Below, piece by piece: positions 1-45,182 of a DNA stretch of 45,182 nucleotides. Below the pieces are notes generated by a model. It did not search any database, was not told the DNA's origin, and saw only the letters and a program-made list of their open reading frames with translations. Position numbers and translations under genes: made by a program. Every line of letters begins with the position of its first letter. Position 1 is the stretch's first letter. This DNA comes from a virus, in IMG/VR virus record IMGVR_UViG_3300042881_002388, positions 1 through 45,182 of that record; one strand, 5' to 3'.

Positions 1-126
1 GGTCGCGTTGTCGGTGTAGATCAGTTGGTTCATCAGCACGCCTCCGTGGTGGGGTTGAGACCAATGTAGCGTTTGCTACATTGGTCGTCAACAAAAAACC
101 CCGCTGATCTGAAAAAAATTTCAGAC
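1..126. repeat. Terminal direct repeat, left copy
   Basis: These 126 bases are identical to 45049-45174. They contain the first codons of the leftward gene at 44893-45081 (its copy of the ATG lies at 31-33), the early promoter and operator, and most of a terminator hairpin. Such a repeat means either a circular molecule whose assembly overlaps itself or true terminal redundancy. After base 126 the two copies differ: 127-134 completes the hairpin, while 45175-45182 reads GCTATGAA. Confidence 0.95.
59..91 (-). promoter_or_regulatory. Leftward early promoter with palindromic operator
   Basis: Read on the minus strand there is a -35 TTGACG (86-91), a 17-nt spacer and a -10 TACATT (63-68), close to the sigma-70 consensus. 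The spacer and -10 are covered by a perfect inverted repeat with 12-bp arms (59-70 and 75-86) around GTTT; its core is TGTAGCGTTTGCTACA (65-80). The promoter points at the leftward early operon, whose first gene starts at 45081 (copy at 33). A dimeric repressor bound here would block polymerase. Near-identical cores lie at 781-796 and, degenerate, at 37561-37576. Confidence 0.8.
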
Positions 127-134
127 ACGCGGGG
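93..134 (-). terminator. Leftward rho-independent terminator
   Basis: CCCCGC (99-104) pairs with GCGGGG (129-134), and inside it TCTGAAA (108-114) pairs with TTTCAGA (119-125) around AAAA. On the minus strand the stem is followed by six T (93-98). It lies directly after the stop of the 54-codon gene (135-299). It therefore ends the leftward repressor transcript before the early promoter, keeping the two units separate. Confidence 0.85.
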
Positions 135-299
135 TCAGATGAGCCGCAGACCCACCTGAGTGACGGTGAGAGCGGTGATCGCCCACGTCAGATACCTGAC
201 GCGCTCACACAGCAGCCGGGTCGGATCTTCCAACAACTTCTCAGACTCGATCAGGAACTTCGCACGCTGAGCGATCAGTTCATTGACTCCATCCAACAT
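135..299 (-). CDS. Small putative membrane protein, 54 aa
   Basis: A short leftward frame starts at ATG 299 with GGAGAG about seven bases upstream and stops at 135, right against the terminator stem. The protein begins MLDGVNELIAQRAKF. It has a charged amphipathic N-terminal half (to about residue 34) followed by one hydrophobic stretch, YLTWAITALTVTQVGLRLI, that could be a C-terminal membrane anchor. It lies 12 bases downstream of the repressor-like gene and probably shares its transcript. That position is typical of genes expressed when the rest of the phage is silent, for example superinfection-exclusion proteins, but this role is only inferred. The family is not recognised. Confidence 0.55.
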   Translation of the reverse strand: MLDGVNELIAQRAKFLIESEKLLEDPTRLLCERVRYLTWAITALTVTQVGLRLI

Positions 300-311
300 A
301 CGAGCTCTCTC

Positions 312-740
312 CTAGTGCTTTGTTGTGATCAATTCCAGAAGGCTTTCCACAAACACGCGGTCGATGCTTCCCACCGCCCGAGCATGTTCATAGCTGAGTG
401 ACGTCAGGTTTGCAACAACGTCGGGATCCAGCGTGAGACGGGCGTCACGCACGCATTGCGACACCATCCGCACGCACTCGCGCAAGAACGCATCGTCAAT
501 TTGCAGCGGCGCATCCTTGTGCGGCTCGTCCATCCAACCGGCGGACAATTTCAAACACGCCTCGATGTCGCGCGCGACCTTCTCCGAGATCCGCCGCCTG
601 GGATTGGGCCCCGCGAGCTGCACCACGAACGAGGCATTCGCGTGGCCGAGTTTGCGCGCGAGGTTGCCCGGCCCGTCCCACTGGCGGATCAGGTGGCGCA
701 GGTTCTCGAGGCGGACGGCGTAGACCGGATTTGTATTCAT
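312..740 (-). CDS. Repressor-like HTH protein
   Basis: A 142-aa protein starting [17 protein letters not shown]. Residues about 8-65 fit a Cro/CI-type helix-turn-helix as found in phage repressors: NLARKLG and SFVVQLAG as the helices, then [13 protein letters not shown] and the usual SAGWMDEPH end of the domain. The remaining about 75 residues ([17 protein letters not shown] onward) lack an S24 self-cleavage motif, so SOS-type autoproteolysis is not expected. ATG 740 was chosen over a TTG at 776 because homology-like sequence begins there; no strong ribosome site is visible, so a leaderless start is possible. It is divergent from the Cro-like gene at 829, with an operator between them, the classic arrangement of a lysis-lysogeny switch. 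It likely represses both the early leftward promoter and the 781-796 region. Confidence 0.75.
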
Positions 741-828
741 GGACGTGAAACTATCCCATTCAAGCAATTGATGCAATCCGTGTACTGTTTGCTACACTAC
801 GCCCAAACAGCAATCAGGATGCGCACGT
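741..828. promoter_or_regulatory. Divergent switch region with operator at 781-796
   Basis: This 88-bp gap separates the leftward repressor-like gene from the rightward Cro-like gene. TGTACTGTTTGCTACA (781-796) differs from the operator core at 65-80 at only two of sixteen positions. Rightward, TTGATG (768-773) with 17 nt to GCTACA (791-796) is a weak promoter candidate whose -10 would sit inside the operator. Leftward, TTGCAT with 17 nt to TAGTTT is a weak candidate for the repressor gene. The operator is well supported; the exact promoters are not. Confidence 0.6.
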
Positions 829-1128
829 ATGAGATCCCCCTTACACATCTGGATGAGTTTGGCCTCGGCCGACGAGCAGGCGGCCTTGGCCGAGCGGGTG
901 GGCACCTCGCGGGCGACGTTGTACCAGTACGCCAGCGGGCACCGCCAGTGCTCGGCGGACCGGGCTGGCGAGATCGAGCGCGTCACGGCCGAGATGGCAC
1001 GGAGCTCCAAGGGCAGGCTGCCCAGGCTCTACCGCACCGATCTCTCGGATGCCTGCGCCAACTGCGACTACGCGCGCAAGGCGCTCGGTGCCCGCGCCGA
1101 GGTGGTGGTGCTGGAGGCGCGCGCGTGA
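829..1128 (+). CDS. Cro/YdaS-like HTH regulator
   Basis: A 99-aa protein from ATG 829, with AGGA about eight bases upstream. Its N-terminal half has the pattern of YdaS/Cro-type antitoxin-like regulators: [42 protein letters not shown], read as two short segments [19 protein letters not shown] and [11 protein letters not shown]. The first is the helix-turn-helix, the second the conserved last helix. The C-terminal half has two cysteines in a CANC motif (near residue 75). It is the first rightward gene, divergent from the repressor, so it most likely acts as the Cro arm of the switch and may bind the operator at 781-796. Its stop lies two bases before the methyltransferase ATG, and its last bases (GTGA) contain the start of the overlapping frame. 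Confidence 0.75.
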
Positions 1129-2255
1129 CATGTCCGCCTACTACAACGAGATCGACCCCTACGCTGCCGCCTGGCTTCGACAACTCATCGCAGCCGGACA
1201 CATCGCCGACGGCATCGTCGACGAGCGATCGATCGAAGACATCCACCCCGCCGAGCTCCGGGAGTTCACCCAGTGCCACTTCTTTGCTGGCATCGGCGTT
1301 TGGAGCCGAAGTCTCCGCCTTGCTGGCTGGCCTGACGACCGAGGAGTGTGGACAGGTAGCTGCCCTTGTCAGCCTTTCTCCGCGGCAGGCAAAGGCGCTG
1401 GGTTTGCTGACGAGCGGCACCTCTGGCCCGCGTTCCACCACCTCATCGCAGAGTGCCGCCCTCCAGTCGTCTTTGGCGAGCAGGTTGCCAGCAAGGACGG
1501 CCTTACTTGGCTCGACCTTGTACGCGCTGACCTGGAAGGCTCGGGCTACGCCGTCGGGGCAGCCGATCTGTGCGCTGCGGGCGTCGGCGCGCCGCACATC
1601 AGACAGCGACTGTGGTGGGTGGCTCAGTCCGACTGCGAACGAGGACGCGGCGGGCAACTATGGCATCAAGATGCAACCGATGCTCGGATCGCAGGTCAAG
1701 CTGACCGGATGGCCAACACCAGTGAAACAGGACGCAGCCGACAGCGCGAGGACAACGACCGCTGCCCAGAAGTGGCAGACGGACGACAGGCTGGCAGCGG
1801 CGCACACATCGCTGGACGCAGCACGTCTTGCGGGCTGGACAACAACAACAACACGGGACTGGAAGGACTCGGGAGCGGACATTGCGCCGAGAGAGAACGG
1901 CAAGGAGCGGTTCGACCAGTTACCGAGGCAGGCGAACTTGGCGGGTTGGCCCACACCAATGGCGGGCACACCAGCGCAGAACGGCAACAACGCAGCGGGG
2001 AACAACGACAGCAGCCGCAAGACGGTGGAACTGTGCACGCTGGACGGCCCAGCCCGACTCACGGCCACTGGGGAGATGCTGATTGGCTCTTCTGCCGGGA
2101 TGGCAAGTGGCGGCCAGTTGAACCCGGCACATTCCCGCTGGTTGATGGGGCTTCCTCGCGAGTGGGACGACTGCGCGCCTACGGCAACGCGATCGTCTGC
2201 CAAGTCGCGCAAACCTTCATCAACGCCTACCTCGACATCCGGGGGTGATCAATGA
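1125..2255 (+). CDS. Long overlapping frame inside the methyltransferase gene
   Basis: A 376-codon open frame runs one base ahead of the methyltransferase frame over almost its whole length. A GTG at 1125 overlaps the Cro-like stop (GTGA) and has GGAGG (1113-1117) at an ideal seven-base distance. The stop at 2253-2255 overlaps the primase ATG (ATGA). The product has segments that recur in database-like phage proteins of this kind: [27 protein letters not shown], several GWxTP repeats (GWLSP, GWPTP, GWTTT, GWPTP), RDWKDSG and a tail [18 protein letters not shown]. By hand reading, third codon positions in the 1600-2100 stretch are richer in G and C in this frame than in the methyltransferase frame, which suggests real coding. 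Function is unknown. It could alternatively be a conserved shadow of the methyltransferase frame. Confidence 0.55.
1130..2248 (+). CDS. DNA cytosine-5 methyltransferase
   Basis: A 372-aa orphan C5-cytosine methyltransferase; it transfers a methyl group from S-adenosylmethionine to cytosine in phage DNA, likely protecting it from host restriction. Motif I is FAGIG (52-56). The catalytic loop is [14 protein letters not shown] with the nucleophile C80. Motif VI is degenerate (GEQV, 116-119, instead of ENV). Motif VIII is [10 protein letters not shown] (154-163), and motif X is RLRAYGNAI near the C-terminus. Residues about 168-330 form a variable, Gln/Arg-rich target-recognition region that coincides with the best-preserved part of the overlapping frame. 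ATG 1130 was chosen; the GGAGG at 1113-1117 is 12 bases away, longer than optimal. No partner restriction enzyme is nearby. Its early position suggests methylation starts before packaging. Confidence 0.88.
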
Positions 2256-4210
2256 TGGCCAACCTCACCAAGGTCACGCCTCATCTGTGGTCCCTTGAGG
2301 CACCGACCGCGATCCGCGATCTGCCCGGCTGGGTGTGCTGGCGCTTCGAGGATCACCCGGGCGAGAAGAAACCTCGCAAAATGCCCTACTACGCCAACGG
2401 CGCCAAGCGCTCCGGCGAGCAGGGCTCGCGCGAGGACATCGCCCACCTGGTCACCTTTGAGGCTGCGCGTGCGGCGGCCGTGCGCAGGGGCTTCGACGGT
2501 GTGGGCTTTGCCACGCTTGAGCAATGGGGTGTCGTCGCGGTTGACGTCGACAACTGCGTGAGGGGCGGCGAGATCCACCCCGACATCGAGCCTCTGATCT
2601 GCCAGAGCTACTCGGAGTTCTCACCGAGCGGGCAGGGCATCCGGCTGTTCTTCCGAGGCAACCTGGGTAACGGCAAAGACCTCACCGGCCCCTACGGGCT
2701 GGAGTTCTTCAGCACAAAGGGCTACGTGACGTTCACCGGCAATTCGCTCCCCGGTTGCGAGTTGCTCGGGCTCGAGAACACCGTCGCCGCGGTGCCCCGG
2801 GAGTTGATGGATCTCGCCCGTGCGCGCTTCGCGCGGGACTCCGTGCCAGAGAGCACCCGCCCCATCGGGCTCACCACGGCGCAGATCCACCAGTGCCTGG
2901 ACGCATTGCCTCACGACCTGCACTACGACGACTGGCTGCGCGTCGGCATGGCGATCCATTGCGAGACCGGTGGAAAGGGCTTCGAGCTCTGGGAGCAGTG
3001 GTCTGAGAAGAGCGAGAAGCACGGCGGGCGCCGTTACGACCAGGAGCGCTGGAGATCCTTTGGCAAGGGCAGTGGGCTCCAGGTCACGGGTGCATCACTT
3101 GTCAGTGTCGCTAACAAGTACGGTGCAGGGATCGCTCTGAATGGTCCTGCCAGCCCGGAGGAGTTCGACGTGCTGGTGGAGGCGGCCTCTGAGACGGCCA
3201 GCGAGGCCGCGCCGATCAAGTTCCCCGTCGTCCCCGCCGCTGAGTTCTCAAGCGGTGAGCCTCCCCAGTGGATCGTGAAGCACGTCCTGCCCGCCGCCGA
3301 GCTCGTGGTGCTCTACGGCGCCTCGGGCTCCGGCAAATCCTTTCTCGCGTTGGACATTGCCGGCTGCATTGCCCGGGGTGTGCCGTGGCGCGGCAAGCGC
3401 GTGCGCCAGGGGAGGGTGGTCTATATCGCCGCCGAGGGCGCAGGGGGGTTCCGCAATCGCTTGAAGGCCTACGGTATTGCCAATGAATTGGACCTGAATG
3501 GGTTGGACATGGGTGTCATCCACGCAGCACCCAACTTCCTCGACAAGGCCGATGCCGCCGCCGTGGCTGCCAGCGTCAAGAGCTCGGGCGGGGCCTCGGT
3601 GATCATCGTGGACACCTTCGCGCAGACGACGGCAGGGGGCGATGAGAACAGCGGTGAGGACATGGGCCGTGCACTGTCGCATTGCAAAGCGCTCCACCGC
3701 CACACGGGCGCCGTCGTGCTCCTGGTGCATCACTCGGGCAAAGACACCAGCAAGGGGGCCCGGGGCTGGAGCGGGATCCGCGCTGCCGCAGACGCGGAGC
3801 TCGAGGTGGTGCGCGAGGAGTCGGGCAGGTGGCTGCGGCTGTCCAAGCAGAAGGACGGCGAGGATGAATTGCGCTGGGGATTTGAGCTCGAGGTGGTGCA
3901 GTTGGGGGTTGATGAGGATCTGGACCCCATCACCAGTTGCGTGGTGGTCGAGACCGCGGTGCCCACGCCGGCCCCGAAAGCGCCCAAGTTGGGCACCGTT
4001 GAGCGCATCGCACTAGACGTTGCCGAGCAGTTGGCAGGGGGCATGGCGAGCGTGGAGGCGGTGATCAGCGGGGTGGTGGAGCGCTTGCCGGTGGTGCCAG
4101 GGGAGCGCGATCGGCGCCGCGAGAAAGCCAAACGTGCGGTAAATCACCTGTTGGAGTCTGCGATTCATTGCAGCTTGGACGATTTGGGCTTCATCACGGT
4201 GAGTGCCTGA
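2252..4210 (+). CDS. Replicative primase-helicase
   Basis: A 652-aa two-part replication protein. Residues about 20-200 resemble archaeo-eukaryotic-type primase-polymerase domains of phages and mobile elements: a VDVDN metal-site motif (97-101) and [13 protein letters not shown] (about 130-142). A PriCT-2-like linker follows ([24 protein letters not shown]). From about residue 340 comes a RepA/AAA_25-type ATPase: Walker A GASGSGKS (356-363), Walker B SVIIVDTF with D454, and LLVHHSGK as the sensor region. It would synthesise primers and unwind DNA at the fork. Its ATG overlaps the stop of the frame at 1125-2255 (ATGA) and follows the methyltransferase stop by three bases, so translation is coupled. 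The repeat-rich gap directly downstream may be its origin. Confidence 0.85.
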
Positions 4211-4447
4211 CGTGCAAAACATTGCATCCACACGCCACACGAACCCACACGTGGCCACGTGTGGCGGTGTGGCGAAGATGCCTGGAATGCCACTTAGCCA
4301 CACCACCCCCTTTAGGGGGTGTGGCTGTGTGGCATGGCATCGGGGTGGAGTGGGTGGGACTGGGGAAATGGGGTACTGGCACGGGGGCACCGCAGTTCTG
4401 CGCTCTGTGCAAAAAATCGCACGATGGCCACGGGGAGGGTTGGATGC
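4211..4447. other. Repeat-rich noncoding gap, candidate origin
   Basis: This 237-bp gap after the primase-helicase holds no convincing gene. It has a perfect 20-bp palindrome, CCACACGTGGCCACGTGTGG (4245-4264). It also has six copies of TGTGGC or its complement (4234-4239, 4260-4265, 4268-4273, 4297-4302, 4320-4325, 4328-4333). A hairpin joins AGCCACA plus CCCCC (4296-4310) with GGGGG plus TGTGGCT (4315-4326). No T-run follows, so it is not a standard terminator. Iterons and palindromes next to a primase-helicase gene suggest a replication origin or a protein-binding regulatory site; this is an inference. Confidence 0.45.
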
Positions 4448-4702
4448 GTGATACGTGCAAAAAACATCAAGGTGAACGAACAGGGCAGACGCATCGGCGA
4501 GTCGCATCAGAACACCACGCTCACCGATCACGATGTCGAGCTGATCTGCGCACTGCGCGATGAGGGGCTCACGCTCTCCAAGATCGCGGAGAAGTTCGAG
4601 GTGAGCAAGGAATGCGTCTGGAAGATCGTGCACGGCCACCGACGCGGGCAGTGGGATGCGCGGCTGATCCGCGTGTCCGTGACGATGGACCGGGGGAAAT
4701 AG
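4448..4702 (+). CDS. Small helix-turn-helix protein
   Basis: An 84-aa protein from GTG 4448, chosen because GGAGGG (4434-4439) lies eight bases upstream; the reading frame upstream of it is just open by chance. After a basic N-terminus (RRIGESHQNTTLTDHDVELI) comes a classic HTH: ALRDEGLTLSKIAEKFEVSK, then ECVWKIVHGHRRGQ. Proteins of this pattern are common in phages and resemble the DNA-binding domain of sigma-factor region 4 or resolvases, so a transcription or packaging role is possible. It lies directly before the terminase and contains the first late promoter element within its last codons, so it might control the switch to late transcription. That role is only inferred. Confidence 0.7.
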   Translation: MIRAKNIKVNEQGRRIGESHQNTTLTDHDVELICALRDEGLTLSKIAEKFEVSKECVWKIVHGHRRGQWDARLIRVSVTMDRGK

Positions 4703-4705
4703 GAT
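4673..4705 (+). promoter_or_regulatory. Late promoter copy 1 (before terminase)
   Basis: GTGTCCGTGAC (4673-4683), 16 nt, then TAGGAT (4700-4705). It shares the exact 11-mer and spacing with four other sites. The predicted start of RNA is at or next to the terminase small-subunit ATG (4713), so the transcript would be leaderless or almost so. Confidence 0.7.
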
Positions 4706-4712
4706 TTGAGTC

Positions 4713-5120
4713 ATGGCAAAAGTTGGTCGACCTGAATCATACCGCCCCGAGTTCTGCGAGCTCGCGATTGAGCTTGGCAAACTGGGCAAGTCCTATGCGC
4801 AGATCGGTGCAGCGGTCGGCGTGGCGCGCATCACGCTCTACGAGTGGATGGATCGTCACCCCGAATTTGCTGACGCGATGAAGCGCGCACGGGACTTGGC
4901 GCTGGCGTGGTGGGAGGATCAGGCGGCAGCGGGCATCTGGGAGGACCGCGAGGGCGCGAGGCTCAATGCGCAGGTCTGGTCCCGCTCGATGGCAGCGCGC
5001 TTCCCTGACGACTACCGCGAGGCACGCAAGACCGAGCTCGTGGGCGCCAACGGCGGCCCCGTGCAGGCGCAGATCGTGGTGCAGACGGGCGTGCCGGATC
5101 CAGGGAGCGATCTGGTCTGA
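4713..5120 (+). CDS. Terminase small subunit
   Basis: A 135-aa DNA-recognition subunit of the packaging motor. It starts MAKVGRPESYRPEFCELAI, a typical opening of these proteins, and continues into an HTH: KLGKSYAQIGAAVGVARI, then TLYEWMDRHPEFADAMKRA. The next stretch, LALAWWEDQAAAGIW and NAQVWSRSMAARFPDDYRE, is the conserved oligomerisation region. The acidic-hydrophobic C-terminus ends DPGSDLV and would contact the large subunit. An AGGA eight bases before the ATG is a weak ribosome site, and it lies inside the -10 of late promoter 1. Its stop TGA overlaps the proposed CTG start of the large subunit by CTGA. Confidence 0.88.
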   Translation: MAKVGRPESYRPEFCELAIELGKLGKSYAQIGAAVGVARITLYEWMDRHPEFADAMKRARDLALAWWEDQAAAGIWEDREGARLNAQVWSRSMAARFPDDYREARKTELVGANGGPVQAQIVVQTGVPDPGSDLV

Positions 5121-6442
5121 ACATCGATCTGGGCTACCGGCCCCGCGCCTGGCAGCGCGAGGTCCACCAGCAGCGCCGGCGCTTCACGGTGCTCGCGTTG
5201 CACAGGAGAGCCGGCAAGACCGAGTTGGCACTGCGCCAGTTGCTGGACAGCGCATTGCGCTTTGACAAGCCCCTTGGCCTGTTCCTGTACGTCGCCCCCT
5301 TCCTGCGCCAGGCGCGCGCGATCGCCTGGTCGCGGCTCCGGCAGATTGTCTCCCCCCTGGTCGAGCACGGGCTCTGCACCGTGAACGAGTCCGAGCTCTC
5401 GATCAAACTGCACAACGGCGCCACGATCCGCGTGTACGGTGCGGACAACCCCGATGCGATGCGCGGACTGCGCGTGGACGGGTTGGTGATCGACGAGGTC
5501 GCGGACGTGAAGCCCGAGGCCTGGCTCGAGGTACTGCGCCCGGCGCTGGCTGACCGCATGGGCTGGGCGATGTTCATCGGCACCCCTCACGGCGTGAATC
5601 TCTTTTCCGAGTTGTTCTTCCGCGCCCGTGAGCTAGACGACTGGCACGCCGCGCTTTACACGGTGCACGACACCGAGGCGCTCGATCCGCGCGAGGTCGC
5701 GAACTACCAGGCCTCGGTCGACGACAACACCTTCCGCCGCGAGATGCTCTGTGACTTCAGCGCCGCGGGCGAGGACCAGTTGATCAGCCTCACGCTCGTG
5801 CAGGAGGCCTGCAAGCGCCACGTGCGCCCCGACCAGTACACCTGGGCCGGTCGGGTGCTGGGCGTCGATCCTGCGCGCTTTGGCGACGACCGGAGCGTGG
5901 TGTTCCCCCGGCAGGGATTGCTTGCCGGCAAGCCGTGGGTTTACCGCGGACTGGACAACATGACGCTTGCCGATCGCGTCGCCCGGCACATCGAGGAGTG
6001 GAAGCCTGACGCGGTGTTCATCGACGCGGGCAACGGGGCGGGCGTCATCGACCGACTGCGGGCGCTGCATCACGACGTGGTCGAGGTGCACTTCTCGGGC
6101 TCCCCGCAGCATCCCCGCTTTCTGAACAAGCGCGCCGAGATCTGGTGGGAGCTCCGCGACTGGCTCGCCGCCGGCGGCGTGATCCCCGATCTGGTCGATC
6201 TCAAGCAAGACCTCGCCTCGCCCACGTACAAGTTCACGCCCGCGGACAAGATCCAGTTGGAATCGAAGGACGATCTGAAGGGCCGCGGCCTGCCCAGCCC
6301 CGACTTGGGCGACGCCCTGGCACTCACGTTCAGCTATCCGGTGCACCGTGCCGAGACCGTGCGGGCGCGCGCCGAGCGCATGGGCATCGCGGTGCGCGAT
6401 GAGCTCTCCGCACTGGATCACGACCCCTACGCCCGCCTCTGA
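5117..6442 (+). CDS. terL: Terminase large subunit (CTG start)
   Basis: A 441-aa packaging ATPase and nuclease. The ATPase has Walker A RRAGKTE (30-36), Walker B LVIDE (123-127) and the coupling motif IGTPHG (154-159). The RNase-H-like nuclease has D251 in GVDPARFGDD, D303 in FIDAGNGAG and D399 in DLGDALAL. The conserved start of the family, NIDLGYRPRAWQREVH, is present, but the frame has no ATG, GTG or TTG between an upstream stop (5006-5008) and GTG 5189, which would delete it. CTG 5117 overlaps the small-subunit stop (CTGA) and has AGGGAG (5102-5107) nine bases upstream, so it is taken as the start. Coupled re-initiation would explain use of this rare codon. Confidence 0.88.
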   Translation: MNIDLGYRPRAWQREVHQQRRRFTVLALHRRAGKTELALRQLLDSALRFDKPLGLFLYVAPFLRQARAIAWSRLRQIVSPLVEHGLCTVNESELSIKLHNGATIRVYGADNPDAMRGLRVDGLVIDEVADVKPEAWLEVLRPALADRMGWAMFIGTPHGVNLFSELFFRARELDDWHAALYTVHDTEALDPREVANYQASVDDNTFRREMLCDFSAAGEDQLISLTLVQEACKRHVRPDQYTWAGRVLGVDPARFGDDRSVVFPRQGLLAGKPWVYRGLDNMTLADRVARHIEEWKPDAVFIDAGNGAGVIDRLRALHHDVVEVHFSGSPQHPRFLNKRAEIWWELRDWLAAGGVIPDLVDLKQDLASPTYKFTPADKIQLESKDDLKGRGLPSPDLGDALALTFSYPVHRAETVRARAERMGIAVRDELSALDHDPYARL

Positions 6443-6475
6443 GTGTCCGTGACGCCGAGAGCGCTGCCGCACAAT
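6443..6475 (+). promoter_or_regulatory. Late promoter copy 2 (before portal operon)
   Basis: GTGTCCGTGAC (6443-6453), 16 nt, then CACAAT (6470-6475), the least TA-like -10 of the five. It lies directly after the terminase stop and about 30 bases before the small proline-rich gene, leaving a normal leader. Confidence 0.65.
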
Positions 6476-6506
6476 CGGCCGCAGACACTCGGAGACCCGT
6501 GCCGCC

Positions 6507-6698
6507 ATGTGCATGAAATCCCCCAAGATGCCCGACCCTCCGCCGCCCCCGCAGCCGCTGAAGCCGCCGGACGTGGATCTCAAGGCTATGGGTAAGCGCA
6601 ACCGCGCAGGCGGCATGACGGGCGGGAGTCTGTTGACCGGCGCGAGCGGGCTGACAGGCGGCATGCCCACCGGTCGCACCTCGCTCCTCGGTGGCTGA
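6507..6698 (+). CDS. Small proline/glycine-rich virion-operon protein
   Basis: A 63-aa protein from ATG 6507. It opens MCMKSPKMPDPPPPPQPLKP, then a Gly/Thr/Leu-rich tail with repeated TGG and LLTG units. Small proteins of this look are regularly found just before the portal gene in this phage group. No enzymatic motif or membrane segment is present and it is probably unstructured. Its stop shares one base with the portal ATG (TGATG), so the two are coupled. A role in head or connector assembly is likely from position only. CGGAGA about 15 bases upstream is a weak ribosome site. Confidence 0.7.
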   Translation: MCMKSPKMPDPPPPPQPLKPPDVDLKAMGKRNRAGGMTGGSLLTGASGLTGGMPTGRTSLLGG

Positions 6699-8383
6699 TG
6701 GATCAACCGCTGAATCGCCGCCAGCGCATCCTCTCGCGCAAAAGCGCGCTGTGGACCGAGCGCTCGTCCTGGGTCACGCACTGGCGTGAGATCAGCGACT
6801 TCCAGCAGCCGCGCGCCGGGCGCTTCGTGGCGACCGATCGCAACCGCGGCGACAAGCGCACCAACAACATCATCGACAACACCGCCGTCTTCGGTGCGCG
6901 CACGCTCGCCGCGGGACTGATGTCGGGCGTCACCAGTCCCGCGCGCCCGTGGTTTCGCCTCGAGATCGAAGACAAGGACATGATGGAGGCCGGTGCCGTC
7001 AAGACTTGGCTGCACGATGTCTCTGCGTTGATGCGCCGCGTGTTTGCCGCGAGCAACACGTATCGCGCACTGCACCACCTCTACGAGGAGCTGGGGCTCT
7101 TCGGCACCGCCGCGAGCGTGGTGCTGCCCGACTTTGACAACGTGATCCACCATCACCCCATGACGATCGGCGAGTACGCGCTCGCGACCGATCAGCGGGG
7201 GAACGTGAATTCCTTGATTCGCGAATTCCAAATGACCGTCGGCCAGATGGTCGAGCAGTTCGGGATGGACGCCTGCAGCCAGACGGTGCGCGATCTGCAC
7301 ACCCGCGGCAACTACGATGCGTGGGTGGACGTGCTGCACGTGATCGAGCCCCGGCGCGATCGGGACGTGCGCAAGCTGGACGCGCGGAACATGCGCTTTG
7401 CGTCGATCTACCTCGAGCCCGGCAAGGACAACTCGGACAAGTTCCTGAGCGAGTCGGGCTTTGAGCAGTTCCCCGTGCTGGCGCCGCGCTGGAGCGTGAC
7501 GGGCAATGACATCTACGGCTCGAGCCCTGGCATGGAGTGCCTGGGCGACGTGAAGCAGTTGCAGCACCAGCAACTGCGCAAGGGCCAGGCGATCGACTAC
7601 CAGGTGAATCCGCCCCTGCAGGTTCCCACCCGGTTCAAAGAGGCCAACAAGGCGCGCTTGCCGGGTGGTGTTTTTTACGTGGACGCGCAGGGCCAGAACC
7701 AGGCGGTGCGCACGGCCTTCGAGGTGCAACTGAACCTCCAGCACTTGATGATGGACATCCAGGACGTGCGCGAGCGGATCCGCAGCGCGTACTACGCGGA
7801 TCTCTTCCTGATGTTGGCCAACGATTCGCGCTCCGGTGTCACCGCCCGCGAAGTTGCCGAGCGCCACGAGGAGAAGCTCCTGATGCTCGGCCCCGTGCTC
7901 GAGCGCCTGCACAACGAGCTCTTGGAACCCCTGATCGACATCACCTTTGAGCGCTGCTCGCGCGCAGGGATCCTGCCGCCCGCACCGCCCGAGCTTCAGG
8001 GCATGGATCTCAAGGTCGAGTTCATCAGCGTGCTGGCACAAGCCCAGCGTGCGGTCGCCACCGGCGGCATGGACCGCCTGCTCGCCACCGTGGGGCAGTT
8101 GGCCGCGCTCTCGCCCGCGATCATCGACAAGGTGGACTTCGACCAGGTGGTCGATGACTACGCCGATGCCTACGGCGTGAACCCCAAGATCGTGGTGCCC
8201 GATGCGGATGTCGCAGCGTTGCGCGAGCAGCGCGCCGCCGCCCAGCAGGCGCAGATGTCGGCCGCCGTCGCCCCGCAGGCCGTGGCGAGCGCGAAGACCG
8301 CAAGCGAAATCAACACCGACAATCTGCGCGATGTGATGAGTCAATTCACGGGCTACAACACGCCAAGCGCGGGGTTCGTGTAA
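6698..8383 (+). CDS. Portal (head-tail connector) protein
   Basis: A 561-aa protein of the T7 gp8-like head-tail connector family; twelve copies would form the DNA entry ring of the capsid. The N-terminal part carries the family pattern WREISDFQQPRAGRF, TNNIIDNTA and LAAGLMSGVTSPARPWF. The middle has GNDIYGSSPGMECLGDVKQL and YQVNPPLQVP, a stem and crown region that is highly conserved. The C-terminal part is helical and Ala/Gln-rich (REQRAAAQQAQMSAA), as in gp8-type barrels. Length is close to the usual 530-570. Its ATG overlaps the preceding stop by one base. It follows the terminase genes and late promoter 2. Confidence 0.9.
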   Translation: MDQPLNRRQRILSRKSALWTERSSWVTHWREISDFQQPRAGRFVATDRNRGDKRTNNIIDNTAVFGARTLAAGLMSGVTSPARPWFRLEIEDKDMMEAGAVKTWLHDVSALMRRVFAASNTYRALHHLYEELGLFGTAASVVLPDFDNVIHHHPMTIGEYALATDQRGNVNSLIREFQMTVGQMVEQFGMDACSQTVRDLHTRGNYDAWVDVLHVIEPRRDRDVRKLDARNMRFASIYLEPGKDNSDKFLSESGFEQFPVLAPRWSVTGNDIYGSSPGMECLGDVKQLQHQQLRKGQAIDYQVNPPLQVPTRFKEANKARLPGGVFYVDAQGQNQAVRTAFEVQLNLQHLMMDIQDVRERIRSAYYADLFLMLANDSRSGVTAREVAERHEEKLLMLGPVLERLHNELLEPLIDITFERCSRAGILPPAPPELQGMDLKVEFISVLAQAQRAVATGGMDRLLATVGQLAALSPAIIDKVDFDQVVDDYADAYGVNPKIVVPDADVAALREQRAAAQQAQMSAAVAPQAVASAKTASEINTDNLRDVMSQFTGYNTPSAGFV

Positions 8384-8406
8384 CCCCGCCACAGTGAGGC
8401 CGCGAT

Positions 8407-9480
8407 GTGCTGCGACCTGAACTCCTTGCACTGATTCCCCACTGCCAGAGCGAGCTCCAGCGCGAGCGCGTGAGGTCTATCGCCCAGCACGGCCTTGACG
8501 CCACCTCGCGCACCCTGGGCGTGGACGCCGGGAGCCTGCGCAATCTGTTGCGCAAGCTGAAGGTGCGCGCGATTGAGCCTCCCCTCACTGCGCCACCGAT
8601 CGCCGCCCCCGCTGCCATCGAGATCGACGAGCCGGTGTCCGAGATCGATGTGGATGCACTGGTCGCGCGCCGGGTGCGCCAGTTCGAGCGCAAGGTGATC
8701 GCCGAGCAGTCGCGCGCACTGTTCACGGCACGGGTCAATCTGCCCGGGCCGATCGGGGTGCTGTTCTTCGGTGACCCGCACGTCGATGACGACGGCACCG
8801 ATTTGGGGCTGTTGTTGAAGCACGCCGCCCTCGTGCGCGAGACCGAGGGGCTCTTCGGTGCGAACGTGGGCGACTCGACCAACAACTGGATCGGGCGCCT
8901 GGCGCGCTTGTACGCGCAGCAATCGACCACCGCGGCCGAGGCCTGGGCGCTCTGCGAGCACTTCATCCACGCCGTGCGCGATTGGTTGTTCATCCTCTCT
9001 GGCAACCACGACGCCTGGTCAGGCGCGGGCGATCCGCTCTCGTGGATCTGCCGCCAGGGCGGGAACCTCTACGAAACCAATGTCCGCATGCGGATCGACT
9101 TCCCCAACGGGGCTGAAGTGTTCGTGAACGCCCGGCACGACTTCTCGGGGCACTCGATGTGGAACCCCGCTCACGGCGTGGGTAGAGCCGTGCAGCAGGG
9201 GATGTGGGATGACCTGGCCATTGCCGGGCACCGGCACGTCTCGGGGTACATGGTGCTGAAAGCCCCCACCGATGGGCGCATCTGTCACGCAGTCCAGGTC
9301 GCGAGCTACAAGACTTACGACCGCTACGCCAAGGAAAAGGGCTTCCGCGACCAGCTCGTCTCGCCCGCGGTCGTGGTGATCATCGACCCTGATAAACCGA
9401 TCGGCTCCCCCTCGCGCCTGAGCGTCTTCCACGACGTGGAGGAGGGGGTCGAGTTCCTGAAGTGGAGGCGCGCACGATGA
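8407..9480 (+). CDS. Calcineurin-like metallophosphoesterase
   Basis: A 357-aa protein starting at GTG 8407 with GAGG seven bases upstream. Residues about 15-60 look like a small HTH (SRTLGVDAGSLRNLLRKL). From about residue 118 the metallophosphoesterase signature appears in order: GDPHVD, GDSTNN, SGNHDAW, ARHDFSGHS and AGHRHVSG. These place two metal ions and hydrolyse phosphomono- or diesters. The substrate is unknown; nucleic acid is plausible because of the HTH-like front end. It sits between portal and scaffold genes, a position where related podoviruses also carry such an enzyme, so it may act during infection or packaging. Its stop overlaps the next start (ATGA). Confidence 0.82.
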   Translation: MLRPELLALIPHCQSELQRERVRSIAQHGLDATSRTLGVDAGSLRNLLRKLKVRAIEPPLTAPPIAAPAAIEIDEPVSEIDVDALVARRVRQFERKVIAEQSRALFTARVNLPGPIGVLFFGDPHVDDDGTDLGLLLKHAALVRETEGLFGANVGDSTNNWIGRLARLYAQQSTTAAEAWALCEHFIHAVRDWLFILSGNHDAWSGAGDPLSWICRQGGNLYETNVRMRIDFPNGAEVFVNARHDFSGHSMWNPAHGVGRAVQQGMWDDLAIAGHRHVSGYMVLKAPTDGRICHAVQVASYKTYDRYAKEKGFRDQLVSPAVVVIIDPDKPIGSPSRLSVFHDVEEGVEFLKWRRAR

Positions 9481-9686
9481 AGATCACGCCCATCACCAAA
9501 GCCCGCCGCGCCAAAGAGGTCGAGGTGCAGAAACTGATCTGCGCCTGCGATGCGGAATCGTGGCTTTTTCGCGTGACGCAAGCGGGTGACCAGGTGTTTT
9601 GCGAGTGCGCGATATGCCTGCGCGATCACGTGTTTTCCGCTGCACAACCCCCGGCGCCCGGCGAGGAGAGCGGGGCGTGTCCGTGA
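9477..9686 (+). CDS. Small cysteine-rich (zinc-ribbon-like) protein
   Basis: A 69-aa protein from ATG 9477, with GGAGG eight bases upstream and a four-base overlap with the phosphoesterase. Cysteines appear as CAC (residues 27-29) and CECAIC (48-53), a plausible single zinc-binding knuckle flanked by a basic N-terminus (TKARRAKEVEVQK). No family is recognised. The end of the gene contains late promoter 3, so it is the last gene of the portal unit. It may be an adaptor of the neighbouring phosphoesterase. Confidence 0.65.
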   Translation: MKITPITKARRAKEVEVQKLICACDAESWLFRVTQAGDQVFCECAICLRDHVFSAAQPPAPGEESGACP

Positions 9687-9709
9687 CGGCGCGCCTCCTG
9701 TCGTAGTCT
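9677..9709 (+). promoter_or_regulatory. Late promoter copy 3 (before capsid operon)
   Basis: GTGTCCGTGAC (9677-9687), 16 nt, then TAGTCT (9704-9709). The start codon GTG of the next gene is at 9716, where RNA should begin, and no Shine-Dalgarno is visible. This predicts a leaderless transcript for the scaffold/capsid operon. Confidence 0.75.
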
Positions 9710-9715
9710 GGTCTC

Positions 9716-10033
9716 GTGGCAATAAGCACTGATCCCACAGACCTGAACCGTCAAGACCGCGACGCCGACGCCGAAGAGGCCGAGGCGCGCGACACCCGAC
9801 GCAAAGAACTCGAGGATCTGCGCTGGTTGCTTGGGCACCCACAGGGCCGACGCCTGGTGCTACGGATGCTGGAGGAGACCGGCGTGTTCCGGTCCTCGTT
9901 CAACCACTCAGGATCCCTGATGGCGTTCAACGAGGGCCGACGGAACATCGGACTCTGGCTCACGTCCGAGCTGATGGAGGGAAGCGCTGATGGGTATCTC
10001 AGGGTGCTGAAAGAGCACAAGGCGAAAGCATGA
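9716..10033 (+). CDS. Small capsid-operon protein (pre-scaffold)
   Basis: A 105-aa protein with GTG start 9716. It opens with an acidic, Asp/Ala-rich segment (RDADAEEAEARDTRRKEL), then DLRWLLGHPQGRRLVLRML and EETGVFRSSFNHSGSLMAF, NEGRRNIGLWL. This HPQGRR...FRSS...NEGRRN pattern recurs in a small protein found just before the scaffold gene in many podoviruses and siphoviruses; its exact role is unsettled but structural or assembly-related. No ribosome site precedes the GTG, which coincides with the predicted transcript start. The stop overlaps the scaffold ATG (ATGA). Confidence 0.75.
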   Translation: MAISTDPTDLNRQDRDADAEEAEARDTRRKELEDLRWLLGHPQGRRLVLRMLEETGVFRSSFNHSGSLMAFNEGRRNIGLWLTSELMEGSADGYLRVLKEHKAKA

Positions 10034-10593
10034 ACGACACGGTTGCGGAACCCGGCACATCGACCCCAGACGCCGGCGCTGAAGCACAGACGATGATCTC
10101 GGAGGCCGCACCGCAGTCTCCCGCGATCGAGCAGGAAAGCGCAGCGCTCCCCGAGCACTACGCCTTCCAGGCGCCGGAAGGCATCGAGCTCGACACGGCT
10201 GCGACCGAGGAGTGGGCCGGACTGGCGAAGGAGCTCAAGCTCAGCCAGGCGGATGCGCAGAAGGCGGTCGACCTTGCCGCAGGCATGGTCAAACGTCAGC
10301 AAGACGCGCACGCCGATCTGGTCACGAGCTGGACCGAGCAGGCCAAGACGGACAAGGAGATCGGGGGCGACCGCCTCAACGAGAACCTCGCCGTGGCCAA
10401 GCGGGCCCTGGAGGCCTTCGGCACCCCTGAGCTCAGGGATGTTCTGAACATGACGGGACTGGGCAACCACCCCGAGGTGATCCGAGCGTTCTACCGCGCA
10501 GGCATGAAGATCAGTGAGGACGGGTTCATCGCGGGCGCGGCGAAAGCCGGCGCGGTGGACATGGCAAAACGAATGTTCCCAACCATGAATTGA
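10030..10593 (+). CDS. Capsid scaffolding protein
   Basis: A 187-aa protein. It has a disordered acidic Pro/Ala/Glu-rich N-terminus, then PEHYAFQAPEGIELD, a hallmark of phage scaffold proteins. A long charged helical region follows (EEWAGLAKELKLSQADAQKA, then VKRQQDAHADLVTSWTEQAK). The C-terminal part, LRDVLNMTGLGNHPEVIRAF, then YRAGMKISEDGF, is the conserved capsid-contacting end. It would assemble inside the procapsid and leave before DNA enters. It is located immediately before the major capsid gene, as expected, with no protease domain visible. Start ATG overlaps the previous stop. Confidence 0.85.
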   Translation: MNDTVAEPGTSTPDAGAEAQTMISEAAPQSPAIEQESAALPEHYAFQAPEGIELDTAATEEWAGLAKELKLSQADAQKAVDLAAGMVKRQQDAHADLVTSWTEQAKTDKEIGGDRLNENLAVAKRALEAFGTPELRDVLNMTGLGNHPEVIRAFYRAGMKISEDGFIAGAAKAGAVDMAKRMFPTMN

Positions 10594-10605
10594 GGCTGAA
10601 ACCAC

Positions 10606-11601
10606 ATGGCAACTCTTGCAGCAAACAACCCGACGTTGATCGACGTCTCCAAGCGTCTCGACCCCGATGGGAAGATCGACACCATTGTCGAGCTCCTCGC
10701 GCAGTCGAACGAAGTGCTCACCGACATGAGCTGGGTCGAGGGCAACCTCCCGACCGGCCACAAGACCACGGTCCGCACGGGTCTGCCCACCCCGACCTGG
10801 CGCAAGCTCTACGGCGGCGTGCAGCCCACCAAGTCGACCACCGCGCAGATCACCGATTCGTGCGGCATGCTCGAAGCCTACGCGGAAGTGGACAAGGCCC
10901 TTGCCGATCTGAACGGCAACTCCGCCGCGTTCCGGCTTTCGGAGGACGCCGCGCACATCGAGGCGATGGCCCAGGAGCACGCGAGCACGCTCTTCTACGG
11001 CAACGAGGGCTCGGAGCCGGAGGCCTTCACGGGTCTCGCGCCGCGCTACAACTCGCTCTCCGCGCAGAACACGGACAACATCATCGACGCCTTCTCGGGC
11101 TCAGGTGGTGATTTGACCTCGATCTGGCTCTGCGTCTGGGGCCCCCAGACCGGCTTCGGGATCTATCCCAAGGGCTCGCAGGGCGGTCTGCAGATGTCCG
11201 ACAAGGGCCAGGTGACCATCGAGAACGTCGATGGTGCAGGCGGTCGGATGGAAGGCTACCGCACCCACTACCGCTGGGACGCAGGTCTGGTCGTGCGCGA
11301 CTGGCGCTACTTCGTGCGCATCGCGAACATCGACATCTCCGAGCTCGGCACGATCGCCAACACCAAGAACCTGATCAACTGGATGGTGCAGGCGACCGAG
11401 CGGGTGCCCTCCTTCGGCAAGGGCCGCGCCGCGTTCTACATGAACCGCACGCTGCGCGAGAAGCTGCGCTTGGGGATCCTCGAGCGCGTGAGCTCGAACC
11501 TCTCGTGGGAGACGGTCTCCGGCAAGCGCGTGATGACGTTTGACGACATCCCCGTGCGCCGCACCGACGCCCTGATCAACACCGAAACCCGCGTCCAGTA
11601 A
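10606..11601 (+). CDS. Major capsid protein
   Basis: A 331-aa protein, the right size for a podovirus coat protein with the HK97 fold. It begins MATLAANNPTLIDVSKRLDP and has IDTIVELLAQSNEVL, then a stretch typical of BPP-1/Bcep-like coat proteins, MSWVEGNLPTGHKTTVRTGL. Further along are AFRLSEDAAHIEAMAQEHA and TLFYGNEGSEPEAFTGLAPR. The C-terminal part with DIPVRRTDALINTETRV ends the second domain. GAGG precedes the ATG by about nine bases. Neighbours (scaffold upstream, Bbp16-like cement protein downstream) confirm the role. Confidence 0.9.
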   Translation: MATLAANNPTLIDVSKRLDPDGKIDTIVELLAQSNEVLTDMSWVEGNLPTGHKTTVRTGLPTPTWRKLYGGVQPTKSTTAQITDSCGMLEAYAEVDKALADLNGNSAAFRLSEDAAHIEAMAQEHASTLFYGNEGSEPEAFTGLAPRYNSLSAQNTDNIIDAFSGSGGDLTSIWLCVWGPQTGFGIYPKGSQGGLQMSDKGQVTIENVDGAGGRMEGYRTHYRWDAGLVVRDWRYFVRIANIDISELGTIANTKNLINWMVQATERVPSFGKGRAAFYMNRTLREKLRLGILERVSSNLSWETVSGKRVMTFDDIPVRRTDALINTETRVQ

Positions 11602-11626
11602 TCGCAGGACTACAGGAGATACCACC

Positions 11627-12073
11627 ATGATTCTTGATGAGCGTACTGAGTTCTGCGATGCCACGGCACTGAACACCGGTGCTGCCGGCAGCTACCTGAT
11701 CGGCGATGTCATCGATCTGGGCATAGGCCGCGATCTGGGCGGTGACATGGCCGAGTATTTGGTGATCACGGTCGACACGACCGCGACCTCCGGCGGTTCG
11801 GCCACGGGGCAGTTCAACCTGGTCACCGATGACAACGCCGGGTTGTCCTCGCCCACGGTGCTGGTGTCCTCGCGCGCATTCCCCGTCGCCAGCATGACCG
11901 CCGGGTCGGTGCTCTTTGCCATGCCGCTCCCCGTGGAAGGCGTGGCCTACGAGCGCTACATCGGCATCCAGCAGGTCACCGGCACGGCGGCATTCACGGC
12001 AGGGAAGGTGAACGCCTTCATCACGCCCGATGTCGCTCGCTGGAAGGCCTACGACAGCCCCGCACAGGCCTGA
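11627..12073 (+). CDS. Bbp16-like capsid cement protein
   Basis: A 148-aa protein with a strong ribosome site (AGGAG). It starts MILDERTEFCDATALNTGAA and has GSYLIGDVIDLG, the pattern of the Bbp16 family first named in Bordetella phage BPP-1. These proteins form trimers on the capsid surface and stabilise the shell after expansion. The rest is beta-rich with LVTDDNAGLSSPTVL and RYIGIQQVTGTAAFTAGKV, typical of a jelly-roll-like fold. It directly follows the coat gene. This is one of the best pointers to the BPP-1-like lineage. Confidence 0.85.
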   Translation: MILDERTEFCDATALNTGAAGSYLIGDVIDLGIGRDLGGDMAEYLVITVDTTATSGGSATGQFNLVTDDNAGLSSPTVLVSSRAFPVASMTAGSVLFAMPLPVEGVAYERYIGIQQVTGTAAFTAGKVNAFITPDVARWKAYDSPAQA

Positions 12074-12089
12074 TAGGTAGGTAGAGCCC

Positions 12090-12305
12090 ATGAAGCGCGT
12101 CGTTGCCACGTCGATGGGATTCTTCGAGGGTCGGCGCATCCGGCCCGGCGAGGAGTTGCACGTGCCCGAGGGCTTCAAGGGCTCATGGGTGGCGGCAGTC
12201 GGGGATCCGGCTGCCGTCGCACCCAAACCTAAGCCCGCGCGCGAGCCCCGGACCCTCTCGGAGATCGGGCGGGCACCGGTCAAGATCGCCTCTGATCTGG
12301 CCTAA
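12090..12305 (+). CDS. Small hypothetical head-operon protein
   Basis: A 71-aa protein from ATG 12090. Its first half, KRVVATSMGFFEGRRIRPGE, reads as a small beta-barrel or SH3-like unit, and its second half is a basic Pro/Lys-rich tail. Such short proteins commonly occur between cement and neck genes of this phage group. No motif allows a function to be given; a minor capsid or assembly role is suggested by position. GGTAG upstream is a weak ribosome site. Confidence 0.65.
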   Translation: MKRVVATSMGFFEGRRIRPGEELHVPEGFKGSWVAAVGDPAAVAPKPKPAREPRTLSEIGRAPVKIASDLA

Positions 12306-12307
12306 GC

Positions 12308-12664
12308 GTGGCCACCGTCGCGCCGGTCACGAGCTTCCCGTTCGAGACCTCGCTCGATGTGGCGGTCACGACCTGGGGCGCACTGGCACAAGACGATGAC
12401 GGGGAGCCGGTAAGGCTCGCCGTGTACTCCGATCGCTCGATCCAGGTGCTCGGCACCTTCGGGGGCGCGAGTGTGACGATCGGGGGATCCAACGACGGCG
12501 TGACCTATCACGCACTCACCGACACCTCGGGCACAGCGCTCACGCTCACCACGGCCTGCCTGAAGCAGATCGTGGAGTTGCCCGTGTTTCTGAAACCGCG
12601 CGTCTTTGGCGGTAACGGCACGACAAATCTCACCGTCGTGCTGGCCGGCCGGCGATCGATCTGA
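12308..12664 (+). CDS. Hypothetical beta-rich structural protein
   Basis: A 118-aa protein starting at GTG 12308, three bases after the previous stop, without a clear ribosome site, so probably translated by coupling. The sequence is rich in short Thr/Val/Gly strands (SIQVLGTFGGASVTIGGSND, then VTYHALTDTSGTALTLTT) and ends LKPRVFGGNGTTNLTVVLAG. This pattern is common in phage decoration or head-completion proteins. No enzymatic or membrane features are present. Confidence 0.65.
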   Translation: MATVAPVTSFPFETSLDVAVTTWGALAQDDDGEPVRLAVYSDRSIQVLGTFGGASVTIGGSNDGVTYHALTDTSGTALTLTTACLKQIVELPVFLKPRVFGGNGTTNLTVVLAGRRSI

Positions 12665-12676
12665 GGGTGCAGAGGG

Positions 12677-12883
12677 ATGGACACGGAGGCGATCGTTGCG
12701 GGACTGGTGATGGCGGTGCTCGTGTCCATCGTCACCGGCGCCATCGCCGGCAACGTGGCCTCCCAGAGAACCATCGCAGCACTGATCGTGCACATCGATT
12801 ACCTGCGCTCGCACATCGACCGGCACGAAGAAACCATCTCACGAGCCCACCGTCGCATCGACGACCTTGAGAAGCGGGGATAA
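12677..12883 (+). CDS. Small membrane protein with coiled-coil tail
   Basis: A 68-aa protein. Residues about 5-28 (IVAGLVMAVLVSIVTGAIAG) form one hydrophobic membrane segment; residues about 30-68 are a charged amphipathic helix with heptad-like spacing (IDYLRSHIDRHEETISRAHR). This N-in, C-out topology resembles small phage membrane proteins such as spanin-like or anchor proteins, but it lies among head and decoration genes, away from the lysis genes at 34.6-35.7 kb. AGAGGG lies immediately before the ATG. Function unknown. Confidence 0.65.
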   Translation: MDTEAIVAGLVMAVLVSIVTGAIAGNVASQRTIAALIVHIDYLRSHIDRHEETISRAHRRIDDLEKRG

Positions 12884-12885
12884 GC

Positions 12886-13329
12886 ATGGCCACGTACAAC
12901 CCTTTCCGAGACTTCAGCGAGCAACTCGCGCGCGGCGTGCACGACTGGGACGCGCACACCTTCAAGATCGCGTTGACCAACACGGCACCCGTCAACACGC
13001 AAGCGTCGCTCGACACGGGCACCAACCATCCGCCGCCTGCTGCCGCGAACGGCTACACCGCAGGCGGCACGGCCACGACGATCTCCATCGCGGAGGTCAC
13101 GGGCACCACCACGGTCTCCGGCACGCAGGTGGTGTTCACCGCCACGGCAGGGGGCATCGGGCCGTTTCGCTACGCCATCCTCTACAACGACACCGCCACC
13201 TCGCCTGCCGATGCCCTGGTCGCCTGGTGGGACTACGGCACTGTGGGCGGCATCACGCTCGCCGACACCGAGACCTTCACGGTGAAGTTCAGCAACACCA
13301 CGCCCGGCGCGATCTTCACACTGGCGTAA
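12886..13329 (+). CDS. Structural protein of the neck/decoration block
   Basis: A 147-aa protein starting MATYNPFRDFSEQLARGVHD, then WDAHTFKIALTNTAPVNT. This opening is common in a conserved but uncharacterised phage structural family; the rest is beta-rich (TFTVKFSNTTPGAIFTL at the C-terminus). It starts two bases after the previous stop. Its position after the capsid genes and before further beta-rich proteins suggests a decoration or head-fibre component. No catalytic motif is seen. Confidence 0.7.
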   Translation: MATYNPFRDFSEQLARGVHDWDAHTFKIALTNTAPVNTQASLDTGTNHPPPAAANGYTAGGTATTISIAEVTGTTTVSGTQVVFTATAGGIGPFRYAILYNDTATSPADALVAWWDYGTVGGITLADTETFTVKFSNTTPGAIFTLA

Positions 13330-13341
13330 TCGGGGGGTCGC

Positions 13342-14097
13342 ATGGCTGACAACTTTCCGCAGACTGCAGGCAGCGGGCGCAACGTCGCGACCGATCAGGT
13401 CACGTACTCTGGCGACACTGCCGACGTGCAATTGGTGCGGGTGGTCAACACCACGGGCGCAGAGGGCTCGCGGGTCGTCACTGACAAGCCGGTGTTTCAG
13501 ACTGAGGATACCGCGCACGCTGACGGGGATTTGGGCGTCCTCATCATGGGCGTCCGCAATCACACGACGGGCAGCACGACAGACGGTGATTACAGCGCCA
13601 TTTCGGTCAGCAGCACTGGCGAAATGCAGACGCTGGCACGGCGTGATTTGCAGCGCATCGCGGTGGGCGTCACGGGCGTCACCACGGCGACCACCGCCTA
13701 TGTCGCGGGCGATCAGGTCGGCACTCAGATCACGCTAGCAAACGCCGCTCGCCTGTCTGGTGGCAGCGGCACCATCGTGGGGGCAACCCTGATCGATCAG
13801 TCGGACATTATCGGCGCATATGATCTGGTCATCTTCGACTCAAGCGTAACGCTCGCAGCAGACAACGCCGCCTTCGCCATTTCCGACGCAGACTCACTGA
13901 AGATCGTTGCGCTGATTCAGCTTGCTGGCGCGTTCGACTTGACAAACAACCGCGTCGCGCAGGCGTACAACCTCGCGATCCCGTATGTGTGCAGCGGGGG
14001 TACAAGTTTGTTCGCGGCGCTAATAACCCGTGCGGGCCACACGTTCTTCACGGCAGGAGCGTTGCCCCAAGTAAACGTCTACGTCGAGCGCAACTAA
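13342..14097 (+). CDS. Putative head or decoration protein
   Basis: A 251-aa protein with a strong GGGGGG ribosome site. The N-terminal part (ADNFPQTAGSGRNVATDQVT) is followed by IDQSDIIGAYDLVIFDSS and AFAISDADSLKIVALI. This segment resembles conserved phage structural proteins placed near capsid genes. It is predicted to be mostly beta-strand. Base use from here to about 15190 is visibly less GC-rich than in the capsid genes, hinting that this block was exchanged. The stop and the next start overlap as TAATG. Confidence 0.65.
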   Translation: MADNFPQTAGSGRNVATDQVTYSGDTADVQLVRVVNTTGAEGSRVVTDKPVFQTEDTAHADGDLGVLIMGVRNHTTGSTTDGDYSAISVSSTGEMQTLARRDLQRIAVGVTGVTTATTAYVAGDQVGTQITLANAARLSGGSGTIVGATLIDQSDIIGAYDLVIFDSSVTLAADNAAFAISDADSLKIVALIQLAGAFDLTNNRVAQAYNLAIPYVCSGGTSLFAALITRAGHTFFTAGALPQVNVYVERN

Positions 14098-14939
14098 TGG
14101 CGTGGCGGATGGGCGGTTCGACAGGAAATCGATTTAACGTCAGCAATTCGGTCAGCATCGGGGCCACCTCCCGAACGGCGTTGATTTCTGGATGGTGGAG
14201 GCCCACAACGCTAACGGCGGGATTAGGTTACTGGTCGGTCGATACCGCCTTGTTTGCGCGCATTCACACGACAACATCGGAAATTGAGTTATCCACCAAC
14301 AACGTGACAGACGGCAAATGGACAACGTCTGGCGCAAACATCGTCGCTGACCAGTGGAGATTCATGGCCTTCATGCTGTCCACGTTAAACGGCACGCCCT
14401 CGGCGGCGTGGCGGGTGTGGGTCGGCTCCGAATTGAACGCTCCAACAGAGGTCACGGTGAACCTCGGCACCGCGCCTGCGGGAAATTTTACTGGCGGGGC
14501 GGGTGTGATTTTCGGTCAGATTGGATCGGGTGGCGCGGTGTCGTTTGTCGGTGACCTGTCCGATTGTGCAGTGATCGCACAGACCGTGAACACCAGCGGG
14601 CCGCTGAGAACTGCCGCCTTCGGCGCCATCACGCAGCCCGAAGCCAATTTGGTGAAAGAGCGTGTTGTGTGGCCGCTTTGGCTCGGCAATCCGTTTCCGC
14701 CAGAAGTCTGCGCCATGCCAATTGGGGGCAACGGTATCTATGACGCATCCTATGCGCTCATGGGGCCGGGATATGCCGGAAGCGGAACTGGAGTGCCGAC
14801 GCCGCACATGACAAATATCCTCAACAACTCGCCGTCGCAATTGTCAACCGGGGCAGGCGCAATCTCAAAAGGTCTTGAAGGCGGCCCGCGAGAGTTCTAC
14901 GCCAACGCCGCCTCGCAGCGTGCATGGATTCGCAGATGA
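14097..14939 (+). CDS. Concanavalin-A/LamG-like structural protein
   Basis: A 280-aa protein from ATG 14097, overlapping the preceding stop. Residues about 20-170 resemble the LamG/concanavalin-like jelly-roll of phage structural proteins: ALISGWWRPTTLTAGLGYWS, GKWTTSGANIVADQWRFMAF, RVWVGSELNAPTEVTV and GDLSDCAVIAQTV. Such domains bind glycans and are common in accessory capsid or tail proteins. The C-terminal part lists short loops ending REFYANAASQRAWIRR. The gene is less GC-rich than its neighbours, so it may be a recent acquisition for surface adhesion. The fold is inferred from sequence pattern only. Confidence 0.6.
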   Translation: MAWRMGGSTGNRFNVSNSVSIGATSRTALISGWWRPTTLTAGLGYWSVDTALFARIHTTTSEIELSTNNVTDGKWTTSGANIVADQWRFMAFMLSTLNGTPSAAWRVWVGSELNAPTEVTVNLGTAPAGNFTGGAGVIFGQIGSGGAVSFVGDLSDCAVIAQTVNTSGPLRTAAFGAITQPEANLVKERVVWPLWLGNPFPPEVCAMPIGGNGIYDASYALMGPGYAGSGTGVPTPHMTNILNNSPSQLSTGAGAISKGLEGGPREFYANAASQRAWIRR

Positions 14940-15190
14940 TCCGCGCGGACGCTCTGAGCGTGGGTGACGTGATCGATTGGCGCGGTGTACCTGTCGAGGT
15001 GCTGAGCGTGGAGATCGGGCGCACGGTCGAGATTGTTGTGCATGTGGTGGCCGAATCGATGCCGCCGTTTCGGTTCACATTTCCCACGCTAACGGCAGAG
15101 GAATGGAATGCCGAGTGGACTGACGAGGACTTCGCCGCTCGGCGTGAGGCAGACCTTGCCGCCGAGCAGTTCACGCTGATCGAGACCTGA
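14936..15190 (+). CDS. Small hypothetical protein
   Basis: An 84-aa acidic protein. ATG 14936 was chosen because it overlaps the preceding stop (ATGA), rather than an in-frame ATG 12 bases earlier. The first half, DALSVGDVIDWRGVPVEVLS, reads as a small beta-barrel; the second half has FPTLTAEEWNAEWTDEDFAA, rich in Glu, Asp and Ala. No family is recognised. It closes the lower-GC block. Confidence 0.6.
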   Translation: MIRADALSVGDVIDWRGVPVEVLSVEIGRTVEIVVHVVAESMPPFRFTFPTLTAEEWNAEWTDEDFAARREADLAAEQFTLIET

Positions 15191-15194
15191 CGCC

Positions 15195-15893
15195 ATGTCG
15201 CTCCTGCTGCTGTTCAAATCCAGCGGCAGCCCTACCGCGTTCACGCTGGATGCCTCCCCTGGCAGCCTGAGTGTTTCCGGCCAGAGCGCCGCTACGCTTG
15301 CCGCCCGCAGTCTGAACGCCGCCTCTGGCAGTTTCACGATCACCGGCCAAGCCTCCACCCTGGTCACGACGCGCAGCGTCAACGCCGCAGCCGGCAGCTT
15401 CACGATCTCGGGCCAAGCCGCCACCCTCACCTACAGCGGTGCCGGCGCGCTTGCACTGGCCGCCGATGCGGGGAGCTTCTCGCTTACCGGATCGGCTGCC
15501 ACGCTTCTGCGCGGCCTCTCGCTGAACGCCGCCGCCGGCACCTTCACGATCACGGGGCAGGTGGCGGCCACCACTGCAACCCGCGCCCTTTCAGCCGACG
15601 CAGGCGCACTCAGCATCACGGGGCAGGGCAGCACCCTCAGTGTCACCCGTGCGCTCAGCGCCGACGCGGGCACCTTAACGCTCACGGGCCAGGGCGCCAC
15701 GCTCCTGCTCGAGCGCCGCCTGATCGCCTCTGCGGGCGCGCTCACCCTCTCAGGGCAAGCCGCCACGCTCTTCAAGACCTCCACGGTGCCCGATCCCGCC
15801 GACGTGCGCGAGGGCGTGGTCTACGGCCCGAGCGGGATCTACACCGGCACGCTCAAGGTCGGTGCCGGGCAGGTGTGGCTGCGCCGTCGCTGA
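15195..15893 (+). CDS. Repeat-built beta-solenoid-like structural protein
   Basis: A 232-aa protein consisting largely of eight tandem repeats of about 20-24 residues, each of the form LNAAAGSFTITGQAATL, spanning about residues 17-195. The regular Gly and Gln turns predict a beta-solenoid or silk-like rod. The last 35 residues, VREGVVYGPSGIYTGTL, are a short conserved end seen in other phage tail or neck proteins. It begins MSLLLLFKSSGS. The stop is followed by late promoter 4. It probably forms a fibre or collar element, though this is inferred. Repeat number may vary among relatives. Confidence 0.65.
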   Translation: MSLLLLFKSSGSPTAFTLDASPGSLSVSGQSAATLAARSLNAASGSFTITGQASTLVTTRSVNAAAGSFTISGQAATLTYSGAGALALAADAGSFSLTGSAATLLRGLSLNAAAGTFTITGQVAATTATRALSADAGALSITGQGSTLSVTRALSADAGTLTLTGQGATLLLERRLIASAGALTLSGQAATLFKTSTVPDPADVREGVVYGPSGIYTGTLKVGAGQVWLRRR

Positions 15894-15926
15894 GTGTCCG
15901 TGACGCACGCGATCGGCCCCTAGACT
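15894..15926 (+). promoter_or_regulatory. Late promoter copy 4 (before tail operon)
   Basis: GTGTCCGTGAC (15894-15904), 16 nt, then TAGACT (15921-15926). RNA would start near 15933, followed by GGAGG and the ATG at 15945. This is the copy with the clearest leader and ribosome site. Confidence 0.8.
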
Positions 15927-15944
15927 GACCGCACCGGAGGGCCT

Positions 15945-16577
15945 ATGGCGTCCATCATCCAGATCTGCAACATGGCGCTCGCCCACATCGGTGCGGGGCC
16001 GCTCATCTCGAGCATCGACCCGCCCGACGGCAGCGTCGAGGCTGGCTACTGCGCGACGTTCTACGACGTCGCACGCACCGAGCTGCTCGAGCCGGGGAAC
16101 TGGGCCTTCTCGCTGAAGCGCGCAGAGCTCGCCGAGCTCACCAACGCCAGTGCGGCCTGGACCTATGCGTACGCGCTGCCCTCTGACTGCCTGCGGGCGC
16201 TGCGGGTGCTCAGCCCCACGATCGGTGTGACGGTGTTCACGCAGGACGCATCCCCCCTGCAAGCCGATGACCGCCAGGGCGCGCAGTTCGACATCGAAGG
16301 CCAGATCCTCTACAGCAACCAGACCGAGGCAACGCTGCTCTACGCGCGCGACGTCACCGACAGCGCGCGGTTCACGGCGTCCTTCACCAGCGCGCTCTCC
16401 TACCTCCTGGCCGCCTACCTGGCAGGCCCCATCGTCAAGGGCAACGAGGGCGCGCGCCTGGGGGATTCGCTGCGCCAGCGCGCCATGAGCATCGCTGACC
16501 TGTCGATGGCGGCAGCGGCCAATGCCAGTTCAACCGAGGCCGCGATCTCCCCGACGATCCTGAGCGTGCGTGCGTGA
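15945..16577 (+). CDS. Tail tube protein A-like (T7 gp11-like adaptor)
   Basis: A 210-aa protein with a strong GGAGGG ribosome site. It opens MASIIQICNMALAHIGAG and has EAGYCATFYDVARTELLEPG, NWAFSLKRAELA and YALPSDCLRALRVL. These are hallmarks of the T7 gp11-like tubular protein A family, which forms the dodecameric ring joining portal and nozzle. The C-terminal helices (YLAGPIVKGNEGARLGDSL) are typical. Its stop overlaps the GTG start of the nozzle gene. Confidence 0.85.
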   Translation: MASIIQICNMALAHIGAGPLISSIDPPDGSVEAGYCATFYDVARTELLEPGNWAFSLKRAELAELTNASAAWTYAYALPSDCLRALRVLSPTIGVTVFTQDASPLQADDRQGAQFDIEGQILYSNQTEATLLYARDVTDSARFTASFTSALSYLLAAYLAGPIVKGNEGARLGDSLRQRAMSIADLSMAAAANASSTEAAISPTILSVRA

Positions 16578-19066
16578 AGACGCTGCTTCGGAGCTTCGCA
16601 GGCGGCGAGATCGCCCCCGAGCTCGCCGGGCGCATCGATCTCGGCAAGTACCAAACAGGGCTGCTGCTCTGCCGTAACTTCGTCACCCTCCCGCACGGCC
16701 CGGCTGCGCGCAGGCCAGGGTTTCGGTTCATCAACGAGGCCAAGGACTCCACGCGCAAGGTGCGCCTGGCGGCGTTCCAGTTCTCCGCTGACCAGAGCGC
16801 GGTGCTGGAGTTCGGGCACCTGTACATCCGCTTCCACATCGGCGGGGCCACACTGCTCGAACCCACCGTGGCGATCGGCTCGATCGCCGGGTCCACGGTC
16901 AACACGACCGGCGCCCACGGCTACGCGAGCGGCGACTGGGTGTTCATTGGCAATCGGTTTCTCAACGTCACCGTGGTCGATGCGGACACGTTCACCACGA
17001 CCGATCTCTGGGGCAGCGCGGTCACGGCCTCGGGATCAACCGCCGCGCGCGTCTACACGCTTGCCTCGCCCTACACCGAGGACGATCTCTTCGATCTGAA
17101 CCTCGCGCAGAACGCCGACGTCATCACCCTCGCGCACCCCTCCTACGCGACCCGCGAGCTCGCGCGCGTGGCGGCCACCAACTGGACGCTCAGCACGATC
17201 GACTTCGCACCCCCGACAGGTGCCCCCGCCACGGTCACCGTGACCGCCACCACCCCCGCGGGCGGGGTGACGACGGCGGCCTCCTACGTGGTGACGGCCG
17301 TGCAGGCAGACGGGGTGACCGAGTCCCTGCCGTCCTCGCCTGTCAGCGTCAACAACGACCTCACCCTGCAGGGCAACTACAACACCATCGCCTGGAGCGG
17401 CGTGGCCGGCGCCACGCGCTACAACGTCTACAAGCTCCGCGGGGGCATCTACGGCTACATCGGACAGATCATCGCCGACACCACCGGCGGATCCACGATC
17501 ACCTCCATCTCGCGCAGCGCCGGCAGCGCGGTGATCAACATCACCACCGCCGCCGCCCACGGCATCACCTACGCACTGCTGAAGCGCGTGTACGTGGCCG
17601 GCACCGGTGTGCCCTCGCTCGACGGCACGTTCTATCTGACGGCCGTGCCGGCCGCGAACCAGTTGACCCTGTTCTCCTACGCCAAAACCGCGGCCTCCGC
17701 CACGCAGGGCACGGCAACCGACGTCTCAACGACCAGCGCGCTGTCCATCAAGGACGACAACGTCCTCCCCGACACGCTCTCGCCGCCGCCGGACGACATC
17801 CTCACGCTGAACAAGGAGGCCACCGACTACCCCGGCTGCGTCACCTACCACGAGCAGCGGCGATGGTTCGCGGGCACCGAGGGCAAGCCCCAGGTCGTCT
17901 TTGCCACGCGCACCGGCACCGAGAAAAACCTCACGAGCTCCATCCCCGCGCGCGATGCCGATGCGCTGGAGTTTCGGATCGCGGCCTCGCAGTACAACCG
18001 CGTGCGCCATCTGGTCGCACTCTCCGACCTGATCGCCTTCACCGCGGGCGGGGAGTTTCGGATCTACGCCGACTCCGCCCCCGCGATCACCCCGACCAGT
18101 CTCTCGATCAAGCCCCAGAGCTACTCGGGCGCCTCCGGCGTGCAGCCCGTCGTCACCGCGGCCTCCATCCTGTACGTGCAGGCGCAGGGCTCGCGGGTGC
18201 GCGAGCTCGCCTACTCCTGGGAGGCCAACAGCTACCGCACGGTGGATGTCAGCCTCATGGCGCCGCACCGCTTCAACGGCTTCGTGGTGCGCCAGTTGGC
18301 CTACACCCGCGCACCGGATCAGATGCTCTGGGCCGTGCGCGATGACGGCGTGCTGCTCGGCATGAGCTACGTGCCGGATCAGCAGGTCTTCGGGTGGCAC
18401 GCGCACGACACCGACGGCACGTTTGAGTCGGTGACGGTCGTGTCCGAAGGTAACGAAGATGTGCTCTACGCCGTGGTGAAACGTAACGTGAACGGGCGCA
18501 ATGTGCGCTACATCGAGCGTCTCAACACCCGTATCTACACCGACCCCGAAGATGCGTTCTTCGTGGACTCAGGTCTCACCTACGACGGGGCGGCTGCCAC
18601 CACGTTCACGGGGCTCTATCACCTGGAAGGCGAGACGGTGCACATCCTCGCAGACGGCGCCGTGGCCACCGCCTCTACCGTCACCGGCGGGGCCGTGACG
18701 ATCGGCACCGCGGCCAGCGTGGTGCACATCGGGCTGCCCATCACCGCCGATCTGCGCACGCTCCCGATGGTGCTCGAAGGCGCGCAGGCGAACGGGGCCG
18801 GCACGGTGAAGAACGTGAGCAAGGTGCACCTGCGGGTCGCGCAGTCCTCACTGGTGCAGGCCGGCCCCACGTTCTCGCGCCTGCGCCTCTATCCCGCGCG
18901 CGAGGTCGCGAACCCCTACGGGAGCCCGCCCGCGATCGTGAACGGGGAGATCTCGCTCGCGATCGACCCCAACTGGTCCCAGGGCGGCACGGTGTGCGTG
19001 CGCCAGGCAGATCCCCTGCCGCTCACCCTGCTCTCCATGACGCTCGAGTTCCAAGCCGGTGGTTGA
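16574..19066 (+). CDS. Tail tube protein B-like (nozzle protein)
   Basis: An 830-aa protein starting at GTG 16574 (GTGA overlap). It begins with the family signature SFAGGEIAPELAGRIDLGKY, then CRNFVTLPHGPAARRPGFRF. This is the T7 gp12-like tubular protein B, the hexameric nozzle through which DNA leaves. A middle stretch (about residues 215-390) has Thr/Ser-rich fibronectin-like strands. Further on are VRHLVALSDLIAFTAGGEFR and SYSWEANSYRT-like segments that recur in the family (AYSWEANSYRTVDVSLMAPH). Length matches the usual 750-850. It overlaps the next gene by eight bases. Confidence 0.88.
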   Translation: MKTLLRSFAGGEIAPELAGRIDLGKYQTGLLLCRNFVTLPHGPAARRPGFRFINEAKDSTRKVRLAAFQFSADQSAVLEFGHLYIRFHIGGATLLEPTVAIGSIAGSTVNTTGAHGYASGDWVFIGNRFLNVTVVDADTFTTTDLWGSAVTASGSTAARVYTLASPYTEDDLFDLNLAQNADVITLAHPSYATRELARVAATNWTLSTIDFAPPTGAPATVTVTATTPAGGVTTAASYVVTAVQADGVTESLPSSPVSVNNDLTLQGNYNTIAWSGVAGATRYNVYKLRGGIYGYIGQIIADTTGGSTITSISRSAGSAVINITTAAAHGITYALLKRVYVAGTGVPSLDGTFYLTAVPAANQLTLFSYAKTAASATQGTATDVSTTSALSIKDDNVLPDTLSPPPDDILTLNKEATDYPGCVTYHEQRRWFAGTEGKPQVVFATRTGTEKNLTSSIPARDADALEFRIAASQYNRVRHLVALSDLIAFTAGGEFRIYADSAPAITPTSLSIKPQSYSGASGVQPVVTAASILYVQAQGSRVRELAYSWEANSYRTVDVSLMAPHRFNGFVVRQLAYTRAPDQMLWAVRDDGVLLGMSYVPDQQVFGWHAHDTDGTFESVTVVSEGNEDVLYAVVKRNVNGRNVRYIERLNTRIYTDPEDAFFVDSGLTYDGAAATTFTGLYHLEGETVHILADGAVATASTVTGGAVTIGTAASVVHIGLPITADLRTLPMVLEGAQANGAGTVKNVSKVHLRVAQSSLVQAGPTFSRLRLYPAREVANPYGSPPAIVNGEISLAIDPNWSQGGTVCVRQADPLPLTLLSMTLEFQAGG

Positions 19067-19517
19067 GATCCTGCCCGCCACGCACCAGGACGCACAGGCG
19101 CTCTACGCAAGCCTGCGTCCCAGCGATCTGCGCGAGTGCCTGGCCTACGGGCAGGCGGACGTGCTGGAGGGCATCGTGGAGAGCGTGGCCGCGTCGCAGG
19201 GGTTCTGCTTCAGCGCGCGCGAAGAGGGCGAGCTCCTGGCGGTGTTTGGTGTCGGTGAGCTCACCGAGAAGACGGGCTCGCCCTGGATGCTGGGCACCAC
19301 GCTGCTCGATCGCCGCCCGCGCGTGCTGCAGAGTCTTGCCGCGCCCATCGTCAACCTGATGCTGGAGCTCTACCCGCATCTGCTGAACTTCGTGCACGTC
19401 AAGAACACCCGATCCGTGCGCTGGCTGGCGCACCTGGGTTTCACGATCCACGACCCCGAGCCCTACGGTCACGCCGGGGAGTTGTTTCACCGATTCGAGA
19501 TGCACCGCCATGTGTGA
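19059..19517 (+). CDS. gp13-like internal virion/acetyltransferase-fold protein
   Basis: A 152-aa protein with GTG start 19059. The sequence MVEILPATHQDAQALYASLR, FCFSAREEGELLAVFGVGEL, LGTTLLDRRPRVLQ and VHVKNTRSVRWLAHLGF matches T7 gp13-like proteins. These have a GNAT-like fold and appear in internal-protein clusters of podoviruses. The N-K-S/V-x-x-W-L-x-x-L-G-F end is typical, but an acetyltransferase activity is unproved and the acetyl-CoA motif is weak. It lies between the nozzle and the internal core proteins, overlapping both neighbours by eight bases. Confidence 0.75.
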   Translation: MVEILPATHQDAQALYASLRPSDLRECLAYGQADVLEGIVESVAASQGFCFSAREEGELLAVFGVGELTEKTGSPWMLGTTLLDRRPRVLQSLAAPIVNLMLELYPHLLNFVHVKNTRSVRWLAHLGFTIHDPEPYGHAGELFHRFEMHRHV

Positions 19518-20052
19518 ACCCGTCACGCTTGCCTTGATGGCCGCAGGCACGGCCATGTCTGCCTACGGCCAGTACCAGCAGGGTCAGTCGGCGCAGGACG
19601 CTGCCAAGTACAACGCCAAGATGAGCGAGTACGCCGCGCAGGACGCGCAGCGCCGCGGCGAGGAGGAGGCTGCTGCAATCCAGCGCAAGGCCGCCTCGTT
19701 GAAATCCAGCCAGCGCGTAAGCCTTGCTTCGCGCGGTCTGGACATCGGCTACGGCACGGCCGGCGATCTGCAAGACCAGACCGATTTCTTCGGGCAGATG
19801 GACGCCAGCACCGCGCGCTACAACGCCGCCAACGCCGCCTGGAGCGCGCGGGCGCAGGGAACACTGGCGAAGGCCGAGGGACGCGCTGCCGCGTACCAGG
19901 GCGCACTGGGCGCTGCCGGCACGCTGCTCTCGGGGGCAGGGCAGGTCGCCAGCAAGTGGACGCCCAGCTCGGCGGCAGGCAGTTCCGCAGGGGCTCCCAA
20001 GAACGCCCTCGGCAAAAACTCCAACTGGTACTTGAACGGGTACGGGGGCTGA
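19510..20052 (+). CDS. gp14-like internal virion protein
   Basis: A 180-aa Ala-rich helical protein. It starts with a hydrophobic N-terminus (MCEPVTLALMAAGTAMSAYG), followed by YQQGQSAQDAAKYNAKMSEY and a charged helix, then ASRGLDIGYGTAGDLQDQTD. This is the usual composition of T7 gp14-like internal proteins that are ejected first and form the outer-membrane channel. The C-terminal Gly/Ala/Ser stretch is flexible. It precedes the gp15-like and giant internal proteins, the same order as in T7-like phages. Confidence 0.8.
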   Translation: MCEPVTLALMAAGTAMSAYGQYQQGQSAQDAAKYNAKMSEYAAQDAQRRGEEEAAAIQRKAASLKSSQRVSLASRGLDIGYGTAGDLQDQTDFFGQMDASTARYNAANAAWSARAQGTLAKAEGRAAAYQGALGAAGTLLSGAGQVASKWTPSSAAGSSAGAPKNALGKNSNWYLNGYGG

Positions 20053-20055
20053 TCC

Positions 20056-21483
20056 ATGCCGCAGGTTCCGGTCTACGACGGCCCGCAGCTCGCCACGGCA
20101 CCGCTGCGCACCCCGACGGCGCGCCCGCTCGATGTGTCCTCCGGCACCCGCGCGATCGGGCAGGGCCTGGCCAATCTGGGCGAGGGCATCGACCGCTATC
20201 AGGAACGCGAGGCGCAGACCGAGGCCTATGACGTTGAGAGCCGCGTCACCTCGGACTGGTTGAAGTGGGACAGCGAGGCCCGCGCCCAAGGCCGCGGAGA
20301 GAATGTCGATGCCTACCAGAAGTCCGCCACCGACTGGTGGAACACCGCCGCCGAGACCTACGGCAAGGATCTCTCGCCCCGCGCGCGTGCGCTGATCGGA
20401 CGCTCGCTCCAGCAAAAGCGCGTGCAGGCCGAAGCGTCCGTGCTGGGCTTCACCTCGGCCGAGCGCGAGCGCCACGCCGACGAGGTGGCGAACGCGGACA
20501 TCGCCACCACCATCCAGTTCGGGGTCACCAACGGCGACATCGCCACTACCAAGGACCAGGTGCGCGAGAAGGTCGCCGTCGTCGGTGCCCGCAAGGGCTG
20601 GACCACCGAGCAGGTGCAGGCGCGCGTGGCGGGCTACGTGTCCGATATGCACATGGCCCAGATCGACAACATCCCCTCCGCTGAAGAAGCGCTTGCGTAT
20701 TTCGACAACAACGTCAATGAGATCGACGCCGGCAAGCAGGGCGCCGTGCGCAAGAGCCTGGAGCGCAGCGTCGAGATTGAGGCCAAGCAGCGCGAGGCCG
20801 ATGCGGAGAAGGCGAAGCGCGAGGCCGAGGATCGCCTGGTCGATTCCGCCTGGGGCCTCTACGCAGGGGGTCAACCTGTACCACCCAGTGTGCTAGCGGC
20901 ACTTCCCGGCCGTGAGGCTGCGCAGCTTGCCAATGCGATTGAAAGCCGTGCGGATCGCGAGGCCAAGGGCACCACGATCAAAACAGACGACAAGCTCTAC
21001 AACCAGACCCTGCTCGACATCGCATCGGGTAAGCAGGTGGATCTGCGCCCGCTTGTGGAGTCGTTTGCGCAGGCGGACATGGACCGACTGGTCAAGCTCC
21101 AGCAGGACATGACCAAGCCTGACGCAGCCGCCCAGGTGGCGACGACCGAGCAGATGTTCTCCCTGTTCAAGGGCGACATGGACGAGTCGGACTTTCTTGA
21201 TTTCAAGCGTGCCGCTTACGACGAGATCTCCCGGTTCCAGCAAGAGAAAGGCCGTGCACCGAATTACGACGAGAAGACCAAGATCATGGACGACCTGCTG
21301 ATTGATAAGGTCGTCCCCGGTACGTTCTGGGATGACGAGACCCCGCGTTACCAACTTGATCGCGAGCAGCGGGTTCAGGAAATGGGCCCCTATGACCCCT
21401 TCACGGTGGGCAAGACCTATCAGGACAAAAGCGGGAACAAGGCCATTTACCGCGGCAACGGCAACTGGGAGTCGGTGAAATGA
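20056..21483 (+). CDS. gp15-like internal virion protein
   Basis: A 475-aa largely helical protein beginning MPQVPVYDGPQLATAPLRTP, a conserved start of the internal core proteins of this phage group. The next block, IGQGLANLGEGIDRYQEREA, and long Glu/Ala/Arg-rich segments predict extended coiled-coil helices. It would form the middle ring of the core stack and help build the trans-envelope channel. It sits between the gp14-like protein and the giant protein. Its stop overlaps the next ATG (ATGA). No enzymatic motif is seen. Confidence 0.8.
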   Translation: MPQVPVYDGPQLATAPLRTPTARPLDVSSGTRAIGQGLANLGEGIDRYQEREAQTEAYDVESRVTSDWLKWDSEARAQGRGENVDAYQKSATDWWNTAAETYGKDLSPRARALIGRSLQQKRVQAEASVLGFTSAERERHADEVANADIATTIQFGVTNGDIATTKDQVREKVAVVGARKGWTTEQVQARVAGYVSDMHMAQIDNIPSAEEALAYFDNNVNEIDAGKQGAVRKSLERSVEIEAKQREADAEKAKREAEDRLVDSAWGLYAGGQPVPPSVLAALPGREAAQLANAIESRADREAKGTTIKTDDKLYNQTLLDIASGKQVDLRPLVESFAQADMDRLVKLQQDMTKPDAAAQVATTEQMFSLFKGDMDESDFLDFKRAAYDEISRFQQEKGRAPNYDEKTKIMDDLLIDKVVPGTFWDDETPRYQLDREQRVQEMGPYDPFTVGKTYQDKSGNKAIYRGNGNWESVK

Positions 21484-24400
21484 GTTTTGACCCGAGCACT
21501 GCTGAACCGCTCGCGGCCTCTCCCACCTTTGACCCCACCAGTGCCGCCCCGTCAGACGATGCACTCCTGCGCGCACAGATCCGCCGCGCCATGGGCACCG
21601 ACGCGCTGCGTGCTTCGCAGGCAAGCCAGCTTGCATTTGCAACAGGGCTGCCGCCGGATGTAGCACTGCGCAACTTTGATCAGTTGAAGCGCGAGAGCTC
21701 GGTCGCGGAGACCGCGCGCGCCCTGGAAGTCGACCCCCTCATCGGGGACTACTTCCGCTACGCCCCGCTCTTTGCTGCCAAAGCGCAGAAAGACGCCTCG
21801 GCACTGGTCGACGTGCACGGCACGATCAAAGCATTCAAAGGCCCCGAGCCGACCTTTGAGAACATTGCCCGAGGCCTCGCCGCCTCCATGCCCCAGGGGC
21901 TGGAGATGGCTCGGCGCGGCATGCAGGGCCAGATGCGGGACTTCCTGCAATGGGCCGGGCTCGTGCAGCCCGATCCCGTCGAGGATGCGGATCTCGCGCG
22001 CAAGATCGCGCAATCGCAGTCCGCCTCAGACTTCACGCGGCCCAACATCGAGAGCCGCACGGGTCGTGCGATCTATGGCGGCGTGGAGAGCACGCTCCGC
22101 ACCTTGCCCGGCCTTGCCGCATCGATCGCAACCCGCAGCCCCACGCCAATGCTGGCGACGATGGGTGTGCAGACCCAAGCCGAGGCCTACGGCAAATACC
22201 GCACCCGCGGGGGTGCGCCCCTTGAGAGTTTCCTCGGTGCCACGGGGGAGGGCGCGGTCGAGGTCGCGACCGAGCTCCTCCCGACCAAATTCCTGACCGA
22301 CTCCCTCGGCAAGCGCGGTGTCGGCGAGTTCCTCGCAGGGCTGATCGCGCGCGAGGTGCCGACCGAGCAGGTGGCGACCTTCCTGCAGGATGCCATCGAC
22401 ACCGCCGTCGCCAACCCCGACAAGACGTGGCCCGAGTTCTTTGCCGAGCGACCTGGTGCCGCCTACGACACGCTGGTGTCAACGCTCACGCAGAGCCTTA
22501 TCACCGGCGGCGCGGTGGCAACGCTGAACAAGATTGCTGGCACGGCTGACCAGATGGGACAGGCCGAAGCGAGTGCCCGGCAACTGCAGAACGTCTTTGC
22601 CGCGGCCTCGATGGTGCAGATGCGGGCGCACGCCCCGCAGGACTTTGCCAGCGCTATGCAAGACCTTGCGCAGCGCGAGGGCGCAACCGAATCGATCTTC
22701 ATGGACGCAGAGGTACTGGCGCAGTCGGGGATCGACATCGCCCAGAGCTTTCCCTCCGCGGCTGCGCAGATGGAGGACGCGCTTGCGCTGAACACCGTGG
22801 TCGAGCTGCCCCTCGGGGAAGTGCTCGCCGCCATTCCCGGCACGCCGCTCGAGGAGCTCTTTCTCCAGAACGCCCGCACCAGCGAGAACGCCTGGAGCCT
22901 AGCGGAAGCCTCGCAGATCGCAGAACAAGGCCAGCAATTCATCGAGCAAGAGGCCGAGCGCGTCCTGCAGCAGGCACAGGACCAGAGCGCCTGGCAGTCC
23001 GAGGTCGACACCGTCCGCGACACGATCAAGGCCCAGCTCGACCAGGCGGGGCGGTTCACGTCGGACGCGAACGAGGCCTACGCGCGCCTGCAGTCGGCGT
23101 TCTTCAGCACGATGGCCTCGCGCACGGGCATGACGCCCACCCAGCTCTACGAGCAGTTCTCGCTCAAGGTCGGCGCGCAGGCGGGGCAGGGGGCGGTGCT
23201 GAACGAATCTGCACCCGAGCCGACACTTAATGATTTCATTGATTCAGGTGTGGATGGGCAAGCCCTGCATATTGCGGATGACGTGAATGCACCGGCAATT
23301 TTGCGCGATGGATTGCGCGCTGCCAGTGACGGATACGTTTACCTTTGGGCCAATGGGTTGGACGCTGACTCCGAGCGCGTGATGCGTGAGGCGCGGCAAA
23401 CGCGAAACCCTGACCTTGGCTGGGACGAAGCCGGCGCAATTCCAGACGCATATTTTTCGGTCGATCTGGCTGCATTGCAGGACCGACTGGAGCCCGACCC
23501 TTACACGGATGGGGGAATGCGCGTTAAAGGGGACATTCCCCCAGAGGCACTGCGCCTATGGGATGGTCAAAGGTTTGTTCCAGCCACCGGCAACTCGGGC
23601 GCGTTTGATCCGAATGATCCGAATATCCTGAGGCAGAGTGCGGTCCAGCGCCTGCAGATGGTGGCCAAGCGTGGCGTTCGTCAAACTGCCAATCGGGTAA
23701 TGATCAGCGCCGAAGAGCGCGCAGCAATTCAGTCCTCGTCGGCAGCCACTGGCGTGCCAGTGGCCGAGATCGAAGCTGCGGTGACCAAGACCAAACTGGC
23801 GCACCCGGTGGCACAAGGCTGGGAACCTCTGACCTATTCCCGCACGGTCGTCGACGACACCACTGGCGACCGCAAGATCACGCACGAGTACAAGACGATC
23901 TCCTACCAGTTCAGCACGGACGCTGACGGCAAGTCCTTGGAGCCTGGCACGGCCAACTACAAGCGCCGCGTCAACGCCGTGGCCCGCTCGATGGCAGAAG
24001 AAGTGCGCACCGTGTTCCGCCGCGCTGGCGCGGGCGATGCCAACGCACGCAACATCCTGGCGCAGGCGGGCTGGTACAAGGCCCTGCGCAAGCGCCTGCG
24101 TCAGGAGTTCGGCGGACTGGGTGATCTGTTTGCGGATCTGCTCGGCGCAACCAGTCCCAACACGCCCGTGCGTGACAACTGGTTCAATGCGGTCGACGCG
24201 CTTCGCCGCGCCAGCCGCGGAGACTTCGACAACCTGATCGTCCAGTGGGAGGCATACTTCGATCGCGTCGACGCGCTTGAGACCGACCTTCGCTCGTGGT
24301 TCAACGAGCAGATGGCGGAGGGCCTGAGCAAGAAGGCGGTCAAGGATCTCCCCGAGTACCAGGAGAAACTCAGCGCGCTGCGCGAGGCGCGCAAATTCCC

Positions 24401-27400
24401 CGACGCCCTGCTGCCCAAAAAGGAATCCGGTGCCAAGTACGGGTTCAACGGTCGCAACGTCGCGCGCGCGATGGTCGACCTCTGGCGCGTCGTCAAGAAC
24501 TCTGACCCTGACATCGCCCGCGGTGGCACGGCACCCAAAGCGCTGAACTTCAGCGGCAACCTGATCGGGTTCCGCGAGCGGGCCACCATCGACGTGTGGG
24601 CCGCGCGCATGCTGCAGCGCCTGGCTGGACGGCGGCGTATTCCCAGCGTGGCCGAGACGGGCGTATCGGGTGAAATGCGCGAGGACGCCTCGACTACACT
24701 GCAGTTCGGAATGGGCCAAGACGTGTTCTCCGAGTCCGTCAAGCGGATTCGCGCAGACAACGAGCTGAACACCGACCCGATCCTGGCAGAGATCAACGAC
24801 GACGACCTGCAGGCCGTCGTGTGGTTTATCGAGAAGGAACTCTGGACGGTCAACAACTGGACCAACGCGGCAGGCGAAGGCGGATCCTTTGAGCTTGAGG
24901 CCAATCTGACCGGCACCTCGCAGCAGGACCGGGTCAAGGAACTGCGCAGCATCATCGATGCCTCGCCGCCGACGTCCGACGTGATAGCAGCAGGGCAAGA
25001 CACCAGCGCAGCGCTTAAGGCGATTGAAGACCACGAGCGTGAGCACGCAGTCGAGATTGAGGAACTGCGCAAGCTGCAGACCGGCGAGATTCCTCCGTAC
25101 AAGGGATCGAAGACGCGCATGGGGGAGCTTGCCAAGATCGCACGCCCGCCGGTGGAGGCGACGCGCTTGCTTGGAAACGTGGATCGCGCCAAGGCGCGCC
25201 TAGAGGCGTTCAACGCCCGCAAGGCGGCTGCCAAGGCGGAACTGACCTCGCTTGAGCGCGAGGTTGATCGATTCGTCGGTGGTCTGTCGATCCAGATGTC
25301 GATGGACACCCAAGGCGTTGACTTTGTGCCGGCCGATGCGGACATGGCTCGGCTGGCCGACGCGATTCGCCAGGCTGTCTACGCGGCGGATGACGGCAAC
25401 ACGGTGCTCGGGTCGAAGGCGCTTTCCACCGAGGGGCGCTACGGCGGCGTGGAGCGATCGCTCGACCTGGAGGTCGTGGCGCGCGAGGGGTACGACGCAA
25501 ACACCCTCTGGCTGGAGATGCTGCGCCAGGCGCAGGAGGCCCGGCAGGACAGCACGTTCCTCTCGAGGGTGCTGCGCGCCAACGAGGACGTGGATCCCCT
25601 GCGGCACCGACCCGGTGTCGAGATCTACTTCCGCAGCGCGGCCGACGCCAAGAACCTCGATGTGGTGCTGGCGGACCTGGCCAAGGAAGGTGTCGAGTTC
25701 CTGACCGTCATCGTCGACGGTCGCCGCCTGGCCAGCACGATGGCCGGTGAAATGCCCGCCGCGGTCGGCGTGCGCCTGCAGTACGTGCCAGAGTTTGAGC
25801 AACGCTACGGAATGGACGACCTTAGCGGCTTGGACGATTTAGCACTTGCTGATAAAATCAGTGCCAGAGCGGAGGAGATGGACAAGCTCGCCGCGCGCGT
25901 GCTCACCTCGGTTGAGGGTGTGTCGTTTGCCGGTCAGTTCTGGTACGACACACAAGTGGCGTTCAGCGCCGAATATCAGGAGAAGATTGATGCCCTCACA
26001 ACTGGAAATGCTGAAGGCCAAACTGCCCAAGCTAGAGGCGGAATTTGGGCCGGCCAACCCGTACGTGCAGGGCTTGAAAATGCAGATCGCCAGCTACGAG
26101 AAACCTCCAGCGGAGAACCCGATGGAGACGTACTCGGTGGGAATGCGCCCGGCACCGAAGGGTCGAACCTCCTAGCCCAAGGCCCCCGCGGCACCTTCAA
26201 TCCCCAGACACTCCTGATCAGCCTGGGCGAGAGCGCGGATCTCTCGACCTTCCTGCACGAATCCGGGCACTTCTTCCTCGAGGTGATGGCAGACCTGGCA
26301 TCCCGCCCCGACGCACCCCAGCAGGTCGTCGATGACATGAACCGCGCGCTCGCGTGGTTCGGCGTGCCGGATCTTGCCACCTGGAACGCCTTCACGCTGG
26401 ACGAGAAGCGCGAGCACCACGAGAAGTGGGCAGAGGCCTTCGAGCAGTACCTGCTGGAAGGCAAAGCCCCCAGCACCGAGCTCCAGTCGCTCTTCCGGCA
26501 GTTCCGTGCCTGGCTGATGAACGTCTACCGCTCGCTCACCGACTTCATGGCAGGGCGCAACCTGCAAGTGAACGACGAGATCCGCCAGGTGTTCGGACGC
26601 ATGCTCGCCACCGACGAGCAGATCCAGCGCGCCGAGGAGCAGGCAGGCCTGCTGCCCGACTTCGATGCCACAAACGAAGCCATTGAGCGCCTGCAGGAGC
26701 GCAGCCTGCGCGCGCTGAAGTGGACGCTGAACGCACGCAGCAAATTCCTGAAGCTCTTCACGAAGGAAGCGCAGGATCTGCGCAAGGGCATTGCCGCCGA
26801 GGTGGTGGCCGAGGTGTCGCAGCGCCCGATCTACCGTGCGATGCGGTGGCTGCGCAAGGGCGAGATGACCAACGAGGCAGGCGAGGAGATCAAGGCCGAG
26901 AAGGGCTTCCGGTTTTCTACCGAAGCGCTTGCCGAGATGTACCCCGAGGGCATGCTGGCACGCCCCAACCTGGACGCCCTGAAAGGCATGACCGCCAAGG
27001 GCGGCCTGCACCCCGACATCGTCGCCGGCATGTTCGGGTTCCAGAGCGGTGACGAACTGGTGAAGGCGATCCTCGCCGCCGAGCCGATGAAAAGCGTGGT
27101 CGAAGGCATCGTCGATCAGCGCATGCTCGAGCGCCACGGCGATCTCGCCACGCCGGAAGCCCTGGAAGCCGCTGCCAACGAGGCTGTGCACAACGAGGCC
27201 CGCGCACGCGCACTGGCTGCGGAGCTGAAGAGCCAGAGCGAGGCGATGAACCCGCGCGCCAACACCGGGCGCAACGACGCGCGCGGACGTCCGATCACCG
27301 TGAACGCACTGCTCGCCGCGGCCAAGGAGTTCGGCAAGAACCTCGCTGCCCGTCGCACGCTGAAGAGCTTGAAGAAGTCGGTGTATTTGCACCGTGCCGC

Positions 27401-30050
27401 CGAGGCCCGCGCTGGCAAGGCCTGGCAGGAGGCGACCTCAAAGGGCGACAGCCGGGCGGCGATCCAGGCCAAGCGCGATCAGCTCCTGAACAACCAAGCG
27501 GTGCAGGCGCTGCTGGAGGCGCAGGCCGATGTGCGTGCCGCGATGGAGTTCTTCCGCAAGGTCACCAAGGGAAACAACGAGAAGGTCGTGAAGGCCGGGC
27601 GCGATCCTGACGTCGTGAACGCGATGCGGGCGATTCTCGCCGCCTACGGCGTGGCTCCGCGCCTGCAGAAGGGCGCACTGGACTATCTGGACGCCGTCCG
27701 CCAGAACGACCCGATCACCTACGCCGCGATCGCCCCGAGCGTAAACGCGGCGATGAACAACCCCATGCCGCTCGCCGAGCTGACGGTCGAGCAACTGCGC
27801 GGTCTGCAGGAAGAACTGCAGTCGATGTGGAACCTCGCCAAGCGCTCCCGCCAGTCCGAGATCGACGGTAAGCTCGTGGACCGCAAGCTACTTGAAGACG
27901 ACCTCGTCGCGCGCATGAACGATTTCGGCGTGCCCGACACGCTGCCGGGAGAACTCAGCGCGATCACAGACGCCGACGAGCGTGCGAGCAAGCTCCGATT
28001 CCTGGGCGCAGCGCTTCGCCGTGTTGAGTCGTGGGCCGAGCGGATGGACGGGGGCTTCGGTGGACCCTTCCTGCGTTACGTGTTCCAGCCGATCAAGGAA
28101 GCTGCCGACCGTTACCGCGCCGCGCGCCAGGTCTACCGCGAGAAGCTCACCGCTCTGGTGAAGGCGCTGCCTGCGATGCGCACCGGCCCGATCGCGGCGC
28201 CCGAGTTGAACTACACCTTCGGCGGTGCGAATGACTTCGCGGTGGCCGAGATCCTGCACGCGATCCTGCACACCGGCAACGACTCCAACAAGCGCAAGCT
28301 CCTGCTGGGCCGGGGTTGGGCGACCGAGAACCCCGACGGCACGCTCGACACCTCGCGCTGGGATGCGTTCATCCAGCGCATGGTGCAGGAAGGTAGCATC
28401 ACGCAGGAGCACTTCGACTTCGCGCAGGGCGTCTGGGATCTCTTGGAGGAAACCAAGCCGCTCGCGCAGAAGACGCACCGGGATGTGTTTGGTCGGTACT
28501 TCCTGGAAGTGACCGCCAATGCGTTCACGGATCCGTTCGGCGTCGAGCGCCGCGGGGGCTACGTGCCTGCGCAGACCGACACGCGCCTGGTCAAGGACAA
28601 CGAGGTGCGCCAGCTCGCCGAGCTGGAGAACGAGTCGATGTCCTACGCCTTTCCGGCGGCACCCTCGGGCTTTGCCAAAAACCGGGTCGAGTACAACCGC
28701 CCGCTGCTCCTTGACCTGCGCACGCTTGGCCAGCACTTGGACAAGGTGCTGCTGTTCTCGCACATGCAGGGCGCGGTGAACGACGTGCGCCGACTGCTGA
28801 CGGCGAAGTCGGTGTCCTCGACGCTCCAGCGCATCAACCCCAACATCTACTCTGGCATGTTGCTGCCGTGGCTGAACCGCTCCGCGCGCCAGGTGGTGGA
28901 GACCCCCATTGCGGGAGACCCTGGAGTGTCGCGTCTGGCCTCTGCGGCGCGCTCGCGCTCGGGCATGGCGTTAATGTTCGCGAACCTCTCCAACACCGTG
29001 CAGCAGATCACCGGCCCCTTTATCGCAGCGGTCAAGCTGAAAAAGCCCTCGCTCCTGATGAAGTCGGTGGCACGCTTCATCGCCAATCCTGCAGAGATCC
29101 GGCGCTCGGTGGCCGAGTCCTCGATCTACATGCGAGACCGCATGCTGAACGACGTCTCCGCCATGAACGACGCCGTGGACGAGATCATCTCCGACCAGAG
29201 CTACCTCGAGCTCGGGCAGGCCTGGACGCAGCGCCACGCCTACTTCCTGCAGTCGGCGTTCGACAACGTGATCTCCCCCGTGGTCTGGACTGCGGCCTAC
29301 AACGACGCCGAAGAGCAGGGCATGAGTCCCGCAAACGCCGTGCGCTACGCAGACGGCGTGGTGCGCCAGACCCAAGGATCGCTTCTGCCCGAAGACGTAA
29401 GCCGGTTTGAGACGGGGCCTGCGTTCGTGCGCACGTTCACGCAGTTCGTGAGCTACTTCAACATGCTCGCCAACACCAACGCGACCGCCGTGCTCCAGGT
29501 GGCGGACTCCGTGGGGCTGCGCAAGGGGGCAGGGCGCCTGTTCCACATCGCGCTCTTCGGCGTGCTGGCCAACATCTGGGTGGCTGAGCTGATCGCGCAA
29601 GCCTTCCGTGGCGGCCCGCCCGACGAGGACGACGACGGGTATCTGGATGACTGGCTGGCAGCGGTGTTCGGCTGGGGCACGGCAAGGGGCCTGATGGCGA
29701 TGGTGCCCGGCGTCGCCCAGATCGGGCAGCTCACGATCAACCGCTTCAACGACAACCCGGCGGATGACAGGTTCAGCCTGTCGCCCGCGGTGTCGATGCT
29801 CGAGAGCACCGTCTCGGCGCCGTTCTCGGTGTACGCAGCGATCGCCGACAACGGCAGCGCGCAGAAGGCGATCAAGGATTCCGCCAGTGCGCTCACGATG
29901 CTGACGGGGCTCCCGATCTACGCGGTGGCACGTCCTGTCAGCTACGCCGCCGGCGTGGCAGAAGGGCGCATCCAGCCCACCGGCCCGGCGGATGCTGCCC
30001 GAGGCCTGGTGACCGGCACGGCGAGCCCCGAGAGCAAGCGTCCCCAGTGA
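21480..30050 (+). CDS. Giant internal (polyvalent) virion protein, 2856 aa
   Basis: The largest gene of the window, overlapping its predecessor by ATGA. Proteins of this type combine the T7 gp16-like ejected core role with several enzymatic or effector domains. Visible parts: a helical N-terminus; an ADP-ribosyltransferase-like insert at about 585-720 (LHIADDV, AILRDGLRA, YVYLW, IPPEALRLWDG) ending in the linker FDPNDPNILRQS; charged regions with LPD-like character (about 730-1500); a zincin metallopeptidase motif HESGH at 1593-1597 with a third-ligand candidate in KWAEAFEQYLLEGKAPS; long helices; and a C-terminal part with hydrophobic stretches (LFHIALFGVLANIWVAELIA) ending near ESKRPQ. No lytic transglycosylase motif was recognised. 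The protein is probably packaged in the head and ejected into the host, where the domains act. Base composition falls around the insert, suggesting domain acquisition. Confidence 0.8.
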   Translation: MSFDPSTAEPLAASPTFDPTSAAPSDDALLRAQIRRAMGTDALRASQASQLAFATGLPPDVALRNFDQLKRESSVAETARALEVDPLIGDYFRYAPLFAAKAQKDASALVDVHGTIKAFKGPEPTFENIARGLAASMPQGLEMARRGMQGQMRDFLQWAGLVQPDPVEDADLARKIAQSQSASDFTRPNIESRTGRAIYGGVESTLRTLPGLAASIATRSPTPMLATMGVQTQAEAYGKYRTRGGAPLESFLGATGEGAVEVATELLPTKFLTDSLGKRGVGEFLAGLIAREVPTEQVATFLQDAIDTAVANPDKTWPEFFAERPGAAYDTLVSTLTQSLITGGAVATLNKIAGTADQMGQAEASARQLQNVFAAASMVQMRAHAPQDFASAMQDLAQREGATESIFMDAEVLAQSGIDIAQSFPSAAAQMEDALALNTVVELPLGEVLAAIPGTPLEELFLQNARTSENAWSLAEASQIAEQGQQFIEQEAERVLQQAQDQSAWQSEVDTVRDTIKAQLDQAGRFTSDANEAYARLQSAFFSTMASRTGMTPTQLYEQFSLKVGAQAGQGAVLNESAPEPTLNDFIDSGVDGQALHIADDVNAPAILRDGLRAASDGYVYLWANGLDADSERVMREARQTRNPDLGWDEAGAIPDAYFSVDLAALQDRLEPDPYTDGGMRVKGDIPPEALRLWDGQRFVPATGNSGAFDPNDPNILRQSAVQRLQMVAKRGVRQTANRVMISAEERAAIQSSSAATGVPVAEIEAAVTKTKLAHPVAQGWEPLTYSRTVVDDTTGDRKITHEYKTISYQFSTDADGKSLEPGTANYKRRVNAVARSMAEEVRTVFRRAGAGDANARNILAQAGWYKALRKRLRQEFGGLGDLFADLLGATSPNTPVRDNWFNAVDALRRASRGDFDNLIVQWEAYFDRVDALETDLRSWFNEQMAEGLSKKAVKDLPEYQEKLSALREARKFPDALLPKKESGAKYGFNGRNVARAMVDLWRVVKNSDPDIARGGTAPKALNFSGNLIGFRERATIDVWAARMLQRLAGRRRIPSVAETGVSGEMREDASTTLQFGMGQDVFSESVKRIRADNELNTDPILAEINDDDLQAVVWFIEKELWTVNNWTNAAGEGGSFELEANLTGTSQQDRVKELRSIIDASPPTSDVIAAGQDTSAALKAIEDHEREHAVEIEELRKLQTGEIPPYKGSKTRMGELAKIARPPVEATRLLGNVDRAKARLEAFNARKAAAKAELTSLEREVDRFVGGLSIQMSMDTQGVDFVPADADMARLADAIRQAVYAADDGNTVLGSKALSTEGRYGGVERSLDLEVVAREGYDANTLWLEMLRQAQEARQDSTFLSRVLRANEDVDPLRHRPGVEIYFRSAADAKNLDVVLADLAKEGVEFLTVIVDGRRLASTMAGEMPAAVGVRLQYVPEFEQRYGMDDLSGLDDLALADKISARAEEMDKLAARVLTSVEGVSFAGQFWYDTQVAFSAEYQEKIDALTTGNAEGQTAQARGGIWAGQPVRAGLENADRQLRETSSGEPDGDVLGGNAPGTEGSNLLAQGPRGTFNPQTLLISLGESADLSTFLHESGHFFLEVMADLASRPDAPQQVVDDMNRALAWFGVPDLATWNAFTLDEKREHHEKWAEAFEQYLLEGKAPSTELQSLFRQFRAWLMNVYRSLTDFMAGRNLQVNDEIRQVFGRMLATDEQIQRAEEQAGLLPDFDATNEAIERLQERSLRALKWTLNARSKFLKLFTKEAQDLRKGIAAEVVAEVSQRPIYRAMRWLRKGEMTNEAGEEIKAEKGFRFSTEALAEMYPEGMLARPNLDALKGMTAKGGLHPDIVAGMFGFQSGDELVKAILAAEPMKSVVEGIVDQRMLERHGDLATPEALEAAANEAVHNEARARALAAELKSQSEAMNPRANTGRNDARGRPITVNALLAAAKEFGKNLAARRTLKSLKKSVYLHRAAEARAGKAWQEATSKGDSRAAIQAKRDQLLNNQAVQALLEAQADVRAAMEFFRKVTKGNNEKVVKAGRDPDVVNAMRAILAAYGVAPRLQKGALDYLDAVRQNDPITYAAIAPSVNAAMNNPMPLAELTVEQLRGLQEELQSMWNLAKRSRQSEIDGKLVDRKLLEDDLVARMNDFGVPDTLPGELSAITDADERASKLRFLGAALRRVESWAERMDGGFGGPFLRYVFQPIKEAADRYRAARQVYREKLTALVKALPAMRTGPIAAPELNYTFGGANDFAVAEILHAILHTGNDSNKRKLLLGRGWATENPDGTLDTSRWDAFIQRMVQEGSITQEHFDFAQGVWDLLEETKPLAQKTHRDVFGRYFLEVTANAFTDPFGVERRGGYVPAQTDTRLVKDNEVRQLAELENESMSYAFPAAPSGFAKNRVEYNRPLLLDLRTLGQHLDKVLLFSHMQGAVNDVRRLLTAKSVSSTLQRINPNIYSGMLLPWLNRSARQVVETPIAGDPGVSRLASAARSRSGMALMFANLSNTVQQITGPFIAAVKLKKPSLLMKSVARFIANPAEIRRSVAESSIYMRDRMLNDVSAMNDAVDEIISDQSYLELGQAWTQRHAYFLQSAFDNVISPVVWTAAYNDAEEQGMSPANAVRYADGVVRQTQGSLLPEDVSRFETGPAFVRTFTQFVSYFNMLANTNATAVLQVADSVGLRKGAGRLFHIALFGVLANIWVAELIAQAFRGGPPDEDDDGYLDDWLAAVFGWGTARGLMAMVPGVAQIGQLTINRFNDNPADDRFSLSPAVSMLESTVSAPFSVYAAIADNGSAQKAIKDSASALTMLTGLPIYAVARPVSYAAGVAEGRIQPTGPADAARGLVTGTASPESKRPQ
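25990..26175 (+). CDS. Possible nested small gene inside the giant gene
   Basis: A 61-codon frame, offset by +1 from the giant gene, starts at ATG 25990 with AGGAG seven bases upstream (a full Shine-Dalgarno) and stops at 26175. The product MPSQLEMLKAKLPKLEAEFG, then PANPYVQGLKMQIASYE, looks like a compact two-helix protein with normal codon use. In contrast, the giant protein in this stretch (about residues 1504-1565) is Gly/Ala/Gln-rich and linker-like. Thus the small frame may be a real nested gene. It could also be an accident of sequence. Confidence 0.4.
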   Translation: MPSQLEMLKAKLPKLEAEFGPANPYVQGLKMQIASYEKPPAENPMETYSVGMRPAPKGRTS

Positions 30051-30078
30051 GCCGCGGTCGATAGCATCGCCCGCACCG

Positions 30079-30099
30079 ACGCCCCGCAAGGGGCGTTTC
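30079..30099 (+). terminator. Rightward rho-independent terminator
   Basis: ACGCCCC (30079-30085), loop GCAA, GGGGCGT (30090-30096), then TTTCT. It lies about 30 bases after the stop of the giant gene and before late promoter 5, so it separates the internal-protein unit from the fibre unit. The T-run is short, so efficiency may be moderate. Confidence 0.7.
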
Positions 30100-30131
30100 T
30101 CCACGAACTGATCGGCAATGCACATCGGCAA

Positions 30132-30164
30132 GTGTCCGTGACACACCCCCCTGCCGCCTACCAT
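30132..30164 (+). promoter_or_regulatory. Late promoter copy 5 (before tail fibre)
   Basis: GTGTCCGTGAC (30132-30142), 16 nt, then TACCAT (30159-30164). RNA would start near 30171, with AGGAG before the ATG at 30193. It follows the terminator at 30079-30099. Confidence 0.75.
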
Positions 30165-30192
30165 CTGCGTGGGTGGCAGGAGACCTCACCGG

Positions 30193-33090
30193 ATGACCAT
30201 TTCAAGCACGGCCCGGCGAGCAGGGCCTTTCCAGGGCAATGGGTCTGCGACCTCGTTTGCGTTCACCTTCAAGGTCTTCACCACCTCTGACATCGCGGTG
30301 ACCATCGCCGACAGCTCCGGCATCGAGACGGCGCTGGTGCTGGACACGCACTACACCGTCACGCTGAACGCGAACCAGGACACCTCGCCCGGCGGCAGCA
30401 TCACCTATCCCATCACGGGATCCCCGCTCCCTGCCGGCGCCAAGCTCACCGTCGTCGGTGATCTGGACTTCGACCAACCCCTCGACATCCCCGCGGGCGG
30501 CAACTTCTCGCCCATCGCGCTCGAGAACGAGCTCGACCGGATCGTGATGCAGATCCAGCAACTGGACGAGCGCGTCGATCGCTCAATCACGCTGCCCGTC
30601 AGCTCCGCAGCATCCCCGGTTCTGCCGGCCGCCGAGGCGGGCGAGGTGATCGGCTGGGACCAGACGGCATCCGCGCTGGTGAACTATTCGATCGACGAGC
30701 TGATCACCTCGGTCACGTTCGCCGACTGGACCTTCGACACCTTCACCGGCGACGGACTGACGACAGCGTTTGCACTGGGCTCAAACCCCGGCAGCCTCGG
30801 CAACGTGGACGTCACCGTCGACGGGCTCTCAATGGTGCCGGGGGTGGACTTCAGTCTGTCTGGTAGCACCATCGCCTTCACGGCAGCGCCCGGCGTCGGC
30901 GATGAGATCCTGGTGCGCTACGGCGAGAGCGCCGTGCAGGGCGGGCTCACGGTCACCACAGAGCGCCAGCTCGCCACCGCATCCCAGACCGTGTTCACAC
31001 TGGCGAACACCTACACGCCAGGCGGCAACAACGTCTCGATCTATGTGAACGGCGTGCGCTTGAGCCCCGGCGTGGACTTCGCCGAGACGAGCGCGAACGT
31101 GGTGACGATGACCGCAGGCCTCGCGCTGAACGACGAGGTGCTGTTCGTGGTCGGGGGCCAGGTCGCTCAGGCCGTGGGCTCCGGCAACGTGGGCTGGACG
31201 CAAGCCGGTAGCGGAGCGGTCGCGCGCACCGTGCAGGACAAACTCCGCGAGCGCCTGAGCGTCCGGGACTTCGGCGCACTGGGCGATGACGTCACCGACG
31301 ATCTCGCCGCCTTCAATCTCGCCACCGCGGCGCTGCTGCCGTGGCAGACGCTCTACATCCCGCCCGGCCAGTACCGGCTCTCCAACACCTGGATCATCCA
31401 GAACCGCTACCGCCACCGCATCCTCTGCGAGGGCGTGCTGAAACCCCACGGGAGCTTCAGCGACTACCTGGTGAAGTTCAGCAACAGCACGGGCGACCCG
31501 CTCGTGCCCTCAATGGGCCAGCACGGCTACGTGCAGACGCTCTGGCTCGATTGCGAGTGGAAGTGCCGCGGGGTCTACATCGAAAAGAGCTACGAGTCGA
31601 CCTTCGAGCACCTGGTGATCTGGCGACCCTACGGGCACGGGCTGAAGACCCCGATGCTCCAGGAGGTCACGTTCCTGCAGCCTGCCATCATCTCCGGCAA
31701 GGCGCGCGTGGACGCAACCATCGCGGCAGCAAGCGTCTGGAGCTCGGTCACCACGTACACGGTAGGGCAGGTGGTGAAGGGGGACTACCCGACCTACGCC
31801 GCCGGCACCACCTACACCAAAGACCAGGCGGTGCTCTCGGCGGGCTTCGCCTACCGCTCGCTGATCAACTCCAACCTCGGCAACACGCCGGCTACCAACG
31901 CGGACAAGTGGGAGCGGATCCCGATCGAGTATTTTACCGCTACCGCGCTGGCGTCGAACCTGAACAAAAACCCTCACGACGCGAGCACCGACTACACGAC
32001 GCGCTCGAGCACGGCGGGCAACAAGTTCTGGACCCCGACCTACGCCGACGAGGCCGCCTGGGAGATGACGGGCGAGGGTGCGACGATCGACAACGCGAAG
32101 GTGTGGAACTTCATCTCGCGGGCGAACGCGCACGACATCACCATGCGCGTGGACGCGAAGGAAACGTCGCTCTCGGTGCTGAAGCTGGAGCTCTTCGCCT
32201 GCCAGTTTCACTCGATCACCACCGCCTACATGAACGCCTTCAACTTGGACCCAGCCTACACCGCTGCCTACGGGGGCACGATCACCGCGCCCACCTGCCC
32301 GGCGCTGCTCTGGCTCGCTGACTCCTCGAACACGAAAGTCTTCGGCGGGCAGTTCCAGTCGGGGAACCTGGACTGGTGCAAGGGCCTCCTGGTCGGCGGT
32401 CGCAACATCGGCATGTCCAACCCCCGCACGATGCTGATCGGCACCCACTTCGAGGGCACTGCGGGCGGATCGAACCAGACTGGCATCAGCGTGCAGCGCT
32501 CCACGGAGAGCTTCGGCAGCGCCTGGTACCAGGAAGGCATCTCGAACGTCATGCCGGGCACCAACTGCGTCGAGAAGTGGGATCTGAACGGCGAGACCAT
32601 CCGCGAGCTCTTCGGTGTCGCCACGCTGACAGCCGGCAACGCCTCGGTCGTGGTGACGTTCCCGCAGCCGATGATGGCCATCCCCGATCTGACGCTCACG
32701 GTCTCCGGCGGCGTTAACTCGCGCCTGAAGGGCTTGTCCCTGAAGACCGAATCGGAGAGCACCACGGGGTTCACGATCAAGGTCTCGGGGCTGTGGCACG
32801 GCCCTGTCCAGACCAAGGCCTTTACCGCAGCCGGCGGCGTCAACCAGGACTCCACCTACACCCACAGCACCGGCGTGACTGCGGCGGGCTACATGATCCT
32901 TTCCCAGTCGGCGGATGTGGGTACGGGGTTCCGCACCTTCGCGCAAACAAACAGCACCACCGCGATCACCGTGCGCGCTCCGGCTGCGCCTGCCGCCGAC
33001 AGCACCTGCAAGTGGGCTGCGGTCTGGGAGGACGCAGCGCCCTTTGATCTGAGCATTGAGTGGCACGCCGTCGTGCCCGGCGAAATTTGA
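30193..33090 (+). CDS. Tail fibre/tailspike 1 with pectate-lyase domain
   Basis: A 965-aa adhesin. ATG 30193 was chosen, after AGGAG, over a GTG 24 bases earlier. Residues 1-130 are the virion-attachment domain of this phage group: RRAGPFQGNGSATSFAFTF, and an end with NELDRIVMQIQQLDERVDRS (coiled coil). Two about 65-residue beta repeats follow (GDGLTTAFALGSNPGSLGNV; SQTVFTLANTYTPGGNNVS). From about 345 begins a right-handed beta-helix: LSVRDFGALGDDVTDDLAAF, then LYIPPGQYRL, the entry motif of pectate-lyase-3-type tailspikes that degrade surface polysaccharides. The C-terminal 200 residues form a beta-rich binding or trimerisation unit (KVSGLWHGPVQTKAFTAAGG). As the only spike with the long attachment domain, it probably docks directly to the tail. 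Confidence 0.85.
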   Translation: MTISSTARRAGPFQGNGSATSFAFTFKVFTTSDIAVTIADSSGIETALVLDTHYTVTLNANQDTSPGGSITYPITGSPLPAGAKLTVVGDLDFDQPLDIPAGGNFSPIALENELDRIVMQIQQLDERVDRSITLPVSSAASPVLPAAEAGEVIGWDQTASALVNYSIDELITSVTFADWTFDTFTGDGLTTAFALGSNPGSLGNVDVTVDGLSMVPGVDFSLSGSTIAFTAAPGVGDEILVRYGESAVQGGLTVTTERQLATASQTVFTLANTYTPGGNNVSIYVNGVRLSPGVDFAETSANVVTMTAGLALNDEVLFVVGGQVAQAVGSGNVGWTQAGSGAVARTVQDKLRERLSVRDFGALGDDVTDDLAAFNLATAALLPWQTLYIPPGQYRLSNTWIIQNRYRHRILCEGVLKPHGSFSDYLVKFSNSTGDPLVPSMGQHGYVQTLWLDCEWKCRGVYIEKSYESTFEHLVIWRPYGHGLKTPMLQEVTFLQPAIISGKARVDATIAAASVWSSVTTYTVGQVVKGDYPTYAAGTTYTKDQAVLSAGFAYRSLINSNLGNTPATNADKWERIPIEYFTATALASNLNKNPHDASTDYTTRSSTAGNKFWTPTYADEAAWEMTGEGATIDNAKVWNFISRANAHDITMRVDAKETSLSVLKLELFACQFHSITTAYMNAFNLDPAYTAAYGGTITAPTCPALLWLADSSNTKVFGGQFQSGNLDWCKGLLVGGRNIGMSNPRTMLIGTHFEGTAGGSNQTGISVQRSTESFGSAWYQEGISNVMPGTNCVEKWDLNGETIRELFGVATLTAGNASVVVTFPQPMMAIPDLTLTVSGGVNSRLKGLSLKTESESTTGFTIKVSGLWHGPVQTKAFTAAGGVNQDSTYTHSTGVTAAGYMILSQSADVGTGFRTFAQTNSTTAITVRAPAAPAADSTCKWAAVWEDAAPFDLSIEWHAVVPGEI

Positions 33091-33100
33091 GGACTGAGCA

Positions 33101-34633
33101 ATGCCGACGTTGAGTAAGGCGAGACAGGTTTCCACACTTGCCGACACCGTTGTGTCGGTGAAGGACTTCGGCGCAGTTGGAGATGGTGCAACGGACGATA
33201 CTGCAGCGATACAGGCTGCGTTGACGGCTGCGGGAGCGGCGGGTGGCGCAACCGTTTACCTACCAGGGGGTACCTACAAACTCACTGGCCCGCTGTATGT
33301 TTCATCGAACACCTGGCTGTGCGGAGCTGGCCCTGCAACCACGCTCTACACCACGAGCCTGCCCTATTCCGCAAGCAACGGCGGGCACCGGCTTATCCAT
33401 TTAGAAACCGTCACCGATGTCACGATCAGCGATCTGATTATGGACGCTGGAGACATGACCGGCTTTCTCGGGGGAATGCGGGCGATCTGGGGCAAAGCCT
33501 GCTCAAACGTGGTGATTGAGAGGTGCAAATTCATCACCCCTGGGGCGGCCACTGCCTTTACCCAATGCAGCTACTACCAGATTCTCGACAACCACATTGA
33601 GATCGTGTCCACGTATGTCGGGGGCGCCGTTCACGACGGGATCATCGATCAGTGGGACGGCAGCCACGACTTTGTCATTCGCGGAAACCGGATCATCGGC
33701 AACAGCATTGGTCTATGGGCGATTCTGGTGACAGGAACAAACAGCGGAGGCACCGCTGGGACGCCGGTTTACAACTTCCAGATCGTACAAAACGCGGTGT
33801 TCAGTTGTAAGAACTGCGGCATCTGGGCAATGGGTCGCTCCGGCCTTGCCTACAATTTCACCATCTCCGGCAACATCATCGACGGCATCGTCGGAACATC
33901 CGCTGGGTATGGGATTGCGGTCAGTGACGCACACACGTTCACGGTGAATGGCAACGTCGTAAAGAACACCTATCTCTCTGGCATTCGACTGTTCAATGAA
34001 AACGTGAGCTACGGAACGCACGCTGCAAAGTACGGCACCGTTTCAGACAACGTCGTTCACACTGCAAATACTAGTAACAGCGCGGGTACAGACGGTGGGT
34101 CGGCGATTTCCGTTACCGATTCGAGTGAATACATTTTTATCACCAACAATGTCGTCAAAGGTACTCAGCACGTCTATGGCCTTCGCGTCGGCACGAACGC
34201 ATCCAATATTGAGGTCTCCGGCAGCACAATCCAGACTGGGACGTCGGGTAAGTTCTTGGAGGCTGCAACCTCTTCAAATGTCATCATCCCTGGCGGCGTA
34301 ACGTACACCGCGACGCTCACGAACAACGTGAACGTCGCATCTGCAACCGCTCAGGTTGCGACAAGGTACTGGATTGACGGTGATTTCGTTCTGGTTGAGG
34401 GGATTGTTGACGTCACGCCAACGGCCTCGGGGCAAACGCAGCTTCGCATCTCGTTGCCGATCGCATCCAACTTCACAGCGGGTAACGAGTGCGTCGGCTC
34501 GGCGACAACCATCACCGGCATTGCGGCGGCGATCTATGCGTCTCCCACAACGGACACGGCGTTCCTCGAATTCGTCGCACCCAGCACAACGACCCAGCGC
34601 TTCTACATTCAGTTCCGCTACAAAGTGCAGTAA
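33101..34633 (+). CDS. Tailspike 2 (pectate-lyase-like)
   Basis: A 510-aa protein with GAGG before the ATG. After only about 15 residues it enters a beta-helix module: VSVKDFGAVGDGATDDTAAI, then TVYLPGGTYKLTGPLYVSSN. Repeated strands with Asn/Gly turns follow (FVIRGNRIIGNSIGLWAILV; NFTISGNIIDGIVG), typical of parallel beta-helix depolymerases. The C-terminal 110 residues form a separate jelly-roll-like unit (TYTATLTNNVNVASATAQVA; FYIQFRYKVQ), similar to trimerising ends of fibres. It has no virion-attachment domain of its own, so it may attach through tailspike 1. It is less GC-rich than the tail genes upstream. Confidence 0.8.
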   Translation: MPTLSKARQVSTLADTVVSVKDFGAVGDGATDDTAAIQAALTAAGAAGGATVYLPGGTYKLTGPLYVSSNTWLCGAGPATTLYTTSLPYSASNGGHRLIHLETVTDVTISDLIMDAGDMTGFLGGMRAIWGKACSNVVIERCKFITPGAATAFTQCSYYQILDNHIEIVSTYVGGAVHDGIIDQWDGSHDFVIRGNRIIGNSIGLWAILVTGTNSGGTAGTPVYNFQIVQNAVFSCKNCGIWAMGRSGLAYNFTISGNIIDGIVGTSAGYGIAVSDAHTFTVNGNVVKNTYLSGIRLFNENVSYGTHAAKYGTVSDNVVHTANTSNSAGTDGGSAISVTDSSEYIFITNNVVKGTQHVYGLRVGTNASNIEVSGSTIQTGTSGKFLEAATSSNVIIPGGVTYTATLTNNVNVASATAQVATRYWIDGDFVLVEGIVDVTPTASGQTQLRISLPIASNFTAGNECVGSATTITGIAAAIYASPTTDTAFLEFVAPSTTTQRFYIQFRYKVQ

Positions 34634-34635
34634 CC

Positions 34636-35016
34636 ATGTGGCGCTTCTCTGAACGCTCCGAGCAACGCCTCTCCGAGGTGCACCCGCAACTGGTGCAGGT
34701 CGTGCGCCGCGCGCTCGAGATCTCCGAGGTGGACTTCGCGGTGGTGGAGGGCAAGCGCACGCGCGATCGCCAGGCGGAGCTCGTGCGCATCGGTGCGTCG
34801 AAGACGATGTTCTCGCGCCACATCACCGGTCACGCCGTGGATCTCGCCCCGATCGTCGGCGGCACGATCTGCTGGAAGTGGCCGAGCTTCACGCCTCTGG
34901 TGGACGCCATGCGCCGCGCCTCGCAGGAGATGGGGATCATGCTGGTCCACGGTGCCGACTGGAAATCCTTCCCCGACGGCCCGCACCACGAGCTTGATCG
35001 GAGGTACTTCCCATGA
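34636..35016 (+). CDS. Endolysin, M15 peptidase type
   Basis: A 126-aa protein from ATG 34636. It has the M15 (VanY/L-Ala-D-Glu endopeptidase) pattern: FAVVEGKRTRDRQAELV, SRHITGHAVDLAP (H62 and D69 as zinc ligands), WKWPSFTPLVDAM and a final PHHELD (H118 the third ligand). It would cut peptide bridges of peptidoglycan at the end of infection. No signal peptide is visible, so release depends on the holin genes that follow. The stop overlaps the next start by ATGA. Confidence 0.85.
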   Translation: MWRFSERSEQRLSEVHPQLVQVVRRALEISEVDFAVVEGKRTRDRQAELVRIGASKTMFSRHITGHAVDLAPIVGGTICWKWPSFTPLVDAMRRASQEMGIMLVHGADWKSFPDGPHHELDRRYFP

Positions 35017-35300
35017 TTGAGCAATTGCGTTCTGCGTTGTTGCACGCGGCCTTCGCGCTCGGCGCGCAGGCGATCCTTGGGCTGCTCACCGGTAGCTGGT
35101 GGCTCGGTGCCGCGCTTGGCATCGGGTGGTTCTGGTCGCGCGAACATGCGCAGCGCCAATACAAGCTCGCCGCCGGCACCAGCATCAAGAAGCTCGCCCC
35201 GTGGGAGGGGATGGACGTCGCGCACTGGAATCGCGATGCGATCCTCGATGCGGTCGCGCCGACACTGGCGGTGATCGGCGTTGCGGTAGCGCTTGCATGA
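35013..35300 (+). CDS. Putative holin-like membrane protein
   Basis: A 95-aa protein in the lysis cassette. Hydrophobic stretches at about residues 8-45 (HAAFALGAQAILGLLTG, then GAALGIGWFW) and 78-95 (AVAPTLAVIGVAVALA) predict two or three membrane spans separated by a basic loop (REHAQRQYKL). This fits a holin or an antiholin that lets the endolysin through. It has no spanin lipobox. Start and stop overlap neighbours by four bases. Confidence 0.65.
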   Translation: MIEQLRSALLHAAFALGAQAILGLLTGSWWLGAALGIGWFWSREHAQRQYKLAAGTSIKKLAPWEGMDVAHWNRDAILDAVAPTLAVIGVAVALA

Positions 35301-35701
35301 ACCCGATGATCCTCGGGCCGATCCTCGAGATGGGCCGCACGCTGCTTGATCGCTGGATCCCCGACCCCGCGCAGAAGCGCGAAGCGGAGATGGAGCTGAT
35401 CCGCATGGCAGCGGACGGTGAACTGAAGCAGGTCATCGCGCAGCTCGAGATCAACGCGCGCGAAGCGCAGCACCCGAGCGTCTTTGTCGCCGGCTGGCGG
35501 CCGGGCTTCGGGTGGGCAGGGTGCGCGGGCTTCGTCTACGCGACGATCCTGCAGCCACTCCTTGCCTGGTACTCGAGCGTGCATGCGCTGCCCACGCCGC
35601 CCGAGCTGAACCTGGACCTTCTGTGGGTCGTGATCACCGGCATGCTCGGGATCGGGGGCCTGCGGACCTTTGAAAAATCCAAGGGTGTTGCCACCCGATG
35701 A
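35297..35701 (+). CDS. Holin of the 3TM-holin-like type
   Basis: A 134-aa protein. An N-terminal soluble helix (ILGPILEMGRTLLDRWIPD, then EAEMELIRMAADGELKQVIA) is followed by RPGFGWAGCAGFVYATILQP and a second hydrophobic segment LLWVVITGMLGIGGLRTF. The order helix, RPGF-type turn and two membrane spans matches the GTA_holin_3TM-like family common in proteobacterial phages. With the preceding 95-aa membrane protein it forms a two-component membrane-lysis set beside the endolysin. No Rz/Rz1-type spanin gene was recognised. Confidence 0.75.
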   Translation: MNPMILGPILEMGRTLLDRWIPDPAQKREAEMELIRMAADGELKQVIAQLEINAREAQHPSVFVAGWRPGFGWAGCAGFVYATILQPLLAWYSSVHALPTPPELNLDLLWVVITGMLGIGGLRTFEKSKGVATR

Positions 35702-35713
35702 AGGAGAATCCCC

Positions 35714-37009
35714 ATGAGTAACGCCGCCAAGAACATCCTGAAGCTGCAGGACATTGTGAGCGTCAAAGACTTCGGCGCGGTGGGCGACGGGGTAGCGGAT
35801 GACACTGCGGCGATTCAGGCTGCGATTGATTCACGAGAAGCCGCTAACGGAGGTGTTCTCGTTTTTCCTGTTGGAACCTACCGCATCTCGTCTACGTTGA
35901 CTATCAATGCGTCGAACCTTCTACTGCAAGGTGAGGGAGGAGACAGGAGCCACGGTGTTGGAACACAAGGTGCTTCAGCATCCACAAAACTTGTTTGGGT
36001 AGGCGCTGCTGGCGGCACAGTAGTGCAGTTTGCGTCACTAGAAGGCGCTTCCGCACAAAAACAAAGCGGCGGAGGAATGATTGGTTTTTTCATCCAGTGC
36101 GCCGGTTCTGCTGCAATTGGAATACAGCTTGTTTCTTGGGATTTAGGGGTATTTCAAAACATTGCCATAATCAATCCTGCAACTGCCGCAATTGACATAA
36201 ATGTCGCCGCAACGCTTGGAGAAGCGCGCGACAGCCAAAATAATAAATTCTCACAAATATCTGTGCGCTGCGTTGAAGGTGCGGCAGCAACCGCTTGTGT
36301 ACTGCGTGTTGACGGCGATGCTACAGCAAACACTAGCCTGAACGTATTTGAACAAATCGACGGCACTTTTTTAAACGGAACCGCATTTCTTTTGAAGAAT
36401 TCGGATAACAACCTTTTTTTGAGATGCCGCGCCTTTCGTGCAGGTGGCGGCACTGGTGCATCAATCGAGTTTCAAGGAAGTAACATCTCCGCAGCCTACA
36501 CTGCACGAACAAATATATTTCTGCACTTCACTTCAAATGCAACGCCGATTGCCAGGGGAACGACAAGCTATACATACGCTTCTACAAACAACAGTTTACT
36601 GTTGCTTGATCAGGACAACGCGACTCCGGTTCCAACAGTAGAAACTGGCGCGAGCGTTTTTTATACGCGCACTGACAACATTGCAGGCATGTCGGGCGTA
36701 GCGGGCGTGGCGGCTGGAGAAACAGCTACCGCGGTTGGATTAGCAAAATCAAGACGAACCTCCACATCATCTCTCTGGCTTTACAATGGCTCAGAAGACC
36801 ATATGCAGCTTGATGACGGCACCAACAAATGGGGCATTCGCCTTGCGTCTGGCAGGTTCACGATTAGCAGGTATGCCGGCACGGGAGGAATGAGTTTCCC
36901 CACAAATGTCATTTCAGACTATGCAGATGATGCCGCTGCTGCCACGGGTGGAGTTCCTGTAGGAGGAGTTTACAGAACAGGTAGCATCCTAAAGGCTAGG
37001 ATTTCCTGA
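35714..37009 (+). CDS. Tailspike 3 (pectate-lyase-like, AT-richer)
   Basis: A 431-aa protein with a strong AAGGAG ribosome site. It shares the spike entry motif with tailspike 2: VSVKDFGAVGDGVADDTAAI, then VLVFPVGTYRISSTLTINAS. The body is a predicted beta-helix (FNVFEQIDG-like repeats: LNVFEQIDGTFLNGTAF, NNLFLRCRAF), ending RTSTSSLWLYNGSEDHMQL and a short tail GGVYRTGSILKARIS. From about 35830 the DNA is clearly AT-richer than everything else in the late region, a sign of recent transfer. It lies after the lysis genes, the last rightward gene, and may be an extra host-range module. Confidence 0.8.
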   Translation: MSNAAKNILKLQDIVSVKDFGAVGDGVADDTAAIQAAIDSREAANGGVLVFPVGTYRISSTLTINASNLLLQGEGGDRSHGVGTQGASASTKLVWVGAAGGTVVQFASLEGASAQKQSGGGMIGFFIQCAGSAAIGIQLVSWDLGVFQNIAIINPATAAIDINVAATLGEARDSQNNKFSQISVRCVEGAAATACVLRVDGDATANTSLNVFEQIDGTFLNGTAFLLKNSDNNLFLRCRAFRAGGGTGASIEFQGSNISAAYTARTNIFLHFTSNATPIARGTTSYTYASTNNSLLLLDQDNATPVPTVETGASVFYTRTDNIAGMSGVAGVAAGETATAVGLAKSRRTSTSSLWLYNGSEDHMQLDDGTNKWGIRLASGRFTISRYAGTGGMSFPTNVISDYADDAAAATGGVPVGGVYRTGSILKARIS

Positions 37010-37059
37010 TGTCTGCACAGTCCTACGCACGCCTGATTACCGACAGCAGCACGGCGTAA
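37009..37059 (+). CDS. Tiny ORF after tailspike 3, possible remnant
   Basis: The tailspike stop overlaps an ATG (TGATG) that opens a 16-codon frame, MSAQSYARLITDSSTA. It is too short to classify. It may be the start of a chaperone or fibre-associated gene truncated when tailspike 3 was inserted, or have no meaning. Only 17 bases separate it from the convergent leftward gene, and no terminator is visible there. Confidence 0.25.
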   Translation: MSAQSYARLITDSSTA

Positions 37060-37076
37060 CGTCTCTCCGAGGTGCC

Positions 37077-37523
37077 CTAAGCGCGCTTCCTCTCGTTCGC
37101 GGCCGGTGCAAAGCGATCGAGCGCCTGCTCGGCGATGGCGAGCTTCACCCGCAGCGCCGTCACCTCACGACTCAAGGTCGAGATCCGGTCCGCATCGAAG
37201 TGCGCTGCGCGGAGCTGGCCCGCGGTGTAGCTCACGTTCTCCGGCGACCAGAGCTTCCCGGCTTTAAAGAACCACCCCGACCACTGGCCCTCGGTGCCAG
37301 GGATCTCGCCGAGCAGCACCTGGATCGCCACGTGCTGGCGGCCGGGAATCTGGCCCCGACCGGTGACCCAGCGGTAGAGCGTCTTCTCGTGGATGTTGAG
37401 CGCGCGCAGCACGGCGCGCTCGCCGATCCGGTCGATCAGGGTGTTCAGATCGCGCCAGGGCTTTTGGTTCACATCCAGGAGCGGGAGCGCCACGTGCTGG
37501 CGGGTACGGTAGCGGAAGGTCAT
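37077..37523 (-). CDS. DUF3653-like HTH regulator
   Basis: A 148-aa protein. ATG 37523 (MTFRYRTRQH) has GAGG eight bases upstream and is preferred over longer starts. Residues 25-60 form a helix-turn-helix: LIDRIGERAVLRALNIHEKT, LYRWVTGRGQIPGRQH. Then follows the W-x-G-W-F-F-x-x-G-x-L-W-S-P pattern (QWSGWFFKAGKLWSPE) of DUF3653-type phage regulators. The end is a coiled coil (RISTLSREVTALRVKLAIAE). It is the last gene of the leftward block but has its own promoter with a variant operator (37552-37581). It likely controls phage or host transcription. Confidence 0.72.
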   Translation of the reverse strand: MTFRYRTRQHVALPLLDVNQKPWRDLNTLIDRIGERAVLRALNIHEKTLYRWVTGRGQIPGRQHVAIQVLLGEIPGTEGQWSGWFFKAGKLWSPENVSYTAGQLRAAHFDADRISTLSREVTALRVKLAIAEQALDRFAPAANERKRA

Positions 37524-37551
37524 GGCGGGGGCCTCGGTAGATGGTGTTTGC

Positions 37552-37581
37552 AACATACCGTTTAGCACCCGCTACAGTCAA
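37552..37581 (-). promoter_or_regulatory. Leftward promoter with variant operator
   Basis: On the minus strand: TTGACT (37576-37581), 18 nt, TATGTT (37552-37557). The spacer contains TGTAGCGGGTGCTAAA (37561-37576), matching the early operator core at 13 of 16 positions and placed the same way relative to the -35. It would drive the 37523 regulator under the same repressor. A second weaker candidate further upstream (TTGGCA at 37627-37632, 16 nt, TATACA at 37605-37610) has a TTTGCTACA half-site inside its spacer. Confidence 0.65.
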
Positions 37582-37674
37582 CATCCCCCAGTTTGTACGC
37601 ATAATGTATAGTATGTATGTAGCAAATGCCAAATACATCCAACACTTGAGTCTGAAACGGTGAGAGGGGAGTGC

Positions 37675-37902
37675 CTAGCAAGTGCTATCGGCAGGTGCAC
37701 TATGCACCGGCTGCGAAGCCTTGGCAAGGACCAGATCCTCCCATTCATCGAGCAGGCGCAGATTGCAGCCTCGGCGCAGTTGCGTGCTGTGCGCCAGAAA
37801 GCGGGCGTTTGCAGCCTCCTTGGAATCCGTGCGCAGCACGGTGCGCCAAGTGAGCGAGGAGTGTGACTGGCGCTGCAAGGCGTATCGGCCGCGCTTTCTC
37901 AC
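37675..37902 (-). CDS. Small hypothetical protein
   Basis: A 75-aa protein starting at GTG 37902, which overlaps the stop of the upstream gene (GTGA), with GGGAGG just upstream. The product RYALQRQSHSSLTWRTVLRT, EAANARFLAHSTQLRRG and NLRLLDEWE resembles short phage proteins with a beta-beta-alpha layout; no function is known. It is the last gene before the regulatory gap 37524-37674. A rightward frame covering the same DNA lacks such signs and was rejected. Confidence 0.6.
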   Translation of the reverse strand: MRKRGRYALQRQSHSSLTWRTVLRTDSKEAANARFLAHSTQLRRGCNLRLLDEWEDLVLAKASQPVHSAPADSTC

Positions 37903-38177
37903 ACCACCTCCCCAAGCCGGCTTTCGCCGTACAGCGCGGCGTAGGCGACCATGTCCTCGCACGAGTCCTGGTGGGGCTTGTCGCGCTGCCGATCGCGCAC
38001 CATCTTCAAGAGCGCCATCAGCAGCCAGCCCTCGGCCTCGGTCAGGGTGTGCCCGGTGACCGCGTTGAAGGCACCCACGGTGCGCCCCATCGATCGCTCG
38101 CCCTCGGGCTGATCGTATTGCTGGCCGCGCTGGCGCAGGTGATGCGCGGCTTGTTCCAGAAGCATATGCACGTTCAT
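37899..38177 (-). CDS. DUF6378-like phage protein
   Basis: A 92-aa protein. The core, RQRGQQYDQPEGERSMGRTV, AFNAVTGHTLTEAEGWLLMA and LLKMVRDRQRDKPHQDSCED, then MVAYAAL, is the recurrent pattern of the DUF6378 family. These are small phage proteins of the early region, possibly acting on nucleotide or NAD metabolism; the pattern of polar residues resembles MazG-like folds, but that is a guess. It overlaps both neighbours by four bases within the replication operon. Confidence 0.7.
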   Translation of the reverse strand: MNVHMLLEQAAHHLRQRGQQYDQPEGERSMGRTVGAFNAVTGHTLTEAEGWLLMALLKMVRDRQRDKPHQDSCEDMVAYAALYGESRLGEVV

Positions 38178-39553
38178 CGTCCCCCCTTCATGTAGTCCAT
38201 CAAAAGATCCTGCACGCTGCGCTTGGTGGTGCGCCGTGCCATCACCAGTTCATCGACCGTCTGGCGCGCGACGATGTAGTGCACCATCACGGGCCGGTTG
38301 AGCCCTGCCTGCATCTGACGCATCGGCCCCACGCGCTCGATCAACTGGTCGTGGTTCTCGAGGCTCCAGTCCTGCGAGAAGAAGCAGACCGTCGAGCAGT
38401 GGCGCTGCAGGCCGTCGATGCCGTGACCGACACTGGCCGGGTGTGCAAGCCAGAGCTTCCCGGTGCCGGCCTGCGCCGCGGCAAGGCCCTCGCGGGTGGC
38501 GAGATCGATCGCGCCCTTGAAGCGCGAGAGCAGGCGATCCCGGTCCGACTGGAAGTGGTAGGCCACGAGGATCGGGTCATCGCCCGTCGCCTCGGCGAGC
38601 TCTTCCAGCGCATCGAGCTTCTCGGTGTGCACCTCGACCCAGGCCGGCGCCTCGGTGTAGACCGCGCCGTTTGCCATCTGCAGACACTTCTGGGTTTTGG
38701 CGGCGGCGTTCAGCGCCTCGATCTCGGCACCCGCGATCAGGGTAAAAAGCTCGCGCTCCATCTCCTGGTACTGCGAGCGCACGCGGGCGGGGAGGGTGAC
38801 CTCGATCACGTTGGTGACCGGCTGGCTGAGATCGAACCAGTCGACCGGGTCGAGCGTCAGGCAGATGTCGGAGAGGCGCTCGTGGATCTCGTCAGCGGCG
38901 CCGGGCCGCGGGGTCCAGTTGGTCCAGGTGCCTCTGCTGCTCGGATGGAACCAGCGCTCGCGGAAGGCGTTGAACGTGCGCCCCAGGCGCGCGCCGGAAT
39001 CCAGAAACCACGTCTGGCCCCAGAGATCCTCAAGGCCGTTGCTGGCAGGCGTGCCGGTCAGATTGATCCAGCGCTTAACGCTCTGGTGCGCGACACCGGC
39101 GAGCGCCTGCGCACGCTTCCCACCCTGGCGCAGGCGGAAGCCCTTCAGCTTGGTGCTCTCGTCTGCGACCACCGTCGCAAAGGGCCACGGGCGGCCCTTG
39201 AACTGATCCCGCAGCCACGGCAGGTTCTCGTAGTTGGTCGTGTAGATGTTGCCGTGTTTGCGCAGCGCCGCCCGGCGTTCAACATCGGAACCCAAGATCG
39301 GCACGACCGTCAGCCCGCGCAGGTGTGCCCACTTGCCAGCCTCGGTGGACCAGGTGTCGCGCGCGACGCGCAAGGGCGCCAGCACCAACGTCGGCGCAGA
39401 CTCGCCCCACACGTTGTGCAGGAGGTCCAAGTAGGTGAGCGTCATCACCGACTTGCCCATCCCCGGCTTTGCCCAGAGCGCGCAGCGCGGCTCGCGGATC
39501 ATCAGATCCATCGCGAGCTCGGCATACGCGCGCGGGCGATAGAGCGCTCTCAC
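38174..39553 (-). CDS. SNF2-family helicase
   Basis: A 459-aa superfamily 2 helicase. GTG 39553 (VRALYRPRAY) was chosen because it overlaps the previous stop (GTGA); a longer frame upstream lies over another gene. Motifs: Walker A WAKPGMGKSV, motif Ia VLAPLRVARDTW, Walker B VVADESTKLKG, motif III NLTGTPASNGLED, motif V SVGHGIDGLQ, motif VI DQLIERVGPMRQM. Phage proteins of this type translocate on double-stranded DNA and assist replication or recombination, usually beside a VRR-NUC nuclease and a polymerase, as here. Confidence 0.87.
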   Translation of the reverse strand: MRALYRPRAYAELAMDLMIREPRCALWAKPGMGKSVMTLTYLDLLHNVWGESAPTLVLAPLRVARDTWSTEAGKWAHLRGLTVVPILGSDVERRAALRKHGNIYTTNYENLPWLRDQFKGRPWPFATVVADESTKLKGFRLRQGGKRAQALAGVAHQSVKRWINLTGTPASNGLEDLWGQTWFLDSGARLGRTFNAFRERWFHPSSRGTWTNWTPRPGAADEIHERLSDICLTLDPVDWFDLSQPVTNVIEVTLPARVRSQYQEMERELFTLIAGAEIEALNAAAKTQKCLQMANGAVYTEAPAWVEVHTEKLDALEELAEATGDDPILVAYHFQSDRDRLLSRFKGAIDLATREGLAAAQAGTGKLWLAHPASVGHGIDGLQRHCSTVCFFSQDWSLENHDQLIERVGPMRQMQAGLNRPVMVHYIVARQTVDELVMARRTTKRSVQDLLMDYMKGGR

Positions 39554-39720
39554 CGCGTGGGTCTCTTGCGCTTGACGTGGCAGGGCTTGCACTTCACGCG
39601 CGGACTGGTCTGGTGGATGTTGTCGATCGCGCGCACTTCCCAGCAGTAGGGGCACGTCAGCGTGCGCGTGGCTTTGATGTAGCCTGCGCGAATCTCTTCA
39701 CCCAGTTTGGTGCTGGCCAT
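39550..39720 (-). CDS. Small zinc-ribbon protein A
   Basis: A 56-aa protein from ATG 39720 with GGAG seven bases upstream. It has two CxxC pairs, CPYC (23-26) and CKPC (44-47), about 18 residues apart, the arrangement of a zinc ribbon, and a basic C-terminus (HVKRKRPTR) that would favour nucleic acid. It lies between the nuclease and helicase genes and overlaps the helicase start. It could be a DNA- or RNA-binding accessory factor of replication. Confidence 0.65.
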   Translation of the reverse strand: MASTKLGEEIRAGYIKATRTLTCPYCWEVRAIDNIHQTSPRVKCKPCHVKRKRPTR

Positions 39721-39844
39721 CGTCAATCTCCGCCGATTGGTAGTGTTGGGTTCTGCCGATTGGTCGCGTCGGCGAGCAGTGCCTGAACACGTACCACACC
39801 TGGCCGTCACACTTGCGGCAACGCTTGTCGAGAGCGGCCTTCAT
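39698..39844 (-). CDS. Small cysteine-containing protein B
   Basis: A 48-aa frame starting at ATG 39844, which overlaps the VRR-NUC stop (ATGA) and has GGAG nine bases upstream. It has CRKC and, after YVFRHC, a further cysteine, so a partial zinc site is possible. The rest is polar. It overlaps the start of the 56-aa zinc-ribbon gene by 23 bases. The coupling signal supports translation; the function is unknown. Confidence 0.5.
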   Translation of the reverse strand: MKAALDKRCRKCDGQVWYVFRHCSPTRPIGRTQHYQSAEIDDGQHQTG

Positions 39845-40116
39845 CGGAGTTGCTCCAGGAGTTGATCCACACCCTCGTGCGAGTCGATGACCTCGACCCA
39901 CTGACCAAGTGCCCGCAGGCGCTCGTGCTCGCGCGTCTGCGCAATGCGCGGGCGCTTGCCGGGGGCTTTCACTTCCACGTAGACGGCAGGGCGATCGGGC
40001 ATCAGCACCAGTCGATCGGGCGCACCGCGCCTGCCGATCCACGCCACTTTGCGCACCTCGCCACCGGAGGCGATGACCTGGTTGCGCAAGTAGCTCTCGA
40101 TCGTGGATTCCCTCAT
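39841..40116 (-). CDS. VRR-NUC domain nuclease
   Basis: A 91-aa stand-alone VRR-NUC nuclease. It starts MRESTIESYLRNQVIASGGE, then KVAWIGRRGAPDRLVLMPD and AVYVEVKAPGKRP, giving the PD-(D/E)XK core (E in the first helix, D in GAPD, ExK in VEVKAPG). The fold cleaves branched or flap DNA; phage versions typically accompany a SNF2 helicase and act in replication or recombination. The neighbours fit this. It overlaps the upstream gene by four bases. Confidence 0.88.
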   Translation of the reverse strand: MRESTIESYLRNQVIASGGEVRKVAWIGRRGAPDRLVLMPDRPAVYVEVKAPGKRPRIAQTREHERLRALGQWVEVIDSHEGVDQLLEQLR

Positions 40117-40364
40117 GCGTCACCCCTTGCGCGGATGGCGTGGGCGCAGCCGAGCAATAGCCCGACCGTGAACTGTTGCAATTCCGGTAGTCCAGCAAGC
40201 CCGGCGAGATCCAAGCCGCTCTCCAGCCACTCAGCACACGCCTCGCGCTCTGCTGCTGCAACTAGCTGCCCAAACCGCTCCCACATATCAATTCCTTCAG
40301 GGGAGAAAAATTCAGGTTTAAACCCAGCCTCCCGTGCCATGCGGATGATGTCGTCGCGGTTCAT
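40113..40364 (-). CDS. Small hypothetical phage protein
   Basis: An 83-aa acidic helical protein from ATG 40364, overlapping the polymerase stop (ATGA). It begins NRDDIIRMAREAGFKPEFFS and has LVAAAEREACAEW and GCAHAIRARG, a pattern that recurs in many short phage proteins of replication regions. No catalytic motif is present. It could be an accessory protein of the polymerase or the following nuclease. Confidence 0.65.
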   Translation of the reverse strand: MNRDDIIRMAREAGFKPEFFSPEGIDMWERFGQLVAAAEREACAEWLESGLDLAGLAGLPELQQFTVGLLLGCAHAIRARGDA

Positions 40365-42151
40365 GCAATCCCCCCGAATCCATTGACGTCCTGCAGGATC
40401 TGCAGCGTCTCGGTGATATACCAGTTGTGATCTATGTCGCCCGGCAGCGCCTCGGGCAGGTCCATCAGGGGACGTGCGCCTTCGCTGCGCGAGACCGTGT
40501 AGCCGTTGATCTGGTAGCGCAGCGCGCCGGTCACCTCGCGCGCGTAGTACCAGCGCACGGCCTTCCCCAGGTACGCGCCGTGCTGGTCGACGGCGCCGCC
40601 CTTCACGGTGCGCAGCGTCAGGAATTTGCGCACGTCCGTGCAGCCCCGGATGGTGTCCTCGACGCTGCTGCCATCGCGGAGCCACCGCACGGCAGCCTCG
40701 GTGCAGATCGTCGTCGTGGGGTTCTTCGACAGTCCGCCCGTGGCGTAGGCGCCTTTCAGCTTCACGGAGCCGTCGGGCTTGATCGCGATGTAGTTGTTGA
40801 CGTCTCGAGAGTACAGCGCGCGGTAGCCCATCTCCTCGGTGCTGAACCCCGTGCGCGCTTCCCAGTCGGCGACGATCGCCGCCATCGCAGCGGTGTCGAC
40901 CTTGTGGCAACGGATCACGATGCCGTCGGTGTTGGCGCTGACGACCGCGATGCCCTCGGCCTCGAGCGCTTCGATCAGCATAAGGAGCGCGAGCTGCCCG
41001 GTGAGCGTGACCTGCACCAGGAGATCGGGACTGTAAAGCCTGCTGTACTTGCTGCCCAGCTTGCCGAAGCTCCCGTTCACCACGATCTTCAGCACGTCCG
41101 CCGTGACCTTGTCGCCGGCTGCCTTCGCCGCCAGGCGTCGGTCGACGATCGACTGGTAGACCCGCAGGAACTCCTGCCCCATCTGCTGGGGCGCGAGGCC
41201 GAGCCGCAGGATGATCGCGGGGTAATAACTCGCGACGTCACGATCAACCAGGACGTGATCGGTGTCGGCCTCGACCGCCTGGTTCGTTTCACTGGAGTGC
41301 AGCCCGCCAATGCCGAGCCGGTAGATGCCGGCGCCGATCTGGATCGAGCGGTTGTGCAGGGCGTCGGGCTCGCGCACCGCGCCGGTTGCCATCACCAGGA
41401 ATTCGGCGGCCTCGATGTCTGCCAGCAGGGCCTGCAGGGGCGCCGTGGTGAACGTGAGCCACGCGGGCGTGCGGTAGCGGTAGATCGTGCCATCCTTCAC
41501 GTCAGCGCGCTCCACGGGCTTGCCACGCGCACGCTCGACCTCGCGCACGATCACGGCCTCTGCGATCTGTGCGTCTGACTTGGAGCGCAGATCCATCCCG
41601 TACTGCTGGCCCATCTTGGCGCGCAGTTCGATCTGCGGGAGCAGCGTGCGGTAGAGCTCGGCGGTGAGCGCGAGATCGTTTCTGCAGTACGCACGGAGCA
41701 CTGCGCGCTGCTCCACGGAGATCGACTCGTGGGGCTCGATCGGCAGATCCTGGAGCTTGGGGGTGTGCAGGCGCCCGCCGTACAGTTTCAGCGAGGCCTT
41801 GCCAGGGGCGACCTCGATCAGGTCGATGTGATCCAGATCCTCCAGCAGCTCAACGCCGAAGCGCTTCGCGAACTCCCAGCCTCGGAGGTTGCGCTCGATG
41901 ATCGCATCGGCCCCGACCTTCAACTGCTCGCACGATGCGCCGGCAAGCGCGTAAGCGATCAGCGGGAGATCGAAGCTCGTGCCGTTGAACGTGACCAGAG
42001 TGTGCTTGCGCAGGATGCGCGCCAGTCGGTCCGTGTCCAGGGGCTGACCCTCGAACTGCTCGAGCTCGAAGGTCGCCCCTGTTTGCACGTTCATCCCCGA
42101 CACCAAGACGTAGTCGCGGTAGATCTCGGTGTCGAGGACGATGGTGGTCAC
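40361..42151 (-). CDS. Family-B-like DNA polymerase with 3'-5' exonuclease
   Basis: A 596-aa replicative polymerase starting at GTG 42151 (GTGA overlap). Exonuclease: DTE at 7-9, TFNGTSFDLP (N56, D61) and YCRND (D159). Polymerase: motif A DRDVASYYP (303-311), motif B KIVVNGSFG (355-363) and motif C ANTDG (406-410). Motif C has Asn instead of the first Asp of the usual DTD, a variant I recall in this phage lineage; the catalytic Asp (409) is kept. It is the core replication enzyme and lies between the ssDNA-binding protein and small accessory genes. Confidence 0.88.
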   Translation of the reverse strand: MTTIVLDTEIYRDYVLVSGMNVQTGATFELEQFEGQPLDTDRLARILRKHTLVTFNGTSFDLPLIAYALAGASCEQLKVGADAIIERNLRGWEFAKRFGVELLEDLDHIDLIEVAPGKASLKLYGGRLHTPKLQDLPIEPHESISVEQRAVLRAYCRNDLALTAELYRTLLPQIELRAKMGQQYGMDLRSKSDAQIAEAVIVREVERARGKPVERADVKDGTIYRYRTPAWLTFTTAPLQALLADIEAAEFLVMATGAVREPDALHNRSIQIGAGIYRLGIGGLHSSETNQAVEADTDHVLVDRDVASYYPAIILRLGLAPQQMGQEFLRVYQSIVDRRLAAKAAGDKVTADVLKIVVNGSFGKLGSKYSRLYSPDLLVQVTLTGQLALLMLIEALEAEGIAVVSANTDGIVIRCHKVDTAAMAAIVADWEARTGFSTEEMGYRALYSRDVNNYIAIKPDGSVKLKGAYATGGLSKNPTTTICTEAAVRWLRDGSSVEDTIRGCTDVRKFLTLRTVKGGAVDQHGAYLGKAVRWYYAREVTGALRYQINGYTVSRSEGARPLMDLPEALPGDIDHNWYITETLQILQDVNGFGGIA

Positions 42152-42723
42152 GCAAAGTCATCCACGGCGACCTCGATCTCATCGAACTCGTCCGCTGCCG
42201 CAGCGCGCGAGCCCGCACCGAAGGTGTCGCCATCCCTCGCAAACTGGATCCCGCGGAGCGTCGCGTTGATGCGCTTGCCGTAGGCGTTGTCCTGAGCCCA
42301 GAACTCGACCGACGCATTCACGTAGCACCCGGCGTAGGGCTTGCCGCTGCGCTCGCTAAGTGGTGCACGGTTCGCATCGACCACGGTGGGCGCTGCCGTT
42401 TCTTGGGCGGAGGCGGCCACGAACATCGTCCCAAAGAAGCCGTCGTACTGGGCCTTCTCGTCGCCGTCGTGGAGCGCGACCTTGCCGACCTTCTCCAGGC
42501 CGGTGAGGATGGCGCCGGCCTTGTCCTTCCACTTCTCCTTCGCGACGTGCGTGATGGTCTTGCGGATGGCGGCGATCTGCGGGTCGTTCGCGTCCAGCAG
42601 CAGCGTCGCGCTGTAGCGGGGCTTGCCCTCGCCGTTCACGGTGCGGGGCTGGAATAGTGCCGGGAAGGCGAGCCGTGCGTCACGGATCATCAGGCGGCCA
42701 AGGGGTTGTTGTGCTGCGTTCAT
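42148..42723 (-). CDS. DUF2815-like ssDNA-binding protein
   Basis: A 191-aa protein with GGAG nine bases before ATG 42723. The pattern RLAFPALFQPRTVNGEGKPR, YSATLLLD, YDGFFGTMFVAAS and PYAGCYVNASVEFWAQDN, then GKRINATLRGIQFARDG is that of DUF2815, a single-stranded DNA-binding OB-fold family of phages. The acidic C-terminus (ADEFDEIEVAVDDFA) is typical of SSB-like proteins and may dock partners. It is located just before the polymerase. Confidence 0.87.
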   Translation of the reverse strand: MNAAQQPLGRLMIRDARLAFPALFQPRTVNGEGKPRYSATLLLDANDPQIAAIRKTITHVAKEKWKDKAGAILTGLEKVGKVALHDGDEKAQYDGFFGTMFVAASAQETAAPTVVDANRAPLSERSGKPYAGCYVNASVEFWAQDNAYGKRINATLRGIQFARDGDTFGAGSRAAAADEFDEIEVAVDDFA

Positions 42724-42755
42724 GTTTCAAGCTCCAGGATTGAAGGTTTCAAGCT
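42724..42755. repeat. Short direct repeat between two leftward genes
   Basis: GTTTCAAGCT occurs at 42724-42733 and again at 42746-42755. The second copy covers the stop of the Cas4-like gene, the first lies over the ribosome site of the ssDNA-binding protein. It probably arose by local duplication; a regulatory role is possible but not shown. Confidence 0.5.
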
Positions 42756-43990
42756 ACAAGGGTGAGATCAGCAAACTCCGCCACGACCGGCACGATCTCG
42801 AGTGCTGGGCGCGGATCTGACGCGGGGGCCACGTGGGGCTTCCCGTCGGATTGGGTGATGAGGTCTTGCACGCGCGACCACTGGCGATCGCCAATGACGC
42901 CGCTCTTCTTCAGCTTCTCGGCACTGGTGGGCGAGATGAGCTTCAGGTCGTAGGCCTGCTCGATCGTCAGCCGGAAGGTCTTGCGCAGCAGCTCCTCGGC
43001 GGCCTGGGTGCTGGACCACTGGCGCGCACCGCGCTTGCCGGGCACCAACTTCCAGCCGGGGACCGGCATGCCTGCCAGGAGTCTCCGCTCAGACTCGGTG
43101 CGGATCGCCTTGCACCAGTCCTCGATCATGTCGACGCGGGAGAGTGCGGCTGCGAGCCAGTCCTCGGGACTGTGCTCGTCGGCAGCGGACACGCCAGCCA
43201 CCGCAAACTCCTCGGGGCTTGCGGGCGTGAACCCGAGTGCGGTGTCGGCAACGGCATCGCGCAGCGCCGGGCACGTGGCCTTGGCACGGCAAAACTTGCA
43301 CTGCTTCTCGCCGGGGCGCAGATAGTCCTCAACGCGACCGACGGCCGCGGCTGCGCAATCCTCAATGGCAGCGCGCGCGACAGAGTCGGCCCAAGCGATC
43401 AGCGCCTCGGGCGTGGTGTCCCACTCGCTGGGGGCGCGGCGTGCGCGGGGCTGGCTGATCACCATGCGCACGCGCTCGAAGTCGGCGTATTCGGAAAAGC
43501 CCTCGATCGCGCCGAGCGCGTAGAGCGACATCTGCGGGTTCTGGTGCGCCTCGACCTCGACGCCACGGCCGTGCTTGTAGTCGATGACGATGATCTCGTC
43601 GCCCAGCAGGATGATCACGTCGGCCGTGCCCCAGGCATCCGACACCGGCACGCCGAGGGAGCGGGAGTAGTTGACGCGCTGCTCTGTGAGCACCACGCCC
43701 ATGTCGCCGGCGACGTCGGTCACGTAGTCCAGGCAGACCTGCACGGCCTCGGCCATTTCGGCCGTGACCTCGATCGTGTGGTCCTCGACGTCGATGTAGC
43801 GCCCGATGAACCCGGCTGCCGGGGTTTTGTACTGCAGTGCCCAGGAGAGCACCTGGTGCGCCGCGGTGCCCTCGGCAGCGTAGTAGGTCGTCTGGTCGCG
43901 GACGTCGGAGGCGATGACGTGCGAGCCGGGGCAGAGGATCTTCCGCTCAAAGCCCGAGGCTGACCAAAGAGAGTGTGCTGCTGCGCTCAT
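42749..43990 (-). CDS. DUF2800/Cas4-like nuclease
   Basis: A 413-aa PD-(D/E)XK nuclease. It starts SLWSASGFERKILCPGSHVI, then EGTAAHQVLSWAL (motif with H), GTADVIILLGDEIIVIDYKH (D and DxK catalytic part) and NPQMSLYALGAI (QxxxY). A cysteine group CKFCRAKATCPAL together with C20 can hold an iron-sulfur cluster as in Cas4/AddB. Residues about 290-400 form a helical C-terminus. Such enzymes process DNA ends for recombination and are usually next to an SSB-type gene, as here. Its stop and start overlap or nearly touch its neighbours. Confidence 0.85.
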   Translation of the reverse strand: MSAAAHSLWSASGFERKILCPGSHVIASDVRDQTTYYAAEGTAAHQVLSWALQYKTPAAGFIGRYIDVEDHTIEVTAEMAEAVQVCLDYVTDVAGDMGVVLTEQRVNYSRSLGVPVSDAWGTADVIILLGDEIIVIDYKHGRGVEVEAHQNPQMSLYALGAIEGFSEYADFERVRMVISQPRARRAPSEWDTTPEALIAWADSVARAAIEDCAAAAVGRVEDYLRPGEKQCKFCRAKATCPALRDAVADTALGFTPASPEEFAVAGVSAADEHSPEDWLAAALSRVDMIEDWCKAIRTESERRLLAGMPVPGWKLVPGKRGARQWSSTQAAEELLRKTFRLTIEQAYDLKLISPTSAEKLKKSGVIGDRQWSRVQDLITQSDGKPHVAPASDPRPALEIVPVVAEFADLTLVA

Positions 43991-44385
43991 TGCACGGCCT
44001 CCAGTTCGGCCAACTTCGCGGTCACGGCCCCGAAGGCCTCGCCCCAGCGGGCGGACTCGAGCTCCTTGAACGACTTCACGCCGAGCGATCCGGCAATGCC
44101 GGCGGCCGCATCGCGGTCACGGGCGGCGAGCTGGAGCACGACGCGCTGCAGTGCGGGGTAGTCCACCGACGGGGCAGGGGTTGCCACCACGGTCGGTGCG
44201 GGGGTGGTCGTGACCTCGGCGACCGCCTGCAGGCGGGGCTTCTCGCGCTTCGGCGCGGGCTTGGCCGGGGTCTCTTCTGCCGGGGTGATGTCGGTAAGCG
44301 CGCCGTTCAGCGTCGACTCGGGGATCTCGCGAAGCGCATGGAGCGCGGCCGAGAGGGAGTGAAAAGTCAGGGTTACCTGTATCAT
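43987..44385 (-). CDS. Hypothetical early protein with Pro/Ala linker
   Basis: A 132-aa protein from ATG 44385 with GGAGAG six bases upstream. It has an N-terminal beta strand (IQVTLTFHSLSAALHAL), a low-complexity Pro/Ala/Lys linker (about 38-75), and a C-terminal helical domain (YPALQRVVLQLAARDRDAAA; SFKELESARWGEAFGAVTA). Similar proteins occur before recombination nucleases in phages; their function is not known. The overlap with the Cas4-like gene (ATGA) suggests partnership with it. Confidence 0.65.
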   Translation of the reverse strand: MIQVTLTFHSLSAALHALREIPESTLNGALTDITPAEETPAKPAPKREKPRLQAVAEVTTTPAPTVVATPAPSVDYPALQRVVLQLAARDRDAAAGIAGSLGVKSFKELESARWGEAFGAVTAKLAELEAVQ

Positions 44386-44399
44386 CTGCAACTCTCCAT

Positions 44400-44657
44400 T
44401 TATCGAATGCTAAATTGTTGGTCGAAAAAAAACCCGTACTGGGTGCAGTCAATGTCGTACCGGTGCTCGGGCCACCCAGGGCGCGCCAGTGCGGCTTCGC
44501 GCCCGATCGCGCCAGGGTGGTCCTGCATCCAGCGCTTCTGGATCGAGACCATCTCGCAATACTTTTGATCCACGAGCTGTTGGTCCTGCTGGTCGTAGTG
44601 ACCGACCACGCCGAGCGCGATCAGGATGCCGATGCCGGCGGTAACTTCGCGGATCAC
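44400..44657 (-). CDS. Small membrane-anchored protein
   Basis: An 85-aa protein with GTG start 44657, overlapping the upstream stop (GTGA). Residues about 4-19 (EVTAGIGILIALGVVG) are a hydrophobic signal-anchor; the rest is soluble with two cysteines (KYCEMVSIQ; YDIDCTQYG). Its early position and anchored form resemble host-takeover or exclusion proteins, but no family is recognised. Confidence 0.6.
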   Translation of the reverse strand: MIREVTAGIGILIALGVVGHYDQQDQQLVDQKYCEMVSIQKRWMQDHPGAIGREAALARPGWPEHRYDIDCTQYGFFFDQQFSIR

Positions 44658-44896
44658 ACTGCACCCCCAAACACCGGCGAGGTGTTGGCGGCGTTCAAGG
44701 CCATGCGCGCGATGCTCGCGACCTCGTACGCCCGGAGGATGTCTACGGTCTCAACCAAGTAAAAACCGTGGGCGTCGGTCCACTCGATGACGCCGCAGGC
44801 GCGCAGATACCAGAAGGTCAGCTCGGCGTCTTGCTCGGTGGCAGCGTCACCCAGCCACTCGCGGATGCGGACGATCAGATCGGCGCGGGTGTTCAT
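44654..44896 (-). CDS. Small hypothetical early protein
   Basis: An 80-aa protein from ATG 44896, overlapping the preceding stop (ATGA). NTRADLIVRIREWLGDAATE, then LTFWYLRACGVIEWTDAHGF suggests a short helical DNA- or protein-binding module. No family is recognised. It is the second gene of the early operon and so expressed very early. Confidence 0.6.
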   Translation of the reverse strand: MNTRADLIVRIREWLGDAATEQDAELTFWYLRACGVIEWTDAHGFYLVETVDILRAYEVASIARMALNAANTSPVFGGAV

Positions 44897-45081
44897 GCTG
44901 CACCTCCGACGATCTGGCGTGCCAGCGCATCGGCGGACGCGAAGTCCGAAAAAATCTTCGCCACGGGCAGCACCTCGTTGGCATCGAGATCGAGGACGGT
45001 GACGGCGTAGCGCCCGTCCTGGCGCACGGCGATGCGGGCCTGCACGCCGGTCGCGTTGTCGGTGTAGATCAGTTGGTTCAT
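44893..45081 (-). CDS. First gene of the leftward early operon
   Basis: A 62-aa protein. ATG 45081 is chosen over GTG 45087 because GGAGG lies seven bases before it. MNQLIYTDNATGVQARIAV, DGRYAVTVLDLDANEVLPV and AKIFSDFASADALARQIV suggest a compact alpha/beta protein. It follows the operator-controlled promoter directly. Bases 1-33 of the window repeat its first codons. Function unknown; first-expressed phage genes often modify host processes. Confidence 0.7.
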   Translation of the reverse strand: MNQLIYTDNATGVQARIAVRQDGRYAVTVLDLDANEVLPVAKIFSDFASADALARQIVGGAA

Positions 45082-45174
45082 CAGCACGCCTCCGTGGTGG
45101 GGTTGAGACCAATGTAGCGTTTGCTACATTGGTCGTCAACAAAAAACCCCGCTGATCTGAAAAAAATTTCAGAC
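45049..45174. repeat. Terminal direct repeat, right copy
   Basis: Identical to 1-126. It ends inside the terminator hairpin and the last eight bases (45175-45182) do not continue the match. Confidence 0.95.
45107..45139 (-). promoter_or_regulatory. Leftward early promoter, right-end copy
   Basis: The second copy of the promoter and operator described at 59-91: -10 TACATT at 45111-45116, -35 TTGACG at 45134-45139, operator core at 45113-45128. This is the copy in direct register with the start at 45081. Confidence 0.8.
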
Positions 45175-45182
45175 GCTATGAA

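Follow-up and report, generated by a model that had tools for sequence, protein, structure and literature searches.

A phage C5-cytosine methyltransferase locus carries two overlapping frames under selection and very probably encodes one two-chain enzyme

Dual coding at a phage C5-cytosine DNA methyltransferase (MTase) locus is established here computationally, to a high standard: both overlapping frames are under selection. The locus lies in the window, i.e. the whole 45,182-nt stretch of viral DNA that was analysed. Residues 1-90 of the MTase belong to the MTase frame, residues 91-165 to both frames, residues 166-315 and 331-345 to the alternative (+1) frame, and residues 346-360 again to the MTase frame. 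On sequence evidence, we consider it highly likely that the locus encodes one two-chain m5C methyltransferase, in which alpha (MTase frame) would contribute motifs I-VIII and X and beta (+1 frame) the target-recognition region (TRD) and motif IX.

Layout of the locus and matches of the two frames

The original prediction had placed two long frames on the same DNA, and both were found. The MTase frame runs from an ATG at 1130 to 2248 (+ strand, 372 aa) and has a GC content of 65%; the +1 ORF, one base on from it, is open from 456 to 2255 and includes 1125-2255. In Pfam, the MTase frame matched PF00145 above the Pfam cut-off (E=2e-11), over motifs IV-VIII only, and in PHROGs it matched phrog_363 (E=2e-86). 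The +1 frame matched phrog_31772 (E=5e-44) and phrog_1008 (E=3e-27), both labelled ‘DNA methyltransferase’, while searches of Pfam, NCBIfam and PDB sequences gave no useful match for it. Among the phage-collection matches, 496 records matched the MTase frame versus 197 the +1 frame. The features of the locus are as follows.

1130-2248, + strand: alpha ORF, C5-cytosine DNA methyltransferase catalytic subunit (372 aa; motifs I-VIII and X, separated by a long variable linker; PF00145, phrog_363)
1283-1297, + strand: motif I (FAGIG), alpha frame, near-invariant in alignments A2/A4
1364-1372, + strand: motif IV with catalytic PCQ, alpha frame; P79 and Q81 invariant, C80 near-invariant (A2/A4)
1391-1395, + strand: AAAGG, candidate ribosome-binding site, 8 nt upstream of TTG 1404
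1404-2255, + strand: beta ORF, a proposed specificity subunit read in the +1 frame (283 aa when counted from TTG; open in all relatives; codon-position signature)
1404-1616, + strand: beta N-terminal segment over alpha motifs V-VIII (GSTLYxLTWK...LRASxRRTS), with constraint on both frames
1475-1486, + strand: motif VI in the form GEQV (usual form ENV), alpha frame; G116-E117-Q118-V119 invariant (A2/A4)
1595-1612, + strand: motif VIII (HIRQRL), alpha frame; R158 and R160 invariant (A2/A4)
1617-1706, + strand: beta GWxTP cassette 1 (30 aa)
1707-1832, + strand: beta GWxTP cassette 2 (42 aa), whose close copies are confined to the nearest relatives
1833-1943, + strand: beta GWxTP cassette 3 (37 aa), present in many other phages as the second or third unit, in copies of 84-95% identity
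1944-2054, + strand: beta GWxTP cassette 4, ending at a conserved RLTATGEM segment
2118-2165, + strand: motif-IX-like stretch (16 residues), beta frame, with alternative-frame selection in bin 331-345
2159-2197, + strand: motif X (13 residues), alpha frame, with MTase-frame selection in bin 346-360
2252-4210, + strand: next gene, primase/helicase (PF08707, PF13481), whose ATG overlaps the beta stop codon (ATGA)

Elsewhere in the window, a single ORF of 2856 aa (21480-30050) lies between the virion genes and the tail fibre/spike genes. Two tail-spike-like ORFs (33101-34633 and 35714-37009), with overlapping PHROG matches near their N-termini, come after a 973-aa tail ORF (30169-33090), which suggests several receptor-binding proteins. 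On the minus strand, a 932-aa open frame (5633-8431) opposite the head-tail adaptor gene (6698-8383) is probably a GC-rich by-product.

Each segment of the locus is assigned to a frame by its codon-position pattern

Relatives were fetched from IMG/VR by the MTase frame and by the +1 frame, 80 loci each. Differences were counted by MTase codon position in 15-codon bins over 60 independent pairs. Residues 1-90 showed the ordinary pattern, with 56-74% of the differences at position 3. At residues 91-165 position 3 slowed and identity in the alternative frame rose up to 0.79-0.87, so that this stretch is constrained in both frames. Over residues 166-315 the pattern was flipped: position 1, which is position 3 of the alternative frame, held 38-56% of the differences, and alternative-frame identity was higher than MTase-frame identity (e.g. 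0.75 vs 0.52 at 226-240). The motif-IX-like bin 331-345 reached an identity of 0.95 in the alternative frame vs 0.83 in the MTase frame, with differences of 0.161 at MTase position 1 and 0.044 at position 3. The bin 346-360, containing motif X, flipped back (MTase-frame identity 0.95, 63% of differences at position 3). Thus, the MTase frame owns motifs I-VIII and X, and the TRD and the motif-IX-like stretch are part of the alternative frame.

This signature, with the TRD evolving under the +1 frame, bears out the earlier placement of the alternative frame over the target-recognition region. The selected protein there is that of the alternative frame, and the MTase frame looks like stop-free filler. 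The claim that the MTase frame holds all key motifs did not stand. Motif I, the PCQ of motif IV, the E of motif VI, the RxR of motif VIII and the GN of motif X, as expected of a C5 MTase, are present in alpha, but alpha lacks a folded TRD and has no recognisable motif IX; both seem to be located in the other frame. This assessment follows from the disordered alpha linker, the selection on the other frame and the end of the PF00145 match at motif VIII.

Predicted structures and the putative motif IX

The AlphaFold2 model of alpha was mostly confident at residues 1-172 (catalytic domain) and 357-371 (motif X helix) and of very low confidence at 175-345, with no ordered TRD; by Foldseek, its fold matched M.HhaI and M.HaeIII. 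On single-chain enzymes PF00145 gave an end-to-end match, whereas on alpha it was confined to motifs IV-VIII. The AlphaFold2 model of beta alone was poor (mean pLDDT 59), best at residues 21-60 (pLDDT 67-86) and 211-230, and a fold search with this low-confidence model returned no meaningful match. Such a model of the lone chain could be compatible with an obligate partner and is not counted as evidence.

Directly before motif X, beta carries the pattern LxPxxxRWLMGxPxxW, which is under strong beta-frame selection. From the pattern, its position and the adjoining motif X only, we assign this stretch as the putative motif IX; comparison of the beta tail with canonical single-chain C5 enzymes, by HMM-HMM and HMM methods, was not significant. 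The assignment of LMGxPxxW is supported by the arrangement in mycobacteriophages KingMidas and Noelle. Their alpha stops after motif VIII, and their +1 frame contains the recognition region, then FPEWMMGWPAGW, then the GN of motif X, all in one frame.

A probable two-chain methyltransferase

The original picture, in which the MTase is complete and an unrelated unknown protein lies over its TRD, is not supported, given that the MTase frame looks like filler in that region and the alternative frame is selected. Since it is the alternative frame that carries the selected sequence in the TRD region, the TRD and motif IX of this one enzyme most probably come from the second protein. We propose that frame 0 would be translated into alpha, consisting of the catalytic motifs I-VIII, a linker of ~150 residues that by itself encodes little information, and motif X. 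Beta, with its N-terminal segment, GWxTP array and motif IX segment, would be initiated internally in the +1 frame, most likely at TTG 1404. Alpha and beta would assemble into the enzyme, in which beta would pick the target sequence(s) via its cassettes and alpha would carry out methyl transfer, and the methylation would probably shield the phage DNA from host restriction. Enzyme activity, complex formation and multiple specificity are predicted features of this scheme.

Of the alternatives, the best surviving, albeit unlikely, one is that the frames encode proteins unrelated to each other, one an MTase that is self-sufficient and has a TRD of its own, the other overprinted and with a different role, such as regulator or anti-restriction factor. 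Both frames are indeed translatable and conserved, the beta model is poor, and the functions of overprinted genes are often unrelated. However, within the TRD the MTase frame evolves as a shadow of the beta frame and models as disordered, beta was never found without alpha in 80 bacterial-genome loci, and the counterpart frame of the mycobacteriophages carries motif X itself.

The linkage of the two frames is permanent. In all 80 bacterial-genome loci found by beta alone, alpha was present in the overlapping frame, and a portable stand-alone beta gene, which was sought in bacterial genomes, was not found. The 80 loci came from Alpha-, Beta- and Gammaproteobacteria, Desulfovibrio relatives and bins labelled Acidobacteria, Omnitrophota and Kiritimatiellae.

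Beta probably starts at an internal TTG codon

The alternative frame had been predicted to begin at its own GTG at 1125 and to comprise 376 codons. The frame is present and under selection, but a different start is favoured: beta probably begins at TTG 1404 and is 283 aa long. GTG 1125 is unsupported because relatives have +1 stops at residues 1-38 and the frame comes under selection from about residue 91 on. This selection boundary falls at a start codon. The Phe at residue 92 is encoded in 81/84 cases by TTT, which yields TTG in the +1 frame, whereas the Phe codons in MTase residues 1-91 are TTT in 71/423 and TTC in 352/423 cases. A start at residue 92 or 93 was found in 89 of 106 relatives, compared with 36 in shuffles, and the stronger ribosome-site forms AAGGA, AGGAG or GGAGG were located upstream in 35/106 relatives vs 16.5 +/- 3.6 in synonymous shuffles. 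The start-site sequence is AGGGAGGAAAATTTGATG in N15, a near-ideal SD-ATG arrangement, and AAGGAGATGGGTTTG in epsilon15. A marine subgroup has no start codon at residues 92-94, and the position of the beta start may differ there.

The lack of a start near residue 92 in the marine subgroup, and A/G-rich runs there such as GAAAAGGGA, would also suit a programmed +1 frameshift that fuses the alpha N-terminus to the TRD and motif IX, replacing internal initiation or operating alongside it; M.AquI-like layouts show that split chains can be rearranged. We regard such a frameshift as very unlikely, because TTG/ATG starts and ribosome-binding sequences are in clear excess at residue 92, N15 has its near-ideal SD-ATG, and a single +1 shift would omit motif X from the product in the window-type layout.

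The +1 frame is kept open across relatives

An alt-blind set of 47 non-redundant loci was picked by the MTase alone, regardless of the +1 frame, and as a control synonymous codons were shuffled within each gene, with protein and codon usage kept. All 47 loci contained a +1 ORF of 269-411 codons, compared with shuffle means of about 120-250. The openness of the +1 frame reached p <=0.03 in 45/47 loci, and the +2 frame was as expected. The overprinted gene that had been suspected is thus genuine, being open beyond the shuffles in every alt-blind relative and under selection together with the MTase frame. Stops in the alternative frame of relatives with a conserved MTase, which would have spoken against it, were looked for at MTase residues 65-354 in 106 non-redundant relatives, and none was found. 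Stops in the +1 frame of these relatives occurred only at residues 1-38 and from 355 onward, except for residue 64 in N15. The result was the same in relatives of lower GC (0.47-0.52), namely Shelly (Paenibacillus phage), Lc-Nu (Lactobacillus phage), Bas78, NINP13076 and N15, for whose +1 frame p was about 0.001-0.006.

In the reciprocal test of the TRD region, in which alt-synonymous codons were shuffled, 0 alpha-frame stops were seen vs 280 expected; the third frame, as control, had 686 stops vs 704 expected. The MTase frame is therefore still kept open across the TRD. Purifying selection, as expected of an overprinted gene and its host frame, was found in both frames. That the +1 frame is open by chance through GC-rich codon bias, and looks conserved because the MTase is, has practically no chance of being correct: although the gene is 65% GC and some relatives also have long reverse frames, a GC artefact was ruled out by shuffles that kept protein and codon usage and failed to reproduce the openness and by relatives in which the effect holds at 47-52% GC, the +2 frame behaves as expected, and through the TRD alternative-frame identity exceeds MTase-frame identity, which is unexpected of a by-product.

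GWxTP cassettes move as whole blocks

The repeated GWxTP units noticed in the alternative frame were confirmed, with four cassettes in the window and 1-5 per beta across 214 betas; the units were mostly 30-45 aa long (median 36). Cassettes were compared in phage pairs whose alpha residues 1-165 were 95-99.5% identical at the DNA level. In such pairs, 55% of the units had a counterpart of at least 80% identity in the partner, 39% had none and 6% were intermediate, and these two-peaked unit identities point to whole-unit replacement. The 470 internal units fell into 127 families, and the larger families occurred at first, second and third positions. Some pairs with 99%-identical alpha (L051/L039 and L024/L042) differed by one clean unit, and clean unit gains or losses amounted to 34-37 aa at 99% alpha identity. 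Altogether, phages with near-identical catalytic domains differ by gain, loss and movement of entire GWxTP cassettes.

Tandem exchangeable modules in the recognition region, as in multispecific phage C5 MTases, are present here. It is rather likely that the cassettes give one phage methyltransferase several targets at once, and that their swapping re-programs which host restriction sites are hidden. To a comparable degree we favour the view that swapped cassettes must be stop-free in two frames and that the catalytic chain reads the array as a low-information linker.

Distribution and possible origin

The recurrence of such pairs in phages, suggested earlier, was substantiated: the layout occurs in phages and prophages of many hosts, also in phages of Paenibacillus, Lactobacillus, Synechococcus and enterobacteria whose sequences have little in common with the window. 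As for its origin, a single-chain ancestor may have lost the frame after motif VIII, giving a split enzyme, and a second frame change before motif X may have put motif X back into alpha. On that origin, the TRD and motif IX would be the old part of beta, the segment over motifs V-VIII would be overprinted, and the alpha linker would be a frame-shifted shadow of the TRD.

Several individual loci showed peculiarities. Alpha is broken and beta intact in three of them, by nonsense in L103 (a viral contig; CRDEK*RPV) and in L194 near 2811 and by a frame change in L232, which may reflect sequencing error or decay; L194 and L232 belong to the bacterial-genome loci. Salmonella phage SAP012 (L167, 2001-2795) has a complete alpha/beta locus for which its record gives no CDS. 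In Synechococcus phage Sc-Yong805-2 (L291, 1427-2356), beta is annotated as a hypothetical protein and the catalytic alpha was missed, and in Erythrobacter phage R6L (L005) gp55, annotated as ‘cytosine-specific methyltransferase’, covers no more than the end of the beta frame. In Mycobacterium phage Yeet (L290), the annotated methyltransferase gene contains an HNH endonuclease gene (2256-2495) in a different frame and is followed by a second ‘methyltransferase’ ORF, which may point to a homing insertion into a gene of this type.

Discussion

It is rare for long overlapping genes on the same strand to be established with clear selection in both frames, and this one is found in hundreds of phage and prophage loci. 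The locus offers a direct test of fast diversification in dual-coding DNA, with one frame nearly unconstrained except for being stop-free, and the cassettes are a natural library for the recognition code of m5C methylation. If the two-chain reading is true, the annotation of many phage ‘DNA cytosine methyltransferases’ misses or mislabels half of the enzyme, and recoded expression of the annotated ORF would mislead.

Parts of this layout are already on record. In the papers searched for overlapping MTase frames in phages, this family did not turn up, nor did any analysis of its function or selection. Annotators have recorded the beta frame as an ORF, as the ‘Mte8-like protein’ of K1ind2 and the ‘g55 internal gene’ of Shelly; for PhiXhv-28 two ‘DNA methyltransferase’ genes are annotated, so that the second ORF is recorded. 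By match, phrog_1008 and phrog_31772 are the beta frame, labelled ‘DNA methyltransferase’ and given no separate role.

The multispecific C5 methyltransferases of SPbeta, phi3T and rho11 carry tandem exchangeable modules of ~40 residues between motifs VIII and IX on a single chain. The tandem modules are shared with the locus described here, whereas their one frame and one chain differ from the overlapping second frame. M.AquI is a C5 enzyme split within the variable region, its beta containing the distal variable region and motifs IX-X (PMC3404938). Like the window, it shows a natural alpha/beta split after motif VIII, but motif X is found in beta in M.AquI and in alpha in the window. The M.AquI distribution, with distal variable region, IX and X on the small chain, is seen in KingMidas and Noelle (L286, L287), not in the window.

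The closest known system is M.EcoHK31I, to which M.EaeI is similar; as in the window, the small ORF of M.EcoHK31I is nested within the large one in a different frame. Its target is YGGCCR (Lee, Kam and Shaw 1995). The two chains of M.EcoHK31I comprise a large one with motifs I-VIII, X and a predicted TRD and a small one with motif IX (PMC3404938). By motif layout as described, the window resembles it as a putative two-polypeptide C5 enzyme whose large chain bears motifs I-VIII and X. The difference concerns the TRD, which is predicted in the large chain of M.EcoHK31I, whereas that of the window is under small-chain selection and takes the form of several swappable cassettes.
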